64,000 bases of DNA from Ruminococcus sp. (lineage in GTDB: Bacteria; Bacillota; Clostridia; Oscillospirales; Acutalibacteraceae), in contig JAFRCW010000045.1 of the NCBI GenBank assembly GCA_017404145.1, positions 30,544 through 94,543 of the forward strand. The letters run 5' to 3'. A program made the position numbers and the translations under genes. Below, one piece after another: positions 1 to 64,000 of this stretch. The notes below the pieces were generated by a model that was not told the origin of the DNA, searched no databases, and worked only from the letters and a program-made list of their open reading frames with translations. How positions within the stretch are numbered: the first letter of the stretch is position 1; each line of letters begins with the position of its first letter.

Positions 1-396
1 CAAGCTGACGATCTCCAGAGACGTTCCGACTACCCACATTGAAATCACGACAGCGCAGACGGCAAGATAGAGAAAAAGCGCGACCGCGATCATTGCGATC
101 AGCAAAGAGATCCAGATCGGAGAGGTGAGACTCAACAGCACGATCTCCCGCGGTTTCAGATCACGTAATCTTCTGATTCTTTCTTTCACGAGTTTTGGCA
201 GAGGATAAGCGGAAAGGATCCCTATAGCGATCTCGTTGATGTCGCCGACCTCCGCTGTGGCGGCGTCTTCCGTATAGCCGTAGCTGATCACGCCGTCAAC
301 CATCTTGCCGTAATGGCGGATTTGATCCTCCCGATCCTTCTGCGGCAGCCACGAAAGCCTTGTTTGAAGCTCAGAAATATATAGCTGTTTCGTCAT
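1..396 (-). CDS. DUF1700/HAAS-domain membrane protein (3' end outside window)
   Basis: The frame is open from an ATG at 396 to the window edge, giving 132 codons without a stop, so the C-terminus is missing. Residues 1-75 look like a HAAS/DUF1700 signalling domain: an N-terminal MTKQLYISELQTRLSWLP, then a GYTEDAATAEVGDINEIA stretch like the family's 'EE-A..-G.P..iA' region. A hydrophobic helix starts near residue 93. AGGATA lies about 9 nt upstream of the ATG. Family members usually sit next to a PadR-type repressor and modulate envelope processes; none is visible just upstream here. The product name rests on recognition by eye. Confidence 0.7.
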   Translation of the reverse strand, partial: MTKQLYISELQTRLSWLPQKDREDQIRHYGKMVDGVISYGYTEDAATAEVGDINEIAIGILSAYPLPKLVKERIRRLRDLKPREIVLLSLTSPIWISLLIAMIAVALFLYLAVCAVVISMWVVGTSLEIVSL

Positions 397-546
397 ATTG
401 ATCTTATCCTGTATTCTTCATCAATAAATGTTTTTCTGCCAACGCAAAACTCAAATGATATGATAACATTTTGAATTGTCTTTTCAGAATCGGTCTGCCG
501 ATTCGTAACGGTTGGCATCGGACCGACGGTCAACCCGGATAGAATA

Positions 547-948
547 TTACGCCCGCGATGAAATAGCAAACACCGCAAATGGCAAAATAAACGCCAACAA
601 AATCATCGCGATCCCGCCGAAAAGGAGGATCTTGAAGGCTTTATAGGATTTGTAACGGTGCGCCAGTGAATCCTTCGGCTTTTTGGGATTATACCAGATG
701 GTACAACGATCTCCGACTCTCTTCGCCTCCGGACTGTTATCAAATGTTTTTAACTGATATTCGATCCCGTCAACGCGATAGGAATAATAATACTCATATC
801 GGGTGACGTCGCGGGAGGTATTCTCTCCTATTTTGATCAGTGTTCCCTGTACCTGCGCAGAACAGCGGGTATGCTTTCTCATCACAGCCAGATAGATGAT
901 AATCAGCATGATTCCTAAGAGAAACAACGTCAAACAAACAACAGCCAT
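547..948 (-). CDS. DUF3592-like small membrane protein
   Basis: This 133-residue protein has a TM helix at about residues 3-22, an extracellular or cytosolic beta-rich segment (Y-rich region, then 'GDRCTIWYNPKKP' near residues 78-90), and a second TM at about 106-128. That TM-beta-TM plan and the 'G..v.iyYnP.nP' motif are typical of DUF3592, whose function is not known. A promoter with TATAAT lies upstream (987-1015). The gene runs in the same direction as the truncated HAAS protein 150 bp downstream and could be co-transcribed with it. Confidence 0.65.
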   Translation of the reverse strand: MAVVCLTLFLLGIMLIIIYLAVMRKHTRCSAQVQGTLIKIGENTSRDVTRYEYYYSYRVDGIEYQLKTFDNSPEAKRVGDRCTIWYNPKKPKDSLAHRYKSYKAFKILLFGGIAMILLAFILPFAVFAISSRA

Positions 949-986
949 CCTACTGCCTCCTGCATAATAATTAATTCAATGAAATG

Positions 987-1015
987 ATTATACCATGCCC
1001 CATCTCCTATTGCAA
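987..1015 (-). promoter_or_regulatory. Sigma-A promoter for the DUF3592 gene
   Basis: On the minus strand, TTGCAA (1010-1015) is followed after exactly 17 bp by a perfect TATAAT (987-992). It lies about 40 bp upstream of the start codon at 948. Confidence 0.6.
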
Positions 1016-1054
1016 GTCGTGAATATACGTGTTTTCGATTCATTTGTAAAATAT

Positions 1055-1852
1055 CTATTCTGACAAAAACGTATGCAGCAGTTCCTTAAAAACCGCCGCC
1101 CATGCAGTTTCGTGATGACGCTGTTCGGGAATGATCTCCACCTTCAGCTTTTCTTTCGGATAGAATTCGGAGATCGCTTTTGCTACCGCTTCCGTGCCCT
1201 CGCAGATTTCCTGCTCCAGCTGATCGTTCGAACCGCTGTATAAATAGAGATACGGAGCGTTATTTGAGACGATTCCCTTTGTCCAGTGAATCACATCCTC
1301 ATCCGAGTACATAGGAAACGCAGGCGAGAAAACGCCTCCCAAGCAGAACTTGTCCGGATGGCTCAGCACGGTAAAATACGCCTGCAAGCCGCCGGAAGAA
1401 CTGCCGCAGAAGGCGGTGTTCTCTCTGCCTGTCAGAACAGGAAAACGTTCTTCGATCTCGGGCATCACCGTATCGGTCACAAATGCGTCAAACGCTTCTC
1501 CGTCGGGGATCATCAGTCTCCTCATTTCTTCGGGTATTTCGTCGGGATAGCGAAGCGCGCCGATGCTTTTCGGCGTCAGATCGCTTGTGCGCTGAATAGG
1601 ACCTTCATCGTTATAAATACCGACAATGATCGCCGCTTTGCCGCTTTTGTGCTGTTTTTCTCTTACCGCTTCACGGGTATACCAACAGCCGAACTGACCC
1701 GGATGATCGTCCTCAAAAAGATTCTGTCCGTCCGTCATATAGATAACGGGCAAGCGTTCGCCGTCGCCGTGTTCGGGAACAAATACACGCACGGTCTTGT
1801 TATTACCCTTATACGGTAAATGGAATTCAAATAACGCTTCGTTGATGATCAT
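1055..1852 (-). CDS. Alpha/beta-hydrolase, enterochelin-esterase-like (putative esterase family)
   Basis: This 265-residue protein has no signal peptide. It has the esterase D/Fes-like layout: an early strand 'RLPVIYMTDGQNLF' at about 33-46, a nucleophile elbow G-S-S-S-G-G near residues 149-154 (catalytic Ser in the middle), an acidic candidate in the 'YSGSNDQLE' loop, and a catalytic His candidate in 'EQRHHETAW' near the C-terminus. Related enzymes hydrolyse esters, including sugar acetyl or feruloyl esters and siderophore lactones; the substrate here cannot be told. AGAGGAACGGAT precedes the ATG. It appears to be transcribed alone. Confidence 0.75.
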   Translation of the reverse strand: MIINEALFEFHLPYKGNNKTVRVFVPEHGDGERLPVIYMTDGQNLFEDDHPGQFGCWYTREAVREKQHKSGKAAIIVGIYNDEGPIQRTSDLTPKSIGALRYPDEIPEEMRRLMIPDGEAFDAFVTDTVMPEIEERFPVLTGRENTAFCGSSSGGLQAYFTVLSHPDKFCLGGVFSPAFPMYSDEDVIHWTKGIVSNNAPYLYLYSGSNDQLEQEICEGTEAVAKAISEFYPKEKLKVEIIPEQRHHETAWAAVFKELLHTFLSE

Positions 1853-1991
1853 ATCCGTTCCTCTTTTATTCCATAATGATCTTTAACAGCCGGCGATACA
1901 GCAAAGCAAAACCGCGGACAGTATCACCGCTATCATTTTTCACTGATCAATACCTCTGAATCATCGTGTTCAATCTGTTTTTTCTTGGTTT

Positions 1992-2525
1992 TTACTGAAT
2001 ATAGACGATCGCCGTTTTGCGGAGCGCCGTGACGATACGGATGATCGCGGAATAGATCAGACCCGCACAGTAAAAATAGACGATCATTCTCGGAGATTCG
2101 ATAAAAACAACGCACAGGATCGCCACGGCAAGATTGATGATTCCCGAGATCAGGCTGAGTTTCCATAACGCCGTCTGATACTTTTTTGCCTCCAGACTGC
2201 GAAGAACATCGATTGCGCCCGCAAAAGCGTAGATCACCAACAGATACAGTACAATGTATATTCGCGGGATATCTGTCAGCATCATGGTAAACATACCTAA
2301 ATCCAAAATAATGATGCCCAGATACAGCATGATCCTTCCGCCTACCATATGCCGCGCCATCGTAAAATAATAAATCAGCCTTGTGATTCCGTAGATAAAC
2401 AGAGAAAGGCTCAGGATCGCCGCTGTAATGACAATACCCTCTTGAGGAAAAGCGATCAGGATCACACATCCCAGAATGATCAATACGCCGATCACGATAT
2501 TTTTGATTCGCTGACCGCTGCTCAT
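1992..2525 (-). CDS. HdeD/DUF308-family membrane protein
   Basis: The protein has 177 residues with about six hydrophobic helices in three pairs, the DUF308 (HdeD-like) arrangement. It starts with 'MSSGQRIKNIVIGVLIILG' and contains repeated 'G.i.l..G.' helix motifs. The start ATG overlaps the stop of the upstream DUF6765 gene (ATGA at 2522-2525), so the two are probably translationally coupled. HdeD is linked to acid resistance in E. coli, but Firmicute members are uncharacterised; only membrane location is supported here. Confidence 0.65.
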   Translation of the reverse strand: MSSGQRIKNIVIGVLIILGCVILIAFPQEGIVITAAILSLSLFIYGITRLIYYFTMARHMVGGRIMLYLGIIILDLGMFTMMLTDIPRIYIVLYLLVIYAFAGAIDVLRSLEAKKYQTALWKLSLISGIINLAVAILCVVFIESPRMIVYFYCAGLIYSAIIRIVTALRKTAIVYIQ

Positions 2526-3700
2526 TCTTTTATGCCTCCTTCTTTCTTTTTGACAAGCCCTTTAAAATCCTTGTTTCCGCGAAAGCCTTTTTTCTCATAA
2601 TCAATAGAGTAACCTGCAAGCTTGTTGCCGGACTTAAAGATTCGATTCGTCACCATACTCTTCTGCGAAAGCGCCGCGAGGATGAATTTGCCGAGGAAGG
2701 TGTCGTCCTTTTGATCCTTTCCGGCTTGGAGATATTCCTCCTGATAACGCTCCAGATCAAATTCGTCGATCACACAGCCGGACAGCTTCTCTCCTAACGC
2801 TTTCCAGTCCTGACAGGCGCCTGCTTCACCCTGACGCTTGCTCAGGATCTCTTTGATCTGAGACTCCCACGGCGCGACCTTCTCGGTGTCGTAGGTATCC
2901 TTCTCAAAGGTCTCAGTCTCGCCGCGTAAAAAACGAAGCGCGTATACCATCTGACAAAAGGCGTTAAAATACTCTTTGGGATTATCCTTGAGAATCTCCT
3001 CATAGTCCGCCCACGCGGGCAGGTATCGGTAGCGGATAAAACTGTAGTCGGGCAGATGTCCCGCCCTGCCGTGACCGAGATTCATGATCGCATTCTCGCT
3101 TGCCTGATACAAGCTGTTGACATAAACGCTTTTGTCAAAATCATCGGGAGCGGTAGTGCTGTGGATGAACTTGATCTTCCGTTTGGCAAAGCCTTCACCC
3201 TCGGGGATCAGTTCATAGAAATGATAGTTGGTATTGTTGATCACCAAAGACGGCGTACCGGCAAAGTAGCTGTGCGCCCATGTGTCCGCCAGCACATGCA
3301 TCGCGACGCCCGCCGCCTGCAGAGAACCGTCTTTGGCAAGCTTCACGGTATCAATAAGCAGATCACTGTTCGGCTTGCAGATCAGACGGTATTTGTTCAG
3401 ATACTTTTTGCCGCATCTCTTTCTGGTCGCATAGAGATCATAGGGCAGAAAATGAAACGACGCCCAGATACGCGTGATATTCTGCAAGCTGACGCGGTCG
3501 GTTCTCGCATCCATCATTTCGAGCTGCAGCTGTGTCGTCGCGGCGGAACGCGGCGCCTTCAGCTTTGAGAGCAGCGTTGCGGAGCACCGGTCGACGAACT
3601 GAGCGCTGTAGCATACCGTAAGACTTTCCTCATGAGAATAGCCCGCGAGATATGCCGCGCAGTAGGTAGCGTAATAATGAAAATCCTTTTGCACGGTCAC
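2522..3700 (-). CDS. DUF6765-like protein
   Basis: The 392-residue soluble protein begins 'MTVQKDFHYYATYCAAYLAG', followed by a conserved-looking 'CYSAQFVDRCSATLLSKL' block. The mid region contains 'VAMHVLADTWAHSYFAG' (about residues 134-150), a His/Asp pattern like metal-dependent alpha-helical hydrolases. I recall these signatures from the DUF6765 family, of unknown function; the metal-site reading is inference. The start is a GTG at 3700 overlapping the TGA of the preceding membrane protein (GTGA). It is the middle gene of a three-gene operon. Confidence 0.6.
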   Translation of the reverse strand: MTVQKDFHYYATYCAAYLAGYSHEESLTVCYSAQFVDRCSATLLSKLKAPRSAATTQLQLEMMDARTDRVSLQNITRIWASFHFLPYDLYATRKRCGKKYLNKYRLICKPNSDLLIDTVKLAKDGSLQAAGVAMHVLADTWAHSYFAGTPSLVINNTNYHFYELIPEGEGFAKRKIKFIHSTTAPDDFDKSVYVNSLYQASENAIMNLGHGRAGHLPDYSFIRYRYLPAWADYEEILKDNPKEYFNAFCQMVYALRFLRGETETFEKDTYDTEKVAPWESQIKEILSKRQGEAGACQDWKALGEKLSGCVIDEFDLERYQEEYLQAGKDQKDDTFLGKFILAALSQKSMVTNRIFKSGNKLAGYSIDYEKKGFRGNKDFKGLVKKKEGGIKE

Positions 3701-4176
3701 ACCTCACTTATCTCTTTCTTGAGCTTTTTGACAGTGAAAGCGGCAACCAACAGCTCGATCATCACGACCAAATTTGTCACCTCCACAATAGTGGAAACCG
3801 TCAATTCCAGCAGAGACTCATCCGGGTTCGAGCCGAAAATGAGCAAAAGAAGAGATCCCAGAGAAGAGAGCGCAATCAGAATAGCAAAAACGATATAAGC
3901 ATAACCCTTTTTCTTTCCGAAGCCCTCCGCACGGGCGGACAGACCGACAAACAAGCGTATTCCGAAATCGGTCAGCACAAGAAATGCCAAAATCACGTAA
4001 ACGATGACCTTGACCAACAGTTCGTTCGGCATTTTTTCAAACATCTGTTCCCTCATATCGTTTCTGAGAATCAGAAGCAAGAACGTTTTCAACACGCTCC
4101 ATAATCCGAACGCGATCACACCCAAACCGCTGACCGTCAGCAGATTTTGATAACGCCTCATTTTCACTTCTTTCAT
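3697..4176 (-). CDS. Four-TM membrane protein of unknown function
   Basis: I place the start at the ATG at 4176 (MKEVKMRRYQNLL) because AAGGAGAG lies 6 nt upstream; an in-frame start at 4230 lies inside a repeat element and has no ribosome site. The 159-residue product has hydrophobic helices near its N-terminus, around 'VIVYVILAFLVL', 'YAYIVFAILIALSSLGSLLLL' and 'TIVEVTNLVVMIELLVAAF', and ends with charged residues. No family was recognised. It heads an operon with the DUF6765 and HdeD-like genes. The right-hand neighbour is a MITE-like element that begins only 14 nt upstream of the start codon. Confidence 0.55.
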   Translation of the reverse strand: MKEVKMRRYQNLLTVSGLGVIAFGLWSVLKTFLLLILRNDMREQMFEKMPNELLVKVIVYVILAFLVLTDFGIRLFVGLSARAEGFGKKKGYAYIVFAILIALSSLGSLLLLIFGSNPDESLLELTVSTIVEVTNLVVMIELLVAAFTVKKLKKEISEV

Positions 4177-4190
4177 ATCTTCTCTCCTTA

Positions 4191-4464
4191 ACCAACCGAG
4201 AACAAATCCGAATCTGGTTTTGACGGGCATATTTGCCCCCGCTCATTGATAAAATCCTTGCGAACCCGTCAGGGTTCGCTGCGGTTTTGCCGCGATCGGA
4301 CGCAAATCTGCTCCGGCAAAACTCCAAAGGACTGGAAATGAGCAAGATTTCGTGCAAGTCTCGGTGCAGAAAGTGCAGGCAGGCTGGCGCCTGCCAAGGT
4401 TGATAAGCCGAGAATTGCCGAAATATTGCCATTTGCAGCGGGTTCGGATTTATTCTCGGTTGGT
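4191..4464. repeat. MITE-like element A, 274 bp, TA-flanked
   Basis: Near-perfect terminal inverted repeats of about 22 bp lie at 4191-4212 and 4443-4464 (one mismatch; outer bases ACCAACCGAGA and its complement). A TA dinucleotide sits directly outside each end (4189-4190 and 4465-4466), as expected for IS630/mariner-type target-site duplication. There is no coding frame. It contains two strong hairpins: 4260-4279 with loop GTCA, and 4378-4395 with loop TGGC. It abuts the related element B. Confidence 0.75.
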
Positions 4465-4466
4465 TA

Positions 4467-4741
4467 GGATGGCGAGAGTCGAACCTCAATCGGTTTTTAG
4501 CGGCATGTTTTAGCCTACTCTTCGTCAAAATCCTCGTGAATACGTCAGTATTCACTGTGGTTTTTCCTCGATTAGACATAAAATCTGCTCTCTAAAAACT
4601 GCTTCGCACCGAGAATGAGATATTTTTCATGGATTTCTCGGTGCAGAGGAGGAGTAACCCTGACGGGTTGCGATCGACGATAAGCCGATAAAGACTGAAA
4701 AAGACTCATTATCGGCGGTTGGGGTTCAACTCTCGCCATCC
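4467..4741. repeat. MITE-like element B, 275 bp, TA-flanked, related to element A
   Basis: The ends are GGATGGCGAGAGT at 4467 and the complement ACTCTCGCCATCC ending at 4741. They are flanked by TA on both sides (4465-4466 shared with element A, and 4742-4743). The inner sequence aligns with element A in the same order, including a hairpin at 4536-4555 (loop GTCA) and one at 4654-4671 (loop TGAC). An additional long stem, GCACCGAGAA with TTCTCGGTGC, lies around 4606-4645. It is non-coding. A lone end resembling this element is at 6778. Confidence 0.75.
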
Positions 4742-4780
4742 TATCCGGCGCATATTACAAACGATTATCGGAAGGAACTC

Positions 4781-6541
4781 TTATCGTCCGAACAGAAAAG
4801 ATAATACTCCGTCAAATGCTCTGTCGAGCAGCGCTCTGCTTTTCAGAACTGCCGTAACTTGTTTTGCTCCCGCTATGTTATCGGTAATGATTCCGTCAGC
4901 GTCGCTGTTAAGAAAAGTGTACAGATCATCGTAATCGTTGACCGTCCAGACAAAAATCTTTTTCCCTTTTTCATGGATACTCAGGATCATGTCGTCGGTA
5001 GCGGTTTCCTCTTCCAGCGCAAGAGAATCACAGTTAAGCGACGCGGTATCGCCGAAGGAAGCAAACGCAAGATACCCTGTTTCCATCTCAGGGTAGTTGG
5101 TCTCAATATAATCGATCAGGTTATATTTCAGAGAGATCAGAACCGCCTCGTCCTCCATCTGATATTCCTTGATGATCCTGACGGCGTCCTCCGCCATCTG
5201 CTCATCAGCAGTCTCTCCCTTAAGCTCAACATAAAGCGTCACTCTGCCGCGGCACGCTTCGAGCATTTCTTCTAAGGTCGGTACCGGCTCCCCGTCAACC
5301 CTAAGCTCCTTAACTTGAGCTAAAGTCATTTCGGAGGGCTTCTTATCTACACCGGCAGTCCTCTTAAAATTCGCGTCGTGATTGACGACATAATATCCGT
5401 CCGAGGTACGCTGGATATCAATTTCCGATCCTGACGCGCCGAACCGATACGCAGCGTCAACGCCCGCTGCGGTATTCTCCGGTGCTTCGCTGCCTCCGGC
5501 GCGGTGCGCAATATAAACAGTGTTGTTATCATTCGGAAATAATGTTTCCCCAAAGATCGTAACGAATGAGGTGATCCCGACGATGGCCAAAACGGCACCT
5601 ATCGCGACAGCAATCACCAAGGGAGACTTGCGGTTCTTTTTCTTTTGATACTCCCACCCGCCTGCGCTCTGATAACGCTTGTAGAGCATCGTGAGCTTCA
5701 ATAAATAAAACGGCAGGAAAAATGCCAAAATGAACAGTATTAAGAACGCCGCGACAAGCGTTATCGCCATAGAAACAGGCAGATTCGCGCTCTCGGATAA
5801 CGGAATAAACGATTTCACGAAAACAATAAGAAAGAAGAGCGCAACAACGATCACGATCACTAAAAAGTACAGCACAAAGAACAATATAATATTCTTGATG
5901 AAATCCTTCAGGTTCTTCCTGATAAGGCGTACAGAGTTGCGTCCCGATTCTTTCAGGCTCATCTGATCCAGCAGCGTTCCGTGCAGGATAAACATAAATA
6001 TCACGCCTAAGAAAATCAAAGCGGCAAATACAACGCCTACTCCGATCAAATATAAAGGCTTGGAGTAGATGACCGAGGTGATAAATTTCGGGATATAAAG
6101 ATTCTGCGTCAGCGAGATGGAAACGCCGAATCCCAAAATCGGAGACAGCAAAGATAAATACAGTACAATCACAAGACCTCTGGGATTCAAAAAGCGCCTG
6201 AGCGACAGAAAGCCCTCTTTGATACAGAACAGAACATTCGGCTTCTCTCCGCCAAGGATACGTCCGCAGAGGATCACTAACGCGTTGATATCCATACCGA
6301 CCAAGAAGAACAGCGTCAGAATCGCAAGCAGGATGATCACATATCCCTGCCATGTGGTGAACAAGAACAGAAAATCGCCGCTGCTGAGCGCAACTCTTCC
6401 CGTTCCTCGGATCAGCAATCCGCAAAGCTGTGAGAATCCCAACATCCACAGACTCGTCACGACAGACGTCAACAGCTGATAGAGCAGCAGAGCGGGCAGC
6501 GCCTGTCTGTACGGTAAAATCCACTGCTTGATTCGTTTCAT
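4781..6541 (-). CDS. Membrane glycerophosphodiester phosphodiesterase
   Basis: This 586-residue protein has two parts. The N-terminal ~320 residues form about eight TM helices of the GDPD membrane domain type. The C-terminal ~240 residues form the catalytic TIM barrel, with the signature 'AHRAGGSEAPENT', then 'GSEIDIQRTSDGYYVVNHD' (metal-binding E and D, catalytic His in 'NHD') and 'LYVELKGE'. The enzyme should hydrolyse glycerophosphodiesters from lipids or teichoic acid. I chose the ATG at 6541 (MKRIKQW), preceded by GGGGGT, over an upstream in-frame TTG at 6577. A promoter-like pair lies at 6627-6655. Confidence 0.88.
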   Translation of the reverse strand: MKRIKQWILPYRQALPALLLYQLLTSVVTSLWMLGFSQLCGLLIRGTGRVALSSGDFLFLFTTWQGYVIILLAILTLFFLVGMDINALVILCGRILGGEKPNVLFCIKEGFLSLRRFLNPRGLVIVLYLSLLSPILGFGVSISLTQNLYIPKFITSVIYSKPLYLIGVGVVFAALIFLGVIFMFILHGTLLDQMSLKESGRNSVRLIRKNLKDFIKNIILFFVLYFLVIVIVVALFFLIVFVKSFIPLSESANLPVSMAITLVAAFLILFILAFFLPFYLLKLTMLYKRYQSAGGWEYQKKKNRKSPLVIAVAIGAVLAIVGITSFVTIFGETLFPNDNNTVYIAHRAGGSEAPENTAAGVDAAYRFGASGSEIDIQRTSDGYYVVNHDANFKRTAGVDKKPSEMTLAQVKELRVDGEPVPTLEEMLEACRGRVTLYVELKGETADEQMAEDAVRIIKEYQMEDEAVLISLKYNLIDYIETNYPEMETGYLAFASFGDTASLNCDSLALEEETATDDMILSIHEKGKKIFVWTVNDYDDLYTFLNSDADGIITDNIAGAKQVTAVLKSRALLDRAFDGVLSFLFGR

Positions 6542-6626
6542 TTGAATTCGACCCCCAATTACGATAAAAATTCCCAATACAGCATCCCTGATAAAATTCT
6601 GTTGTCAGCGGGAAATTACAGTAATT

Positions 6627-6655
6627 ATAATATCATATTTCTTCTCATTCGACAA
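6627..6655 (-). promoter_or_regulatory. Probable promoter of the glycerophosphodiesterase gene
   Basis: On the minus strand, TTGTCG (6650-6655) and TATTAT (6627-6632) are spaced by 17 bp. An overlapping TATAAT lies three bases further downstream. Confidence 0.45.
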
Positions 6656-6699
6656 GAGCGATTGTTTCCTTTTTTAAGCTGTTTTGCGCTGTAACAACG

Positions 6700-6738
6700 A
6701 AAAAGAAGCTGTCGCAGAACTTTTTGTTCAGCGACAGC
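6700..6738 (-). terminator. Rho-independent terminator downstream of glgB
   Basis: A 13-bp stem with one mismatch (6708-6720 with 6726-6738, five-base loop) is followed on the minus strand by a CTTCTTTTT run. It lies about 65 bp past the glgB stop. Confidence 0.8.
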
Positions 6739-6775
6739 CTTTTCTAATATTACGGTTCTATTACTATACGAATTT

Positions 6776-6803
6776 TAGGATGGCGGGAGTTGATTCGCGC
6801 CTG
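6776..6803. repeat. Solitary end of the MITE-like family
   Basis: TA followed by GGATGGCGGGAGTTGA matches the terminus of element B (GGATGGCGAGAGT...) with its TA flank. No matching second end is seen nearby. The glgB stop codon begins directly beyond it, so this is a remnant or a chance match. Confidence 0.4.
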
Positions 6804-8699
6804 TCAGGGAAGCTTGACGATAATCACCTCAAAAGGACGCAGACCGTAGCGCAGTCGGAACGGTCTTCCGTCGCACCATACATTTTCGGCGTAAAGCTTA
6901 GGACTGCCGCCGATCTCTTCGGGACCGCCGGCTCCGGGAAGATTATCATAGGTGCTGAACAGTCTGGTATACTCTCCGCCCATCGGAACGCCGCTTGCAA
7001 AGTCGTGATGATGCCAAGGAGAAAAGTTGCATACCACCAGAACGGCGCCGTCATAATTGAATGGGTTTTTCCGGATGTAACTGATAATATTGGCGTCGGC
7101 ATAATTCTTGTTGACCCATTCAAAGGTCTTGCTGTCCTTTGAGTCGGTATACAGCGTCGGAGTACTGCGATAGATGAAATTCAGCCGTCTGACCGTCAGC
7201 AAAACGTCGCGGTGACTGAACTCATCCGCCAGATGCCAGTCAAGACTCTTGCCGAAATCCCAGTCGGCGTCCTGCGCGAAGTCCTGACCCATAAACAGCA
7301 GTTTCTTTCCCGGGAAAGTAAACTGGAACGCATAGAGCGCCTTGACGCCGCCGAAACGGTCCCCGAAGCTGCCGGGCATTCTCGCGAGAATAGAACCCTT
7401 TCCGATATTCACTTCGTCGTGTGACAGAACGAGAATAAAATTCTCCGTGAACGCGTAGTCGGGAATATGCGTCAGCTCACCGTGGTGATAACGGCGTTCG
7501 AGGAAGTCATAGGACAGATACTTCAGCGTATCAAACATCCACCCCATATTCCACTTGAATGTAAAGCCCAGACCGCCGACATGCACATCGTTGGTGATGC
7601 CCTGTTCGATCGACGAGTCCTCCGCCAAAAGATAACCGGTCGTTCTCTCGGTCAGTTCGCGGTTGAGCTGTTTTAAGAAATCGGTGCTTTCTAAATTGAT
7701 ATGACCGCCGTGAATATTCGGACGCCATTCGGTACGGCTGAAATCCGCGTACTGCATCGCCGCGACAGCGTCGACCCGCAGCGCGTCGATATGAAACTCT
7801 TCGATCCAGTAAAACGCGCTGGAGATGAGGAAGGACCGCACCTCCGGCTTGCTGTGATCAAAGGCGTATGTTCCCCAGATGGGGAATTCTGCTCTCAACG
7901 GATCGGCGGATTCATACAGAGGCGTGCCGTCAAAGCGTCCCAGCGCGAATTCATCCTTCGGGAAATGCGCCGGTACCCAGTCGAGGATCACGCCGATCCC
8001 GCTCTGATGCAGTCGATCCACCAGATATCGAAAATCGTTGGGCGTTCCGTAGCGAGAGGTAGGAGCAAAATAGCCCGTCACCTGATAGCCCCACGAGGGA
8101 TCAAAGGGATATTCGCAGATTCCCATCAGCTCGACATGCGTATAGCCCATATAAGTAACATACTCGGCGAGCTGATCGCCTAATTCACGGTAATTCAAAA
8201 AGCCGTCCGCATCGTCTTCACCGCGATAACCCTTTTTCCACGAGCCCAAATGCACCTCATAAACAGACATAGGATTTTTCATCACTTCGGAATGATGTCT
8301 ATGGCTCTGATACTCGCTGTCATTCCATCGGTAGCCCGATAAAGAACAGACCACAGAGGCGTTGTCCGGTCTCAGCTCATAGCGGAAGGAATAAGGATCG
8401 CTTTTGTACCGCTTGACGCCGTCGGCTCCGGTGACGGCATAGCGGTAGGTATCCCCGCTCTTGACATGGGGCACAAAGCGTTCCCATATGCCGTCATAGC
8501 TTCGCTCCATATGATGCTCTTTCTCCTCGTCGGCAGAAACGCAGACCACAGATACATCCTGCGCGTTAGGCGCCCAAACAACAAAGCGGGTACCTCTCAC
8601 GCCGTCTTGGGAAACAATATGCGCTCCCATTTTTTTATAAACACTGTAGTTCGTTCCCTGATGAAAGAGAAAACTCTCTAATTCTGAAAAAGCGCTCAT
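6804..8699 (-). CDS. glgB: 1,4-alpha-glucan branching enzyme
   Basis: The 631-residue GH13 enzyme introduces alpha-1,6 branches into glycogen. It has an N-terminal CBM48 domain (about residues 20-115, 'GTRFVVWAPNAQDVSVV'), a catalytic barrel starting with 'MSVYEVHLGSWKKG' (about 144-157), and a C-terminal all-beta domain. Catalytic residues are visible: nucleophile D310 in 'DALRVDAV', acid E360 in 'LLAEDSS' and D428 in 'LSHDEV'. Length is normal for the family. It is a single gene with a terminator downstream. A TATAAT (8799-8804, minus strand) lies about 100 bp upstream, without a good -35. No other glycogen synthesis gene is in the window. Confidence 0.95.
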   Translation of the reverse strand: MSAFSELESFLFHQGTNYSVYKKMGAHIVSQDGVRGTRFVVWAPNAQDVSVVCVSADEEKEHHMERSYDGIWERFVPHVKSGDTYRYAVTGADGVKRYKSDPYSFRYELRPDNASVVCSLSGYRWNDSEYQSHRHHSEVMKNPMSVYEVHLGSWKKGYRGEDDADGFLNYRELGDQLAEYVTYMGYTHVELMGICEYPFDPSWGYQVTGYFAPTSRYGTPNDFRYLVDRLHQSGIGVILDWVPAHFPKDEFALGRFDGTPLYESADPLRAEFPIWGTYAFDHSKPEVRSFLISSAFYWIEEFHIDALRVDAVAAMQYADFSRTEWRPNIHGGHINLESTDFLKQLNRELTERTTGYLLAEDSSIEQGITNDVHVGGLGFTFKWNMGWMFDTLKYLSYDFLERRYHHGELTHIPDYAFTENFILVLSHDEVNIGKGSILARMPGSFGDRFGGVKALYAFQFTFPGKKLLFMGQDFAQDADWDFGKSLDWHLADEFSHRDVLLTVRRLNFIYRSTPTLYTDSKDSKTFEWVNKNYADANIISYIRKNPFNYDGAVLVVCNFSPWHHHDFASGVPMGGEYTRLFSTYDNLPGAGGPEEIGGSPKLYAENVWCDGRPFRLRYGLRPFEVIIVKLP

Positions 8700-8906
8700 A
8701 TTATCCTCCTTGCAGGCGGAAGTAATTGCGTTGAAGAATCCTCTCCGAAATTCCGCTTTACTGACGGTTCACGGATTCTCTTGGCATAAAACACATACAT
8801 TATAGTACTATATACGGCAACACAAATCAAGGTGATTCGTCAAAATTTTCCGTAATTTATTGTCTTTTATTTTTCTAATAAAGAACAATATCTTTTAAAA
8901 CCGATA

Positions 8907-9590
8907 TCACGATCGTTTCATTTTTCTCTTGATTTTATTAACGATCAACAGATACACGATCCCTACGAGTATAAACACAATACCCAGCGCCGTTATCCAC
9001 CAGACGCATCCCATAAAGGGAAGCTCCTCGCAAAATCCGAACGCCCCCGCGGGACTGTCCCAGTTGAGGAAGAAATAAGGATATTTTTGTCCTTTCAAAA
9101 ACTCCCATCCGGCAAAATAAGCTATCTCCGCATAGATGCCGTATGCCAAAGGCGGGATCAAGACAAGCGGCAAGTGGGTTTTCTTTATATCTCCGTATAC
9201 TGCGATAATAAAAAAATCGACGATAAAAGCGATCGGCACGATCAAATGGGTCAGGACGTTATACACGGTCCAAGCCAGATCGCCCAGTGTCGGCGCCAAA
9301 ACGAAAGTAAAAACTGAGCATGTCATCGTGATTGACACCGCCCCGACATAATCGAGCACATACCAAACGCCGCTGATTTCCTTGCCGCGCAGCATCAGCA
9401 CAAGTCCTGCGGCGCTGACCAGCGCAACAGCAATATTCGACTGGATCGTAAAGTACATAAACACGCGACTGCCGCTCATAAATCCGCCCATACCGGATAT
9501 CGCGCTGAGAAAAGTACCGACAGAAGCGGCAAGGATCACGATACACTTCAATATCACAGAAAGGATTCTTTTGTTCTTCGGAATACCCAT
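8907..9590 (-). CDS. Pr6Pr-like multi-TM membrane protein
   Basis: The protein has 227 residues and six TM helices. The motif 'YPYFFLNWDSPAGAFGF' (about residues 165-181) and the general helix pattern match Pr6Pr (FAR-17a/AIG1-like) membrane proteins, whose bacterial function is not known. The start is the ATG at 9590, placed 8 nt behind AGGTGG; an earlier GTG at 9602 lacks a ribosome site. It has a Lys/Arg-rich C-terminus, as expected for a cytosolic tail. It is transcribed alone. Confidence 0.6.
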   Translation of the reverse strand: MGIPKNKRILSVILKCIVILAASVGTFLSAISGMGGFMSGSRVFMYFTIQSNIAVALVSAAGLVLMLRGKEISGVWYVLDYVGAVSITMTCSVFTFVLAPTLGDLAWTVYNVLTHLIVPIAFIVDFFIIAVYGDIKKTHLPLVLIPPLAYGIYAEIAYFAGWEFLKGQKYPYFFLNWDSPAGAFGFCEELPFMGCVWWITALGIVFILVGIVYLLIVNKIKRKMKRS

Positions 9591-9717
9591 AACAAACACC
9601 ACCTGCTCCCTGTTTCAAAAGACCTTTATATCATAACAGAAAACAACAAAAAAGACTATAAAAATCATATGGAAAAATGCCTGTATCCGACAAATTTTTT
9701 CTGCCGACATACAAAAC

Positions 9718-9748
9718 GCTCCGGATCATCATAACGATCATCCGGAGC
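9718..9748 (-). terminator. Terminator of the amylase gene
   Basis: A stem GCTCCGGAT / ATCCGGAGC (9718-9726 with 9740-9748) lies 24 bp past the amylase stop. It is followed on the minus strand by GTTTTG. Confidence 0.65.
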
Positions 9749-9771
9749 TGTAGTTTCGCATCAATCGACTG

Positions 9772-11505
9772 TTATATCGGTTTACCGATGTTCGGATTGG
9801 CGGGAAGCTGCGCCTTGAATTTCTGGATCTGGGTCGCGTCGATCACGGAGATCACTCCGTCCTGATCGGCGTCAGCCGCAGCCTCGATAAAGGTCTGTAC
9901 GGAAATCTTTGCCATTTTCTTCTGAATCAAGGTAGCGTCAATGACAGATACCACCCCATCGCCGTCGGTATCGCCGAGGAGACATCCGGTAACTTCGGTC
10001 GGAGCCGTTGTCGGCTTCTCGGTAGGAGCTGACGTCGGTTCCTCTGTCGGTTTTTCGGTCGCGGGAGAGGTCGGAGCTTCTGTCGGAAGAGGCTCAGGGT
10101 CTCCGTAGATAACCGCGATGCCGCAGCTGCCCAGATGACCCTTGATGGTGGTCTCGGTAACCGTCCAGCTCGTACCCGACACCTCATCGGTATAGATACC
10201 CGACGGAACCATGGAGTTGCTGTTTTTCACCGTGATGTCAACGTCGGATTTGGTCGTCGATACAATGACCGCTCCACGCTCGCGGCTGATTACATAGTTG
10301 CCTTTTGTCGTATAATAATTCTCAGCGGTACCGACCATCGCGTTGTGGAAATGGTTGACCGCGGCGATCTCCTTAGAGGTAAAGTGCGTGCTGCCCTTTT
10401 TTCCGGCATAAATACTGCCGTAATTTTTCTCAAAGGGTCTGGAGAGATACAGCGTCTGAGCATCCGCTCTCGCGCCTAAAATCGCGTAGACCTTATCGAT
10501 CGTGCTTTGGTCAATATTCTTCGTCCAGCCGTCGGTGTTGCTGTAGGTATCGTGGCTCTCACCCCAGTAAACAAGACGATCGGCGCTGACGCCGCGTGTC
10601 GTCCAGTAACCCGTGCTCTTATCGCTCTCTTTGTTCTTACAGGCGCTGATGATCATAGCGCTGTAGGAATCGTCGGTCACTCCGAGATATCCTGCGTATT
10701 CCTGAATCAAAGCGTTGTTGACGCTTGCGGCGACCGTCTTGCCGGCGGGACCCTCGAGGACCTCGCCGTAGTTATACATATCGGGATCGATCACATTCGC
10801 CCAGAACGAGCAGTTCTCCGAGGGAAGACTGATGTGCTTGGCGGCGTCCCAGCGGATGCCGTCGACGCCCGCGCTCTTGAGGTTTTGGACCAGCGCGGAA
10901 ACCTTGCCCTGCACATAGGTATGCTCGGAGTTCAGATCGGGCATACCGATATTCTTATGGGTCAAATCATAGCGGTTGTCATAGTCGTTACACGGTCCCT
11001 GATTATGGAAGTAAGCGGAGTTTTTCATATCATTGTCGATACTGCCCGCCCACGAGCCGCTGTTGCTGCCCGCGAGATGGTTCGCGACAACATCGACGAT
11101 GATCTTGACGCCGTACTTGTGAGCTTCTGTACAAAGAGTTTTGAGGTCGTTGTAGGAGCCGAGCTCGTTGCCGACGGAAAAGCCCTTGGGCTGATACAGC
11201 CAGTACCATGTGGATCCGCCGTCATGCGCCTGCAGCGGAGAAGTCTGCACAGAGGTAAAGCCCGCCTCCGCGATATTGGGCAGCTCCTCCTTGATCTGGG
11301 AGAGCGTCCAGTTAAAGCACTGGAGAATATTACCGTCTTTGCACTGATCGGGCAGTCCGTAGTCCGCGCCCGACAAGGCAAGATCGTCACAGGCGGATAT
11401 TTCGTTCAGATCCGCTTCTTCCGCCGTAACCGTCACGGCGCCCGCGGTCAGACACATCACCGTCAGACATAAGGCGAGTAAAGCGCTGATCCATCTTTTC
11501 TTCAT
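9772..11505 (-). CDS. Secreted GH13 alpha-amylase with C-terminal type I dockerin
   Basis: The start is the ATG at 11505 behind GGGAGGGAA, giving 577 residues. Residues 1-29 are a signal peptide. The GH13 catalytic region spans about 50-400, with 'VDVVANHL' (137-144), nucleophile D220 in 'GIRWDAAKH', acid E248 in 'NYGEVLEG' and D319 in 'GESHDT'. An all-beta domain follows (about 400-468), then a Pro/Thr/Glu-rich linker (470-505). A dockerin has two Ca-binding repeats, 'GDTDGDGVVSVIDATLIQ' (511-528) and 'DADQDGVISVIDATQIQ' (545-561). It hydrolyses starch and should dock onto a cohesin scaffold; no scaffoldin is in the window. Ruminococcus amylosomes use such enzymes. Confidence 0.95.
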   Translation of the reverse strand: MKKRWISALLALCLTVMCLTAGAVTVTAEEADLNEISACDDLALSGADYGLPDQCKDGNILQCFNWTLSQIKEELPNIAEAGFTSVQTSPLQAHDGGSTWYWLYQPKGFSVGNELGSYNDLKTLCTEAHKYGVKIIVDVVANHLAGSNSGSWAGSIDNDMKNSAYFHNQGPCNDYDNRYDLTHKNIGMPDLNSEHTYVQGKVSALVQNLKSAGVDGIRWDAAKHISLPSENCSFWANVIDPDMYNYGEVLEGPAGKTVAASVNNALIQEYAGYLGVTDDSYSAMIISACKNKESDKSTGYWTTRGVSADRLVYWGESHDTYSNTDGWTKNIDQSTIDKVYAILGARADAQTLYLSRPFEKNYGSIYAGKKGSTHFTSKEIAAVNHFHNAMVGTAENYYTTKGNYVISRERGAVIVSTTKSDVDITVKNSNSMVPSGIYTDEVSGTSWTVTETTIKGHLGSCGIAVIYGDPEPLPTEAPTSPATEKPTEEPTSAPTEKPTTAPTEVTGCLLGDTDGDGVVSVIDATLIQKKMAKISVQTFIEAAADADQDGVISVIDATQIQKFKAQLPANPNIGKPI

Positions 11506-11550
11506 AACATTCCCTCCCGCGTCATATTGATTCAAAGGATTCCATTTTCA

Positions 11551-11579
11551 ATTATACTGGCTTTCGCCGTTTGTGTAAA
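11551..11579 (-). promoter_or_regulatory. Sigma-A promoter of the amylase gene
   Basis: TTTACA (11574-11579) and TATAAT (11551-11556) on the minus strand are 17 bp apart, about 45 bp upstream of the ATG. Confidence 0.7.
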
Positions 11580-11711
11580 GTGCCAAATGAAAAAAAGCAG
11601 AAAAAAACATCCAATAATATCATCTGAACAGAATGCGTTTCCTGCCGAAGCTTCAAAAAGTAACCTGTCGGGTATTGCAAAGCAATTCTTCTTTTGTTAT
11701 CATAATGAACG

Positions 11712-11736
11712 ATCCACCCGCAGAAAACGGGTGGAT
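11712..11736 (-). terminator. Hairpin downstream of cstA
   Basis: A perfect 9-bp stem, ATCCACCCG / CGGGTGGAT, lies about 30 bp past the cstA stop. The T-run is weak on either strand, so termination is likely but not certain. Confidence 0.5.
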
Positions 11737-11766
11737 TCTGTTTATCTTATAAAGATTCGGTCGAGA

Positions 11767-13236
11767 TCATTCGCCTTGCCGATCAGACAGAATGTTATAT
11801 TTTACAGATCGATTTTTGCGGATCAGAGCGATCAGATAGATCACGAAGAGAATAACCGCCGCCGAGGCTCCCGCTATATAAGAAAAAGTCTGATCAAGCT
11901 GAAAGCCTTCTTCCGCCATAAGGATATAGGTCAGGCTGACCGCCGTCATAAAGGATGCGGGGAAAGCGGTCAAAAGAGAGCCGAAGCGGTATTTGCCTTT
12001 CTTCAGCAGATACGCGGTCGCAACCCATAACGCGATCATCGCGAGCGTCTGGTTGCTCCACGAGAAGTAGCGCCAGATGATTTGGAATCCGTCGTTGTTG
12101 ATCATAGCGAACCATGTCAGTACACCGCCGACGATCAAAAGCGGGATCGTGATGATCAGTCGGTTGATGATCTTCTTTTGATTGAGCTTAAAGGTCTCGG
12201 CAAGGATCAGCCGCGCGCTGCGAAAAGCGGTATCGCCCGAGGTGATCGGACAGACGACCACGCCTGCGACCGCCAGTATGCCGCCGACCGTGCCCAAAAC
12301 TCCCGTGGAGATATCGTATACCACGTTGGAGGCGCCGGCGCTCAGGGCTTCGTTCAGAGCTTCTGTCGCGCCGTAATACGCTACGCCTGCCGCCGCCCAA
12401 ACGAGAGCGATCACCGACTCGGATATCATCGCGCCGTAAAAGACCTTTCTGCCTTCCTTCTCACTTTTGATACACTTCGCGATCATCGGCGACTGGGTCG
12501 CGTGAAAACCGGATACCGCGCCGCAGGCGACTGTAATGAACATATACGGCCAGACGGGTGTGCCGTCGGGGTGAAGATTCTGTAAAGAGATCTCGGGGAT
12601 CGTATATTTGCCGCCGGAGAACAGAATACCGCCGATCACCGCGCACGCCATCACGATCAGCAGTATGCCGAAGACGGGATAGAGCCTGCCGATGAGCTTG
12701 TCGATCGGCAGAAGCGTCGCTAACAGATAATAAACCAAAATCACGACCGCCCAGAAGGTGCCGTTCATCCATCCGGGTGTGAGCTTGTCGAGCAGTCCAG
12801 CGGGACTGAAGACGAATACCGTGCCGCACAGCACCAGCAGTACGACCGAAAAGATACGCATGATCCACATAACGGCTTTGCCGAGATAAGTACCGCTCAA
12901 CTCGGCGAGCGACGCGCCCTTGTGACGGGAACTGATCATACCGCTCATATAGTCGTGAACCGCACCGCCCAAGATCGAGCCGAACACGATCCACAGGAAC
13001 ACGACCGGTCCGAACACCGCGCCCATCAAGGCGCCGAAGATCGGTCCCGTTCCGGCAATATTCAGAAGCTGTACCAAAAACGCCTTCCATGTTTTCATCG
13101 GTACGCAGTCGACACCGTCGTTGATCGCAATAGCGGGCGTCTGTCTGTCATCGGGCGCAAAAATCTTTTCGGTAACTCTTCCGTACACCAGATAGCCGAT
13201 AATCAAAACGGCAAATGACATCAATAACGAGATCAT
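11767..13236 (-). CDS. cstA: CstA-family carbon starvation / pyruvate or peptide transporter
   Basis: The 489-residue integral membrane protein has a dozen or more hydrophobic segments. It contains CstA signatures: 'AINDGVDCVPMKTWKAFL' near residue 37, 'IAGTGPIFGALMGAVFGP' (about 60-77), 'GGAVHDYMSGMISSRHKG' (about 90-107) and 'GFHATQSPMIAKCIKSE' (about 240-256). Family members import pyruvate or peptides during carbon limitation. It is shorter than E. coli CstA (about 700 residues) but of usual length for Clostridia. It is a single gene with its own promoter. No LytS/LytR-type regulator adjoins it. Confidence 0.9.
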   Translation of the reverse strand: MISLLMSFAVLIIGYLVYGRVTEKIFAPDDRQTPAIAINDGVDCVPMKTWKAFLVQLLNIAGTGPIFGALMGAVFGPVVFLWIVFGSILGGAVHDYMSGMISSRHKGASLAELSGTYLGKAVMWIMRIFSVVLLVLCGTVFVFSPAGLLDKLTPGWMNGTFWAVVILVYYLLATLLPIDKLIGRLYPVFGILLIVMACAVIGGILFSGGKYTIPEISLQNLHPDGTPVWPYMFITVACGAVSGFHATQSPMIAKCIKSEKEGRKVFYGAMISESVIALVWAAAGVAYYGATEALNEALSAGASNVVYDISTGVLGTVGGILAVAGVVVCPITSGDTAFRSARLILAETFKLNQKKIINRLIITIPLLIVGGVLTWFAMINNDGFQIIWRYFSWSNQTLAMIALWVATAYLLKKGKYRFGSLLTAFPASFMTAVSLTYILMAEEGFQLDQTFSYIAGASAAVILFVIYLIALIRKNRSVKYNILSDRQGE

Positions 13237-13307
13237 AATCTCCCTCTTTTCGCTGTGGATTAGTTCTAAATTATTAAAGTTATCTGTGTCTGTACCTATT
13301 TATAAAA

Positions 13308-13336
13308 ATTATAGCACATTTTTTGATCGGTGTCTA
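13308..13336 (-). promoter_or_regulatory. Promoter of cstA
   Basis: TAGACA (13331-13336) and a perfect TATAAT (13308-13313), 17 bp apart on the minus strand, with an extended -10 TG. The leader to the start codon is about 65 nt. The rest of 13237-13491 shows nothing else convincing. Confidence 0.7.
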
Positions 13337-13491
13337 TCATCTTTCCGGTATTACGGCAATAATAAATAATTTCGTTGAATCGCTCTCACACATCGGGAGG
13401 TCGTTTTTGTGGATCTCGACAGATCGAAATAAGAACGGCGGAACGTCCGGATACTTCTATGAGAAATACGGCTCATGGGAAAGCGTGATCG

Positions 13492-13529
13492 AAAAAGCGA
13501 CTTAACCCTTGTGTTTAAGCCGCTTTTTT
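13492..13529 (-). terminator. Terminator of the ior-paaK-maoC operon
   Basis: Stem AAAAAGCG.CTTAA / TTAAG.CGCTTTTTT with a short loop, 12 bp past the maoC stop. A T-run is present in both orientations. Confidence 0.8.
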
Positions 13530-13540
13530 CTGTAAATATT

Positions 13541-13972
13541 TCACATCATCCTGCGTTTTACGACAGCTTCCGTGACGGCGGTCAAAACCAAATCGCCGTT
13601 TTGGTTATGCACATCGATCGCTACCTCGGCAATACCGTTTTTCTCATTTCGTATCACCAGATTGGTGACCGCCGCTTTGCCGGTCAGCGTATCACCGGCG
13701 AACACCGGCTTGGTCCATTCGATCTTGGTCGACTTTCCCGCCAGAAGCTCCTCACCGAAAAAATCCACCTCCAGATACTTCGCCCAAACTTCAAGAAAAG
13801 ACATCACACCCGGCGCGATAAGCCTGCCGAAATGTGTGGTTTTTGCGTATTCCTCATCGGTATGAAGCGGCGTGTTGTCGTATTCTTTCGCAAACGCCAG
13901 CATCTTCTCATAATCGATCACAGCCGGCGCAAGCTCAACCGTCATCCCGAGTTTTAAATCATCAAAATACAT
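13541..13972 (-). CDS. MaoC-like (R)-hydratase / hotdog-fold acyl-CoA protein
   Basis: The 143-residue protein has a MaoC hotdog fold. It begins 'MYFDDLKLGMTVEL', has 'FAKEYDNTPLHTDEEYA' (about 27-43) with the hydratase Asp and His of the 'D..piH.d...A' motif, then 'GRLIAPGVMSFLEVWAKY', and 'KPVFAGDTLTGKAAVTNL' near residues 88-105. Such proteins hydrate enoyl-CoA thioesters or act as thioesterases. It is the last gene of the indolepyruvate oxidoreductase/CoA ligase operon, so an aryl-acyl-CoA substrate is plausible by context. AGGGGAGAG precedes the ATG. Confidence 0.8.
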   Translation of the reverse strand: MYFDDLKLGMTVELAPAVIDYEKMLAFAKEYDNTPLHTDEEYAKTTHFGRLIAPGVMSFLEVWAKYLEVDFFGEELLAGKSTKIEWTKPVFAGDTLTGKAAVTNLVIRNEKNGIAEVAIDVHNQNGDLVLTAVTEAVVKRRMM

Positions 13973-14087
13973 CCCATCTCTCCCCTATCTTTTCAAGAAA
14001 ACTGCCGGCATACACATCGCTATAAGCTTTGCCGCAATATTGATACAATCCCTTTCTAAGCAGCTTCTCCTTCACCGGATCACTCAT
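13962..14087 (-). CDS. Small ORF (41 aa) between paaK and maoC
   Basis: The ATG at 14087 overlaps the paaK stop (ATGAGTGA), and its TGA at 13962-13964 lies inside the maoC start region, so the ORF exactly fills the junction. The peptide starts 'MSDPVKEKLLRKGLYQYCGK' and ends with 'FLEKIGERWDVF'; it is amphipathic and charged and looks like real protein. paaK itself ends normally ('GTLPRSEKKTKRVFDHRDE'), so this is not a frameshifted tail of it. No family was recognised, and it may be only a translational coupler. Confidence 0.4.
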   Translation of the reverse strand: MSDPVKEKLLRKGLYQYCGKAYSDVYAGSFLEKIGERWDVF

Positions 14088-15321
14088 CTCTGTGATCGAA
14101 TACTCTCTTGGTCTTTTTCTCGCTGCGGGGCAGCGTTCCCAGAGAAACGACCACAACTTTGGGAGTGACGCTCATCTTGGATTTGAAAGCGTTTCTGATA
14201 GCCTCGCCTGTCTTATCAAAGTTCACGCGACCTTCCGCTTCGACCGTCAGAAGAATAATATCGCGGTTTTTCTCATCGTCATGCGCAATATCGATCTTGT
14301 ACTCGCTCGATACGCCGTCAACGGTACCGAGCAGTTCTTCGACCTGACTGGGGAACATATTCACGCCGTGCACCTTGAACATATCGTCGGATCTGCCTTT
14401 GATGATATCCAGCCTCGGATAGCGACTGCCGCACGGACACTCTCCCGGAATGATCCTCGACAGGTCATGGGTGCGGAACCGAAGCAGCGGCGCGCCTTCC
14501 TTGACAAGGGTGGTAATGACGATCTCTCCCTCCTCGCCGTCAGGAACGTTCTCTCCGGTCACGGGATCGATGATCTCTGTATAGAGATAATCATCCCAGA
14601 TATGCATTCCGGTCTGGAGACTGCAGTTGACGCCGATACCGGGGCCGTAGATCTCTGTCAGTCCGTAGATATCATACAGCTCGATCCCCAGCTCGTTCGC
14701 GATATACTCGCGCTTCTTTTCGCTCCAGCGCTCCGAGCCGATGACGCCCTTCTTCAGACAAATGTTCTCTTTGAGTCCGCGCTTGTTGATCTCTTCCGCC
14801 AGCAGAAGCGCATAGCTGGAGGTCGCGCAAATGACGGTAGATTTCAGATCCTGCATCATACTGAGCTGTTTCTCGGTGTTGCCGGGACCCATCGGGATCG
14901 CCATCGCGCCGAGCTTTTCACAGCCCGCCTGAAAACCGATCCCCGCGGTCCACAGACCGTAGCCGGGCGTGATCTGGATGCGGTCCTCTTTTGTGATGCC
15001 CGCGGTCTCGTAGCATCTGGCGAACATTGTCGCCCAGTCGTCTACATCTTTTGCGGTATAGGGGATGATGACAGGCTTTCCTGTCGTACCCGAGGAAGAA
15101 TGGATACGGACGATCTCGCTGTCGGGAACGGCTTGGATGCCCAAGGGGTAGGCGTTTCTCAGCTCCGCTTTATCGATAAAAGGGAGCTTCTTAAAATCAT
15201 CCGGAGTTTTGATTTCGGTGATGCCCATTTCTCTGTACATCCGTCCGAAATAATTCTCGGATTTAAGGATCGCCTGCAGGCGATCGTTGACAAGCGCTAA
15301 CTGTTTCTCACTGATTTGCAT
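14080..15321 (-). CDS. paaK: Phenylacetate-CoA ligase family (aryl-acid--CoA ligase)
   Basis: The 413-residue adenylate-forming enzyme has the P-loop-like motif 'RIHSSSGTTGKPVIIPYT' (about residues 71-88), 'YDIYGLTEIYGPGIG' (about 216-230), 'LRFRTHDLSRIIPGECPCG' (about 277-295) and a C-terminal 'GTLPRSEKKTKRVFD'. It converts arylacetates such as phenylacetate or indoleacetate to CoA thioesters with ATP. AGGAGAAGAGAACT precedes the ATG, and the start overlaps the iorB end by 14 bp. In gut anaerobes this gene is often next to iorAB, so it may run reversibly in aromatic amino acid oxidation or synthesis by context. Confidence 0.9.
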   Translation of the reverse strand: MQISEKQLALVNDRLQAILKSENYFGRMYREMGITEIKTPDDFKKLPFIDKAELRNAYPLGIQAVPDSEIVRIHSSSGTTGKPVIIPYTAKDVDDWATMFARCYETAGITKEDRIQITPGYGLWTAGIGFQAGCEKLGAMAIPMGPGNTEKQLSMMQDLKSTVICATSSYALLLAEEINKRGLKENICLKKGVIGSERWSEKKREYIANELGIELYDIYGLTEIYGPGIGVNCSLQTGMHIWDDYLYTEIIDPVTGENVPDGEEGEIVITTLVKEGAPLLRFRTHDLSRIIPGECPCGSRYPRLDIIKGRSDDMFKVHGVNMFPSQVEELLGTVDGVSSEYKIDIAHDDEKNRDIILLTVEAEGRVNFDKTGEAIRNAFKSKMSVTPKVVVVSLGTLPRSEKKTKRVFDHRDE

Positions 15322-15907
15322 AGTTCTCTTCTCCTATCTGATAACCTGCCTCAAATGCGGCAAGATTCTTTTCTCTGAATCGTTCGGGAACAATGCGGAT
15401 GATCGTGTCGCGGACCGTATCCGCGCTCAGCCCCAGCCTGCCGACTCCCGCCGCGGCTCCCAGAACTGCCACATTAAAGAATTTGGTCGAGCCAAAAGGT
15501 GCGCACAGCTCGTCGGAATCAAGGACGAGACAATCACACATTGAACGGACAAACGCGATCTCCGCTTTTCCGTCGTATGCTTCAGAACTTCCTAAGGTTG
15601 TCGGCTTGACGGGAACACAATTGACGATCACAAAGCCGTCCTTCTTGAGATATTTCAAATTTCTGACCGCTTCACTCGGCTCGAACGCGATCAGCAGATC
15701 CGCTCCGCCTATGGGAATCAGAGGAGAATACGCGTCTTCTCCGATCCTGACGTGGCTGGTGACAGGACCGCCTCTCTGCGCCATACCGATGGTCTCCGCG
15801 GAATGCGCCGCATAGCCTTCTTCCATCGCGGACGCCGCGATGATTTTGGAGGCAAGGACGGTTCCCTGACCGCCTACGCCGCAGATCAAGATATCCTTCT
15901 TCATCAT
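15308..15907 (-). CDS. iorB: Indolepyruvate ferredoxin oxidoreductase, beta subunit
   Basis: The 199-residue pyruvate/2-ketoacid oxidoreductase gamma-type domain starts 'MMKKDILICGVGGQGTVLAS', containing the typical GxGGQG loop, followed by 'AHSAETIGMAQRGGPVTSHV'. With IorA it decarboxylates aryl pyruvates to aryl-acetyl-CoA and reduces ferredoxin. The first ATG (15907) overlaps the iorA stop as TGATGATG; the second ATG (15904) is equally possible, with TAGGAGG just upstream. The frame extends further upstream but only inside iorA. Confidence 0.92.
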   Translation of the reverse strand: MMKKDILICGVGGQGTVLASKIIAASAMEEGYAAHSAETIGMAQRGGPVTSHVRIGEDAYSPLIPIGGADLLIAFEPSEAVRNLKYLKKDGFVIVNCVPVKPTTLGSSEAYDGKAEIAFVRSMCDCLVLDSDELCAPFGSTKFFNVAVLGAAAGVGRLGLSADTVRDTIIRIVPERFREKNLAAFEAGYQIGEENYANQ

Positions 15908-17697
15908 CACACGCCTCCTATCGCTTTGACGGCGCACAGCTGAGCGCACAGCCCGCAGCCGGTGCAGAGATTCTCGTCGATAACCGCTTTGCCGTCTTTT
16001 ACCGAAAGCGCGGGACAGCCGATCTCTCTGATACAGCGCAGACAGCCGATACACTTTTCGGTATCCACTCTCATTTTACCGGTTGGCTTGGTGATCGCAA
16101 CGCAGGGAGATTTGAAAATGATCACCTTGACGCCTTTGATCTCGGCGCACTCTCTGACCGCCGCGACCGCCGCGTCAAGATCCAGCGGATCAACAGTCAT
16201 GACCTTTTTCACACCGATCGCGGTCAGGATCTTTTCAATACTGACTTTTTCCACCGGCGTCGCCATCAGGTTTCTGCCGGTACCCGGATGAGGCTGGTGA
16301 CCGGTCATCGCCGTCGTGGAATTATCCAGAATACAAAGGATGATATCGGCGGCGTTGTACACAGCGTTGACCACCCCGGTGACGCCGGAGGCGAAAAACG
16401 TCGAGTCGCCGATAAACGAAAATGCGGTCGCGTCGGGATCCATATGATAGAAGCCCTGCGCCATGGTAACGCCCGCGCCCATACACAGACAGGTGTCCAC
16501 CATATCGAGAGGCATCGCGTTGCCCAATGTATAGCAGCCGATATCGCCGCAGAAATACGCTTTCTTGCCCTTCATCGCTTTTTTCACCGCATAGAAGGAG
16601 GCGCGGTGAGGACAGCCCGCGCACAGCACGGGAGGACGAACGGGAGGCAAAGGAGCGCCTAAAAGATCCGCGCCTCGCTCGGATATCTCCAGCCCTAAAA
16701 AACTGCCGATGATCCGTCTCGCGCTGTCCGCGTCATTCTCTCCGCTCGGCGGCACGTCGCCGGTCAGCTTGCCGCGCACATTGATTTTCGAATGGTGTTT
16801 TCCGATCAGTTTCAGGATACTTTCTTCGATATACGGGCTGAGCTCTTCAAAACAGAGTACTTCGCTCACACCTTCGAGCGCTCGGAGCAAAAAGCTCTCG
16901 GGCAAAGGATAGGGTGTTCCCACTTTGATCAGCCGGACGTCGGGACAGTCCTTCAAAAACTCCGCCGCATAAGCGTAGCTGACGCCCGTAGCAACAACAG
17001 CCTTCTCTGAACTGCCTGCCACTGTATTATATCGTGATGAGGAAAATTCCTCCCCTATTTTCACATTCCTTTTCTCTATCATCGCGTGGTTTTGAAAGGA
17101 CAGCCGCGGAAAGATGACCCACTTTTTAGAGTCCTTGACAAAGCCTTCGTACTCTTTTGCCTCAAAGACATCCGGCGCATCAATCGACGCGTAGGCGTGA
17201 TCGACTCTGGTAGTGGGTCGCAGGATCACCGGCGTTTGGTACTTTTTTGAACAGTCAAAAGCGTCCTGTACCATCTCAAACGCTTCTTCGGGAGAGGAGG
17301 GGTCAAAGACAGGGATCCGCGCAAACTCCGCAAAGCGTCTGGTGTCCTGTTCCGTCTGGGAAGAGATGGGACCGGGATCGTCCGCCGATACGACGACCAT
17401 ACCGCCCTTGACGCCCACATAGGCAAGACTCATCAAAGGGTCCGATGCTACGTTCAGCCCCACCTGCTTCATCGTCACCATCGCTCTGGCGCCGCTGTAC
17501 GCCGCGGCAGCAGCAACCTCCATCGCCGCCTTTTCGTTCACAGACCATTCCACATACATTCCCTCATGCGGATATTTGGCGATCGTCTCGATGATCTCGG
17601 AGGAAGGCGTTCCCGGATAGCCCGCGACCAGATTCACTCCGGCAGAGAGCGCGCCCAGCGCAATCGCGCCGTTGCCCATAACATACTGTTTACTCAT
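15907..17697 (-). CDS. iorA: Indolepyruvate ferredoxin oxidoreductase, alpha subunit
   Basis: The 596-residue subunit has an N-terminal pyrimidine-binding domain ('GNGAIALGALSAGVNLVAGY'), a TPP-binding domain in the second half ('CGDIGCYTLG' and 'SFIGDSTFFASGVTGVVNAV') and a C-terminal 2x[4Fe-4S] ferredoxin domain with 'CIGCLRCIREIGCP' and 'CTGCGLCAQLCAV'. It oxidises indolepyruvate, phenylpyruvate and hydroxyphenylpyruvate. I chose the ATG at 17697 behind AAGAGGATGATGA; an upstream in-frame start at 17739 has no ribosome site. It is the first gene of the iorA-iorB-paaK-maoC operon. Confidence 0.93.
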   Translation of the reverse strand: MSKQYVMGNGAIALGALSAGVNLVAGYPGTPSSEIIETIAKYPHEGMYVEWSVNEKAAMEVAAAAAYSGARAMVTMKQVGLNVASDPLMSLAYVGVKGGMVVVSADDPGPISSQTEQDTRRFAEFARIPVFDPSSPEEAFEMVQDAFDCSKKYQTPVILRPTTRVDHAYASIDAPDVFEAKEYEGFVKDSKKWVIFPRLSFQNHAMIEKRNVKIGEEFSSSRYNTVAGSSEKAVVATGVSYAYAAEFLKDCPDVRLIKVGTPYPLPESFLLRALEGVSEVLCFEELSPYIEESILKLIGKHHSKINVRGKLTGDVPPSGENDADSARRIIGSFLGLEISERGADLLGAPLPPVRPPVLCAGCPHRASFYAVKKAMKGKKAYFCGDIGCYTLGNAMPLDMVDTCLCMGAGVTMAQGFYHMDPDATAFSFIGDSTFFASGVTGVVNAVYNAADIILCILDNSTTAMTGHQPHPGTGRNLMATPVEKVSIEKILTAIGVKKVMTVDPLDLDAAVAAVRECAEIKGVKVIIFKSPCVAITKPTGKMRVDTEKCIGCLRCIREIGCPALSVKDGKAVIDENLCTGCGLCAQLCAVKAIGGV

Positions 17698-17803
17698 TTC
17701 ATCATCCTCTTGTGTACGTTTTTTCAACTTTTCTATCATATCACAATTCCATATAAATTTCTACCCCTATCAGCGAAATAAAAAGAAACCTTCCGTGACT
17801 TCA

Positions 17804-17832
17804 TTGACTTTTTTGAACCCGTTTTGTATAAT
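17804..17832 (+). promoter_or_regulatory. Sigma-A promoter of the PrsW-like gene
   Basis: TTGACT (17804-17809) and TATAAT (17827-17832) are spaced by 17 bp, 33 bp upstream of the ATG. It is divergent from the ior operon. Confidence 0.75.
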
Positions 17833-17865
17833 GGTTTCAGCCAATGACCAAAGGAGAGTCGTCCC

Positions 17866-18615
17866 ATGTTATCCATCGTCTTTTTTCTTCTGAGTATCAT
17901 CCCTTCCGTACTGTTATGCGTTCTGCTCAAAAGACGCCATCGGGAGGATTTGTTTTACAAAAAGACCTGTAACATTACGTTTGTTGTCGGCTTGCTCTGC
18001 GTGCTTCCGATCGTCGCGGTCTCCGGCACGCTGTATATCTTGAATTTCGTCCTCAAACTGACCGTATTCAAAGGTATCCCTGTTCTGGTATATCAAGCGA
18101 TCTACAACTTCATCGTGCTGGCGCTTGCCGAAGAAGTTGTCAAATATGTCTCGTTTCGTCTGATCATCAAAAAACGAAACGCCGCGTATTCATGGGCGGA
18201 TATTGTCGCCGTGATGGTCATTCTCGGCGCCGCCTTCGGACTGAGCGAGGATATTCCTTACGCCGTCGGCGCGGACGCGATCACGATGCTGGTGAGAGGC
18301 TTTACCATGGGTCATGTCAGCTACGGCTTCCTCATGGGCTGGTTTTACGGCAAAAGTCTTTCTTCCGGCAAAAAGCGCTTCAAAGTAATTGCCGTGATCC
18401 TGCCGTGGCTGCTGCACGGAGTATATGATTTTTCGCTGTCTCCCGATCTGATTGCATGGAACGATAATCTGGTCATCATATCGTTATTGATGGCGTTGAT
18501 CGACGTCGCGCTGGTTGTTTTGACAATCATTTTCTTTGTGCGTTCCCGCAAGAAGGAACGGTACAACACCTCGTTGACAGAAGGTCCTAAAGAGCCTGCA
18601 GCGTCAACCGTCTGA
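17866..18615 (+). CDS. PrsW-family intramembrane metalloprotease
   Basis: The 249-residue protein has about seven TM helices and the PrsW motifs in order: E89-E90 in 'ALAEEVVKY', 'GAAFGLSEDIPYA' (121-133), H150 in 'MGHVSYGF' and H184 in 'WLLHGVYDF'. PrsW in Bacillus cleaves an anti-sigma factor at site 1; relatives sit in the CPBP/APH-1-like superfamily. No anti-sigma factor gene adjoins it, so the target is unknown. AAAGGAGAG precedes the ATG. Confidence 0.82.
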   Translation: MLSIVFFLLSIIPSVLLCVLLKRRHREDLFYKKTCNITFVVGLLCVLPIVAVSGTLYILNFVLKLTVFKGIPVLVYQAIYNFIVLALAEEVVKYVSFRLIIKKRNAAYSWADIVAVMVILGAAFGLSEDIPYAVGADAITMLVRGFTMGHVSYGFLMGWFYGKSLSSGKKRFKVIAVILPWLLHGVYDFSLSPDLIAWNDNLVIISLLMALIDVALVVLTIIFFVRSRKKERYNTSLTEGPKEPAASTV

Positions 18616-18879
18616 TCGGATGAAAACAGCATAGGCGAACGATATGCGGCACATTGTCTGCTGCAAAAGAATCGGTGATAACACAGCTGCGTCGAGGACG
18701 ATTCCCATATTCGCACAGAAGATAACCCCTTTCCCCGATACTGCCAAGAAGGCAAAAAACGACAAATTCCGAAATTATAATTCTGTTTCAGAATTTTAGC
18801 AACCAATACATATGATAAAATAATATTTGTTACGGCAGTCTCAGCCGCAATGAAAAATGACACTTAAGGAGAAATCAAA

Positions 18880-19536
18880 ATGAAATTTGAAAACGCTTAC
18901 AAAGGCGTCAAGAGAATCTTCTCAGCGGAAATTCTCTCCCTGATCTATGCCGTCACGCTCGGCTGCGGTCTGATCTTCGGTTTAGCTACTTCAATAGCGG
19001 CTGCAGAAAGCAGCGAAGGCATTTTTGTGATTTTCGGCACTCTCTCGCTCGTTCTGATGATCGGCGGCGGCGTCATCGGCATCATCGCTTTCATCCTCAA
19101 GATCGTCGGTATTTCCAATGCCGCCAAAGATGAACCCGCGTTCAGCACTGCCTTGGCGTTCATCTTTATCTCGATCGTTCTGCTCTGTACCAACGTGGTT
19201 TTCCAGACTGTCAGCCCGCTGGTTGCGGATATCTCCAACACTGTGGTAAAGTGCTGTGAGCTTGCCTGCACCCTTTTCATCATCCAGGGCGTCATCAATC
19301 TGGCAAACCGGTGCAACAATGCGGATATGGTTCGCAAGGGCAACAACATTTTCAAAGTCATCCTCGCCATCTATACGCTGATCATTATCGCACATATCAT
19401 GGTCGCCATCTTCAGAGCAAACCCTGTGACCGCGTCTATTGCTCTGATCCTGATGATCACCGCTATGGTGCTTGCCATCGTTCAGTATCTTATGTTCCTT
19501 TCTTTCCTCGCGAAAGCGAAAAAGATGCTCGCTTGA
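18880..19536 (+). CDS. Hypothetical multi-TM membrane protein
   Basis: The protein has 218 residues and about six hydrophobic helices, with small polar loops. It begins 'MKFENAYKGVKRIFSAEIL' and ends 'FLSFLAKAKKMLA'. AAGGAG lies 8 nt before the ATG and a terminator follows directly, so it is a single-gene unit. No family was recognised. The 265 bp before it hold no clear gene; a weak TATGAT is present near 18811. Confidence 0.55.
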   Translation: MKFENAYKGVKRIFSAEILSLIYAVTLGCGLIFGLATSIAAAESSEGIFVIFGTLSLVLMIGGGVIGIIAFILKIVGISNAAKDEPAFSTALAFIFISIVLLCTNVVFQTVSPLVADISNTVVKCCELACTLFIIQGVINLANRCNNADMVRKGNNIFKVILAIYTLIIIAHIMVAIFRANPVTASIALILMITAMVLAIVQYLMFLSFLAKAKKMLA

Positions 19537-19550
19537 TCAACCGATTTCTC

Positions 19551-19579
19551 AGCCGTCCGAATTTCGGACGGCTTTTTTT
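19551..19579 (+). terminator. Rho-independent terminator
   Basis: The stem AGCCGTCCGA / TCGGACGGCT is followed by TTTTTTT, 15 bp past the stop of the membrane-protein gene. Confidence 0.85.
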
Positions 19580-19685
19580 ATACAAAACAGACAAAAACGC
19601 GCCGTGATCTTTGTGCGTTCTTCACGGCGTTCTTATGGTATAATACATACAGATATCCCCTATCAAACCGCAAAGAGGAAACCGT

Positions 19686-20567
19686 ATGAAAAACCCGTTT
19701 AAAAAATGGAACAAAAAGCGTCAAGCAGAAGAAACGATCCCGCCTGTCACAGAGGAGCCTAAATCAGAACAGATCGCGGAAGAATCCGCCCCTCTTCCCG
19801 CGGACAAGTCCGGGGACGACGGCTTCACCGAATGGGCGCGCACCCAAACCCGCGGCGGGATCGAACGGCGCGAGCGCAACGATATTTTTGAAGCGTACTC
19901 GGTCTTCGGTACGGACACAGAGGGAAATCTTCTCGTCCGGCTCTATCACCGATATCCCGAACACGAAAAGGAATTCTCGCTCTCCTACAGCCGCAAACTC
20001 AGCTTTGAAGAATTCAACCGCAGGCTGCTCACAGAGCTCGACCGCGGCGATCTGAAATTTTCAAAATACCTCTCCTGTATCGAAAAGGCTCATCCCGATA
20101 AGAACAGTGAGGCAGCCGGAGAGCTGAGCGAATCCGATGAAGCGATCCTGCGCGATTTCTGTGAAGCGGCGGATATCCTGCAAAACAAAACCTATCTGCA
20201 TTCGGGAAGTGTGTTTCGCTGTGAGTGTGAGAGCGCGGTCGGCGCAGAGAGGCTCAACCTGTGGTTTCGCAGACCTCTCCCCTATGACGCGCTTGACGAA
20301 GAGATCGGCGGCGTCAAAAAAGACCTCATCGACGGCTTTGACATTGACAATCTCTGGATCATGGGCATCTTCAACCGTCTCAGAGAACGCTGCGGCAAAA
20401 TACAGGTGTGGCGGCTGACCTCTGAATGGACGATCGAACAGGAATCGCTCTGTCTTTTTGCCGCACAGGAATTTCCCGGGCTCGGGGGCATTCTCCTTAT
20501 CGCTGTGGGCGAGGCGGACAGCTTCAAACACTTCGGCTTCTACTCTCTCGACTTCTCCAAAAAATAA
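19686..20567 (+). CDS. Hypothetical cytosolic protein
   Basis: The 293-residue soluble protein has no signal peptide or TM helix. The first 60 residues are Lys/Glu/Pro-rich and probably disordered; the rest is a mixed alpha/beta domain ending 'GFYSLDFSKK'. No family was recognised. A TATAAT lies about 45 bp upstream, with GAGG before the ATG. A shared bidirectional terminator separates it from the convergent PPC-domain gene. Confidence 0.55.
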   Translation: MKNPFKKWNKKRQAEETIPPVTEEPKSEQIAEESAPLPADKSGDDGFTEWARTQTRGGIERRERNDIFEAYSVFGTDTEGNLLVRLYHRYPEHEKEFSLSYSRKLSFEEFNRRLLTELDRGDLKFSKYLSCIEKAHPDKNSEAAGELSESDEAILRDFCEAADILQNKTYLHSGSVFRCECESAVGAERLNLWFRRPLPYDALDEEIGGVKKDLIDGFDIDNLWIMGIFNRLRERCGKIQVWRLTSEWTIEQESLCLFAAQEFPGLGGILLIAVGEADSFKHFGFYSLDFSKK

Positions 20568-20580
20568 ACGCACAATACAA

Positions 20581-20605
20581 AACCGCCTGCGCAATACAGG
20601 CGGTT
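20581..20605. terminator. Bidirectional terminator
   Basis: A perfect 9-bp stem, AACCGCCTG / CAGGCGGTT, lies between convergent genes ending at 20567 and 20613. Confidence 0.75.
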
Positions 20606-20612
20606 ACATTTT

Positions 20613-21047
20613 TCATTCAAAGTCCCAGATGCGGATGCCGAGCTCTTCAACATATTTTCTGCCGATACAGCCCTCCGCGGGGGTCAGGACGATCTCTCCC
20701 GTCAGACCTATCGTCGCCTCCAGAAGATGACCGGAAAGGACCTCCGGTTTATTCCCCTCGCCGTGAAAAGCAAAGGACGCGTGGGCATGGATGTAGGGCT
20801 TGTCCTCATAAAACGTCACGTTGCCGTCTAAGGACACCAGCTCAAGCAGACAGTACAGCTCTCTCCGGCGGTAAACCTTGTGATCGAAGTCAAACACGCC
20901 GACTTTCGCGCTCTCACATCCGCCGATCCCCTGTATCTGCGCGGTTTTGATACGCTCCTTTTCACATACGCTGATCAGTGATCCTATGATCTCGTCGCCT
21001 TTGTCAAGACGTACATAATACTTTTCACCGAATTTTCTGTATTCCAT
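20613..21047 (-). CDS. PPC (DUF296) domain DNA-binding-like protein
   Basis: The protein has 144 residues, starting at the ATG at 21047 (MEYRKFGEKYYVRL) behind AAGGAG. The PPC/DUF296 fold is indicated by 'LDKGDEIIGSLISVCEKERI', 'GIGGCESAKVGVFD', 'SLDGNVTFYEDKPYIHAHAS' (about residues 73-92, with the His-x-His metal-like motif) and 'GHLLEATIGLTGEIVL'. Plant relatives bind AT-rich DNA with an added AT-hook; bacterial stand-alone versions have no known role. Confidence 0.8.
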   Translation of the reverse strand: MEYRKFGEKYYVRLDKGDEIIGSLISVCEKERIKTAQIQGIGGCESAKVGVFDFDHKVYRRRELYCLLELVSLDGNVTFYEDKPYIHAHASFAFHGEGNKPEVLSGHLLEATIGLTGEIVLTPAEGCIGRKYVEELGIRIWDFE

Positions 21048-21213
21048 ACGCTTCTCCTTTGCTTTTACGTCGGTTTGTTTCCTGCCTTTACAGTATATCA
21101 CATCCGTGAGGATGTGTCAAAACAAATTGGATCCTCTCTCCTTTACATTTTTCTGTTTCTGTAGTAAAATCATAGTAAACCATAACGCCTCCGCAGAATT
21201 CAGGTGACAGAAT

Positions 21214-21462
21214 ATGAAAAAGCTTCATTTATTTCATTCAGCAGGAAAAGACCGCCCGCGCAAGAGACGGTTCGAAACAGCTTCCTTCGATCCCGAAAAG
21301 CAGTATCCCGCGATCCGATGTTCCATCTGTACGGGAGAAAAGGTCGCGGGCTTTCGGAATAACGACGGCTCCTTTACGGAGGTCATGCTGATCCGTTCTC
21401 CCAAGGATGAGCAGGAGTTCAAAGAACTGTACGGCATCGATCAGCTCAAAACCGAATACTGA
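21214..21462 (+). CDS. Conserved small protein with CSICTGE motif
   Basis: The 82-residue protein has a basic N-terminus then 'YPAIRCSICTGEKVAGF' (about residues 31-47) and 'EFKELYGID'. I recall this 'RCSICTGE.VAGF' protein as widespread in Clostridia, often mis-annotated as aspartate dehydrogenase because of chance similarity; it is far too short for that. The Cys pair could bind metal. AGGTGA lies before the ATG, and it forms a likely operon with the next gene (17-bp gap). Confidence 0.6.
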   Translation: MKKLHLFHSAGKDRPRKRRFETASFDPEKQYPAIRCSICTGEKVAGFRNNDGSFTEVMLIRSPKDEQEFKELYGIDQLKTEY

Positions 21463-21479
21463 GAATACGGAGCAATAAA

Positions 21480-21929
21480 ATGAATCTGAAACCATATGAC
21501 GGAAAACGCGTCAGAATCTTTGAAAAAAACGGAGAGTGCTTTGAAGGGATCTGTGACTACTGCGGCAAGGAATACTGCATGCATGAGTTCGGACAAGAGG
21601 AAGAGTGTCTGCAAATTGCTAACTTTCTGTTCTTTAAGAACAATATCCGAAGCGTCGAAGTGATCGAATCCTATCAAGATCCCTTCGGCAGTCTGGAGAA
21701 GTTGAATTTTCAAGACGGCGTCGACAGTATCGCCGATGAGCTGTTCTGTGAAGAAGAGGAGCACATCTTGCGTATGCTCAAATGTCTGACATACTCTCTG
21801 ACGCCGGATCACGACAGCCGGCACATCGACAAAAAAGCGCTCGCCGAAATCCTGCTGGAATTGCGGGATACCGATATCAGCGACATTTGTCAAAAAGAAA
21901 TCACAGCCATCCTCAAGCAATTAGGATGA
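21480..21929 (+). CDS. Hypothetical protein with Sm-like N-terminus
   Basis: Of 149 residues, 1-60 ('PYDGKRVRIFEKNGECFEGI') form a likely small beta-barrel resembling LSm/SH3-like folds, with 'CDYCGKEYCMHEFG'. The remaining ~85 residues are helical and acidic. The fold suggestion is by eye only. GGAG lies before the ATG, directly after the small CSICTGE protein gene, and a terminator follows. Confidence 0.5.
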   Translation: MNLKPYDGKRVRIFEKNGECFEGICDYCGKEYCMHEFGQEEECLQIANFLFFKNNIRSVEVIESYQDPFGSLEKLNFQDGVDSIADELFCEEEEHILRMLKCLTYSLTPDHDSRHIDKKALAEILLELRDTDISDICQKEITAILKQLG

Positions 21930-21960
21930 ACCTTCCTCCCATTATCATCACACAGTGAAA

Positions 21961-21987
21961 CCGCCTGTTTTCACAGGCGGCTTCTTT
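21961..21987 (+). terminator. Rho-independent terminator
   Basis: Stem CCGCCTG / CAGGCGG with loop TTTTCA, followed by CTTCTTTTA. It is 32 bp past the preceding plus-strand gene. Confidence 0.75.
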
Positions 21988-22027
21988 TATGGGGGTTATC
22001 TATTCAAAATCAAGGAAGAAGGCTGTT

Positions 22028-22888
22028 TTACTGATAATCGCTGATCCCGGACAGATCGCTGATATTCAAAAGGCTGAGCTTGTCGCCGGGGATAGCGGGA
22101 TAAGAACTGCCGGAATCGATGACGCCCTGCTTCCGGATGTCGACGCTGAGCTTGTTGTTATCGTCAACGATCACTGTGCCGTAGGAATAGCTGTTTTTAT
22201 ACGCTGTATAAAGGCAGAGGCAGCCGTTTTGATCGAGATAAGCGGTAGCGTGAGATGTGCTGATCTTGCCGAGGCTTGTCAGCTCGCTGTCGCCGATCAT
22301 ATAGATCTTATCATAGGCCTTTGCTTCATCCTTCCCATAGGACAGCACCAGCACTTTGCCCTCGATACCGTCTAGCTTGGTGACTGCGTAACCGTTCGCG
22401 CCGCTCGAAGTGATCACGTTTTTGAGAACTTCATAGGTGGTGGAGCCGGTCTCGACCTGAGTAGGCTCTTCGGTAGGCTGAGTCGGCTGCTCGGTGGGCT
22501 TCGGAGCGGGAGCTTCCGTAGGATCTGTAGGCTTCGGAGCAGGTGCCTGAGTCGGCGCTTGGGTCGGCGCTTGGGTCGGCGCTTGTGTGGGTTTCTGTGT
22601 CGGCGCCTGTGTAGGAGCCTGCGTGGGCTTTTGGGTCGGCTTTTGAGTCGGCGCCTGTGTGGGAGCTTGCGTAGCCTGCTCTGTGGGAGCGGTGGAAGCC
22701 GTCTCGGAAACGATCTGTGTCGCGGTCGTCGGAACGGAAGGCTCTTCTGCGTTTGCGCTGACGCAAGCAGTGATGACAACAGCGGAGGCTGCCGCTACGG
22801 TAGCGAGTACTAATGATGCGATGAGTATTTTAATATTGTTCTTTTTGGTATTGTCCTTTTTCATATGGTTCATATTGTTGTTCTTCAT
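22028..22888 (-). CDS. Exported or membrane-anchored protein with Thr-Gln-Ala/Lys-Pro repeat linker
   Basis: The start is the ATG at 22888 behind AAGGAGAGATCATC, giving 286 residues. Residues 1-17 are Asn/Lys-rich, followed by a hydrophobic helix (about 18-45) acting as signal or anchor. A long linker of 'APTQ'/'KPTQ' tetrapeptides covers about 65-145. The C-terminal ~140 residues ('GSTTYEVLKNVITSSGANGY') form an unrecognised beta-rich domain. Linker style matches the dockerin amylase. A possible promoter, TTGTCA-17-TATAGC, lies near 22980-23010. Confidence 0.6.
   Translation of the reverse strand: MKNNNMNHMKKDNTKKNNIKILIASLVLATVAAASAVVITACVSANAEEPSVPTTATQIVSETASTAPTEQATQAPTQAPTQKPTQKPTQAPTQAPTQKPTQAPTQAPTQAPTQAPAPKPTDPTEAPAPKPTEQPTQPTEEPTQVETGSTTYEVLKNVITSSGANGYAVTKLDGIEGKVLVLSYGKDEAKAYDKIYMIGDSELTSLGKISTSHATAYLDQNGCLCLYTAYKNSYSYGTVIVDDNNKLSVDIRKQGVIDSGSSYPAIPGDKLSLLNISDLSGISDYQ
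22540..22680. repeat. 12-bp coding repeats for the APTQ/KPTQ linker
   Basis: Tandem degenerate 12-bp units (minus strand reading GCn-CCn-ACn-CAA and AAA-CCn-ACn-CAA variants) encode the tetrapeptide linker. Such arrays vary in copy number by slippage. Confidence 0.7.
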
Positions 22889-23084
22889 GATGATCTCTCC
22901 TTTTCTTTTTGATGGAATCCTTTTTTTGATTGTTTCATCGTCTCGGATTTGTGTTTGTTTTTCCTCTCGACTGTGGCTATAGCATAACATACCCACTATG
23001 ACAAGATAGGGACAAAAATACGGACAAATTTAATTTTTTTAAAAATTTTTTCAAAAGCCCTTTTTTCTGCCGTACAATCCGATA

Positions 23085-23113
23085 TTTACTTTTTGTGAAA
23101 CGTCGTATATAAT
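23085..23113 (+). promoter_or_regulatory. Promoter of the alarmone synthetase-TCS operon
   Basis: TTTACT (23085-23090) and TATAAT (23108-23113) are 17 bp apart, 36 bp upstream of the chosen ATG. Confidence 0.7.
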
Positions 23114-23148
23114 AGGGATATGTGATCATTGGACGAAGGATGAAGCAT

Positions 23149-23757
23149 ATGAATGAAAAAGATTTGAAATTCTACGGTATCTACGCAAAGAGGCTGACAG
23201 AAATCGAACAGATCCTTTTCACAGAGATCCGCTCGATGCTCGACAGCGTCAGCACCGATCCCGAGACCGCTCTCGCCGAGCATCTCAAAACTCGCATCAA
23301 GGATTCGGATAGTCTGAGAGAAAAGCTCAGAAGATTTGATCTTCCCGAGACCGCCCAAGCAGGGTTGAATCATCTCTCGGACATCGTTGGCGCGCGGATC
23401 ATCACCCATTTCGTCGGCGACATCTATACCGTGCTGGATATGATCGAAAAAAGCGACAAGTGGCAGCTCGTTGTCACGAAAGACTATATCGCCTCCCCGA
23501 AGCCCAACGGTTACCGCAGCCTGCACACACTCCTGCGTATGCCCTTCGGCTGCGGCGGTATTTCCACTATCGACGTTGAGATCCAGCTGCGTACCATCGC
23601 GCAGGATTGCTGGGCGAGTCTGGAGCATCAGCTCAAATATAAGAAAACCATCCACAACACCAACCTGATCGTCAGCGAGCTCAAGCGGTGCGCCGACGAA
23701 ATGGCGTCCACCGATCTCTCGATGCAGACCATCAGAGATCTGATCCGGAATACATAA
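23149..23757 (+). CDS. Small alarmone synthetase-like (RelA/SpoT-domain, (p)ppGpp synthetase)
   Basis: The 202-residue single RelA_SpoT synthetase domain lacks HD, TGS or ACT domains. Motifs include 'DIVGARIITHFVGDIYTV', 'YIASPKPNGYRSLHTLLRMP' (G-loop-like Y-S-L-H) and 'VEIQLRTIAQDCWASLEHQL' with the catalytic E/Q region. It should make ppGpp-type alarmones from GDP/GTP and ATP. I start at the ATG at 23149, 8 nt after GAAGGA, rather than the GTG at 23122. It leads an operon with a two-component system (13-bp gap), an interesting pairing. Confidence 0.88.
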   Translation: MNEKDLKFYGIYAKRLTEIEQILFTEIRSMLDSVSTDPETALAEHLKTRIKDSDSLREKLRRFDLPETAQAGLNHLSDIVGARIITHFVGDIYTVLDMIEKSDKWQLVVTKDYIASPKPNGYRSLHTLLRMPFGCGGISTIDVEIQLRTIAQDCWASLEHQLKYKKTIHNTNLIVSELKRCADEMASTDLSMQTIRDLIRNT

Positions 23758-23770
23758 AAGAGGAAACCAT

Positions 23771-24439
23771 ATGAAAATACTTTACGCGGAAGATGAAAGA
23801 CAGCTCTCGGTAGCTGTCACGGAAATACTGAAAATGGAAGGCTTTGAGGTCACCTCTGTCTACGACGGCGCGCAGGCGCTGAACGCCGTCAGAAACGACT
23901 ACTTTGACGCCGTAGTGCTGGATATTATGATGCCCGTCATGGACGGTATCGAGGTACTGCAGAAAATGCGCGAGGAAGGAAACTACACCTCGGTGCTGAT
24001 GCTGACCGCCAAGGCGACCGTCAACGACAGGATCACCGGTCTCTCCTCCGGCGCAGACGACTATCTCTCGAAGCCCTTCGCGATGAAAGAGCTGGTCGCA
24101 AGACTCAACTCGATGATCCGACGCAACACCGGCTACCGTCACTCGATCATCAAAGCCGCCAATATCGAGCTGGACACCAACTCCTGTGAGCTGAAATCCG
24201 ATAAGGGCAGTCTCAGGCTCAACAATACCGAAGCGGAGCTTCTCGCCTTCTTCATCAAAAACCCCGACGCTTTTCACACCGCATCCGAAATCAATATCCA
24301 GGTCTGGAGAGGAAAGGAAAGCCCCGAGAAGGCGCAGCTCTACGCCTTCTATCTGAAAAACAAGCTCAGACAGATCCACTCTGATCTGAATATCATCATT
24401 GAACAGGACGCTTATGCGCTCAAAGAGGAAACCATATGA
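23771..24439 (+). CDS. OmpR-family response regulator
   Basis: The 222-residue protein has a receiver domain (1-118) with acidic pocket 'YAEDE', phospho-acceptor Asp in 'VVLDIMMPVMDG' (about 49-60), Thr in 'LMLTAKA' and Lys in 'LSKPFAM'. The C-terminal winged helix (about 128-220) is divergent: 'NTEAELLAFFIKNPD' replaces the usual 'T..E..LL..L..n.g'. AGAGGAAACCAT precedes the ATG. The stop overlaps the kinase start (ATGA). Confidence 0.9.
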   Translation: MKILYAEDERQLSVAVTEILKMEGFEVTSVYDGAQALNAVRNDYFDAVVLDIMMPVMDGIEVLQKMREEGNYTSVLMLTAKATVNDRITGLSSGADDYLSKPFAMKELVARLNSMIRRNTGYRHSIIKAANIELDTNSCELKSDKGSLRLNNTEAELLAFFIKNPDAFHTASEINIQVWRGKESPEKAQLYAFYLKNKLRQIHSDLNIIIEQDAYALKEETI

Positions 24440-25683
24440 GAAAGCTGCGCAGAAAAATCGTTCTCGCCGCCTTCGCCTCCACCGCGGTCATCTTTCTGCT
24501 GACGATCATCGTGATCGGATCGGTGCTTCATTTTCAGATGATACGCCGCGCAGATCTGATGACCGAAGTGATCGACGAATACGGAGACGCGATCCCGTCG
24601 AAAGAAACGCTGGCAAAATCAAAATCCGCCGTCAATCTCTACCTATATGACTTTGACGAAGAAACCCGCTACAAAATGCGTTATTTCACCGTCAGCTACC
24701 GTGACGGTGAAGCGATAGCGGACACCAGCCATATCACCATCAGCTCCGACGATGCGATCGATATCGCGGATCATATTTTGCTCGATTTTTCCTCCACGGG
24801 GTACTATCAGGACTATCGTTACCGTGTCTCCGAAAAGACCAACTCGGTCATCGCGCTCGACTGGTCGGCGGAGCTGGAATCGCTTCGCGCGATGATGCTG
24901 ATGATCTCGCTGATCGCGGTTTTATTCGTCATCGCGATCACGATACTGTTCTACTTCTTCTCCAAACGCGTGGTGCGTCCCTTCGAAGAGAACGCCAAAA
25001 TGCAGAAGCAGTTTATCACCGACGCGAGCCACGAGCTGAAGACCCCGCTCGCCATCATCTCCGCGAATGCCGAGGTTCTCGCCTATAAGGACGGCGAAAA
25101 CGAATGGATCAGCAATATCACCGAACAGGTGGAACGGATCGGCGGACTGATCAACGAGCTTTTGACCCTCAACCGTCTGGAGGAGATCGATCAGAACATC
25201 GATATCCGTTCCGTCGATCTGAGCAAAATCGCGGAGAATACCTGCGCCGACTTTGAAGAGGTTTTCAAAGCCAAAAACGCGGCGGTTACGAAAGAGATCG
25301 ACGATAACGTCGTCATCAATGCCAATCCCGATCAGATGAAACGGCTCTTCTCCGTACTGGTAGAAAACGCCGCCAAGTATGTCAGCGAAAGCGGCGCTTT
25401 TACTCTCAGGCTCAAAAAGGATCTGCGCCATACGACGCTCTCGGTATTCAACACCTGTGAGATCGACCCGAGCGTTGACTATAAGCTGTTGTTCGACCGC
25501 TTCTACCGTCCCGATCTCTCCCGCACCTCCCAGACAGGCGGTCACGGCATCGGACTCTCCATCGCCAAGCGTATCGCTGTTCTCCATAACGGCAACATCG
25601 AGGCAATCCCCCGCGACGACGGTCTGACCTTCAACGTCACCCTTTCCAACCGTCTGAAAGCCGACAAAAAAGAAATCTCGTAA
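24436..25683 (+). CDS. Sensor histidine kinase (partner of the OmpR-type regulator)
   Basis: The 415-residue protein has TM1 at about 10-32, a ~120-residue extracellular sensor region, TM2 at about 156-178, then HisKA with 'DASHELKTPLAIISANAEVL' (His near 201) and HATPase with 'LVENAAKYVSESG' (N box) and 'GGHGIGLSIAKR' (G2 box). No canonical HAMP is obvious between TM2 and HisKA, where only ~20 residues are available. The stop is followed by a strong terminator. The stimulus is unknown. Confidence 0.9.
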   Translation: MRKLRRKIVLAAFASTAVIFLLTIIVIGSVLHFQMIRRADLMTEVIDEYGDAIPSKETLAKSKSAVNLYLYDFDEETRYKMRYFTVSYRDGEAIADTSHITISSDDAIDIADHILLDFSSTGYYQDYRYRVSEKTNSVIALDWSAELESLRAMMLMISLIAVLFVIAITILFYFFSKRVVRPFEENAKMQKQFITDASHELKTPLAIISANAEVLAYKDGENEWISNITEQVERIGGLINELLTLNRLEEIDQNIDIRSVDLSKIAENTCADFEEVFKAKNAAVTKEIDDNVVINANPDQMKRLFSVLVENAAKYVSESGAFTLRLKKDLRHTTLSVFNTCEIDPSVDYKLLFDRFYRPDLSRTSQTGGHGIGLSIAKRIAVLHNGNIEAIPRDDGLTFNVTLSNRLKADKKEIS

Positions 25684-25695
25684 TAACGTCAAAAG

Positions 25696-25722
25696 GGCTG
25701 ACCGAAAAACGGTCAGCCTCTT
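25696..25722 (+). terminator. Terminator of the alarmone synthetase-TCS operon
   Basis: A perfect 9-bp stem GGCTGACCG / CGGTCAGCC with an AAAAA loop, then TCTTTG. Confidence 0.8.
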
Positions 25723-25790
25723 TGTATGATAATACCGGTTTCTAATATCGAATATATTATAACAACCGTCTTTATATTTTTCTATACAGC

Positions 25791-25818
25791 AACAGCGCCG
25801 TATGCTTACGGCGCTGTT
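25791..25818. terminator. Terminator of the phosphorelay operon
   Basis: A perfect 12-bp stem AACAGCGCCGTA / TACGGCGCTGTT with a 4-base loop, 7 bp past the minus-strand kinase stop. The T-rich side (ATTTCTTT) is on the plus strand, so it may act on both strands. Confidence 0.65.
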
Positions 25819-25824
25819 ATTTCT

Positions 25825-28800
25825 TTATGACTGCAGTACTTCGTTCAGCAGCTTGAGCATCTCGGGGATGTCATAGGGCTTTGCCAGATGACCGTTCATC
25901 CCCGCCTGAAGCGCTTCTTTGCGATCCTCCTCAAAGGCGTTCGCCGTTACGGCGATGATCGGGATGTTCGCCTTTTTCTTATCGTCAAGCAGGCGGATCA
26001 GCCCCGCCGCCTCATAGCCGTCCATCACGGGCATCTGAATATCCATCAGAACCGCGTCATAGCAGCCCTCGTCGGCATCCTTCACCATGCGAACAGCCTC
26101 TTCGCCGTTTTCGGCAACGTCCACAGAGAAACCGACTCCCTCGAGGATCGAGACCGCGATCATACTGTTGAGCTCGTTGTCCTCGGCAAGCAGGATCCTC
26201 CTGCCGCTGAAATCGAACTTCTCATCCTCCTGCTCCTCCTGCGCGGCGATCATATGGAAAGGCTCCGCGAGCGCGGATTTCAGCTCTGACATAAACAGCG
26301 GTTTGGAGACAAAGCCGGTTACACCCGCCTCACGCGCTTCTATCTCGATATCCGACCAGTCGTACGCGGTCAGGACGATGATGGGATCGTCGTCTCCGAT
26401 CACGCTCCGGATCCTTCTGACCGTTTCGATACCGTTGAGATCGGGCATCAGCCAGTCGATAATGTATACCCGGAACTTATCCCCCTGATCAAAGGCTTCT
26501 TTCGCGCGGATAACCGCCTCTTTACCGTAGTTGGTCCAGTCGGGATGCATCCCGATATCTCTGAGCATCGAGCAGATGGACAGACAGGAGTTGGTATCGT
26601 CGTCCGCCACCAGCGCGCGGAGTCCTCTGAGCTTTTCCAGATCGAAGCTGTCGCTCTGACCGCCCGCGATCTTGCAGGGGATATCCACAACGAATTCGCT
26701 GCCCTTGCCGACCTGAGAGGTAACGGAGATCTTTCCTCCCATCAGGTCGACGATATTCTTGGCGATCGCCATACCGAGACCTGTTCCCTGAATACCGCTG
26801 ACGGTGGTGTTGCGCTCGCGGGAGAACGCCTCAAAGATCGTCTCGAGGAACTCCTCGCTCATACCGATGCCGTTGTCCTTGATGCGGAACTCAAATGCGG
26901 TCATTCCCGCCGCGTCACAGGGCTTCTCGATCACGCGGAAGCTGATCGTGCCGCCCGATGGGGTGAACTTGACGGCGTTGGTCAGAATATTGAGCAGCAC
27001 CTGACTGAGTCTGAGCTTATCGGCGACGATATCTTCATTCTTCACATCCTGCGTATCAATAAACAGCTCCAGCTGCTTTGCTTTGACATTCGACTGGATG
27101 ATCGTGCGCAGATCGTGTATCAGATCCGGCAGATGGATCTCGGTTTCGTCGATCTTCATCTTGCCGCTCTCGATACGGCTCATATCCAGCACATCGTTGA
27201 TCAAGGAGAGCAGATGACGGCTGGAGACAGAAATCTTGGAGAGATAGTCCTGCACCTGCTGCTTGTTGTCGATATGTGTCGCCGCCATCGCCGTGAAGCC
27301 GACGATCGCGTTCATCGGCGTGCGGATATCGTGAGACATATTATTGAGGAAGGCGGTCTTTGCGCGGTTAGCGTTTTCCGCCGCTATCAGCGCGTCGGAG
27401 AGCGCCTTCTGGCTTTCGGCGAGCTCCTTATTTTTCTCCTCAAGCTCAAGTCTGGATTTTTCCTGATTGCAAAGCTCGTTTCTCTTTCGGATAGCGTTGC
27501 GTATCAAGAAAAAGATAATCAGAGCCGCGATGCCGATGATCAGAACAACAAACAGCGGCATATAGTCCCTGAGCATATCGGTGAAGGTATAATGATACAG
27601 TCCCTCGGTATAGCGATAGGCAAGGTTCTGAAAATATTCGGCGCCAAGTATACCGATACCGCGGTTGATCAGCTTCAAAAGTCCTTCGTTGCCGATCTCC
27701 ACACCGAACCCCTTGTCGTCGCTGTAGGGAAGCTGACGCAGAGACAGCTTTTTATATTTTGAATTTTTCAGATATTCCAATGAACGGATTCCGTTGAGCA
27801 CGGTACAGCCGACCTCTCCGGTAAGCACTGCGTTAAGACAGTCATCGATCGTCGGATAATACTTGATCTCCGCCTTTGGAAAAGCAGCCCTGACATAATA
27901 ATACTGCATCCGGTTATTCTCGTTGACGGCAACCGATTTTTCGGTATTGCCATCATACTCGCCGAGATACACCAGATCCGTCAAAATCGTGGTAACGGGC
28001 TGTGACTGGTAGATGCCGTTCTCTTCGCAGTAATACAGTCCTCCGCCGACAGGGAACGCGACGTCGATCACGCCCTCTCCCATATCGGCTATCATCTCGT
28101 CATAGTTGTCATAGCCCTGATAAGACACGCTGAGTTCCGGGATACTAAGCTTTCGCAGGAGAGCGGGCATCAGATCAGAGACCATACCTGACACTTTGCC
28201 GTCTTGATCCGCATCACTGTAGGGTAAGAAGTTGGTCAGATAACCGACCGTCAGGCTGTCGTGTTCATCCAGCCATTCTCTTTCCGGCTCCGAAAAAGTG
28301 CGGCTCGATATCTTAACAGGATAGTATTTGTTATTCAGCGTGTTCAGGTAGTTCGGCTCTTCCGACTCAAGAAGCCTCTGGGCGGTGTTGAGTTCTGCGA
28401 GCAGATCCTCACGGTTGATATTGACGCACAGATAGTAGTCACATTCACCGAAGGAACATAGCACCTCGGCGCGGTTCCTGCTGTAGACTCCGTCGTCCTC
28501 TGCCGCGAGAATATTGATCTGATTCTGATCAAAAGCGGTAAACAGCGGATCATAGTCGTCAAAGACCTTGACGGTCGCGTCGATCCCGTTGCTGTAAAGA
28601 TAGCTCTCCAGCACCCCTTCGACCGCGCTGTTCAGCACGCCGAAGGTAAGGCCGTTCTGGGTAGCCGGATCGGCGGTGATCCCGACATCGGGCGCGTGCT
28701 TGATGAGGTTATAGGTTTCGTGTCCCATTCTTTTCTCGGGATACGCGATCAGCCCATCTCTCTCCTCTTTATATGCCAATCCCGCCAAAAAGTCGATCTC

Positions 28801-29103
28801 CCCATCCAAGAGCTTCTGATACAGATCGGCAAAGCTGCCGTAGACATACTCGTACCGCCAGCCGGTATACTCCGCAATCTTCAGGTAATACTCATATGCG
28901 TAGCCGGTCTTGACCGAGCCGGATTTCGCGCCCTCCTGAAACACCTCGTTCTCATAATAGCCAACCCTCACCGTTTTAGACCGGATCGGCTGCGCAAAAG
29001 CAAGAACGGGCAGTGTCGCTGACAGCAGCAAAGCCAGACACACGGCGACAGACAGCAGCCGCGCGCCGGCAAATACTCTTCTGTTTTTCTTTAAAATGTT
29101 CAT
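25825..29103 (-). CDS. BvgS/EvgS-like hybrid histidine kinase with two solute-binding sensor domains
   Basis: The start is the ATG at 29103 behind GGAGGG; the protein has 1092 residues. Order: signal/TM (about 10-35), SBP_bac_3-like domain 1 (about 45-260, 'TVRVGYYENEVFQEGA'), domain 2 (about 280-505, 'LTVGYLTNFLPYSDADQDGK'), TM (about 525-548), coiled coil, HisKA with 'NNMSHDIRTPMNAIVGF', HATPase ('NILTNAVKFTPSGG', 'GTGLGMAIAKNIVDLMGG'), receiver 1 ('IIDWLMPDLNG', 'VSKPL') and receiver 2 ('LAEDNELN', 'VLMDIQMPVMDG', 'LAKPYD'). Ligands are likely small molecules. No Hpt domain is fused; a separate Hpt gene lies directly upstream. Confidence 0.93.
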   Translation of the reverse strand: MNILKKNRRVFAGARLLSVAVCLALLLSATLPVLAFAQPIRSKTVRVGYYENEVFQEGAKSGSVKTGYAYEYYLKIAEYTGWRYEYVYGSFADLYQKLLDGEIDFLAGLAYKEERDGLIAYPEKRMGHETYNLIKHAPDVGITADPATQNGLTFGVLNSAVEGVLESYLYSNGIDATVKVFDDYDPLFTAFDQNQINILAAEDDGVYSRNRAEVLCSFGECDYYLCVNINREDLLAELNTAQRLLESEEPNYLNTLNNKYYPVKISSRTFSEPEREWLDEHDSLTVGYLTNFLPYSDADQDGKVSGMVSDLMPALLRKLSIPELSVSYQGYDNYDEMIADMGEGVIDVAFPVGGGLYYCEENGIYQSQPVTTILTDLVYLGEYDGNTEKSVAVNENNRMQYYYVRAAFPKAEIKYYPTIDDCLNAVLTGEVGCTVLNGIRSLEYLKNSKYKKLSLRQLPYSDDKGFGVEIGNEGLLKLINRGIGILGAEYFQNLAYRYTEGLYHYTFTDMLRDYMPLFVVLIIGIAALIIFFLIRNAIRKRNELCNQEKSRLELEEKNKELAESQKALSDALIAAENANRAKTAFLNNMSHDIRTPMNAIVGFTAMAATHIDNKQQVQDYLSKISVSSRHLLSLINDVLDMSRIESGKMKIDETEIHLPDLIHDLRTIIQSNVKAKQLELFIDTQDVKNEDIVADKLRLSQVLLNILTNAVKFTPSGGTISFRVIEKPCDAAGMTAFEFRIKDNGIGMSEEFLETIFEAFSRERNTTVSGIQGTGLGMAIAKNIVDLMGGKISVTSQVGKGSEFVVDIPCKIAGGQSDSFDLEKLRGLRALVADDDTNSCLSICSMLRDIGMHPDWTNYGKEAVIRAKEAFDQGDKFRVYIIDWLMPDLNGIETVRRIRSVIGDDDPIIVLTAYDWSDIEIEAREAGVTGFVSKPLFMSELKSALAEPFHMIAAQEEQEDEKFDFSGRRILLAEDNELNSMIAVSILEGVGFSVDVAENGEEAVRMVKDADEGCYDAVLMDIQMPVMDGYEAAGLIRLLDDKKKANIPIIAVTANAFEEDRKEALQAGMNGHLAKPYDIPEMLKLLNEVLQS

Positions 29104-29155
29104 AGCGCCCTCCGGTATTTTGCAAAGAATATTTCTGATATCGGAAGCTTCGGTT

Positions 29156-29500
29156 TTAATCGCACATCGCCTTGAGCTCGTCCCTCTTATCAAGCAGATC
29201 TTTCAGCAGAGGCGTATAATCCATCTCGCGCCTGACGCGCAGATGCTCGGTGATCTCGCTGCTTTTCTCGTACATCGGGGTCAGCGAAAGATTTCCCAGA
29301 ACACCCTTTAAGGCGTGAGCAGCTTCAAAGGCGCCGTCAAGATCGTTTTTTTCGATCGCATCCTTCAGTTTATCAAAGTTGTCCTCCTTGACAACCATTC
29401 CTATCAATCTCAAATACAGAGCTTCGTTGCCATAGCAGCGGGCAAGACCCTCCGCAGTATCTGCGCCGAAATCGTTGAGCTTATCAATTGTAACCATCAT
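29156..29500 (-). CDS. Stand-alone Hpt phosphotransfer protein
   Basis: The 114-residue helical protein has the Hpt motif 'FEAAHALKGVLGNLSLTPMY' (about residues 58-77), in which the His of 'AHALKG' is the phosphorylation site. It should pass phosphate between the receivers of the two hybrid kinases and the response regulator of the same operon. The start has two adjacent ATGs (29500, 29497) behind ACAGGAGGAA. Gaps are 23 bp to the upstream regulator and 52 bp to the downstream kinase. Confidence 0.9.
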   Translation of the reverse strand: MMVTIDKLNDFGADTAEGLARCYGNEALYLRLIGMVVKEDNFDKLKDAIEKNDLDGAFEAAHALKGVLGNLSLTPMYEKSSEITEHLRVRREMDYTPLLKDLLDKRDELKAMCD

Positions 29501-29523
29501 TTCCTCCTGTAGACCTGTGCATG

Positions 29524-30372
29524 TTATTCTGTATATAACGCCGTGTGACTTCCTGCTGTAAGACTGTCACATGCCGCTTCTGCCTTTTTAAACCAAGTGT
29601 CTGTCGGCTGGGTCTTATCCACGTTCTCAAGAATACCCGCCTTGAGAGATACGCCTGTTCCGAAGCCGGTAACAAGCTGTTCCTCGACCTGCGTGATCAG
29701 CTCTTCATAGTTATTTTTGTGCGCGCAGAAAACATAGATGAGATTCTCTTTCGCGCGGCAGGCAATGCCTCTTCTGCCCGCGATCTGTTCCTTGATGAGC
29801 TTTGCGGCTTCTTTGATAACTTGTCCGTCACCGCCGCTCTCGACCCTGATTGCCACAGCGTCTGTTCCCATCTTCAGACCGTCAACCACACGGCGGATAT
29901 ATGCATCGAAAAACAGCTTGATATACAGACCCGTCTCGTCGTCCTTTTCCAGAGACCGGATCAGCTTTTTCTCCTCGCTGAGCTCGATGATCCGCTCGCA
30001 CCGTGCGAGAATGACCTCGGGCATACGGTAAGGCTTGGTGATAAAATCATCGGCTCCCATACGGATCGAACGCACTTCGGCGCTCTTCTCAGAGGTCATC
30101 ACGATGATCGGGATGGTCTTGAGCTTTTCATCCGCCTTGCATGCTTCGAGCACCTGAAAGCCGCTCATCTGCGGCATCAGCAAATCGAGCAGGATCAGTG
30201 AATACGGCTCCTCTGCGTGATAGAGCGCCTCCATCGCCTCTTTGCCGTTGGAAACACCGGTAACGTCATAATTGAGGGACAGTATCGCTTCAATCAGCTC
30301 GCGGTTGATCAGTTCATCGTCAACCGCCAAGACCCTTCTTTTCTTTCTGCTTGATTTCAAAAAATGATTCAT
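29524..30372 (-). CDS. Response regulator with degenerate GGDEF domain
   Basis: The 282-residue protein has a canonical receiver (about 12-130) with 'VLAVDDELINRELI', phospho-Asp in 'LILLDLLMPQMSG', 'VMTSE' and 'ITKPYRMPE'. The C-terminal half (about 140-280) follows the diguanylate cyclase fold: 'DDETGLYIKLFFDAYI' resembles the 'D.LTGL.NR..f' start and 'FKKAEAACDSLTAGSHTALY' resembles the A..ALY end. The GGDEF signature itself is replaced by 'ACRAKENLIYVFCAH', so cyclase activity is very unlikely. It could serve as a protein or nucleotide sensor. Confidence 0.82.
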   Translation of the reverse strand: MNHFLKSSRKKRRVLAVDDELINRELIEAILSLNYDVTGVSNGKEAMEALYHAEEPYSLILLDLLMPQMSGFQVLEACKADEKLKTIPIIVMTSEKSAEVRSIRMGADDFITKPYRMPEVILARCERIIELSEEKKLIRSLEKDDETGLYIKLFFDAYIRRVVDGLKMGTDAVAIRVESGGDGQVIKEAAKLIKEQIAGRRGIACRAKENLIYVFCAHKNNYEELITQVEEQLVTGFGTGVSLKAGILENVDKTQPTDTWFKKAEAACDSLTAGSHTALYTE

Positions 30373-30435
30373 ACAGATTCTCCTTGTTCTATTCTACGGA
30401 CCTGCCGTGATGCTGTATTCATTTCATCGACGCCG

Positions 30436-33249
30436 TCAGCGGATCAGCTCCTCCAGCGTCGCATAAAGCTGTTCGGGTTCTACGGGCTTGGAAAGATGCG
30501 CGTTCATCCCCACCTGCAGCGAACGCTGAACGTCCTCGGCGAACGCGTTCGCGGTGAGCGCGATGATCGGAATACTCTGAGCGTCTTTTCTCAGCAGCGC
30601 GCGAATCGCCGCGGTGGTCTCCAAGCCGTCCATCACCGGCATACGCACATCCATCAAAATCGCGTCATAGTAGCCGGGAGCGCTGTTATCAAACATCGCC
30701 AGCGCCTCTTTGCCGTCCTTCGCGTGATCGGCTTCAATGCCTTTCATCGAAAGAACCTGCATCATGATCTCCGCGTTGATCGGCATATCCTCCGCCAGCA
30801 GGATCCTTCTGCCGGCAAGCTCCTTTTTCAAATTGCTGTTCTCTCTTCCCTGCATCAGCGCCTTTTGAATCTCGGCGCGCGCAGAAGCGGAAAACTCCTC
30901 TCTGGAGAGATAGACAGAAGCGCCCGCTTCGATCACTTCGCTCTTGGCTTCATCGTTGCGGTAGGCGGTCGTAACGATAACGGTCTCTCTGTCGCGGTAA
31001 CGCTCCTTGATCTTGCCGATCAGATTGAGACCGCATTTCCCGGGAGTTTTAAAGTCCAGCAAAATAAAGCTGTAGGGTTCGTTTTTGGCGTGCTGCACTT
31101 CCATCGCGTACAGCGCGTCTTCACCGCAGGAGGCGGTATCGTAAGCAACGCCGATGCTTTCCAGCGTCTTACAGGTGCTTTCCATCGTGACCGGATCGTT
31201 ATCCACGATCAGCGCCCTAAGCATTAAGGGATCAAACAGCGTGTTGTCTCCCGCGTTATGTTCACACTCTTTCAGAGTAACATTCACTGTAAAGGTGGTT
31301 CCGACACCCTTTTTTGACTCCACCGAAATATCGCCGTTCATCATCTCGACAATGTTCTTGGTGATCGCCATTCCCAGACCGGTGCTGCCGAAAGGACTGC
31401 TGCGGGTAGAATTCTCCTGGGAGAACGCGTCAAAGATATGCGGCAGGAAGCTCTCATCCATACCGATCCCTGTATCGCTGATGACAAAGCGCAGCGTCGC
31501 CTGATTATCAAACCGCGCGACCCTCACAACGGTCAGGCGGACGTCTCCCGGCGCTTCGGTGAACTTGATCGCGTTGGACAGGATATTGATAATAATCTGC
31601 TTGAGCTTGGTATCGTCGCCGAAATACCAGTCGTCTACCTCTCCCTTGACAAAGCATTCAAAGTTCAGTCCCTTTTCCTTACACTGCGCCTGAACCATCG
31701 TCCGGATCTGACCGATCATTTCCATCAAGGAGAATTCTGCGTTATGCAGCGTCATCTTGCCCGATTCGATACGGCTCATATCGAGGATATCGTTGATCAG
31801 GCTCAGCAGATGACCCGCGCTCTCACCGATCTTCTCAAGACAGTTTCGTGTCTGATCGCTGAGCGTCGGATCTCTGAGCGCGATGCTGTTGAGACCGATG
31901 ATCGCATTCATCGGCGTACGGATCTCATGGCTCATATTCGAGAGGAAGTACGTTTTTGCCTCGTTGGCGTGCTGGGCGATATTCAAAGCGTCGGCAAGGA
32001 TTTCGTACTGCTTTTGCTCTCTCTTAAGAACGTCTGTCACATCGGACTTGAGCAGCAAAAAGAAATTCGTCTTAAGATCCACAGCGTAGAAGGTAAACAC
32101 TTTGTAGTAGATTACACCCTCTATCTCACAGGTCACATGGACCGTATAGGATTCGTTTTCTTTGAGGTACTCGGCGATCGTTTCGGTGGAAAACGCTTTT
32201 TTCAGATCATCGATGTTATGTACCTTTTTAGACGCCGCGGGGAGCACCTGGTTCTTGATATAATCCGAATAAATACCGTTGTTCCATTTGGGAAAAATGC
32301 TTCCCTTGGAGATCTTGGACGCGTCGCCGATCATCACGCTGTAGTTATTGTCCACGATATAGGTAACCATATCGTACTGGCGCACCAGCACCTTCTCGTT
32401 GAGCACCTCGGAAACTCTCTCGTTGTTATACTCGGTCTCTGTCGCGAACAGCATCAGATCGGAGGAATCGGGATCATAAGCCACCGCCTGCGCAAAACGG
32501 ACAAAGCACTGCTTTCCCGACCGGCGGCGGCAGTAAGTGACAAAGGTCGCCGGAGGCTCGCCTTTATAGAAACGGTCCTTGAGCCTGTCGATCTCAAAGC
32601 ACTCATTAAACCGCTCCCGATCGCCCTTGATCAAAAAGCTGTCCAGCCTTGCCTGAAGAGAATCCCGGGAAACCTTTCCCACCACATCCTCCTCATAGAG
32701 GTCGATTCCGCTGATTTTCTCGATCCTTCCGGTGTTGAGGTTGGTCAGCACAGCGGTAAGGGCGGTCTTCGACGACGCCTCAAGCTGTTCAAGCATCGTA
32801 TTGAAAACATTGTTCCGTCGGTTGTTCTCCTCCTGTGCGAGGTACTTATCGGTGATATCGCCGATAAAGACATAGTACACGCTGCCGTATCCGGGAAGCT
32901 CAGAGAGATGACCGTAGTCGTCCACCCAGCGGATCGATCCGTCTCGCCTTACGATGCGGTATTTGACAAAGTCGCGGTTCTGGTTGTGGTAATTCGCGAT
33001 CTGTTCCTCGATCGACTTCTCGATCGACGGATAATCCCTCGGATATACCATTCCGCGGAAGGTATAGCCGGTCAGCAGCTTGAAATCCAGCAGATCCTTG
33101 CACCCGAACATCTTGATCGTCGCGCTGTTGACATAAATCAGCTCGGTGCTTTCATCTGCTCGGTATATAAAAAATCCGCCGGGAACCTGCTCGCCCATCC
33201 ATTCGATCGCGGTGGGAAGATAGCCGCTGTTCAGTAATTTGTTAAACAT
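30436..33249 (-). CDS. Cytosolic PAS hybrid histidine kinase with two receivers
   Basis: The start is the ATG at 33249 behind CGGAGTG; 937 residues, with no TM helix. Residues about 20-140 are a PAS domain ('GGFFIYRADESTELIYVNSA'), followed by PAS-like or divergent sensory segments to about 420. HisKA has 'SNMSHEIRTPMNAIIGL', HATPase 'NILSNAIKFTEAPG' and 'GSTGLGMAITKNIVEMM'. Receiver 1 is atypical: 'LIVDNDPV' and 'ILLDFKTPGKCG', with 'YLSREEF' instead of the usual K-P. Receiver 2 is canonical ('LLAEDMPIN', 'ILMDVRMPVMDG', 'LSKPVEPE'). It heads the four-gene phosphorelay operon. Confidence 0.92.
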   Translation of the reverse strand: MFNKLLNSGYLPTAIEWMGEQVPGGFFIYRADESTELIYVNSATIKMFGCKDLLDFKLLTGYTFRGMVYPRDYPSIEKSIEEQIANYHNQNRDFVKYRIVRRDGSIRWVDDYGHLSELPGYGSVYYVFIGDITDKYLAQEENNRRNNVFNTMLEQLEASSKTALTAVLTNLNTGRIEKISGIDLYEEDVVGKVSRDSLQARLDSFLIKGDRERFNECFEIDRLKDRFYKGEPPATFVTYCRRRSGKQCFVRFAQAVAYDPDSSDLMLFATETEYNNERVSEVLNEKVLVRQYDMVTYIVDNNYSVMIGDASKISKGSIFPKWNNGIYSDYIKNQVLPAASKKVHNIDDLKKAFSTETIAEYLKENESYTVHVTCEIEGVIYYKVFTFYAVDLKTNFFLLLKSDVTDVLKREQKQYEILADALNIAQHANEAKTYFLSNMSHEIRTPMNAIIGLNSIALRDPTLSDQTRNCLEKIGESAGHLLSLINDILDMSRIESGKMTLHNAEFSLMEMIGQIRTMVQAQCKEKGLNFECFVKGEVDDWYFGDDTKLKQIIINILSNAIKFTEAPGDVRLTVVRVARFDNQATLRFVISDTGIGMDESFLPHIFDAFSQENSTRSSPFGSTGLGMAITKNIVEMMNGDISVESKKGVGTTFTVNVTLKECEHNAGDNTLFDPLMLRALIVDNDPVTMESTCKTLESIGVAYDTASCGEDALYAMEVQHAKNEPYSFILLDFKTPGKCGLNLIGKIKERYRDRETVIVTTAYRNDEAKSEVIEAGASVYLSREEFSASARAEIQKALMQGRENSNLKKELAGRRILLAEDMPINAEIMMQVLSMKGIEADHAKDGKEALAMFDNSAPGYYDAILMDVRMPVMDGLETTAAIRALLRKDAQSIPIIALTANAFAEDVQRSLQVGMNAHLSKPVEPEQLYATLEELIR

Positions 33250-33301
33250 TCTTTCACTCCGTTTTTGATTTGCTGGTAGAGTTATCAATATATTCAGATT
33301 T

Positions 33302-33330
33302 ATTATACACTATTTCTCGGTGAATTACAA
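33302..33330 (-). promoter_or_regulatory. Sigma-A promoter of the phosphorelay operon
   Basis: TTGTAA (33325-33330) and TATAAT (33302-33307) are 17 bp apart on the minus strand, about 50 bp upstream of the kinase ATG. The remainder of 33331-33498 shows no gene. Confidence 0.7.
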
Positions 33331-33491
33331 TAAAACAGATGCAGATTTTTTGATAGAATTGGTTATTTTTACAACGTGAAGTATCCGCGACAAGAAAATC
33401 GTGCCATCGTCACGCAGTTTTTGCATAGCTATCGCCCGATGCCGACTCAGCAGCGAACCGGGCGGGCGTTATCAATTCATTTTTATTATAT

Positions 33492-33530
33492 AAAAAAGCG
33501 CTCCCGACAGCCTGATAACCGTCGGGAGCG
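33492..33530 (-). terminator. Strong terminator of the stator/Wzz-like operon
   Basis: A 10-bp perfect stem CGCTCCCGAC / GTCGGGAGCG with a 12-base loop, followed on the minus strand by TTTTTTA. It lies 38 bp past the stop at 33569. Confidence 0.85.
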
Positions 33531-33568
33531 TCTTGCTTTGAAGCATAACGAAGCAAATACAATAGGGA

Positions 33569-35395
33569 TTATTTCTTTGATTTGCCTTTGGATTTCTTTT
33601 TCTTTTTATCGGAGTTCTTTTGGGCTTTTTGTTTAGCCTTTTCTTTAGCTTCTTTTTCCGCCTTTTCTTTGGCTTCTTTTTCCGCCTTTTCTTTGGCTTC
33701 TTTTTCCGCCTTTTCTTCGGCTTCCTGTTCCGCCTTTTCTTTGGCTTCTTTTTCCGCCTTTTCCTTGGCTTCTTTTTGTGCCTGCTTTTGGGCTTCTTTC
33801 TCCGCCTTTCGCGTCTCTTTCAGAGCGAGTTTTTCCGCTTTCTTCTGCTCTTTCTGCGCCTTTTTATCCGGCTTTGCAGAAGAAGTGTTCTCGGATGTCT
33901 GAGCGGCGTTTTCGCCGTCCACGCTCGCCTCGATCTTCGCTTTACTCAACGCCCGCTCGGTTTTCTTTTTCTCTTTTTTCAAATCGGCGGCGCGCTTTTT
34001 GGCTTCTCTTTGGAGAGAGGCTGTCAGACGCTTCGGCGTGTTGAGAATCGTCTGTCTCCAGTTGACAACACAGTTGAAGATACCGCCCGCAACCGGGATA
34101 CCCGACTTGGAGATCCTGAACAGCGCGTTCTTGATATCCTCCACCTTGGTAGCGTCACACTTGATGACATAAACCATCGTATCGGTGATTTCGTTGAGAC
34201 GGAGCACCTGCGCGTCAACACCGACAGGAGACGTATCGATCAGCACATAGTCGTAGCCTTCCATTACCGCCGCAAGCTGACCCAGCATTGCGTCGTTGAG
34301 AGATGCAGGCTCTTCCTCGAGAACCGTCGGAAGAAGATCAAGGCATCCGTTGATGGATACGATCGCGTCGAGCTTATCCGACTCGCCTCTGTAGAGGGCG
34401 TTGAGCGACTGGATATAGGTAAGGTCGTCAGAGAACAGCGCGCCCAGCATCGGGTTCTTGAAGTTGCAGTCGATCAGGAGAGTCTTCTTACCCAGATCGG
34501 AAAACTGCAGCGCAATATCCGCGATCAGACGGGACTTGCCCTCAGCGTTCTCGGTAGAAGTGATATAAAGCTTGTTTGCCTTCGCCATCTCCAACCGGTT
34601 GAGCAGCAGATGGGTCACAGACTTGATCTCATCCTGAATCACCTTAGCCTCTTCAGAAAGAGGTTTTGACCGCGCGTAGTTAACGTTCAGCGGTACGGAT
34701 CCGAGCGAGTCGATCGAGAAAACCTCCTCCAGATCGATCTCGTTGATGACCGTTGTCGCGAGCAGGAATCTCAGGATACAGAACACCACTCCTGCGACAA
34801 AACCTGCAACCGCGGCATAAATCCAAGTAGAAAGGCTGATGTTGCCGCCGACGATGAAATTCGCCTTTGGCTCGTTGATCACCGCAACGCCGCCGATCTT
34901 CTCGGTCGCGATCATCGTCCGGTGAGAGACCTTGGTGATCGCGTCCATGATCTCAAGACCTTCCTTCTCGGTACGCCAGAGCAGCGTCAGCTCGATGATC
35001 TCGGTTTCGTTATATCGCGACACGTTCAGGTTGCGGGAGATATCTCCTGCCGAGATATTCTGAAGACCCAGTTCTTCTACAACCGCTTCCATATTTCTCT
35101 GGCTCTTGATGATATAAATAGCGGAATCGGTAAAGCCTCTCGCAAAGTCTATATCCGACTTGTACGGCTCTTTTGAATTCTCCGAGTAACGTCCCAGAGA
35201 GTTCACGGCTATCACCGCAACAGAGGAGGTGATTTTGTACTCTCTCGTCATCTCTCCGCGGACATAACCGAAGCCGATGATAGATACGCCCACCACCAGA
35301 CCGATCAGCGTAGAAATAACGATCAGCCGCCAGCCTTTGACAATATGATAGAAGATGTCGCTTTTTTTGAAAACCTTGGTTTTATTCTTATTCAT
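33569..35395 (-). CDS. Wzz/BY-kinase-like polysaccharide co-polymerase with Lys/Glu/Ala tail
   Basis: This 608-residue protein joins a Wzz-type chain-length domain (TM1 about 22-43, external region 44-188, TM2 about 190-212) to a CpsD/BY-kinase-like P-loop domain. The Walker A is 'TSTENAEGKS' (279-288), A' 'TLLIDCNF' (305-312) and B 'YVLIDTSP' (383-390). BY-kinases end in a Tyr cluster; here residues 460-608 contain no Tyr and are instead a highly charged repeat (units like KEAKEKAE), probably a long single helix or coiled coil. The start overlaps the preceding gene by 8 bp. Autokinase activity is doubtful; a role in surface polysaccharide length or export is inferred. Confidence 0.85.
   Translation of the reverse strand: MNKNKTKVFKKSDIFYHIVKGWRLIVISTLIGLVVGVSIIGFGYVRGEMTREYKITSSVAVIAVNSLGRYSENSKEPYKSDIDFARGFTDSAIYIIKSQRNMEAVVEELGLQNISAGDISRNLNVSRYNETEIIELTLLWRTEKEGLEIMDAITKVSHRTMIATEKIGGVAVINEPKANFIVGGNISLSTWIYAAVAGFVAGVVFCILRFLLATTVINEIDLEEVFSIDSLGSVPLNVNYARSKPLSEEAKVIQDEIKSVTHLLLNRLEMAKANKLYITSTENAEGKSRLIADIALQFSDLGKKTLLIDCNFKNPMLGALFSDDLTYIQSLNALYRGESDKLDAIVSINGCLDLLPTVLEEEPASLNDAMLGQLAAVMEGYDYVLIDTSPVGVDAQVLRLNEITDTMVYVIKCDATKVEDIKNALFRISKSGIPVAGGIFNCVVNWRQTILNTPKRLTASLQREAKKRAADLKKEKKKTERALSKAKIEASVDGENAAQTSENTSSAKPDKKAQKEQKKAEKLALKETRKAEKEAQKQAQKEAKEKAEKEAKEKAEQEAEEKAEKEAKEKAEKEAKEKAEKEAKEKAKQKAQKNSDKKKKKSKGKSKK
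33648..33776. repeat. 24-bp tandem coding repeats (KEAKEKAE units)
   Basis: About five copies of a 24-bp unit (plus strand GCTTCTTTTTCCGCCTTTTC...) encode the charged tail of the Wzz-like protein. They are likely variable in copy number. Confidence 0.75.
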
Positions 35396-36992
35396 TCTCT
35401 TTCTTCTTTCCTATCCTGCGGATGATCCGGACTATCACGAATACCAGCAGCGCGAACAGCGCCGCCGCGAGAGCCGCCGACACAGTATCCCACATGGTCC
35501 AGAATTTTGTCTCCAACTTTTGGAGCGTTCCGACGTCTTTCAGATCGATAATGTAATCGGAGGACTTTCTTCCGTTGATCTCCAGATAGTATACGCCGGG
35601 CTCAAGACCTTCGATCTGATACGCTTCTCCCGAAGCCTCCCATTCTTCCACAACATTATCGCTGCTGTCGAACAGCTTGATCCTGTTGCCGGTCACGCTG
35701 TTGCTAAAGACCATATCTTTGATGTCGACGCTCAAACGGATAATATATGCCGTCTGGCTGACATTTAAAGCAGCGTTGCCGTCGATACAGCCGTTGCCGT
35801 CTACCGTAAAGGTCAAAGGCTCTGTCGAGATGCGATAGGGCTTTGGAACACTCTTGAGCGCAACGGAATAGGAAGTGCTCTTGTTCAGATCGGTGATCGT
35901 GATCTTCCCGTCGGCGTCGGTACGCTGTTCTTCTTTATCCGTGATAGAATAGACAGCGCCCTTGATGGGTTCCTCGGTATACTCGTCTCTGAGGATAAAC
36001 TCCGCCCTCGTCTTTTCGCACTTGACCGTATAGGTTTTTGAATCGTTCTCCAGATAATCCAGTGTTACCGCAACGGGTGTGCGGTTCAAAGCGTAGTATT
36101 CCGCGGGGATCTTCTGCATCACGGTATACTTGCCGAGGTACAGCTGGATACTCTGTCCTCTTCCGTTTTCATCACAGGCAAACTCGTCGACCTTTTCGCC
36201 GTTTCTGTAACGAACGGTGCCGTCCAGAGTGACGACATCCTCCGCGGCATATACCTCATAGAGACTGCCGCCGACATTCTCGTTGGTCTGAGCGTCTACA
36301 TTCTGAATATAAATGATGCTCTTCGCAGGCGACATAGGAACGTCTACCAAGAACGGATCGGACCAGTCGCGCGCTTCATCAATGGTAAAGCTGACGTCCT
36401 GCGCCAGACCGTAGCCCTCGGGCGACTCCAGATTGTGGAGAGAATAGGTACCCTGTGTAATTTTCTCGGGCAGGAAGAAAGTTCCCGCCTCAGTCGTCTG
36501 GTACTGTTTATACTCGACCTTGTCCGGATAGTAGGTATGCAGCGCCATCAGACCGCCCGCGTTTCTGCTCGCGTAAAGCTCAAAGAGAATGCCTTCTTTC
36601 TTGATGACATTTTTTGTCTCTTCGTCGATTACCGTGACAAAGACAGCGGTCTTATCATGACCGACATCTATATAGATGCCGTCGTTTTCACTTGTGCCGG
36701 GATCGTCTACGCCGTCACCGCCGCCACCGCCGCCACCGCCGCTGTCATTCGACGTATTCTCGTTCTCGTGGTCAAACTCATGGCGGTACCGATCATAGTC
36801 ATCGGCAAGGTGTTCTTCGTAGTAGGTTTCATACTGGTAATCTTCCGTATGCTCCTCGTCGTTCATCTGCGTCAGCAGCAGCAACAGCAGCATCAGGATC
36901 AGAAGGATCACCAGCACCAAACCTGCCATAATGTCGGTAAACGATTTCCAGTAGCTCTCGTTCTCGACACTTGTCTTTTTTCTTAGCTTCAT
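35388..36992 (-). CDS. MotB/ExbD-like stator partner with SpaA-type Ig repeats
   Basis: Of 534 residues, the N-terminus resembles MotB/ZorB-type proteins: 'SYWKSFTDIMAGLVLVILL' (13-31), with D20 in the place of the ion-carrying Asp just before a TM helix (22-41). An acidic Tyr-rich stretch (45-80) and Gly8 run (85-92) follow. About four prealbumin/SpaA (Cna-B-like) Ig domains span about 115-485 ('GILFELYASRNAGG', 'GSLYEVYAAED', 'KGAVYSITDKE', 'PGVYYLEINGR'). A second TM is at about 503-525, with a cytosolic 'RRIGKKKENE' end. There is no OmpA-like peptidoglycan-binding domain and no LPXTG. It sits between the MotA-like and Wzz-like genes. Confidence 0.75.
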   Translation of the reverse strand: MKLRKKTSVENESYWKSFTDIMAGLVLVILLILMLLLLLLTQMNDEEHTEDYQYETYYEEHLADDYDRYRHEFDHENENTSNDSGGGGGGGGDGVDDPGTSENDGIYIDVGHDKTAVFVTVIDEETKNVIKKEGILFELYASRNAGGLMALHTYYPDKVEYKQYQTTEAGTFFLPEKITQGTYSLHNLESPEGYGLAQDVSFTIDEARDWSDPFLVDVPMSPAKSIIYIQNVDAQTNENVGGSLYEVYAAEDVVTLDGTVRYRNGEKVDEFACDENGRGQSIQLYLGKYTVMQKIPAEYYALNRTPVAVTLDYLENDSKTYTVKCEKTRAEFILRDEYTEEPIKGAVYSITDKEEQRTDADGKITITDLNKSTSYSVALKSVPKPYRISTEPLTFTVDGNGCIDGNAALNVSQTAYIIRLSVDIKDMVFSNSVTGNRIKLFDSSDNVVEEWEASGEAYQIEGLEPGVYYLEINGRKSSDYIIDLKDVGTLQKLETKFWTMWDTVSAALAAALFALLVFVIVRIIRRIGKKKENE

Positions 36993-37064
36993 AACAAAAC
37001 CTGACTAATCTACAGATATCTCGCCCTTCATCGGGAAGAGCTGTGCTTCATTCTTCTCACTCAA

Positions 37065-38594
37065 TCAAAAGGTGTAATGCATCAGTTTTTCAAACTCCGT
37101 GCGGGTCATCTCGGGATAAATATGTTCTCCTCTGCCCTCCAGACAGCCGTAGCGCTTAACGTCCGCAAGCAGTTTTGCGGAGGTGATCTTTTCGCAGGTG
37201 AGCTTCAGTCTCGCTTTCGCCGCCTGAGAGAAGATGCTCTCGATATCGTCCTCTTCCTCGGGAGCGGAAAGATCCAGACAGATCTCATCCGCAGCGATCT
37301 CGCCGAGATTGACGAGGTTGCCGCTGAAGTTGTTGATCGTGACCTTAAAGCCGTTCGCGATGAACTCCTTCTCCGCCTTCGACGCCTCATCGTGACAGAT
37401 CACATAGGCGGACTCGTCGATTGCGATCTCTACGTTCCTGGGCTCCAGATCATAAGAATCCATCAGATCCCTGATCGAATAATAAACATCAAGCGCCAGC
37501 AGGTCGGTCTTGCGGATATTCAGGATGATCGGAACGGGATGCAGCCCTCTGTCGATCCAGTCGCGCAGCGTTTTGAAAATATCCTCCCACAGATGCTGGT
37601 CGAGCTTGGCGATAAAGCCGTCGGATTCAACAATCGGCATATATACGGAAGGCTGAACGGGACCCAAAACCGAATGGTTCCACTGCAGCTTGCTTTCCGC
37701 CTTGATAACGGTACGGTCGGCAAGGTTGACGACAGGCTCCAGCAGGAAGGTGAATTCGCCGTGTTTCAAGCCGGAAAGGATATCGATCATCATCCTCTGT
37801 TCCTGAGCGGGATCGGCGGTGGTACGGTTGAGGTTCAAGCTCGAGTTGGTGCGCAGGACGTTCAGCGCCTCAATCATTTTCTCGGTGTTGAGATACTGCT
37901 TTGCGTTGATCTGCTCCTCAGCGGATGGCTGAATACGGTTATGGAACTCCTGCGTGAACATCTGACACTCTCTGAGCATCATATTCCAGATCAGACGATA
38001 CGCCACGTTGAACAGAATCGACAGGATGACGCCGGCGATAGAAGTATAGAACGCGGTTGCGATACCGCGCAGCAGATTCTCAATACTCTCTCTGGTCGCT
38101 TCCGCAGAGCTGAACGCAACCGAGCTGATACCGGTGACCAAACCCAAGAAGGTGCCCAGAAGACCCAGCGCCGTCAGAATACCCGCGATCTGCAGCACAA
38201 CACCGCGCCACGAATGCAGCGACAGCGTCTCTTCGTTGATCACATCCTCGATATCGCTGATGATGACGCCCTTATCTCTCTCGTCCTTGACGTCGTCAAG
38301 ATAGGACTCAAAAATATCATCCAGTGTTTTTTCCTTAAAAAACGGCGTAACGTTCGCGACAGCGGTCCAGATCACGTCGGCGTTGATATCCGTTGCGCGA
38401 TCGATGCTTTTCTGTCCCTCTCTGAACCCCTGACTGTATCTCAGGCAGGGCAGAAGTCCGAAAACAAAGCCCAAAGCGACAGCGACATCCATCAATCCGA
38501 TGATCGCCATCGACATATAATCGGGAGAAATTACCGTCAGCAATATACATACCACCGCGAAAAACGCGGATAAGAATATCATTACCTTTCTCAT
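37065..38594 (-). CDS. MotA/TolQ/ExbB-type ion channel fused to a degenerate EAL domain
   Basis: The 509-residue protein has four TM helices (about 5-23, 28-50, 131-157, 175-203). A cytosolic loop (51-125) and the TM3/TM4 motifs 'LGLLGTFLGLVTG' (143-155) and 'GIATAFYTSIAGVILSILFN' (177-196) are the MotA/TolQ/ExbB signature. Residues 279-505 form an EAL-type barrel lacking catalytic residues: ESKLQW (300-305) replaces EALLRW, INNFSGN (420-426) replaces the DDFGTG loop and LDLS (440-443) replaces KID. It probably neither cleaves c-di-GMP nor is an active enzyme, but may bind a ligand or protein. AGGAGG precedes the ATG; it opens a three-gene operon. Confidence 0.85.
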   Translation of the reverse strand: MRKVMIFLSAFFAVVCILLTVISPDYMSMAIIGLMDVAVALGFVFGLLPCLRYSQGFREGQKSIDRATDINADVIWTAVANVTPFFKEKTLDDIFESYLDDVKDERDKGVIISDIEDVINEETLSLHSWRGVVLQIAGILTALGLLGTFLGLVTGISSVAFSSAEATRESIENLLRGIATAFYTSIAGVILSILFNVAYRLIWNMMLRECQMFTQEFHNRIQPSAEEQINAKQYLNTEKMIEALNVLRTNSSLNLNRTTADPAQEQRMMIDILSGLKHGEFTFLLEPVVNLADRTVIKAESKLQWNHSVLGPVQPSVYMPIVESDGFIAKLDQHLWEDIFKTLRDWIDRGLHPVPIILNIRKTDLLALDVYYSIRDLMDSYDLEPRNVEIAIDESAYVICHDEASKAEKEFIANGFKVTINNFSGNLVNLGEIAADEICLDLSAPEEEDDIESIFSQAAKARLKLTCEKITSAKLLADVKRYGCLEGRGEHIYPEMTRTEFEKLMHYTF

Positions 38595-38669
38595 CCTTGC
38601 CTCCTGATAACGATTTCGGTCATAAAAAACTGCGGGGATTACACTATCCCATAATAAACCTATTTTATT

Positions 38670-38698
38670 ATTATACCTTTTTCGGCATATAATGTCAA
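38670..38698 (-). promoter_or_regulatory. Consensus sigma-A promoter of the stator/Wzz-like operon
   Basis: Perfect TTGACA (38693-38698), 17 bp, perfect TATAAT (38670-38675) on the minus strand. It lies between the Wzt stop (38712) and the MotA-like start (38594), giving a leader of about 70 nt. Confidence 0.85.
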
Positions 38699-38711
38699 TA
38701 GACGCAGGCTG

Positions 38712-39995
38712 TCACAGCTTCTTCAGCTTCTTTTTGATAACGTCCTTCAAGCGGATCGAACCCCATTTGAGCTGGTTCCACTCGTATTCTTTTCTGCTCT
38801 CCAAGTCAAAATAATATGCTTCCAAAACGATATCCTGCTCATGCAGAGTGCCGAATGAGTCAATATTGAACAGAATCAGCTCCCCTCTGTAGGATGAAGG
38901 AACCATTCCGGCAAAGCTCATCCCGACAACCAACTCATTCTCTCCTTTTTCAAGCGTACCGATATCCATACACAGTGAGGAAGCGATTTTTCTGTCGTAC
39001 ATATCGAAATAACCGAAACGGATACTGACGCGATCCAGCTTCGTCTCGGAATTGATCATAATCCGCGCGGTCACATCCTCATCATCATAAAATGTATTCT
39101 TCTCTTTGTTCAAAAATTCGATCGACTCAAAAGTAACGATACGGTTGTCTCTTCTGCCGATATATCTTTTCGCCTCTCTGAGGTCATGGTAGGAGGCGAT
39201 GTCCTTCTTATGAATATCGGAATACAGCCCGATCGCTTCTTCCACATCACCGTCAAAAATCAGCTTGCCGTGGTCTAACACCACACATCTGTCGCACAGC
39301 TGACGAATGGTATTCATATTATGGCTGACGTAGAGAACGGTTCTGCCTTCCGACCGGGATACCTCGCTCATCTTTTCCAGACACTTGTGCTGGAACTTCA
39401 TATCGCCGACCGCCAGCACCTCGTCCATCACGAGGATATCCGCGTCCAGATGAGCGGAAACAGAGAACGCCAGCTTGACGTACATACCCGAGGAATATCT
39501 CTTGACGGGCGTATCGATAAACTGACGGCACTCGGAGAAGTCGATGATCTGATCGATCTTCCTGCTGACCTCTGAGCGACTCATTCCTAAGATCGCGCCG
39601 TTGAGATAGATGTTCTCTCTTCCGGTCAGTTCGCCGTGAAAGCCGGTGCCGACCTCCAGCATGGAAGAGATCCTGCCGTCAACGCAGATCCTGCCCTGTG
39701 TAGGCGCGGTCACGCGGGAGAGAATCTTGAGCAGCGTGGATTTTCCCGCGCCGTTGTGACCGATAATGCCGATCCTTTCCCCTTTGTATATTGTCAGATC
39801 GATCCCGTCCAGCGCAAGAAATCTCTCATTCCTCGCATATGCTTTGGCGCCTATTTGGGAGTTGGGGTCTTCCTTGCCTCGCTTTCTGGCGATCCAGCTC
39901 TGGATATCTCCCTGTAAGGTTCCGCCGCCGATCACACCGAGACGGTACTCCTTCTTCAAGCCTTCTATCTTGATCGCAATATCTTTTTCACTCAT
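38712..39995 (-). CDS. Wzt-like ABC exporter ATPase with C-terminal sugar-binding domain
   Basis: The start is the ATG at 39995 behind AGGTGAAG, giving 427 residues. The ABC domain (about 5-250) has Walker A 'GIIGHNGAGKST', signature 'VKRYSSGMYVKLAFS' and Walker B 'ADILVMDEVLAVGD', plus 'VLYVSHN'. Residues about 280-405 form a Wzt C-like beta sandwich that in homologues recognises the modified end of the polysaccharide. It powers export of the glycan with the Wzm-like permease 11 bp upstream. An in-frame extension to 40175 lies inside the permease gene and is not real. Confidence 0.9.
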   Translation of the reverse strand: MSEKDIAIKIEGLKKEYRLGVIGGGTLQGDIQSWIARKRGKEDPNSQIGAKAYARNERFLALDGIDLTIYKGERIGIIGHNGAGKSTLLKILSRVTAPTQGRICVDGRISSMLEVGTGFHGELTGRENIYLNGAILGMSRSEVSRKIDQIIDFSECRQFIDTPVKRYSSGMYVKLAFSVSAHLDADILVMDEVLAVGDMKFQHKCLEKMSEVSRSEGRTVLYVSHNMNTIRQLCDRCVVLDHGKLIFDGDVEEAIGLYSDIHKKDIASYHDLREAKRYIGRRDNRIVTFESIEFLNKEKNTFYDDEDVTARIMINSETKLDRVSIRFGYFDMYDRKIASSLCMDIGTLEKGENELVVGMSFAGMVPSSYRGELILFNIDSFGTLHEQDIVLEAYYFDLESRKEYEWNQLKWGSIRLKDVIKKKLKKL

Positions 39996-40006
39996 ATCTT
40001 CACCTG

Positions 40007-40849
40007 TCAAACCGTATCCATAAAGGTTCTTTCTACTCTGTTGAAAATCACGATGCCGATAAAGAGGACAATGATCGACACGATCCAGCTGATCCCCCAG
40101 AACAGCATCGGAGCAGTGCCCGACCCGAGCCATCCGTAACGCATCAGCTCGATGACCGGAGACACCGGGTTGCACATCAGCGCCGTATACCCGCCCTCAG
40201 ACAGCGAGGAGCTTGCGATAATAACGGGAGAGAAATACATCCACAGCTGGATACCGAACGAAACCATTACCTGCAGATCGCGGTATTTGGTCGTCAGCGA
40301 AGAGATGATGATACCGCAGCCCATACCGAGGATCGCCATCTCCAGCACCATCAGCGGCGTCAGCGCCGCGACCCATGTGATATGGATATCCGAACCTCTG
40401 GCGATAAAATACACCAAGAATCCCAAGAACATCACGAACTGGATAAAGAAATTCACCAGCGACGAGATGACATTCGATACCGGCGTCGTCAGACGGGGGA
40501 AATAAATTTTACCGAAGATACTCGCGTTGCCCGTAAACGTGTTGGAGGTATTGCTCAGACAGGTGGAAAAATAAATCCACATAATATTACCCGCCATATA
40601 GAACAGGAACTGCGGCACACCGTCGGTAGGCAGCTTCGCCATATTACCGAATACAACCGTCTGCACGATGGTAACAAACAGCGGCTGTATAATAAACCAC
40701 AAGGGACCCAGAATCGTCTGCTTATACTTCGTCGAGAAGTCTCTCTTGACAAAAAGATATACCAGATCCCTGTACTCCCAGAGCTCTTTGAGCCTGAGAT
40801 CAAATAATTTTTTCTTCGGCTCTATAATTGTTGTCCATTTCTTTTCCAT
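40007..40849 (-). CDS. Wzm-like ABC-2 polysaccharide exporter permease
   Basis: The 280-residue protein has about six TM helices and the ABC-2 permease opening 'LWEYRDLVYLFVKRDFSTKY' followed by 'QTILGPLWFIIQPLFVTIV'. It is the membrane half of the transporter with the Wzt-like ATPase. I use the ATG at 40849 behind GGTGGA, not the GTG at 40864. The gap of about 100 bp to the glycosyltransferase upstream holds no clear terminator or promoter. Confidence 0.9.
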   Translation of the reverse strand: MEKKWTTIIEPKKKLFDLRLKELWEYRDLVYLFVKRDFSTKYKQTILGPLWFIIQPLFVTIVQTVVFGNMAKLPTDGVPQFLFYMAGNIMWIYFSTCLSNTSNTFTGNASIFGKIYFPRLTTPVSNVISSLVNFFIQFVMFLGFLVYFIARGSDIHITWVAALTPLMVLEMAILGMGCGIIISSLTTKYRDLQVMVSFGIQLWMYFSPVIIASSSLSEGGYTALMCNPVSPVIELMRYGWLGSGTAPMLFWGISWIVSIIVLFIGIVIFNRVERTFMDTV

Positions 40850-40952
40850 AATTGATTCCACCAAAATTCATGATAAACTGCAGTGATAACAGGATTTCGC
40901 TCTTTTCACACAAGTGACATCGTATCCGCGTCATCCGCGGCGATCGTCGATA

Positions 40953-42017
40953 TTACTCCTCGATCCCTTTCATCTTATGATACATACGCACAAGTGGCGC
41001 GGGACACGCTTTGAGGATTTTTGCTTTTTTCTGCTGTGTTTGCTTTTTTCTGTTTTGAGCCTTCAGATATCCGGCTCCGTCCTGCGGCGGGAGGATCTTA
41101 AAGCCGAATTCCTCACCGCATTCTTTCTGTCTTTCAAAGGACTCGACATAATACTCGTTGTTCAGAATCGCCGTGATCTGCTCCGCCTTCTTCTCGTCGC
41201 TTGCCGAAGAAAGGAGGATCTTTTCGATCACCCAGATCGCCGACTGCAAAATCCGCTTGTCGATGATCTTCTGCAGCTCGTCCGTCATAAAGCCGTACGC
41301 GAGGGATTTATCATATACGAACCGGTTGATCCTCAGGATCCGGAGATAAGCATCCTCGCCGCTGTAGGAGGTAATGGACCGGCTCGAATAGCGGATGTAG
41401 TGATAGTCCGGATCATCGATCAGTACGATGGAACGCGCAGATTCCAGATACATAAAGTTGATCATGGTATCCATACCCTGTCTGACGTCGCTTTCGACCC
41501 GTATCTTCTTCAGAATAGAAGAACGGTACGCTTTTCCGTAGACATAATTGAGCCGTCTGTCGTCGAGCAGCATCGGGAGCTTTTCGAGAAAATCCTCCCG
41601 CGGGATCAGCATTTCTCCCCTCGCCTTGAACTCACCCTCTACATAGCCGCTCTCCATATGATACCGCACCCTGGAGATCGAGAGATCCGCGCCGTATTTT
41701 TCGATCGCGGTCATCAGATGTTCCAGATAACCCGGCTCTACATAGTCGTCGCCGTCCACATAGGCGGTGTACTCCGTCTCGATATATTCCATCGCGCGGT
41801 TCTTGATGCCCGCGATGCCCAAATGCTCACAGGGGATCACCCTAATCCGGCTGTCCTGCTTCTCAAATGACCGGCAGACCTCCAAGCTGTTATCCTCGGA
41901 GCCGTCGTCCAGCACCAGCAGAACATAGTCCTCAAAGGTCTGACTGCGCATCGCTTCAAAAAACCGCGGCAGATATTCGGCAATATTATAGACTGTCACA
42001 ATGACCGTCAGCTTCAT
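40953..42017 (-). CDS. GT2-family glycosyltransferase
   Basis: The 354-residue GT-A enzyme opens with 'LTVIVTVYNIAEYLPRFF', with 'LVLDDGSEDNS' and the DxD motif in 'AYVDGDDYVEPGYL' (about residues 88-101). The C-terminal ~130 residues are basic and helical. Its close paralogue lies at 44464-45558 (shared 'DRRLNYVYGKAYR', 'DVRQGMDTMINF', 'SRSITSY'). The start overlaps the preceding GT4 gene (ATGA). Donor and acceptor unknown. Confidence 0.88.
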   Translation of the reverse strand: MKLTVIVTVYNIAEYLPRFFEAMRSQTFEDYVLLVLDDGSEDNSLEVCRSFEKQDSRIRVIPCEHLGIAGIKNRAMEYIETEYTAYVDGDDYVEPGYLEHLMTAIEKYGADLSISRVRYHMESGYVEGEFKARGEMLIPREDFLEKLPMLLDDRRLNYVYGKAYRSSILKKIRVESDVRQGMDTMINFMYLESARSIVLIDDPDYHYIRYSSRSITSYSGEDAYLRILRINRFVYDKSLAYGFMTDELQKIIDKRILQSAIWVIEKILLSSASDEKKAEQITAILNNEYYVESFERQKECGEEFGFKILPPQDGAGYLKAQNRKKQTQQKKAKILKACPAPLVRMYHKMKGIEE

Positions 42018-43171
42018 CCGTTTTCTTTCCTTTCCAAAATGGTTTCTATCTGCTGAAAGATTCTTTCCTCACTGAAAAAATCCTGTCTTTCTTTCGCTTT
42101 ATTCCGATACGTTTCAAGCAGATCGGGATCGCTGCAAAACGCTTTCAGTCCGCGGTACAGACCTTCCTCGCTGTTTTCAACGATCATTCCGTACCTGCCG
42201 CCGTCAAGGATCTCACCGGGTCCCGTGCAGTCGGTGGAAATCACCGGCGTGCCGAGAATCAGCGCCTCGGCGACCGTGAGGTTATAGCCCTCATAATAAG
42301 AAGAACATACCAGCAGATCCGCCTCTTTGATATACGGGTAAGGATTGCGCAGGGAACCTGTCATCGTGATATACTCCTGCGCGTCGTTTTGAAGGATCTC
42401 CTGTCGAAGCGTCTTCTCATCCTCGCCGCCTCCTACAACCGTAAGGGAAATACTCTCTCCCTCACCGCGCAGCTTTGAAACGGTTCGGATCAATCTGAGC
42501 TGACCTTTCGCCTTATCCTCCAGCCTGGCGACAACCGCCAACCGCAGACGAGCGGGCGGTATCAGACGCCCCTCGGCAGTCTCAGCAAGCGTCCGGATTC
42601 TCTCAACATCAAGCATATTATAGACGACCTCAAGGTTACCTGTATCGCCGATCACTTCACAAAAGCCTGTCTTTGCCTCCTTCGATACGCAGACGACCCT
42701 GTCAAGCCGGCGGTAAGCCTCGCTCACCTGCTTCATATCGGAGAAATTATTCTGATAGCCTCTCGCTTTTCGAAAGTCGTTATGTACCCACGCGAGATGT
42801 ACGGCGTTTCGATTCATTGAACCGCTGACGATCTTAACGCACAAGCCTCTGAAAAAAGCGATCTCAGCGTCATATGTTTTATTACCGATATAATATCGAT
42901 AGAGCTGTTCCGGCTTTGCGCGCGTCTCCCACATTCCGTCGTCATACAGCCTGTGACGCAGATAAGGGAGCTTTCTGCCGAAATGCTCTTTGTACGGCTT
43001 TTTGATCAGAGAAACGGCGGGGTCCAGTTCATCCTTCATACTGTCTTCTGTATCTGTCAGCAGTATCGTCACGTCATATTCTTTTTTGACCAATCGGTTG
43101 GAGAGCGTGACCAACACCCGCTCCATACCGCCCACTCCGAGAGAGGGCGCGACAAACAGTATTTTCTTCAT
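42014..43171 (-). CDS. GT4-family glycosyltransferase
   Basis: This 385-residue GT-B enzyme starts 'MKKILFVAPSLGVGGMERVL', with a C-terminal nucleotide-sugar domain containing 'LAVVARLEDKAKGQLRLI', 'YYEGYNLTVAEALILGTPVI' (about 295-314, the E-x7-E motif) and 'STDCTGPGEIL'. It is the paralogue of the next gene upstream (43220-44395). The start is uncertain: ATG at 43171 or GTG at 43180, neither with a strong ribosome site. Confidence 0.88.
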   Translation of the reverse strand: MKKILFVAPSLGVGGMERVLVTLSNRLVKKEYDVTILLTDTEDSMKDELDPAVSLIKKPYKEHFGRKLPYLRHRLYDDGMWETRAKPEQLYRYYIGNKTYDAEIAFFRGLCVKIVSGSMNRNAVHLAWVHNDFRKARGYQNNFSDMKQVSEAYRRLDRVVCVSKEAKTGFCEVIGDTGNLEVVYNMLDVERIRTLAETAEGRLIPPARLRLAVVARLEDKAKGQLRLIRTVSKLRGEGESISLTVVGGGEDEKTLRQEILQNDAQEYITMTGSLRNPYPYIKEADLLVCSSYYEGYNLTVAEALILGTPVISTDCTGPGEILDGGRYGMIVENSEEGLYRGLKAFCSDPDLLETYRNKAKERQDFFSEERIFQQIETILERKENG

Positions 43172-43219
43172 TTTTATCACACGAAATTATTTACGTCATC
43201 AGAAACGCGTTCTTGTCAA

Positions 43220-44395
43220 TTAATTACTGCTTTCCGTATTTTTCTCCTTATCACGGTAGAACAAATTCTCAAGCTGTCTTGATATCTTATCTTCATCAAA
43301 GAAGCTCTGCCGTTCGATCGCTTTCGCTCTGTAATAGTCCAGCAACTCGGGATTCCGATACAGCTTCCTTATGCCGTAGTAAAGTCCTCGCTCGCTGTTC
43401 TCCACGATCACTCCGTATTTTCCGTTCTCTAAAATCTCGGTAGGTCCGGAGCACTTGACGCTCAGTACCGGCGTACCCAGAACCAGCGCCTCCGCTACCG
43501 TCAGATTATAACCTTCAAAATACGAAGAGCATACCAGAACGTCTGCGGTTTTGATATAAGGATATGGATTTTTCTGGTTGCCGACCATACGAACAAAATC
43601 ATTTTCGTTCATAACGGAGATATACTCCTCGATCATCTCTCTGTCGGGGCCGTCTCCTACCACCGTCAGCGCGATGTCATACCCTTCCTGTCTGAGGCGG
43701 CTCACCGCTGTAATCAGCCTGAGGTGCCCTTTTGTTTTATCCAGCAATCTGGCGACGATCACCAGGTTGAGGTGCGCCGGGCTGAGCGGCTTCGGTATTT
43801 CGGTCATAGCCATTTGACGAATCTGTTTCACGGGGATCATATTGTAGACCTTTGTCAGATTTCCCGTGTCTCCGATCACCTCTTTGAAACCTTCCATCGC
43901 CTCTTTGGAGACGCAGATCACTTTATCAAAAGTCCGATACGCCGCAACGACCTCATCCATATTGTTAAAATGGCGTTTATATCCTCCCGCTTTCCGAAAA
44001 TCGGAATGTACCCATGTCAGATGTACGGCGTTCTTATTGGTTGAGCCTGCGATGATCTTTACCGAGGTCCCTCTGAAGAACGCGATCTCAACGTCAAACT
44101 TCTCATTTCCGATATAGTATTTATATAACTGCTTGGGAGAAACACGGTAATCCCACATTTCATCGTCATAAAACTTATAACGGATATACGGAATACGCTT
44201 GCCGAAGGGAACGTTCGGTTCTTTCTGCCTGAAGTCTATCCTCTCATCGAGTTCACTCTCCAGTGTACTGTCTTCTTGGAAGATCAGTACTGTGACGTCA
44301 TATCCGAAGCCCGCCATTTTGTTGGCAAGTGTCACCAGGAGTTTTTCCATTCCTCCCGTTCTCAGCGACGGTAAAACAAACAGTATTTTTTGCAA
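43220..44395 (-). CDS. GT4-family glycosyltransferase (TTG start)
   Basis: The 391-residue GT-B enzyme begins 'MQKILFVLPSLRTGGMEKLL', with 'YFEGYNLTVAEALVLGTPVL' and 'SVKCSGPTEILENGKYGVIV' in the second half. It is similar over its whole length to the adjacent GT4 gene (42014-43171), so the two arose by duplication. The only fitting start is a TTG with GGGGGG upstream. It probably adds a sugar in the same polymer with a shifted specificity. Confidence 0.87.
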   Translation of the reverse strand: MQKILFVLPSLRTGGMEKLLVTLANKMAGFGYDVTVLIFQEDSTLESELDERIDFRQKEPNVPFGKRIPYIRYKFYDDEMWDYRVSPKQLYKYYIGNEKFDVEIAFFRGTSVKIIAGSTNKNAVHLTWVHSDFRKAGGYKRHFNNMDEVVAAYRTFDKVICVSKEAMEGFKEVIGDTGNLTKVYNMIPVKQIRQMAMTEIPKPLSPAHLNLVIVARLLDKTKGHLRLITAVSRLRQEGYDIALTVVGDGPDREMIEEYISVMNENDFVRMVGNQKNPYPYIKTADVLVCSSYFEGYNLTVAEALVLGTPVLSVKCSGPTEILENGKYGVIVENSERGLYYGIRKLYRNPELLDYYRAKAIERQSFFDEDKISRQLENLFYRDKEKNTESSN

Positions 44396-44463
44396 CTGTT
44401 CTACCCCCCATTTTTCGTCCCGATCTGTGATCGATCATCATCCGTTTAAAACGGGATCGACAG

Positions 44464-45558
44464 TCATCGGTTTCTGATTTTATGGTATACACGCAGCAGA
44501 AAGTCAGGGATATGCTTTCTAAGCTCGTCGTGTTTTTTCTCTTTTTTTATCTGTGCAATCATATCGCAGCGCTGCCGCATATACTCGCGTTCTTTTCCGG
44601 GAACGATCAGCGTAAAGTGATAATCACCGAGATTTCCCTTTTGCTCTTGACGAATGTACGATTCTCTGTATTCCTCGCTCTGTATGATCTTTGACGCCGA
44701 AGCGCATTTCTCTTCGAAAGGCGCTTTCGTATATGCGATACGGTTCACCGAGATCCGTCCGGAATCCAAAACCCGTCCGTCTGTCGCGAACAGCATCTTT
44801 TCGTCCAATTTGCCGTTTTGTTCCATCAGATCGCGGACATAGCGGTTGATCCGATACAGACGGAAGAAGTAGTCGTCTCCGTTATAAGAAGTGACCGAAC
44901 GGGAGATATACTTGATATTGCAGTAATCATAATCCTCGATCACGGCAAGGCTGCGGATCTTCAGACAATACTGCATATTGATCATCGTATCCGAGCCCTG
45001 TCTGACGTCCTCTTCCACCTTGATACCCTTGAGCAGTGCGCCGCGGTAGAGCTTGCCGTAGAGATAGTTGAGCCGGTCCTCCATCAAGAGCTCCGGGATG
45101 ATCTGAAAAAGCTCTTCTTCAGAATAGAACCCTTCCTTACGCGGAAAGAAGCGTTTGAGTTCTTCGTGCTTTTCGCTGAGAAAAATCACATTGGAGATCA
45201 CATAGTCGGCGTCGTATTTCTTCTGGGCGTCAAGCAAATGCTTGAGATAGTCTTTGTCAAAAATATCGTCGCCGTCCAGCGAGGTGACAAACTCCGTGTC
45301 GATCTGATCCAGCGCGATATTCCTCGCGGCGGAAATACCGATGTGCTCGACGGGAATGATGCGGATCCTGCTGTCTTTTTGAGCGTACTTCCGACAGACA
45401 GCAAGGCTGTTGTCCTGTGAGCCGTCCTCTATGATCAGCACCTCAAAATCCTGCACAGACTGCTGATTCAGATTCTCAAAAAACCGATCAAGGTACTGCT
45501 CGATGTTATATACCGTAACGATAATGGTAACAGTAGGTTTTTGCATCGTTTTTTCCAT
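44464..45558 (-). CDS. GT2-family glycosyltransferase
   Basis: The 364-residue GT-A enzyme has 'TVTIIVTVYNIEQYLDRFF', 'LIIEDGSQDNS' and DxD motif 'SLDGDDIFDKDYL'. It matches the GT2 at 40953-42017 through 'EDRLNYLYGKLYR', 'DVRQGSDTMINM' and 'SRSVTSYNGDD'. The start may be the ATG at 45558 or four codons later at 45546; AGGGA lies close to the first. Specificity unknown. Confidence 0.87.
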   Translation of the reverse strand: MEKTMQKPTVTIIVTVYNIEQYLDRFFENLNQQSVQDFEVLIIEDGSQDNSLAVCRKYAQKDSRIRIIPVEHIGISAARNIALDQIDTEFVTSLDGDDIFDKDYLKHLLDAQKKYDADYVISNVIFLSEKHEELKRFFPRKEGFYSEEELFQIIPELLMEDRLNYLYGKLYRGALLKGIKVEEDVRQGSDTMINMQYCLKIRSLAVIEDYDYCNIKYISRSVTSYNGDDYFFRLYRINRYVRDLMEQNGKLDEKMLFATDGRVLDSGRISVNRIAYTKAPFEEKCASASKIIQSEEYRESYIRQEQKGNLGDYHFTLIVPGKEREYMRQRCDMIAQIKKEKKHDELRKHIPDFLLRVYHKIRNR

Positions 45559-45602
45559 TCCCTTTGCCTATTGTTCGTCTCAACCTCAAATCGAAAGCCT
45601 TT

Positions 45603-46559
45603 TCAGCGTCTGAAAAACCTTTGGAAGAGATTGCTCCAGTATTTCTTGGTAAAATGCGCGCCGACCCATTGAGACAGCTGTTTGCGGTCCTCCGCACGGC
45701 TCAGATGCAGCAGCGCAAGCCGGACCTCGGCGCCGATCAGATAAAACGGAAACAGTACCGGCGCTTTGTGATACTTGCTCCAGACGCGGCTTTTATAATA
45801 CACATATTTTTTGTGACGGGTGTTGTGCGTGCCGTAGTGCAGTAAAATCGGAGACACCTTTTTTTGATACCAGATCATCGAACAAACCTGTTTCTCCATA
45901 TCCCACGACACGGTTTTCATATCCTGCACGAGCTTCATAATATCAACGTCCGAATGAAACGGAGTGAATTTATAAACCACCATCGCCAGACCGATCAGCG
46001 GCTCGTCCGCCATCTGTCCCGCGCGGAACACTTTCATCTGATAACGGTGATAGTTCGGGATCAGATCATCATAGATAAAGCGGAAGAACTCATCGGTTTT
46101 CTGACATTTCTGATAATAGTAGACGCCTCCGTTAAACGCCATATAGTGGGTCAGACCGAACGCCTCGATCGCGGCGTCGCCAAAATGGATGGGACGGACG
46201 GTATCGGTGATCTCGATCAGCGAGCCGATACAGTCTACGGGAGAATCATTCTCCTTAAACGCGTCGAACAGGAATGAAATGTCCCTGAGAATATGCATAT
46301 CGGCGTCGATAAAGAGCGTCTCGTCAAAAGGAGATTTCTCATAGACCGACAGCTTATCCAAGAAAGTATAAGTCGGTTCCTCCATCACGATCACGCCGTC
46401 AAAATATTTTTTCAGGAGTTTCTCTCCCTGACGGTCGGTCAAAACATACAGCGGATATTCTGTTTTGGAAAACAAGCGGTAGCTCATCGCAAGGCTCTTC
46501 GCCAATCCGCAGTAATAATCGCCTGTCGCTACCGTGATAAACCCTCTGGTTCTTCCCAT
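45603..46559 (-). CDS. GT-A glycosyltransferase, GT8-like
   Basis: The 318-residue protein has 'GFITVATGDYYCGLAKSLA', 'YPLYVLTDRQGEKLL', and the metal-binding DxD in 'ETLFIDADMHILRDIS' (about residues 80-95), then 'MAFNGGVYYYQK' typical of glycogenin/GT8-like enzymes. The C-terminal 60 residues are basic and aromatic and probably membrane-associating. It is 3 bp downstream of the GT2 gene at 46563, with AAAGGATAG before its ATG. Confidence 0.75.
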   Translation of the reverse strand: MGRTRGFITVATGDYYCGLAKSLAMSYRLFSKTEYPLYVLTDRQGEKLLKKYFDGVIVMEEPTYTFLDKLSVYEKSPFDETLFIDADMHILRDISFLFDAFKENDSPVDCIGSLIEITDTVRPIHFGDAAIEAFGLTHYMAFNGGVYYYQKCQKTDEFFRFIYDDLIPNYHRYQMKVFRAGQMADEPLIGLAMVVYKFTPFHSDVDIMKLVQDMKTVSWDMEKQVCSMIWYQKKVSPILLHYGTHNTRHKKYVYYKSRVWSKYHKAPVLFPFYLIGAEVRLALLHLSRAEDRKQLSQWVGAHFTKKYWSNLFQRFFRR

Positions 46560-46562
46560 AAT

Positions 46563-47636
46563 CTATCCTTTCAGTTTTCTGTACAGCTTCATCAGCAGTT
46601 GATTCTGTCTGAGCTTTTCTTTTCTTTTCTCTTTGTTATGCAAACGGATAACGGCGTCCGTATCCTTTTTCAGCAAAATCTCATATACCGGCTTGACGTC
46701 TTCTCTGACCTGCGCGTCCGGCAGAAAGTCCGCCACCTCTTTGCGGTCTAAAATCTCTTCGATATAGGCGCGCTGCTCTGCTTTATTCAGCCCCCAGAGA
46801 GGGTTATCAAAGCGATCGGCGCAGGAATACACCGCCAACGTGAAGGTAGAGTCATAGTGGCTTTGGATCTCTCCCCCATAAACGCCCCATGAGCGTAATA
46901 TCCCCATCAGATGCGTATAATAAAACACCACGATATCGATATAGTCCTTCGGAAACTTCCGCTGGACGTCGGCGGTCGTATTCTCCATATACCGATAGTA
47001 CGCCTGATCCAGCGACGCGGCGCTTTGGATACAGTTGAAAAAGTCGATGTTGAAGGTCGCGTCCTGACAGCGCCGGATATCGGGAAAAACAATCTGATTT
47101 TCCACTGCAACGCTCCGCTTATAGAGCTTATTCCACGGCACATCAAAGATCGTGGTCGTCGGGAAGAACGTCATAATGTGCCTGCGGCAGTCCTCTGTGC
47201 TGTGAAAAGAGACCGCCTCGATGTTCTGCTCTCTGTCATAGACGACCCCGCCGTCCGTCTGACGGTAATACTTCACGCCGGAGAACACCATATCATAGTC
47301 GCCGCTGTCGGCAAGCCGGTACAGCGCCTCATACATTTCGGGCTCAAAGCTGTCGTCCGCGTCGGGAAAGGCGAGATACCTGCCTTTTGCCGCCTGCATC
47401 CCGGCGTTTCTCGCAGACCCCGCGCCGCCGTTTTCTTTCTCGATATACGTGATGCGGCTGTCAGCGTCTCTGTACCGTTTGCAGATCTGAGCGCTTTGAT
47501 CCGTAGATCCGTCGTTGACGAGAATGATCTCATAATCGGTAAACGTCTGATCATAGATCGAACGGATACAGCCGTCTAAGTATTTTTCGGCGTTATACAC
47601 CGGCACGATAATGCTGATTTTCGGGTTATTTCCCAT
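46563..47636 (-). CDS. GT2-family glycosyltransferase
   Basis: This 357-residue GT-A enzyme carries 'KISIIVPVYNAEKYLDGCI', 'IILVNDGSTDQS', 'NGGAGSARNAGMQAAKG' and DxD motif 'LAFPDADDSFEPEMY'. The start codon overlaps the end of the preceding GT2 gene by 11 bp. It is the standard capsule-type transferase; the C-terminal half ('HLMGILRSWGVYG') has no recognised domain. Substrate unknown. Confidence 0.88.
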   Translation of the reverse strand: MGNNPKISIIVPVYNAEKYLDGCIRSIYDQTFTDYEIILVNDGSTDQSAQICKRYRDADSRITYIEKENGGAGSARNAGMQAAKGRYLAFPDADDSFEPEMYEALYRLADSGDYDMVFSGVKYYRQTDGGVVYDREQNIEAVSFHSTEDCRRHIMTFFPTTTIFDVPWNKLYKRSVAVENQIVFPDIRRCQDATFNIDFFNCIQSAASLDQAYYRYMENTTADVQRKFPKDYIDIVVFYYTHLMGILRSWGVYGGEIQSHYDSTFTLAVYSCADRFDNPLWGLNKAEQRAYIEEILDRKEVADFLPDAQVREDVKPVYEILLKKDTDAVIRLHNKEKRKEKLRQNQLLMKLYRKLKG

Positions 47637-48624
47637 ATCTGATCCCTACAATTTTCACGGTGATCCGGATGCCGAGCACCTTAAACATCACCGCTAACAT
47701 TTTTCTGTTTTTGCTGTTCAACCAGCGAGCGCTGTTGAAAAAGTTCTGATACTTTTTCAGCTCGTCATATACCTTCTGTCTGTTCTCTTTGTCTTTCAGT
47801 CTGGTACACGATACACACGCATCCGTCAGATAGTCCCAGTAGTAGGTCGCCGTCAGCGACATCGTATCCTCAGGCAGCTGTTTTTCTTCCATATACGACA
47901 TACCGGTCGCGGCGATGATCACCTTAGAACAGGCTCTGGCAGTGTCCTTCTCTTCGTTGACTGTCCGCGACATCGACTCGGGATGGTTTCGAACGGTATA
48001 GTACACGCCCTTGTCAAACCACACCGTACCTGCGCAGGCGATCACCCGCGGCAGCCACTCGTCCTCCTCGTGCTCCAGTCCGACACGTAAGAACAAATCG
48101 TTTTGCAAAAGAAAGCTTCTGAGGAAGATTTTGTTCACGGGGCAGGTCATGGTCATCTGGTACTTCTCTCTGAGAACATGCCCCAGCACATCGCCCTGAA
48201 ACAGTCCGTCGATATGATACTCCGGCTGGACGGCGTCGATCTCTCCGACTCCTTCGACAAAACGTTCTCTGCGAAAAAAGACGATCTCGTTTCTGCCGTC
48301 AAGCGCCTGTTTAGAGAGCTTTTGATAAACATCCTTCCCGCTGAGCAGATCGTCGCTGTCGATGAAGTGGACATACTCGCCCTGCGCCGCTTTGAGTCCG
48401 GCGTTTCTCGCCGCAGAAGCGCCCGCGTTCTCCTGATGGATCACAGAGATATCAGGATAGAGCGCGGCGTATTCGTCACAGAGCTTCTCACTGCCGTCAG
48501 AGGCGCCGTCGTCGACGAGGATGATCTCGTAATCCTCAAAAGTCTGGGACAGTACGGAGTCTACGCAGGGGGAAAGATACTTGATGGAGTTGTAGCTGGG
48601 GATGACAATACTGAGCTTTTTCAA
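47626..48624 (-). CDS. GT2-family glycosyltransferase (TTG start)
   Basis: The 332-residue enzyme has 'LSIVIPSYNSIKYLSPCV', 'IILVDDGASDGS', 'NAGASAARNAGLKAAQG' and DxD motif 'VHFIDSDDLLSGKDVY'. The start is TTG at 48624 with AAAAGAG upstream; no ATG precedes the conserved strand. The C-terminus contains 'VLGIRITVKIVGIRYGK', perhaps membrane-contacting. It is in tight succession within the operon. Confidence 0.87.
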   Translation of the reverse strand: MKKLSIVIPSYNSIKYLSPCVDSVLSQTFEDYEIILVDDGASDGSEKLCDEYAALYPDISVIHQENAGASAARNAGLKAAQGEYVHFIDSDDLLSGKDVYQKLSKQALDGRNEIVFFRRERFVEGVGEIDAVQPEYHIDGLFQGDVLGHVLREKYQMTMTCPVNKIFLRSFLLQNDLFLRVGLEHEEDEWLPRVIACAGTVWFDKGVYYTVRNHPESMSRTVNEEKDTARACSKVIIAATGMSYMEEKQLPEDTMSLTATYYWDYLTDACVSCTRLKDKENRQKVYDELKKYQNFFNSARWLNSKNRKMLAVMFKVLGIRITVKIVGIRYGK

Positions 48625-48656
48625 AACAACACTCTTTTCGCTGTTTGATACCGCCG

Positions 48657-49598
48657 CTACTTTCTCAGCTTTCCGAGGATTTTTTCGCCGAAGTCGTAGA
48701 GCTTGCGGTGTCTGGTATATAAACGATAGATCAGATGAAAATGCGACTGCTGCATGATGCGGTATTCCACAGAGGAATCCGCGTAAAAATGAAACGGCAA
48801 GAACCGCTTGACGGGATCGGATACGATCGCATCTATCTCTTCATCGGTAAAGTCTTTTCTCAGATATTCGATATCGTTGAGCTGATAGATCCCGTCGGGC
48901 TGGGCGCTCAGATAATGCAGGATCTTCACATTTCTGAGATAGGAAAACGCCCTGTAAGTCGCCGTCAGCTGACAGTTATAGGTACCGTCGAGCTCTCCGA
49001 TCACATCCATCTCCAGATTGACCGCGTTGAGCGAATACTGATCGTGGTGCATCGAAGGCTTTCGGGTGGCGTCCCATACCTCAAACCACCGGCGGAAGAA
49101 TTGATGCGCGTTATCGTCATCCTTCGCCAGTATCACGCCGCCGTTGAAATACTTGATACAGGCGTCAACATCCAGCCCGCGCGCCTTGGCGGCTCTTCTG
49201 ATAGCGGCGCCGCCGTCGTCCTGCTGTGAGAGAAGTCCGTGCTCATCAAGCGCCATACTCACCGAAGTGTCCGCGCTCAGATCGGAAATATCCTCACAGA
49301 TGATCACATCACAGTCGATATACAGCAGATCGCCGTCGATCAGTTCTCTGAGGTTGGTTTTCAGATAACGGCTCTTCTCCACAGTGTTATATCCGTCGGG
49401 GATCTCAACAGAAAGGATCTCCGCCGCGTCAGCGAGGAAAACGCCGCTCTCTTGAAGATAATCTCCCGTCTGACGGTCCGTCAGAATGATGATCGGTGTA
49501 TCGGGCATATGCTTTACGGCGGATCTCACCGAGATCCGGAGCATATTCAGATATTCTTTTTTCTCTGTTCCGACATAAACATAAACGATTTTCAGCAT
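48657..49598 (-). CDS. GT-A glycosyltransferase, GT8-like
   Basis: The 313-residue protein has an N-terminal 'MLKIVYVYVGTEKKEYLNML', 'PIIILTDRQTGDYL' and a DxD motif in 'DLLYIDCDVIICEDIS' (about 91-106), then 'YFNGGVILAKDD' and 'HHDQYSLNAV', a GT8-like layout. It shares the 'LTDRQ' strand with the GT8-like gene at 45603. GGGAGGAA precedes the ATG. Nucleotide-sugar donor unknown. Confidence 0.75.
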   Translation of the reverse strand: MLKIVYVYVGTEKKEYLNMLRISVRSAVKHMPDTPIIILTDRQTGDYLQESGVFLADAAEILSVEIPDGYNTVEKSRYLKTNLRELIDGDLLYIDCDVIICEDISDLSADTSVSMALDEHGLLSQQDDGGAAIRRAAKARGLDVDACIKYFNGGVILAKDDDNAHQFFRRWFEVWDATRKPSMHHDQYSLNAVNLEMDVIGELDGTYNCQLTATYRAFSYLRNVKILHYLSAQPDGIYQLNDIEYLRKDFTDEEIDAIVSDPVKRFLPFHFYADSSVEYRIMQQSHFHLIYRLYTRHRKLYDFGEKILGKLRK

Positions 49599-49628
49599 AG
49601 TTCCTCCCGCGGAATCTGATACTTTCGG

Positions 49629-50762
49629 TCAGCACCTGCTGCAGGGGCCGTAGGTATACGGCGTTTCCCTGCCGTTTTGTATACAATCGATCAGACATAG
49701 CAGACGCTCCGCCGCCGTCTCGGCGTTCCAGACGTCGGCTATTGTCCGATAGGCGTTATCTTGTATCGTTTCTCTGAGGACCGGATCCTCAATGAGTTGT
49801 TTCACATTGAAATACAGAGAGTTCTTTTCTCTCTTGTCATAGATCAGCCCGTTCTCCCCGTGCCGGATCAAAAACGGAACGGAGCCGATCTCTCTGCACG
49901 CGACGGGCGCACAGGCGGAGGACATCGCCTCGTTCATCACAGCGCCCCAGCCTTCGTTTTTATCGGAGGTAAACAGAAAGATATCCGAACGCTGCATATG
50001 GAGAAGCACCTCTTCGGGAGCGAAAGGTCCCGAAAAACTGATCACATCTTCCAGACGCTCCCGCTTCACAATATTCTCATATTCTTCTCTGAGTTCTCCG
50101 ACGCCGAGCATTTCGATCGTAAAGGACAGGCGGTCGGCTTTGAGCCTCTTCGCCAAAGCGATGATCTCTTCGGGATGCTTCAGCGGAATAAAGCGGCTGA
50201 CCCAGATAATGCGTACTTCCTCGTGATCCTGCTTGAGGGCTTTGAGAGCTTCATAGGGCTCTTGAGATATCTCGGGAAAATAACCCCATCGATAGGTCTT
50301 GTGCGGATAGGCAAAAACAAAACGGCAGTCCGGCGTGGTATAAGCGGACGCGCAGAGCATATACAGATTTTTGTTTCTGAAGCGCGTATCCTTCTGCCAG
50401 CGGATTTTCCACGCGCGCGGATGAAAACGCCAGCGGAATTTCTTGAAAAAGCGTTCGCTGTAGCGAAAAGTCAGCTTGTTGTCCTTGATCCGTTTTTCAA
50501 CAAATTCCTCGGGCGCGGAGCCGATGATCACCACGTCGCTTTCTTCTGCGAGCCGCACTGCTTCTTGATAAGACGCGTCATCCTTGTAGGAGTTCACGGC
50601 ATAAGGCGCATCTTCGAGGTTGCGGTAGCCCATCTGAAGGCGTTCCTCGGGGATCGGTTCTGTCGCGACAAAACGAAACCCGTCGCCGAGCCTTCTGACC
50701 ATCGCCTCGCAGAACGGCGTCTGGTGATGCAGTAAAAAGTTGGAAATAAAGGTAACGGTCAT
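49629..50762 (-). CDS. GT4-family glycosyltransferase
   Basis: The 377-residue GT-B enzyme starts 'MTVTFISNFLLHHQTPFCEA', with 'IIWVSRFIPLKHPEEII' at the start of the second domain, 'SDKNEGWGAVMNEAMSSACA' (E-x7-E type region) and 'IRHGENGLIYDKREKNSL'. The ATG at 50762 begins 1 nt after the stop of the upstream GT4 gene (TAAGATG). A GTG nine bases earlier is an alternative. Confidence 0.87.
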   Translation of the reverse strand: MTVTFISNFLLHHQTPFCEAMVRRLGDGFRFVATEPIPEERLQMGYRNLEDAPYAVNSYKDDASYQEAVRLAEESDVVIIGSAPEEFVEKRIKDNKLTFRYSERFFKKFRWRFHPRAWKIRWQKDTRFRNKNLYMLCASAYTTPDCRFVFAYPHKTYRWGYFPEISQEPYEALKALKQDHEEVRIIWVSRFIPLKHPEEIIALAKRLKADRLSFTIEMLGVGELREEYENIVKRERLEDVISFSGPFAPEEVLLHMQRSDIFLFTSDKNEGWGAVMNEAMSSACAPVACREIGSVPFLIRHGENGLIYDKREKNSLYFNVKQLIEDPVLRETIQDNAYRTIADVWNAETAAERLLCLIDCIQNGRETPYTYGPCSRC

Positions 50763-50763
50763 C

Positions 50764-51993
50764 TTATTCACTCTTGCCCGCGATATTTCTCACGGCTTTT
50801 TCAAAATCCTTGATATTGGTTTCTATATGATATTCCTTCCGCGCTCGTTCTCTGCCCGCCTTGCCGAGCCTTTGAGCTTCATTTGGATCAGAAAAGATCC
50901 TGTCGATATCATACGCCAGTATATAAGAAGCCGAGGAAGGATACAGATACGCCTGTGTACGGTGATCGGCAAGATCCGCTACGCCGCCCACATCGGACAC
51001 AACGCACGGAACGCCGAGCATCATCGCCTCGGCAAGCGAATTCGGAGAGTTCTCTATGGTAGACGGCAGAACAAACACGTTCGCCCTCAAATACTCTCTT
51101 TTCATCTCTTCTTGGGTGAGCGTACCTAACAGCTCAATATGCTCCTCAAGCCCGTATGTGCGGATCAAAGACTTGAGATAACGGATATAGGAGCTGTCTT
51201 TGGTCTCGTTGCGGAATGAAGCGTCCAAAATCGGGTTATAGCCCGCGGCGGCGATCCGGATATCCGGATACTTCTCCTTCAGAGAAGCAACTGCCTCCAG
51301 CAGGTAGTGGAAGCCCTTGAGCGGGTAGTAATACTGGCTGATAAAGATCCTGTGTTTCTCACAGGACTTTTGCTGCCACTCTCCTTCATAGAAGGACGGG
51401 CGCAGCACATCGCCGCATTTAAGATATGTGCCGGACGGATTTGCCGCTTGGAAGATCGCCTTGTCAAGAGACGTCCTGCCGATGAGAAACCGTGCTTTTT
51501 CCATCGCTTTTCTCTCATCCTGCGCTCTGCGCTCCAAACGGCGCTGTTCGACGCGGATATTCTCTCTCCTGAGAATATCACGAAGGGTCCAGCGGCGGAT
51601 CACCTTCTCGGGAACGCCCTCGGCGTAATGCCTTGCGCACGCGCTGGCAAGCCCCTGCGCAAACAGCGCGGTACTGCCGAGCATCCCCTCCTGTTCACAG
51701 ATCTGAAGCGAGGACAGCGTATACGGCGTCTCGGTGCCGAAAATCACGACCGCGTCGGGAGTTTCCTTTTTCAGACACGCGGCAAGAGAGCCCTCGGCGT
51801 TTTGCGTTCCGGCAAAAACAACAGCGACACACCTGCCGTTTTCCATGGTCATCACCGTGCTTTCTCCGGTCTGCGGCGAAAACACAGTGATCTCATACGC
51901 GCGGTCCATATACAATATCAGGCTTTTGATCCAAGAAGCGCAGATCAGCTCACCGTCTTGAATCTTTGCCCCGCAAATAAACATCAATTTCAT
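50764..51993 (-). CDS. GT4-family glycosyltransferase
   Basis: The 409-residue GT-B enzyme has a short first strand 'KLMFICGAKIQDGELICASW', 'IFISQYYYPLKGFHYLLEAV' and the donor-site region 'LPSTIENSPNSLAEAMMLG' followed by 'PCVVSDVGGVADL'. A stretch of 'RRLERRAQDERKAMEKA' (about 140-160) makes a basic helix in the first domain. AGAGGATACG precedes the ATG. It lies 2 bp downstream of the polymerase gene. Confidence 0.87.
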   Translation of the reverse strand: MKLMFICGAKIQDGELICASWIKSLILYMDRAYEITVFSPQTGESTVMTMENGRCVAVVFAGTQNAEGSLAACLKKETPDAVVIFGTETPYTLSSLQICEQEGMLGSTALFAQGLASACARHYAEGVPEKVIRRWTLRDILRRENIRVEQRRLERRAQDERKAMEKARFLIGRTSLDKAIFQAANPSGTYLKCGDVLRPSFYEGEWQQKSCEKHRIFISQYYYPLKGFHYLLEAVASLKEKYPDIRIAAAGYNPILDASFRNETKDSSYIRYLKSLIRTYGLEEHIELLGTLTQEEMKREYLRANVFVLPSTIENSPNSLAEAMMLGVPCVVSDVGGVADLADHRTQAYLYPSSASYILAYDIDRIFSDPNEAQRLGKAGRERARKEYHIETNIKDFEKAVRNIAGKSE

Positions 51994-51994
51994 A

Positions 51995-53275
51995 CTACGT
52001 ATCCTCTTTCGGAATCAGTCTGGCAGGGACTCTTCTCCAGTCCTTGCGCGTTGATTCAACCGCCTGTATTCCGTAAACATATCCGAACATAATCGGCGCG
52101 TAAACACACAGATTAAACTGCCACATACCGGTGTTCACAGTGGAAAGGATGATCGTCTGCAAAAACACCCAGAACACCATATTGTATCCGGGCTGCTGCG
52201 AAAACGGCTGAAAAAAGACTTTATAAATCCCGCGGTACATAAAAAACATCAAAGCGCCGCCTACCAGTCCGAAGGAAGCAAGATTGTCGAGGATAAAGGA
52301 ATGTCCTCCGATGCCGCTGCTCGAGATTTTGAGACAGCCGAAGAAGGGGTGGCTTAAGAACGTCTTGATCGACAGCAGATACAGCTCGTCTCTGGCGTCG
52401 TCAAACCCCTCGACAGACTCCTTACCCAAAAACAGCACGTTGATCTTTTCCATCATTCCCTCGTTTCCGAGATAGGATCCCAGACGGGTCAGAATCGCGG
52501 CGATGGTCGTGCGGAACAGCACTACGATCAATACAAAAAGGATCAGCATCAGCAAAAACTTCTTGACGGAAAGATCCTTTTTGACAAACAGCAGCAGGGT
52601 CGATACCATCAAAAACATCAGCGCCAGCGAGTATTCCGCGTTGATCACCAGCGCGTAAAGAAGCACCGTAAGCAAGATAAAAACCACAGTGTTCAGTCTC
52701 TTCATCTTAAAAGCAATAACCGCGCAGGGATACAGCAGCACCGCGGAGTATACAAAGCCGTAGCCTCCGATATTCTGCCACCAGAACTTGATCGCGGTAG
52801 CGTCCTGCGACGATGCGGTCGACGCAAGTATACGCGCCGCACTGGGGTTGCGGATACATCCGATAATCGTAGTGATCGCCGTCACCGCAAACAAAGCAGT
52901 GATCACTGCCGCGTAGATCGGAAGTCTCTTGTTGCTTTTAAAAACATAAAATCCCAGACACACCGGCAGCAAAAACAGCAGGATCTGATAACCCGCCAGA
53001 AGATAGTCGTCGCTGTTTGTCACGAACATATTCAAAATCTCGTACCCGATAAACGGGAACAGCAAGAGAGCAAATTCTCTGACATTCAGCAAACGGCAGG
53101 AAACCAACGTGAATATCACGGCGGTCAAAACCACAACCATATAAAAATAGGTGGTCAGAAACTTGCTGGTGAACACAGCGACAATCGGCACGATCGTCTG
53201 CATCAGAATATAGATGAAGAACCAGCTTTTGATATTCAGTTGTCTGAAAATCCGTTTAACCTTATCGATATACAT
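51995..53275 (-). CDS. Wzy-like O-antigen/capsule polymerase
   Basis: The 426-residue protein has ten or more TM helices, little sequence conservation, and a larger extracytoplasmic loop around residues 255-310 ('LGKESVEGFDDARDELYLLS', 'GIGGHSFILDNLASFGLVGG'), as in Wzy/WaaL (O-antigen ligase family) proteins. It should polymerise lipid-linked repeat units outside the membrane. Its presence with a Wzm/Wzt exporter, and without a Wzx flippase in the window, is unusual. GGGAG precedes the ATG. Confidence 0.8.
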   Translation of the reverse strand: MYIDKVKRIFRQLNIKSWFFIYILMQTIVPIVAVFTSKFLTTYFYMVVVLTAVIFTLVSCRLLNVREFALLLFPFIGYEILNMFVTNSDDYLLAGYQILLFLLPVCLGFYVFKSNKRLPIYAAVITALFAVTAITTIIGCIRNPSAARILASTASSQDATAIKFWWQNIGGYGFVYSAVLLYPCAVIAFKMKRLNTVVFILLTVLLYALVINAEYSLALMFLMVSTLLLFVKKDLSVKKFLLMLILFVLIVVLFRTTIAAILTRLGSYLGNEGMMEKINVLFLGKESVEGFDDARDELYLLSIKTFLSHPFFGCLKISSSGIGGHSFILDNLASFGLVGGALMFFMYRGIYKVFFQPFSQQPGYNMVFWVFLQTIILSTVNTGMWQFNLCVYAPIMFGYVYGIQAVESTRKDWRRVPARLIPKEDT

Positions 53276-53301
53276 CTTTTCTCCCGTTTTTCAAAAGGGT
53301 T

Positions 53302-54471
53302 TCATACGATTTGTCTGCAAAAATCCATGATCCTCCCCGACTGGATCACGTTTGTTTTTTGAGTCAGCACAAAGTCCCGTGCCCGCTGTCCTTTGAGAAC
53401 TCTCTCTTTTCTCGAAAGCGCCAGCACTTTTTGGAGCGTTTTCGCAATTCCCTTTGCGCTTTCGTCCTCGATCAGATACACATAAGAGTCATATTCCTCA
53501 GGCATACCGGGGAGCTTTGTCGTCATCAGGGGTGTTCCCGACGCCATATATTCCATATTTTTCGAAGGGAATGAATACTTGGTATATTCGTTATCGGTCG
53601 GCCGCGGGTTGACCAGCAAAGACGCTTTCTGCTCCTCTTTCACGATAACCTCATTGGCGGCTCTGCCCATATAGCGGATCCGCGGATCCTTTTCGCACAG
53701 CTTTACAAGAGGCTCCTGATAATCTCCCGCGCCGTAGACTCTGAGCTGTGCGTCGGGGATATCAGCCAGCATAAAGCCCTCCGCAAGCGCCTTGATGCCG
53801 TATTTGGAATGGATGTTGCCCGCGTACAGCACCACCTTTGTTCCGTCCTGCTCTTCATAGGCGGTTTGCGGATCGCTTGGCGCGATCGCTGCGTCGACAT
53901 GACCTTCCAGCACGATATACGGCTTTTTGCCGCCCATATATTCATTCATATACTCTGTCAGATACACATAACCGTCAAATCGCCTCAGCAGAAAGTTGGA
54001 GACGGTCTTTCTCAGCCTGCCGGCGTCAAACATATCGGGCAGATCGGTCACGATCGCGACGCGGGGGATCCTTCTGAGCTTACAGGCGAGAGAAAACGCC
54101 GAAGCGACCGCCGCGTTGAGCCCGTCGCACACCGCAAAGGTCTCTTGATCCTTTTTGACCCCCATCACGCCGAAGAACGCGCCGAAAAAGATCATCAGCT
54201 GACGGATCCCGGGAAAGTTCAGCGTCGTGATATAATGAAAATACGCATTATCCTCCCGCTCGTCCGGCTCTCTGACCAGCTTTCTTGCCGTCACGGCGCG
54301 GTTGACGGGAAGCCCCGAAAAAGCGCGCACCTCACAGCCGTTTTCAGAAAAACCCCTGATCATCAGGCTGTGGTACTTTTGATCGGGCACCATAGTGGGA
54401 TAGTTTCTCTCACTGACGATTCTGTTGTAGGTCGTATCGGTACAGTTGGAATAACCGTAAAGTATCCGCAT
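53302..54471 (-). CDS. GT4-like glycosyltransferase
   Basis: The 389-residue GT-B protein begins 'MRILYGYSNCTDTTYNRIVS'; the C-terminal domain has 'VVLYAGNIHSKYGIKALAEG', 'RYMGRAANEVIVKEEQKA' and 'YSFPSKNMEYMASGTPLMTT', equivalent to the donor-binding E region. The start ATG overlaps the stop of the ChbG-like gene (TAATG). Substrate unknown. Confidence 0.8.
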   Translation of the reverse strand: MRILYGYSNCTDTTYNRIVSERNYPTMVPDQKYHSLMIRGFSENGCEVRAFSGLPVNRAVTARKLVREPDEREDNAYFHYITTLNFPGIRQLMIFFGAFFGVMGVKKDQETFAVCDGLNAAVASAFSLACKLRRIPRVAIVTDLPDMFDAGRLRKTVSNFLLRRFDGYVYLTEYMNEYMGGKKPYIVLEGHVDAAIAPSDPQTAYEEQDGTKVVLYAGNIHSKYGIKALAEGFMLADIPDAQLRVYGAGDYQEPLVKLCEKDPRIRYMGRAANEVIVKEEQKASLLVNPRPTDNEYTKYSFPSKNMEYMASGTPLMTTKLPGMPEEYDSYVYLIEDESAKGIAKTLQKVLALSRKERVLKGQRARDFVLTQKTNVIQSGRIMDFCRQIV

Positions 54472-55229
54472 TATAACTCAGCAAATCCTCTCAAAGTGAC
54501 ATTTCTTTCTTTCACAAAGTCCGGCAGGGGGTATCCGATGGGAAAGCCGTCCTCCATCCCTCTTCTGTCGATCAGAACGCCGTCTTTATCGAAGTCGGGA
54601 TGCACCATGATCTCGGTGTTGTCGGGGATCTCGGCGTCCGCTACGTCCATCACATAGGCAAAGTACGCCGTCGTGACAAAACCCTGCTTTTTCAGCCAGC
54701 GGTTATACCGGTCTTTGACAAATTTCTTATATCCTGGGATGTTCCCGTAGTTTCTGTGCTGTCTGATCTTTGTGATGCCGTTCTCCTGACAGACGCGCGC
54801 AACGATCGGCGCGACAAAAACGCCGGTATGGATATGATGATGGGAATCGGCGTGAGTGATCGCGATCCCCGCTTCTTTCAGCTTTTTGACCTGTGCGGTC
54901 AGCTCCGTATAGATGGCGTCCTTCTCCTCTTTTGACAGCGGTGAAGTCCGTTTTCGGTTATAGACCTTATTGAATACGCCGTCCGATACAAAGCGCGGAC
55001 AGCGCTTGATTGCTTCGGTCAGCGGTTCTCCGGCGGTAAGGTTGAGGTGGATCCCGATCTTGTCGGCAAAGCCCTCTTCCTTTGCCAGAGCGATCGCCCC
55101 GTCAAAGAAATCAAAGTTGACCAGCATAGTGGTATCGGTAATCAATTCTTTCTGAAACGCTTCTTTGATTGCAGAGGAATTTCTCTCGTTTAATCCGTAA
55201 TCGTCCGCGTTGATGATGATCGTACTCAT
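54471..55229 (-). CDS. ChbG/HpnK (YdjC)-family carbohydrate deacetylase
   Basis: The 252-residue enzyme has the metal-binding opening 'IINADDYGLNERNS' (Asp-Asp), 'DKIGIHLNLTAGEPLT' and 'ITHADSHHHIHTG' (His triad). Family members remove N-acetyl groups from chito-oligosaccharides or polar lipid sugars. In this operon it may deacetylate a GlcNAc-containing repeat unit. The ATG at 55229 overlaps the stop of the GT2 gene (ATGA at 55226-55229). Confidence 0.87.
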   Translation of the reverse strand: MSTIIINADDYGLNERNSSAIKEAFQKELITDTTMLVNFDFFDGAIALAKEEGFADKIGIHLNLTAGEPLTEAIKRCPRFVSDGVFNKVYNRKRTSPLSKEEKDAIYTELTAQVKKLKEAGIAITHADSHHHIHTGVFVAPIVARVCQENGITKIRQHRNYGNIPGYKKFVKDRYNRWLKKQGFVTTAYFAYVMDVADAEIPDNTEIMVHPDFDKDGVLIDRRGMEDGFPIGYPLPDFVKERNVTLRGFAEL

Positions 55230-56287
55230 TTGCTCATTCTCTTTCTGATGTTCTGCCACAACCCGTCAAAGTTGTTGCGCGCCCACAGCGCCGTGCGGTA
55301 ATATACATCCATCCGTCCCGGTGAGCCGCTGCGGTACAGCTTGATAAACCGCTGATGCAGGCGATAGTCGACAGCGGCGTTTTCCACCCAGCAAGCAACC
55401 TCTTCACTGCCGAGAATATCGCGGTAGAACGCCATTCTTCTGCTTTTTTTGAAAACGTGTCCCTTGCGGTACATATTCGGCACACAGGCAAAAATATAGC
55501 CGAGGTTGCCCTTGGAAAGGAGAGCAAAATCCGTTTCTTCCATACCCAGAGTCCGGTACAGACGGTTTCGGTAATCGATGAACATACGGTTTCTCTCAAA
55601 GAGGTCATCGCGGAAGCGGTTGGAAAGCGTATCCTCTCCCCGACGGATCCAGTGATAGTATGCCTCATTGATCAAAGAAACCTTCTTCGCCTTCATAAAG
55701 CACTCACAGTTGAAAATCAAATCCTCGCCCGGCTCCGTTCCCGCTAAGAACACAGTCATAGGCTCCTGCGAGAGCAGCGCGCTCTTGTAGAGCTTGTTCG
55801 TCGGCATATTGAGCATCCCGCTCTGTTCCAGAAGGCGGACCGCTTCGTCAGCGCCGACAGAAGCCGCTTCTCTGAGTTCTTTGACATGGCGTTCACCGGT
55901 CTGAGAATACTCTGTCATATAAGGAAAAGCGACGATATCGTCATCTCGTTCCATATACCTCACAGCGGCGTCAAGATAGCCCGCTTCTAAGGTATCGTCC
56001 GCATCAATAAAGGTCAGATACCTCCCGCGCGCGACAGCGATACCGGCATTTCGCGCGGATCCCGCACCGCCGTTATCCTGATGGATCACGCGGATATTTT
56101 CATACTTTGACGCGTACGCGTCACAGATTGCACGAGAGCCGTCAGAAGAGCCGTCGTCAACCAAAACGATCTCAAATTCTTTTGTTTGGTTTTGCAGAAG
56201 GCTGTCCACACATCCCGAGAGATACTTCTCAGCATTATAGACGGGGACAATCACGCTCAGCTTGATTTTTGCGCTGATGACAATCAC
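55226..56287 (-). CDS. GT2-family glycosyltransferase (GTG start)
   Basis: The 353-residue GT-A enzyme has 'LSVIVPVYNAEKYLSGCV', 'IVLVDDGSSDGS', 'NGGAGSARNAGIAVARG' and DxD motif 'LTFIDADDTLEAGYL'. The start is GTG at 56287, one base after the upstream stop (TGAGGTG). It resembles the GT2 at 46563-47636 in its N-terminal half. It ends 'NIRKRMSK' at the ChbG-like start. Confidence 0.87.
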   Translation of the reverse strand: MIVISAKIKLSVIVPVYNAEKYLSGCVDSLLQNQTKEFEIVLVDDGSSDGSRAICDAYASKYENIRVIHQDNGGAGSARNAGIAVARGRYLTFIDADDTLEAGYLDAAVRYMERDDDIVAFPYMTEYSQTGERHVKELREAASVGADEAVRLLEQSGMLNMPTNKLYKSALLSQEPMTVFLAGTEPGEDLIFNCECFMKAKKVSLINEAYYHWIRRGEDTLSNRFRDDLFERNRMFIDYRNRLYRTLGMEETDFALLSKGNLGYIFACVPNMYRKGHVFKKSRRMAFYRDILGSEEVACWVENAAVDYRLHQRFIKLYRSGSPGRMDVYYRTALWARNNFDGLWQNIRKRMSK

Positions 56288-56288
56288 C

Positions 56289-57407
56289 TCATTGGGGTAA
56301 GATATCGCGGAAAATACGCAGATGCGTTTGGGCTAAGTTTTCATAGGTATATGGCTCGATGGTTTTGACGGCGTTTTTTCCCATTTTCTCTCTGAGAGCG
56401 TCGTCAAATAGGATCTCTCTCATCCGACGATTCAGCGTTTCAGCGTCTCCAACCTTGATAAGATACCCGTTCTCTCCGTCGCGGATCAGCTCCGTCGCCG
56501 CCACACAGCGGTCGGTGGCAATTACGGGACAGCCCTTCGCCATCGCTTCGTTGAGCACCAGCCCCCATGTCTCGGTGGACGAGGGATGAACGAACAGATC
56601 TGCGGCGCAGAAGTATTCGCTGAGCTTTTCCGGCAGGATGAAATCGATCAGTTCGATATTCGTGATTCCCGCGTCGGCGATCAGACGCTCGTAGTTTTCA
56701 CGCTCTTCTCCGCCGCCGATGATGTATAAACGACAGTTGTCGGGCATCTTCCGCCACGCCTCAATCAGCACATCATATTTCTTTAAAGGAATAAATCTGC
56801 CGACAGCCAGCGCGATCTTCTGATCGGCGACGTCCAGCTTCTCTTTATATTTCTTTTGAAGAATATTCTTTTGTTCATAAGAAATGATATCCTTTTGATA
56901 CAGCGAGGTAAACGGATGAACAAAAACCTTGTTCGCATCCGCACCGTTTTCGATCGCTGTTTTCTGCGCGATCTGTGAGCCGCAGAGAAAGTACGCGCCG
57001 GAGCGGAACACTTTTCGCTTGATCGCATCCTTGACGATATCGGCTTTCGTCTTTTCTCTCCAAACATCGATCCCGTCGATGTTGATAAAAACGGTTTTTT
57101 GGCATTTTAACAGCGTTTTGAGGAGCTTGAGCTTGACAAGAGAGGAATAGCCGTCGATGAGATAAATATCGTATCCTCCGGACAGCGCCTCTGACAAAAA
57201 CGCCTTGGACGGCAGGCGATGGGTCAGTGGATCCAAAGATACCTGCCTGACGGGAAAATGCGGCTTTTGACTGTCAATCCATTCCTTCTCTCTGGTCGCC
57301 TCGTCAGCAACAAGATAATATGCAGCGATCTCATTTTCGGGAGTGAACCGGTTGAGCCATTCAACCCGATAGGGAGATAACAGATTTGTCAAAAAAAATA
57401 TTTTCAT
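56289..57407 (-). CDS. GT4-family glycosyltransferase
   Basis: The 372-residue GT-B enzyme starts at the ATG at 57407 (MKIFFLTNLLSPYRVEWL) behind GGGGGAG. Motifs are 'IALAVGRFIPLKKYDVLIEA', 'HPSSTETWGLVLNEAMAKG' (donor-binding E-x7-E type) and 'IRDGENGYLIKVGDAETL'. An in-frame extension upstream to 57488 overlaps the previous gene and is not supported. Confidence 0.88.
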   Translation of the reverse strand: MKIFFLTNLLSPYRVEWLNRFTPENEIAAYYLVADEATREKEWIDSQKPHFPVRQVSLDPLTHRLPSKAFLSEALSGGYDIYLIDGYSSLVKLKLLKTLLKCQKTVFINIDGIDVWREKTKADIVKDAIKRKVFRSGAYFLCGSQIAQKTAIENGADANKVFVHPFTSLYQKDIISYEQKNILQKKYKEKLDVADQKIALAVGRFIPLKKYDVLIEAWRKMPDNCRLYIIGGGEERENYERLIADAGITNIELIDFILPEKLSEYFCAADLFVHPSSTETWGLVLNEAMAKGCPVIATDRCVAATELIRDGENGYLIKVGDAETLNRRMREILFDDALREKMGKNAVKTIEPYTYENLAQTHLRIFRDILPQ

Positions 57408-57435
57408 ATGTTGCTCTCCCCCTTGCTTGCTGAAC

Positions 57436-58350
57436 TTATTCTGTCGTCCGGCGCGGCTCTGACGAAACACAGCGGTTGTCTGACGCAAAGAGCTTGCGCT
57501 CCGTCTTAAACAGCAGATACGGCAGCGCGAACATCACGCGTGCGATCCGTTCGGTCGCAGGATCCGCCAGCTTGTTCTTGTTGACAAACAATCTGCCAAA
57601 GCGGCACAGCGCCATCGCGAAGCGATACAAAAGCGTACAGTTCTTTCGGTATCCGTCGATACACTCTATACATCTGTCATAAATATTGACTCTGGTATAG
57701 ATCTGGACCGCCGCGCGCCTGCCGGCGTTGTTTCCGCGGATCCTGACCTTCACCAGACTCTCGGGGATATACAGCGGCATCGAGATACTGTTGAGCCTCT
57801 CCCACAAAAGCGCATCCTGACCGAAGCGGAAGTCCTCGTCAAAGAACAGCCCGTGATCTGTCAGAAGCTTTTTAGAGACCATCACCGCAGGCGTCCCGAT
57901 GTACGGAGAAAACCGGCGGTAGAAGCCTTCGCCGCCATTCGCGTGCATCCGCTTCAAGCTCCCGGGAGCGCTGTCGGAAAACGCCTCATAATCCGTATAC
58001 GACCATAAAGCCTGATACGCCTGCATCTTCTCTATCTGAACGCTCAGTTTCTGAGGGTTCCACAGATCGTCGCTGTCCAGAAAAGCGATATACTCTCCGC
58101 CGGCGAGTCGGATCCCTTCGTTTCTCGCAGAGGCGGGACCTCCGTTTTCTTTTTTCACATATTTGATTTTCTCGCCGTAGCTTTTCAAAAAAGCCGTGAC
58201 GTCTTCAGGAGAACCGTCGTTGACAACGATGATTTCATAATTATCGTAATCCTGCGCGAAAACGCTGTCCACCGCTTCACAGAGCCATGCTGCATTAGAA
58301 TAAAACGGTATGACAACGCTGACTGCGGGACTGGTTTGTTGATCGTTCAT
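57436..58350 (-). CDS. GT2-family glycosyltransferase
   Basis: The 304-residue GT-A enzyme has 'VSVVIPFYSNAAWLCEAVDS', 'IIVVNDGSPEDV', 'NGGPASARNEGIRLAGGEYI' and DxD motif 'IAFLDSDDLWNPQKL'. The ATG at 58350 is directly after the upstream TAG (TAGTATG) with GGGAT as ribosome site. The C-terminus contains a basic/hydrophobic segment, 'RVMFALPYLLFKTERKLF'. Confidence 0.87.
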   Translation of the reverse strand: MNDQQTSPAVSVVIPFYSNAAWLCEAVDSVFAQDYDNYEIIVVNDGSPEDVTAFLKSYGEKIKYVKKENGGPASARNEGIRLAGGEYIAFLDSDDLWNPQKLSVQIEKMQAYQALWSYTDYEAFSDSAPGSLKRMHANGGEGFYRRFSPYIGTPAVMVSKKLLTDHGLFFDEDFRFGQDALLWERLNSISMPLYIPESLVKVRIRGNNAGRRAAVQIYTRVNIYDRCIECIDGYRKNCTLLYRFAMALCRFGRLFVNKNKLADPATERIARVMFALPYLLFKTERKLFASDNRCVSSEPRRTTE

Positions 58351-58351
58351 A

Positions 58352-59587
58352 CTACTGATCCCGGTTTTTCTGAGTTTGCTCAAAGCACTTCACATATTCT
58401 TTCACACACTTCTCTTTAGAAGCGTGGTTTTTAACATATTCTCTTCCGCAGGCGTCCGATGTACTGCCGCCGCGGTTCTCATATGCCGCGATCACGGCGT
58501 CCGCCAGCGCCTTTTCATCCTCGGGCTCCACGCATACGCCGGCAACAGCTTCTTTCAGAATATCGCACAGCTCGCTGTCGGTGTCAAAAGACGCGACGAT
58601 CGGCGTCTCACACGCCATAATGGAATACAGCTTGCTGGGGACCGCAGTTTTGCCGACGCCCTTCTTGCAGGTGATCAGCGCGACGTCTCCCATACTGTAA
58701 ACCTCCGGGATCCTGTCCGCGGGCAGCAGCGGATACATCCGAAGATTCTGAAGTCCGGCGTTTTGGATCTCGCCTTGGATCCTCTCATACTCCGATCCGC
58801 CTCCGAAGATGATAAAGCGGATCTCACCGTAATCCCCGCACAACCGCGCCGCTCTAAGAATCACCTCGGTTCCCTGAGAGGCGCCGAGGTTTCCCGCGTA
58901 GACCGCGTAGAACTTTTCCCTGTCGAGAGAAAACTCGTCAAAAATACGGTTGTCCTCGCGCTTCACCGGATACGCCGTATCGGTATCGATCCAGTTGGAA
59001 ACGGTGAGCAGCTTCTTTTGAGGCACGCCCTTTGAGAGCAGAGCCTGCCGGGCGAAGTGTGACAGCACGATGATCTTCGCGCATTTCTCGTAGGTTTTTT
59101 TCGCGATCCTGTCGCCGATACGGTAGAGAAGGGAACTCTGTGTAGAAAGCCCCGTCGTCACCAGTGAATCGGGAAAGAGATCCTGCAGAGAATAGATCAG
59201 CGGAACGCCCAGCTTTTTGGAGAGCTTGCCCGCGAAATACCCCTGTGTGGGCGGCGTGCTGACTGCAAAGACCGCGTCGGTATCGCGAAACCGCTTCGCA
59301 ACGGACACGCCCTTGAGATTACAGTAAAAATATCGGATCGCGCGTAGGATGGGATTTCTCCCCTCTCTCGGCGCTTTGAAGCGGCAGATACGAACACCGC
59401 GGTAGGTTTCTTCTAATTGATTCCGGTACGCTCTGAATACCTCTTCGGAGATGCCCCGAGAGGGGGTCGGACACACGACCGTAATATGATGACCCGCGTC
59501 CATTAACCCTTCCATCACATCCCATTCTATATGGGAAAAAGCGATGTTCTCGGGATAAAAATACGCGTCAAGAAACAGCAGATTCAT
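58352..59587 (-). CDS. GT4-family glycosyltransferase, WbuB/WcaI-like
   Basis: The 411-residue GT-B enzyme starts 'MNLLFLDAYFYPENIAFSHI', with 'GHHITVVCPTPSRG', 'VFAVSTPPTQGYFAGKLSKK', 'FYAVYAGNLGASQGTEVILR' and 'VPSKLYSIMACETPIVASFD', as in WbuB (N-acetylfucosamine transfer) and relatives. It is among the first genes of the operon, so an early step of repeat-unit assembly is plausible. It overlaps the GNAT gene end by 20 bp. Confidence 0.87.
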   Translation of the reverse strand: MNLLFLDAYFYPENIAFSHIEWDVMEGLMDAGHHITVVCPTPSRGISEEVFRAYRNQLEETYRGVRICRFKAPREGRNPILRAIRYFYCNLKGVSVAKRFRDTDAVFAVSTPPTQGYFAGKLSKKLGVPLIYSLQDLFPDSLVTTGLSTQSSLLYRIGDRIAKKTYEKCAKIIVLSHFARQALLSKGVPQKKLLTVSNWIDTDTAYPVKREDNRIFDEFSLDREKFYAVYAGNLGASQGTEVILRAARLCGDYGEIRFIIFGGGSEYERIQGEIQNAGLQNLRMYPLLPADRIPEVYSMGDVALITCKKGVGKTAVPSKLYSIMACETPIVASFDTDSELCDILKEAVAGVCVEPEDEKALADAVIAAYENRGGSTSDACGREYVKNHASKEKCVKEYVKCFEQTQKNRDQ

Positions 59588-60223
59588 TGTGTTTTTTCCT
59601 GTAATGGTATTTGTTCATCCTTCTGCCCTCGGGAGTAGTGAACACGCTGGACAGTTTCATACCGTTCTTCTGATAAAACCTATTGGCGGCGGCGTTGTTG
59701 TCGGCGTCCGTCTCCAGTGTGATATATTCAAACTCCGAGCGATCCACCAAGTGCTTGAGCTCATCAAGCAGCATCTTGCCGTAGCCTTTTCCCCAGCAGT
59801 CCGGATCTACCCTAAGGAGAAGATCTTCACATAGTTCTCATCTCTTTCGGACTCTTTCGGCATATTCACCGCGCGGAAAAACTTCAGGATCGTCGACGGT
59901 TTTTTCAGGACCGCGAGAAAAGAATTCCACATAAAAGAAATCAAGTGACGCTTAAGCATATATGCGTATACGCCGCTGGTATCCCACGAATACGCCATAA
60001 ACGCCCGCGGTCTCTCATCGTCAAAAGCGACCATCAGCACCGATTTGTTATGCTCACAGAACGACGTATACAGCGTTCGCAAAAAGCTGTTGCTCATCGT
60101 AGAAAGAAAAAAACCGTCAAACACCTTCTTATGTAATCTGACAACCTCATTGATCAAATATTTTTCTGAAGAATCCACGTTTCGGACTCTGAAATTCATT
60201 GACCTGTCATAACCCTGTCTCAT
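59568..60223 (-). pseudogene. GNAT-family N-acetyltransferase, single-base frameshift
   Basis: Residues 1-138 (from the ATG at 60223, or 60199) run in one frame to a stop at 59807 ('NYVKIFSLG'). The rest of the acetyltransferase continues in the next frame: 'VDPDCWGKGYGKMLLDELKH' (acetyl-CoA loop W-G-K-G-Y-G), then 'ITLETDADNNAAANRFYQKN' and 'RMNKYHYRKK', ending at 59568. One missing G in the GGG run at about 59813-59815 would restore a 217-residue protein. This is either a real mutation or a sequencing error. It is the first gene after the operon promoter and may acetylate an amino sugar. Confidence 0.8.
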
Positions 60224-60300
60224 TCTAAAAGGACCCCTTGCGCTTAGAATTCAGAAAATAAAAAAACGACATATTCCCCTATTATCATACAATTGGCTAT

Positions 60301-60330
60301 ATTATACTACAAAAAGCCATAATGTGTCAA
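60301..60330 (-). promoter_or_regulatory. Sigma-A promoter of the polysaccharide operon
   Basis: Perfect TTGACA (60325-60330) and perfect TATAAT (60301-60306), 18 bp apart on the minus strand, about 75 bp upstream of the GNAT gene. The rest of 60224-60544 is AT-rich with no gene. Confidence 0.8.
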
Positions 60331-60544
60331 TAAAATCCAGACATTTTAGACAAACGTCATAAATTTCACAAGTACAAAAGTGAACATTTCGTATTATATT
60401 CGTTAGGAACAGCGGATATTCCCGACCGGCAGCGGAACCGACCTTCCCCTATCCGCATAGTATAGTTTAAGGAAATCGAACCAAATCGCCCAAAAGCAGT
60501 TTTATATTGTGTTCGGTTCCCTTAAAACAAAAGGAGAGAACAAA

Positions 60545-60739
60545 ATGAATCAAAATGACAATTTGAAATACGGTATCGCGCCGCTGCCCGAGGATCCGGT
60601 CGAAGCCATGGCGTATGTACCGTTTCAGCCGTATTCTCCCGCACTGTGCAGCCCGCACTTAGGCTTTGAGAACGGCACGATCTTCCGGTCGCTCAACAAG
60701 CCCTTCTACGGGTCAAAATGCGGAGGTGACGATCAGTGA
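60545..60739 (+). CDS. cotJA: Spore coat-associated protein CotJA
   Basis: The 64-residue protein has the CotJA pattern: 'PVEAMAYVPFQPYSPALC' (about residues 18-35) and 'GFENGTIFRSLNKPFYGSKC' (40-59). AAAGGAGAG lies 7 nt before the ATG. It belongs to the inner coat/forespore-surface cotJ operon, expressed in the mother cell in spore formers. No clear sigma-E box was found. The stop overlaps the cotJB GTG start. Confidence 0.85.
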   Translation: MNQNDNLKYGIAPLPEDPVEAMAYVPFQPYSPALCSPHLGFENGTIFRSLNKPFYGSKCGGDDQ

Positions 60740-60990
60740 GTCCCAGAGAAATGCTGCTCAAAAAAATCGGCGCCTATCAGTTTGCTCTTACGGATATGAA
60801 TCTTTTTCTGGATACACATCCCTACGACAAGGCTTCTCTGATGAAACGCGAGGAATACCTGCGGGAGCTCAAGCCCCTGACAGAACAGTATGAGAAGGAA
60901 TACGGTCCGCTGACGAAAAAAGCGGGAGATACCAATACATGGGCATGGGTCAAAGACCCGTGGCCGTGGAATACGGAGGAGGAGATCTGA
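60736..60990 (+). CDS. cotJB: Spore coat protein CotJB
   Basis: The 84-residue protein with a GTG start is preceded by GGAGGTGA. Diagnostic segments are 'LLKKIGAYQFALTDMNLFLD' (7-26), 'THPYDKASL' and the C-terminal 'TNTWAWVKDPWPWN'. It normally acts with CotJA and CotJC in the coat. The TGA stop overlaps the ATG of the cotJC fragment. Confidence 0.88.
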   Translation: MSPREMLLKKIGAYQFALTDMNLFLDTHPYDKASLMKREEYLRELKPLTEQYEKEYGPLTKKAGDTNTWAWVKDPWPWNTEEEI

Positions 60991-61100
60991 TGTTTGTCTA
61001 TGAGAAAAAGCTCCAGTACCCTGTGAGGATCAAGAATCCCAACCCCAAGCTCGCCAAAATCATTATCAGCCAGTATGGAGGTCCGTATCCCAAAAGGTGA
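60990..61100 (+). pseudogene. cotJC: 5' fragment of cotJC (coat manganese-catalase), truncated
   Basis: The ATG at 60990 overlaps the cotJB stop (TGATG-type), with GGAGGAG upstream. The 36 residues 'MFVYEKKLQYPVRIKNPNPK' to 'ISQYGGP' match the start of CotJC, a coat protein of about 190 residues. After GGP (about 61085) the sequence diverges to 'YPKR' and a stop, then prophage sequence on the other strand. The gene is most likely split by prophage integration; the 3' part should lie beyond the window. Confidence 0.8.
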
Positions 61101-61101
61101 T

Positions 61102-61133
61102 AAAAAACCCCTTCGGTTGTTGTCCGAAAGGGT
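61102..61133 (-). terminator. Phage-edge terminator 1
   Basis: An imperfect 11-bp stem (61106-61116 with 61123-61133) ends on the minus strand in a TTTTTTA run. It abuts the cotJC fragment. Confidence 0.7.
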
Positions 61134-61170
61134 TAATGCTATTATATTATATTGATTCGCAGATGTCAAC

Positions 61171-61205
61171 AAAAAAACCCCGCTACCTAATAAAAGATAG
61201 CGGGG
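61171..61205 (-). terminator. Terminator of the prophage lysis module
   Basis: The stem CCCCGCTA / TAGCGGGG (61178-61185 with 61198-61205) is followed on the minus strand by TTTTTTT, just past the endolysin stop. Confidence 0.85.
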
Positions 61206-61210
61206 TGATC

Positions 61211-62158
61211 TTATTTACTCAATTCGATTTGTAAGCGGTCGAGAGTGTCTCCGAAATCACCGGCATAACCATCCTGACCGTTGTCGGTTTCGTTGTCGTA
61301 CTGCCACGGATAATAGTTATCTTTTCCGATCGGAGAAACGCGATATTTTGCCTTCAGATATCCGACTTTGTTAATGATATCAGAAGGAGTATAATAATAC
61401 ACCTCAACCGCGTCGATCGGCTTTTTGTCTCCCGCGTAACCGCTCTCATCATCAGAAATATCATATCCGGTCACATACGGCAGCCAGCCGCCGCCTTTGA
61501 TATGGACGCGATACTTCACCTTGCCGGATGATGGCCTGACAGCGACATCTGTGATCGCCCTTCCATCTAATCCGGCATATGATGTCAGATTATTGACTTC
61601 TTTGAGCCATTTACCGTCTACTCTGACGCGATAGAACACATCAGGATAGTCACCACCGGAATGACCCGAATCGTATGATCCAACATAAGCGGGACGCCCT
61701 GCGCAGGATACTACGGATAGCGAACGGGTACGTCTCATCACTTCGCCGTTATATGTAGATCCGGTGTTTCCCTCAATGGTAACGATCGTGCCGTTTGAGT
61801 TGACCGATTCGATAATACCGACGTGATCCATCGAATATACCGAAGGGACATAGCTCGATTTGTCATTTGACCAATGGAAGAATACAACATCGCCGGGCTT
61901 GTATCCGGATGTAATGAGCCGCCCTGCGCTGAAGAACGCTTTTCCCTGTACGCCACAGTTCGCTGTCTTGATCTCCAAAAGACCTGATGCGCCACACTGA
62001 GCGAATACCCACTGCACAAAAGTCTCACACCAGTCATATCCGGAACCGGACACAGCTTTGCCGTAATACCAATCATTGTATTTACATTTCTTGACGTCTT
62101 GAGCTCTCGTGCCGATCTGAGAGCGAGCGATATCAAGGATCTGTTTTACTGTTGCCAT
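61211..62158 (-). CDS. Phage endolysin with CHAP domain
   Basis: The 315-residue enzyme has an N-terminal CHAP-type amidase/peptidase domain (about 1-150): 'ILDIARSQIGTRAQDVKKCK', catalytic Cys in 'GYDWCETFVQWVFAQCG', 'YKPGDVVFFHWSND' and catalytic His in 'SMDHVGIIESV'. Residues about 170-315 form a repeat wall-binding module ('GYAGDKKPIDAVEVYY' and 'GYAGDFGDTLDRLQIEL'). The ribosome site AGGAGAACACCG lies within the end of the small upstream ORF. It is the last gene of the lysis module. Confidence 0.85.
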   Translation of the reverse strand: MATVKQILDIARSQIGTRAQDVKKCKYNDWYYGKAVSGSGYDWCETFVQWVFAQCGASGLLEIKTANCGVQGKAFFSAGRLITSGYKPGDVVFFHWSNDKSSYVPSVYSMDHVGIIESVNSNGTIVTIEGNTGSTYNGEVMRRTRSLSVVSCAGRPAYVGSYDSGHSGGDYPDVFYRVRVDGKWLKEVNNLTSYAGLDGRAITDVAVRPSSGKVKYRVHIKGGGWLPYVTGYDISDDESGYAGDKKPIDAVEVYYYTPSDIINKVGYLKAKYRVSPIGKDNYYPWQYDNETDNGQDGYAGDFGDTLDRLQIELSK

Positions 62159-62294
62159 CGGTGTTCTCCTTTCTGATCTTGTCGGTTAAAGCTTTGAGAT
62201 AGGAATACAACCCGCAGCCGACGAGAATCATCATAAAGCCTGTTACTCCATAGAGAGCGCAGCGCATATATTCCAGAAATATGTAGATCTTCAT
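62133..62294 (-). CDS. 53-aa TM protein in the prophage lysis module
   Basis: The ATG at 62294 (GGAG 9 nt upstream) opens a 53-codon frame, 'MKIYIFLEYMRCALYGVTGF' then 'MMILVGCGLYSYLKALTDKI', ending TDP at 62133 inside the endolysin start. It has one or two hydrophobic stretches and a charged tail, like a second holin, antiholin or spanin-like factor. Position between holin and endolysin supports a lysis role, but no family was recognised. Confidence 0.6.
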   Translation of the reverse strand: MKIYIFLEYMRCALYGVTGFMMILVGCGLYSYLKALTDKIRKENTDGNSKTDP

Positions 62295-62310
62295 TTATTC
62301 ACACTCCATA

Positions 62311-62514
62311 TTAATTCTCCAGTTCGGGCAGCCCTGCCAAAGAGGTCAGCAAAGATAGAATTCCCGCGAGTATCGACGCCGATCCGACAGCGATCCAGTT
62401 CACATCTTCCATCACGACAGATACGCCGATCGTCGCGATAGCTGTCTGCGCAACGGTCTTTAACGCTCTGATCCCTGCGGCTTTCAGCCATTTCAAAAAT
62501 TTTTCTTTTGTCAT
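62311..62514 (-). CDS. Phage holin (r1t-like)
   Basis: The 67-residue protein starts at the ATG at 62514 ([18 protein letters not shown]), behind AAAGGA. It has two TM helices and the motif '[15 protein letters not shown]', '[20 protein letters not shown]' and 'LAGLPE', typical of the r1t holin family. It makes membrane holes that release the endolysin. Confidence 0.85.
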
Positions 62515-62530
62515 ATGTATCATCCTTTCT

Positions 62531-62800
62531 TTATTCATCTTCGTCGTGAGCGGCAAGATTCAGATACTTCGACATCTTCTTTGAGGCTTCTGAAACCGTG
62601 CCGTTCGCTCCGAGTTGATTCAGACCATCAAGGCAGGCAGCCAGACAATAACACAATAATGTGTTCTCCTTTTTGAGTGCCTTGATCTCCTTTTTTAGGT
62701 TTTTATGTTCTACATAAAATGAAAATATTGCAAAGAGAGCTCCACCGATAATCCCGATCGCTGTGATGATCCCTGCAAGCTGAAGAATATCAATCTGCAT
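62531..62800 (-). CDS. Small phage membrane protein with coiled coil
   Basis: The 89-residue protein has an N-terminal TM (about 6-30, '[20 protein letters not shown]'), a basic heptad stretch '[15 protein letters not shown]' (about 34-48), then Cys-containing and acidic C-terminal helices. GAGGGG lies before the ATG at 62800. Similar tail-proximal phage proteins are often mis-named ABC permeases; the function is not known. Confidence 0.55.
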
Positions 62801-62805
62801 TGGTA

Positions 62806-62976
62806 TCACCCCTCATACTCCACGCCGTAGCGGTCAAATATCGCTTTGACCTCTGCGTTTTTGACTGCCTTTTTTCGCTGACCTGGATTAAGAGAATCGT
62901 ATAGAGTTTGCAGGGCAATCTTGGTATCGCTTTTGACAGCGTTCACGTTCTCCTGTAGCTTGTCCTTACTGATCAT
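62806..62976 (-). CDS. Small phage protein
   Basis: The 56-residue soluble, Lys-rich helical protein starts at the ATG at 62976 behind GGAGGGTGAG ('MISKDKLQENVNAVKSDTKI'). It overlaps the previous gene's stop by 11 bp. No family was recognised. Confidence 0.5.
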   Translation of the reverse strand: MISKDKLQENVNAVKSDTKIALQTLYDSLNPGQRKKAVKNAEVKAIFDRYGVEYEG

Positions 62977-63229
62977 CGGTCTCACCCTCCTCTGTGTTGA
63001 CGCCGAACTCACTGAGCATACCAAGCGCGTCGGACAACGTCAGCTCGTCGGAATCCGACTCGGGATCGATCGGGATGTTTGTTTCTGTGTATGTCCTTCT
63101 TTGCCAAACATAATCATCTGCAGAATCCCACATCTCGCCGTCACGTTCGACCTTCATGCCTTTGTCTGACTGCCAGATAACCCTTTCTTCTCCTTGCTCA
63201 TTTGTGTAATAGGTTGGAAATAAAGCCAT
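62966..63229 (-). CDS. Phage hypothetical protein
   Basis: The 87-residue acidic protein starts 'MALFPTYYTNEQGEERVIWQ', with 'DADDYVWQRRTYTETNIPID'-like content. It is soluble, with no TM. It starts 2 bp after the stop of the LRR gene and overlaps the next small gene, as is typical for phage late genes. Perhaps a tail accessory factor by position. Confidence 0.5.
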   Translation of the reverse strand: MALFPTYYTNEQGEERVIWQSDKGMKVERDGEMWDSADDYVWQRRTYTETNIPIDPESDSDELTLSDALGMLSEFGVNTEEGETDDQ

Positions 63230-63231
63230 TT

Positions 63232-64000
63232 TTATCCCTCCATAACCTCAATAACATATTTTGAATCAGCAAATGAACTCCAATTTGTCGCTGATCTGAA
63301 GTCCGCCTTTTGCTGTTCGTCACGGACGATGAACTGTATATTTGAGCAGGAAATGAAAATATATTGGTCAGCAAGAGCAGGTACCTGCGTTAGCTGACGC
63401 AGGTCAACGCGAGATAGGTTTTTACAATTATAAAACGCAGCTGTATTTATCTGTGTGATATGAGAGGGAATGGTAACACTCTCCAGACCGTAACATTCAG
63501 AGAACATTCCCTCGACGATAGCGGTTATAGAGGCGTTCAGTGTCGGAAACGCCGTGAGGGAATAACAACCGTTAAAGACATATTTTCCCGGAGCGGCGGC
63601 AAGGGCGCTGATATCAATACCGACAAGCGATGAACAGCCGGAAAAGGCGTGTTCGCCGACACTCGTCAGCGTCGCAGGAAAGTTCAGCTCGATCAGACTT
63701 TCGCAAGAAGTAAACGCCTGATTACCGATAGTGCGGAGGACGCTGTTCGCGGTAAAGGTTCTCATATTTTTACAGCCGAAAAAAGCATAAAGATCAATCC
63801 CCACGGTATCGGCAGGCAGCGTAAAGCGCTCCAGACTCTTACAGCCGGAAAAGGCATGTTCACGCAGATGTGTCACCGAATCGGGCAGGCTGATCTTTTT
63901 CAGCGAAGCGCAGCTCTCAAAGGTGTAGTAGCTGACTTCTGTTATATCGCCCGCAAACAAAACGCTTGACAGTGAGGAACAGCCGGAGAACATTCTCTGA
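63232..64000 (-). CDS. BspA-like leucine-rich-repeat protein (N-terminus outside window)
   Basis: The frame stays open to the right edge (codons for Gln-Arg precede an internal Met at 63991-63993), so the start lies beyond the window. The visible ~255 residues are BspA/LRR_5 repeats of about 23 residues: 'AFSGCKSLERFTLPADTVGI', 'AFTSCESLIELNFPATLTSV', 'AFSGCSSLVGIDISALAAAP', 'MFSECYGLESVTIPSHITQI'. The end, 'SSFADSKYVIEVMEG', is a capping region. Such surface or tail proteins bind host or cell-surface ligands. Its position in the phage late operon suggests a tail-tip or receptor-binding role. Confidence 0.78.
   Translation of the reverse strand, partial: QRMFSGCSSLSSVLFAGDITEVSYYTFESCASLKKISLPDSVTHLREHAFSGCKSLERFTLPADTVGIDLYAFFGCKNMRTFTANSVLRTIGNQAFTSCESLIELNFPATLTSVGEHAFSGCSSLVGIDISALAAAPGKYVFNGCYSLTAFPTLNASITAIVEGMFSECYGLESVTIPSHITQINTAAFYNCKNLSRVDLRQLTQVPALADQYIFISCSNIQFIVRDEQQKADFRSATNWSSFADSKYVIEVMEG

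What the first reader, a model, noticed from the sequence alone, without database searches (positions are those of the whole stretch)
33492..38698. Operon coding a MotA-EAL channel, a MotB-like SpaA protein and a Wzz/BY-kinase-like protein
Seen: the three genes lie head to tail between a consensus promoter (38670-38698) and a strong terminator (33492-33530), the last two overlapping by 8 bp. The MotA/TolQ/ExbB helices, the single Asp before the partner TM helix, and the Wzz/P-loop layout are all visible. Known: MotAB, ExbBD, TolQR and ZorAB use ion flow through such pairs to move or rotate a load. Inference: here the load is extracellular SpaA-like Ig repeats, and the motor is coupled to glycan assembly or export through the Wzz-like protein. 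I do not know of a described system with this set of parts.
Basis: partly seen in the sequence, partly recalled or inferred. Interest (0 to 1): 0.93.

Follow-up and report, generated by a model that had tools for sequence, protein, structure and literature searches.

The report
Ion-driven motor in glycan-assembly operons
A rare three-gene set in gut clostridia encodes relatives of bacterial ion-driven motor proteins, with pilin-like domains on the outer arm, next to a sugar-chain-assembly protein; it would likely use the cell's ion gradient to pace the building of surface sugar coats, a coupling our literature searches did not find described.

Summary
Genes A (MotA + EAL), B (MotB-type helix + SpaA domains) and C (Wzz + BY-kinase-like) lie between a 12/12 promoter and a strong terminator. 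The set recurs: 28 of 31 named-genome loci carry A-B-C in order on one strand; the other three are cut by contig ends. B's W15 and D20 are invariant in 87 of 87 rows, and D20 aligns with the ion-path Asp of ZorB (D24/D21). A's T141, T148, T184 and S185 are invariant in 74 of 74. B lacks the wall-binding domain of MotB/ZorB; it has a tether, four beta domains (by model) and a second membrane helix (87 of 87). The EAL site is ruined and the host genome has no GGDEF match; deeper relatives keep most site residues. C's tail has no tyrosine and its Walker A is degraded. Glycan-assembly genes flank 25 of 31 loci against 3 of 47 control loci. Best reading: a 5:2-type ion motor coupled to a polysaccharide co-polymerase, perhaps in place of tyrosine-phosphorylation cycling. 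Motor anatomy is strong by homology, the glycan link strong by context, the coupling inferred. New variant of a known kind.

The parts
38670..38698 (-). Promoter TTGACA-N17-TATAAT, 12/12
   Evidence: 11 or 12 of 12 matches upstream of A in 7 of 7 near relatives
38600..38605 (-). Likely ribosome-binding site AGGAGG before the ATG of A
   Evidence: read in the sequence
37065..38594 (-). Gene A, 509 aa: MotA/ZorA-like channel subunit with C-terminal degenerate EAL domain
   Evidence: Pfam, NCBIfam and PADLOC ZorA models, model m6da3a18dfb6a, mean pLDDT 86.5
38040..38153 (-). Ion-path Thr/Ser of A: T148 (38151-38153) to S185 (38040-38042)
   Evidence: invariant in 74 of 74 rows; aligned with ZorA chains
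37080..37811 (-). EAL domain (residues 262-505) with lost catalytic residues
35388..36992 (-). Gene B, 534 aa: MotB/ZorB-type N-terminal helix, tether, SpaA-like domains, C-terminal membrane helix
36864..36956 (-). B membrane helix 1 (residues 13-43) with W15 and D20 (D20 = 36933-36935)
   Evidence: W15 and D20 in 87 of 87 rows; D20 aligned with ZorB D24 and D21
35502..36653 (-). Extracellular beta domains of B (residues 114-497), four by the model
35406..35495 (-). B membrane helix 2 (residues 500-529)
33569..35395 (-). Gene C, 608 aa: Wzz-type membrane part, BY-kinase-like P-loop domain, Lys/Glu-rich tail without Tyr
33492..33530 (-). Intrinsic terminator, 14-pair stem and T tract
38712..40864 (-). 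Wzt-like (38712-40175) and Wzm-like (40007-40864) exporter genes just upstream; context, not part of the operon
   Evidence: Pfam ABC_tran and ABC2_membrane

Best explanation
A and B are homologues of the two subunits of ion-driven 5:2 motors and would likely form such a motor, predicted to act on C, a Wzz/BY-kinase-like co-polymerase encoded in the same operon, so that ion flow rather than tyrosine phosphorylation would pace surface-glycan assembly. Shown here: the homologies, the invariant ion-path residues, the conserved gene trio, the glycan-gene context, and the losses in EAL and C. Inferred: (1) five A surround two B helices and ions pass at D20 against the Thr/Ser ring; (2) B is held by membrane helices at both ends, its four-domain rod standing in the glycan layer and its long tether allowing the loop, so that B is an anchored axle in place of wall-bound MotB/ZorB; (3) the A ring with its EAL crown moves against C's cytosolic part or, by strain through B, against C's outer part; (4) this cycles C between oligomeric states, which canonical PCP-2 proteins do through a tyrosine kinase, a route C seems to lack; (5) in relatives with a near-intact EAL site c-di-GMP would gate the motor, whereas in this window's lineage the crown is probably only a mechanical or protein-binding part.
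For: Ion-path residues: W15 and D20 of B in 87 of 87 rows, T141, T148, T184 and S185 of A in 74 of 74; D20 aligns with ZorB D24/D21, which pack on a Ser/Thr ring in solved ZorAB (PMC11890865). Glycan context: 25 of 31 loci against 3 of 47 control loci; with window-seeded or generic GT2, GT4 and Wzm profiles alone 22 of 31 against 3 of 47; 106 of 109 such genes in L031-L063 lie on A's strand; VanZ-Wzy_C-Wzx-GT4 in that order after C in 8 of 18 loci L044-L061; initiating sugar transferase just before A in L044, L055, L059, L060. C: no Tyr in the window's 166-residue tail; Walker A Lys replaced by R or V in 9 of 21 rows. Precedents: AglRQS-Nfs moves glycan on spores; pseudokinase EcpK serves a PCP-2 protein (abstract).
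Against: No complex was modelled and no contact between the motor and C is shown; adjacency could mean co-regulation only. B's C-terminal membrane helix, unlike any 5:2 motor I know of (recalled), makes free rotation of B unlikely. Distance correlations within the trio are not clearly higher than with a neighbour: A-B 0.94, B-C 0.91, A-C 0.85, but B-VanZ 0.95 and C-WzyC 0.92. The window keeps Lys and both Asp of the P-loop in C, so ATP use is not excluded. In the window's lineage the exporter is Wzm/Wzt, where a PCP-2 protein is not classically needed (recalled). 6 of 31 loci showed none of the counted glycan genes, several on short contigs.
Confidence: 0.45

Rival explanations
1. Surface-transport motor: the pair moves finished glycan or a glycan-bound rod over the cell surface, as AglRQS-Nfs does on Myxococcus spores or GldLM in gliding, while C only sets chain length.
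For: [quoted passage not shown] GldM also has four extracytoplasmic domains (PMC9389320, passage); B has four by the model.
Against: B is tied to the membrane at both ends. No gliding or adhesin gene was noted among the neighbours that were scanned.
Confidence: 0.2
2. Gated ion channel as a signalling device: A and B sense the state of the glycan layer or a cytosolic ligand and pass it on as ion flow or conformation to C and to the downstream kinase, with no mechanical work.
For: EAL-fold crown, HD-domain and response-regulator genes beside A in L057, L059 and L060, hybrid histidine kinase and response regulator downstream in the window.
Against: The full set of ion-path residues of work-performing motors is invariant; the kinase genes are not constant neighbours.
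Confidence: 0.15
3. c-di-GMP switch: the set is above all a c-di-GMP-controlled brake or activator of the co-polymerase, the channel part being secondary.
For: In 18 of 18 loci L044-L061 the site keeps the Glu of EAL, Asn, Glu of ExTE, first Asp, Lys and Gln, and the EGVE Glu in 16 of 18; the second Asp of DDFG is G or N. Their genomes hold 2-47 GGDEF matches.
Against: The trio persists with a ruined site in 13 of 13 surveyed rows of the window's clade, in a genome with 0 GGDEF matches, and without EAL in L062 and L063, probably also L144.
Confidence: 0.1
4. Zorya-like anti-phage defence motor that has settled in a glycan locus.
For: ZorA and ZorB are the closest PADLOC, NCBIfam and solved relatives.
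Against: No wall-binding domain in B, EAL in place of the ZorA tail, and a glycan neighbourhood instead of effector genes. PADLOC was run on A, B and C only.
Confidence: 0.05

Closest known systems
ZorAB core motor of Zorya defence (8VVN, 8VVI, 8QYD)
   Same: Nearest solved relatives of A's channel (8vvn_C 1.1e-8) and B's helix (8vvn_B 2.7e-5); ion-path Asp and Thr/Ser aligned
   Different: ZorB has a peptidoglycan-binding domain and ZorA a long tail, both needed for defence (PMC11890865); here SpaA domains, a second membrane helix and an EAL crown, with C and glycan genes instead of ZorC/D/E
AglRQS-Nfs/Glt of Myxococcus
   Same: MotAB-type motor whose cargo is a surface glycan
   Different: Diderm; separate transport complex (Nfs or Glt); no SpaA arm, EAL crown or Wzz fusion reported in the parts read
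GldLM (gliding, type IX secretion)
   Same: 5:2 motor with four extracytoplasmic domains on the B-type subunit (PMC9389320 passage)
   Different: GldM's domains form a shaft towards the outer membrane; B returns to its own membrane by a C-terminal helix
PCP-2 co-polymerases with BY-kinase or pseudokinase (Wzc, CapAB, EpsV-EcpK)
   Same: C has the Wzz-plus-P-loop layout; relatives CapAB 2.2e-11, Wzc 2.8e-9
   Different: No Tyr in the window's tail, degraded Walker A, and genetic linkage to a motor
Degenerate EAL receptors (FimX, LapD)
   Different: Fused to a channel subunit; in this lineage ligand-site residues are scattered too

Membership tests
5:2 ion-driven motors (Mot/Tol/Exb/Zor class) | A-type subunit with MotA_ExbB domain and four membrane helices | tested here: met
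   Pfam over cut-off; helices in the model
5:2 ion-driven motors (Mot/Tol/Exb/Zor class) | B-type subunit with one N-terminal helix bearing the ion-path Asp; Thr/Ser ring in A | tested here: met
   87 of 87 and 74 of 74 rows; alignment to ZorB and ZorA
5:2 ion-driven motors (Mot/Tol/Exb/Zor class) | Five A around two B, ion-driven motion | not testable with these tools
   no complex prediction or experiment available
Flagellar stator MotAB / Zorya ZorAB | OmpA-type peptidoglycan-binding domain on B | tested here: not met
   no such Pfam match at E 0.1 in B; SpaA and a second membrane helix instead
Zorya defence system | ZorC/ZorD or ZorE beside ZorAB | tested here: inconclusive
   neighbours scanned by Pfam show glycan and two-component genes; PADLOC run on A, B, C only
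EAL phosphodiesterase | Full set of catalytic residues | tested here: not met
   window: ExTE Glu to Ala, DD to NN, Lys to Cys, Gln to Arg; second Asp kept in 1 of 147 rows (motif roles recalled)
c-di-GMP receptor EAL (FimX/LapD type) | Ligand-site residues kept and ligand made in the cell | tested here: inconclusive
   window: site ruined and 0 GGDEF matches; L044-L061 keep most residues; binding itself not testable
PCP-2 polysaccharide co-polymerase | Wzz domain between two membrane helices fused to a cytosolic P-loop domain | tested here: inconclusive
   Wzz 8.9e-4, eps_fam 2.2e-21, TIGR01006 2.5e-14, all below curated cut-offs; context fits
Active BY-kinase | C-terminal tyrosine cluster | tested here: not met
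   0 Tyr in the window's 166-residue tail; 0-4 Tyr in 20 of 21 rows, 7 in L048
Active BY-kinase | Walker A, A-prime and B | tested here: inconclusive
   window has AEGKS and both Asp; Lys kept in 12 of 21 rows, R or V in 9; both Asp invariant
Sortase-anchored SpaA pilin or adhesin | LPXTG-like sorting signal | tested here: not met
   0 of 87 B rows in the last 90 residues

The most novel reading that the evidence does not exclude
A new class of cell-surface machine: an ion-gradient-driven rotary or stepping motor, with an adhesin-like arm anchored at both ends, that mechanically cycles a polysaccharide co-polymerase in gut clostridia, taking the place of tyrosine phosphorylation; c-di-GMP gates it in the older lineages, and the window's lineage has dropped that control.
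Probability: 0.28. Interest if true: 0.92.

Novelty: new variant of a known kind. Interest (0 to 1): 0.78.

Why it matters
The 5:2 motors described in the papers read here act on flagella, outer-membrane transport, gliding and secretion, spore-coat glycan or phage defence; one wired to the chain-length machinery of capsule or exopolysaccharide would give that machinery a new energy source. It makes an open question testable: how PCP-2-type proteins without a phosphorylation cycle change oligomeric state. It also shows a motor whose wall anchor has been replaced by a second membrane anchor, and a natural series of EAL domains decaying on one scaffold. Two hosts are named strains (Faecalibacterium gallinarum JCM 17207 and Lachnoclostridium sp. 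Marseille-P6806), so experiments may be possible.

Tried and rejected
Sortase pilus or adhesin: rejected, 0 of 87 B rows carry an LPXTG-like signal. Active c-di-GMP phosphodiesterase: rejected on site residues. c-di-GMP receptor in this very genome: unlikely, 0 GGDEF matches in a genome rated 100% complete, and its only EAL match is A itself; a cyclase outside that profile is not excluded. Flagellar or Tol/Exb context: A is the only MotA_ExbB match in the genome.

The GGDEF contrast (median 3 in the 14 genomes of the window's clade, 27 in the 18 genomes of L044-L061, Mann-Whitney p 7e-5) is not independent evidence: the 14 form one clade (100/99), so it is one event; genome completeness is not known for the 33 genomes behind the loci. 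Special co-evolution of the trio by distance correlation led nowhere, since neighbours correlate as well. Foldseek and VIA-align with the whole A model listed only EAL chains, so the channel part is untested by fold search; it rests on sequence. Foldseek hits of B (TIE protein 6fwv, pilins) have low TM-scores, 0.15-0.28 of the query among the 50 listed. A search of the order with the B profile gave 67 of 394 genomes at 1e-10, but only 3 were full-length; the rest matched over parts, mostly SpaA domains of long proteins.

Caveats on counts. A of L037 is cut at residue 427 and was not in the motif survey. Glycan profiles for Wzy_C, Wzx, VanZ, Polysacc_synt_2, DegT and one GT4 were seeded from some of the loci later counted; hence the narrower count. 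Control loci L064-L110 were taken as MotA/MotB-type pairs from the look of the next gene (not shown for L070 and L096). The 147 rows of the motif survey include the window twice (itself and P0001) and probably some proteins as both P and L rows; listed proteins under 440 aa and L037, L062, L063 were left out. A2 used 26 of 29 loci with a complete B (L033, L051, L053 left out); A3 used 20 of 30 loci with C; A4 used 62 of the 114 proteins and 24 loci; A5 used 61 of the 120 listed of the 275 found and 12 loci.

Literature: no description of the set (open-access library only; some returned mostly unrelated papers). In the mBio survey of MotAB relatives (PMC12505986) the words EAL, SpaA, polysaccharide and fusion do not occur; in the Zorya paper EAL, c-di-GMP and polysaccharide do not occur.
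Full report
WHAT IS THERE. Three minus-strand genes lie head to tail: A 37065-38594, B 35388-36992, C 33569-35395, the last two overlapping by 8 bp. A 12/12 promoter (38698-38670) and a 14-pair terminator (33530-33499) bound them. A promoter with 11 or 12 of 12 matches lies upstream of A in 7 of 7 near relatives. Upstream are a Wzt/Wzm-like exporter and a run of 17 ORFs (40953-59587), 14 of them with glycosyltransferase matches. Downstream are a hybrid histidine kinase (30436-33288) and a response regulator (29524-30372). The genome has 2.54 Mb in 56 contigs and is rated 100% complete.

c-di-GMP BACKGROUND. The window's genome has 0 GGDEF matches and a single EAL match, which is A. The 14 genomes of the window's clade have 0-8 GGDEF matches (median 3), the 18 others 2-47 (median 27). 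This fits loss of ligand control in the window's lineage but, being one clade, is not statistical proof.

GENE B. Pfam SpaA in three stretches and a weak SdrD_B match at 431-494. The model (mean pLDDT 81.2) shows a helix 13-43, a disordered tether 44-110, strands from 117 to 497 that I read as four domains, and a helix 500-529. W15 and D20 are invariant in 87 of 87 rows. D20 aligns with D24 of type I ZorB (8vvn_B) and D21 of type II ZorB (8vvi_A), the residues that pack on the ZorA Ser/Thr ring in the cryo-EM work (PMC11890865, section 6, part 1 of 2 read). Hydropathy gives a membrane segment at both ends in 87 of 87 and none in residues 131-460. The tether has 59-110 residues (median 73) and the domain block 384-391 in 25 of 27 rows. 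A tether of about 70 residues could span a stack of four such domains, so B can loop out and back to the membrane (inference from lengths). No OmpA-type Pfam match and no sorting signal were found.

GENE C. NCBIfam eps_fam (2.2e-21) and TIGR01006 (2.5e-14) match below their curated cut-offs; solved relatives are CapAB and Wzc kinases. The window's 166-residue tail has no Tyr and 30% Lys; tails of 20 of 21 rows have 0-4 Tyr and L048 has 7. Walker A reads AEGKS in the window; the Lys is kept in 12 of 21 rows and is R or V in 9, while both Walker Asp positions are invariant. This resembles the pseudokinase EcpK, which works with a PCP-2 protein without phosphorylation (PMC12004946, abstract).

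CONSERVATION OF THE SET. Of 31 named-genome loci whose A has channel and EAL parts (L031-L061), 28 have A, B and C in order on one strand; in L037, L038 and L045 the contig ends first (L045 keeps the start of B; L039's B is split into two ORFs). Identity of A falls to 34%. L062 and L063 (Lachnospiraceae) keep the trio with a 264- or 258-residue A without EAL, and L144 looks the same (A matched only at 1-245). So EAL is optional, and channel + arm + co-polymerase is the core. The set is rare and patchy: no full-length A among 35 other genomes of the genus, where G027 may hold a short relic; full-length B in 3 of 394 genomes of the order, 3 of 391 of the class and 1 of 398 of the phylum, each count including this genome and the samples overlapping. 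MAG labels range over Oscillospiraceae, Lachnospiraceae, Christensenellaceae and Erysipelotrichaceae.

GLYCAN CONTEXT. With profiles for GT2, GT4, Wzm, Wzy_C, Wzx and Polysacc_synt_2, 25 of 31 loci have at least one match against 3 of 47 control loci, found by the same scan and holding MotA/MotB-type pairs (Fisher p 1e-11). With GT2, GT4 and Wzm only: 22 of 31 against 3 of 47. Of 109 matches (VanZ and DegT included) in L031-L063, 106 lie on A's strand. In L044-L061, VanZ, Wzy_C, Wzx and GT4 follow in that order in 8 of 18 loci, others having part of the run or another order; families were checked by Pfam on examples, where one Wzx-like protein (L059) had no Pfam match. A Bac_transf initiating enzyme precedes A in L044, L055, L059 and L060. 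A survey of VanZ also ties VanZ-1 to exopolysaccharide genes including Wzz (PMC12419801, passages). C therefore sits where the co-polymerase of a Wzx/Wzy pathway is expected; in the window's lineage the exporter is Wzm/Wzt.

HOW IT MOST LIKELY WORKS. Shown: homology, invariant ion-path residues, two-ended anchoring of B by hydropathy and model, gene trio, glycan context, losses in EAL and C. Inferred: A and B form a 5:2-type motor; B, held by two membrane helices, is the anchored axle; movement of the A ring with its crown, or strain through B, cycles C between oligomeric states and so paces polymerisation or export. Canonical PCP-2 proteins change state through a BY-kinase (abstract); C seems to lack that chemistry, which is the gap the motor would fill. 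Glycan as the object of such a motor has a precedent in AglRQS-Nfs, where bead transport on the spore surface needs AglQ and is abolished by CCCP and glycan clusters move with NfsD (PMC3858216, section 13). GldM, with four extracytoplasmic domains, is the nearest in shape (PMC9389320, passages).

NOVELTY. It works like a 5:2 motor and meets the sequence features of that class tested here, but it is not Zorya, a flagellar stator, a sortase pilus, an EAL enzyme or a canonical BY-kinase by the tests listed. Searches of the open-access library found no description of the set; most subscription papers are not covered. I rate it a new variant of a known kind, with a minority chance that it is the first known motor for glycan polymerisation.

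Noticed in passing
window 29524-30372 (-): Response regulator whose second half looks like a degenerate GGDEF domain (motif recalled; Pfam finds only the receiver); a relative lies after the trio in L032, L034, L035 and L036.
   Followed up: partly
window 25825-29193 (-): Hybrid histidine kinase with two SBP_bac_3 stretches as sensor part.
   Followed up: no
L059:5604-6914, L060:8648-9958: Initiating sugar transferase (Bac_transf) fused to an N-terminal HD domain (HD_5), just before A.
   Followed up: partly
L057:8669-9748: Response regulator with HD_5 domain just before A in Faecalibacterium gallinarum.
   Followed up: no
L048:3790-6117: The tail of C seems to hold a segment like B's second SpaA domain (seen by eye; B and C fall in one BLAST cluster).
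   Followed up: partly
L062, L063, L144: Versions of the trio whose A lacks the EAL domain (L144 from the match range only).
   Followed up: partly
L020:1501-1593 (genome G027, same genus): 31-residue stretch 61% identical to A residues 108-138, possibly a relic of a lost copy.
   Followed up: partly
L064-L110 (47 loci): Common MotA/MotB-type pairs in Lachnospiraceae and kin whose B ends in an OmpA-like motif (recalled), largely outside glycan loci; their function is not addressed here.
   Followed up: partly
L141 (G000:C32:29559-29810): The genome has a second, more typical Wzz protein elsewhere, over the Pfam cut-off.
   Followed up: no
window 61211-62158 and 63232-63993 (-): CHAP-domain protein and BspA-type leucine-rich-repeat protein beyond the glycosyltransferase run.
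   Followed up: no
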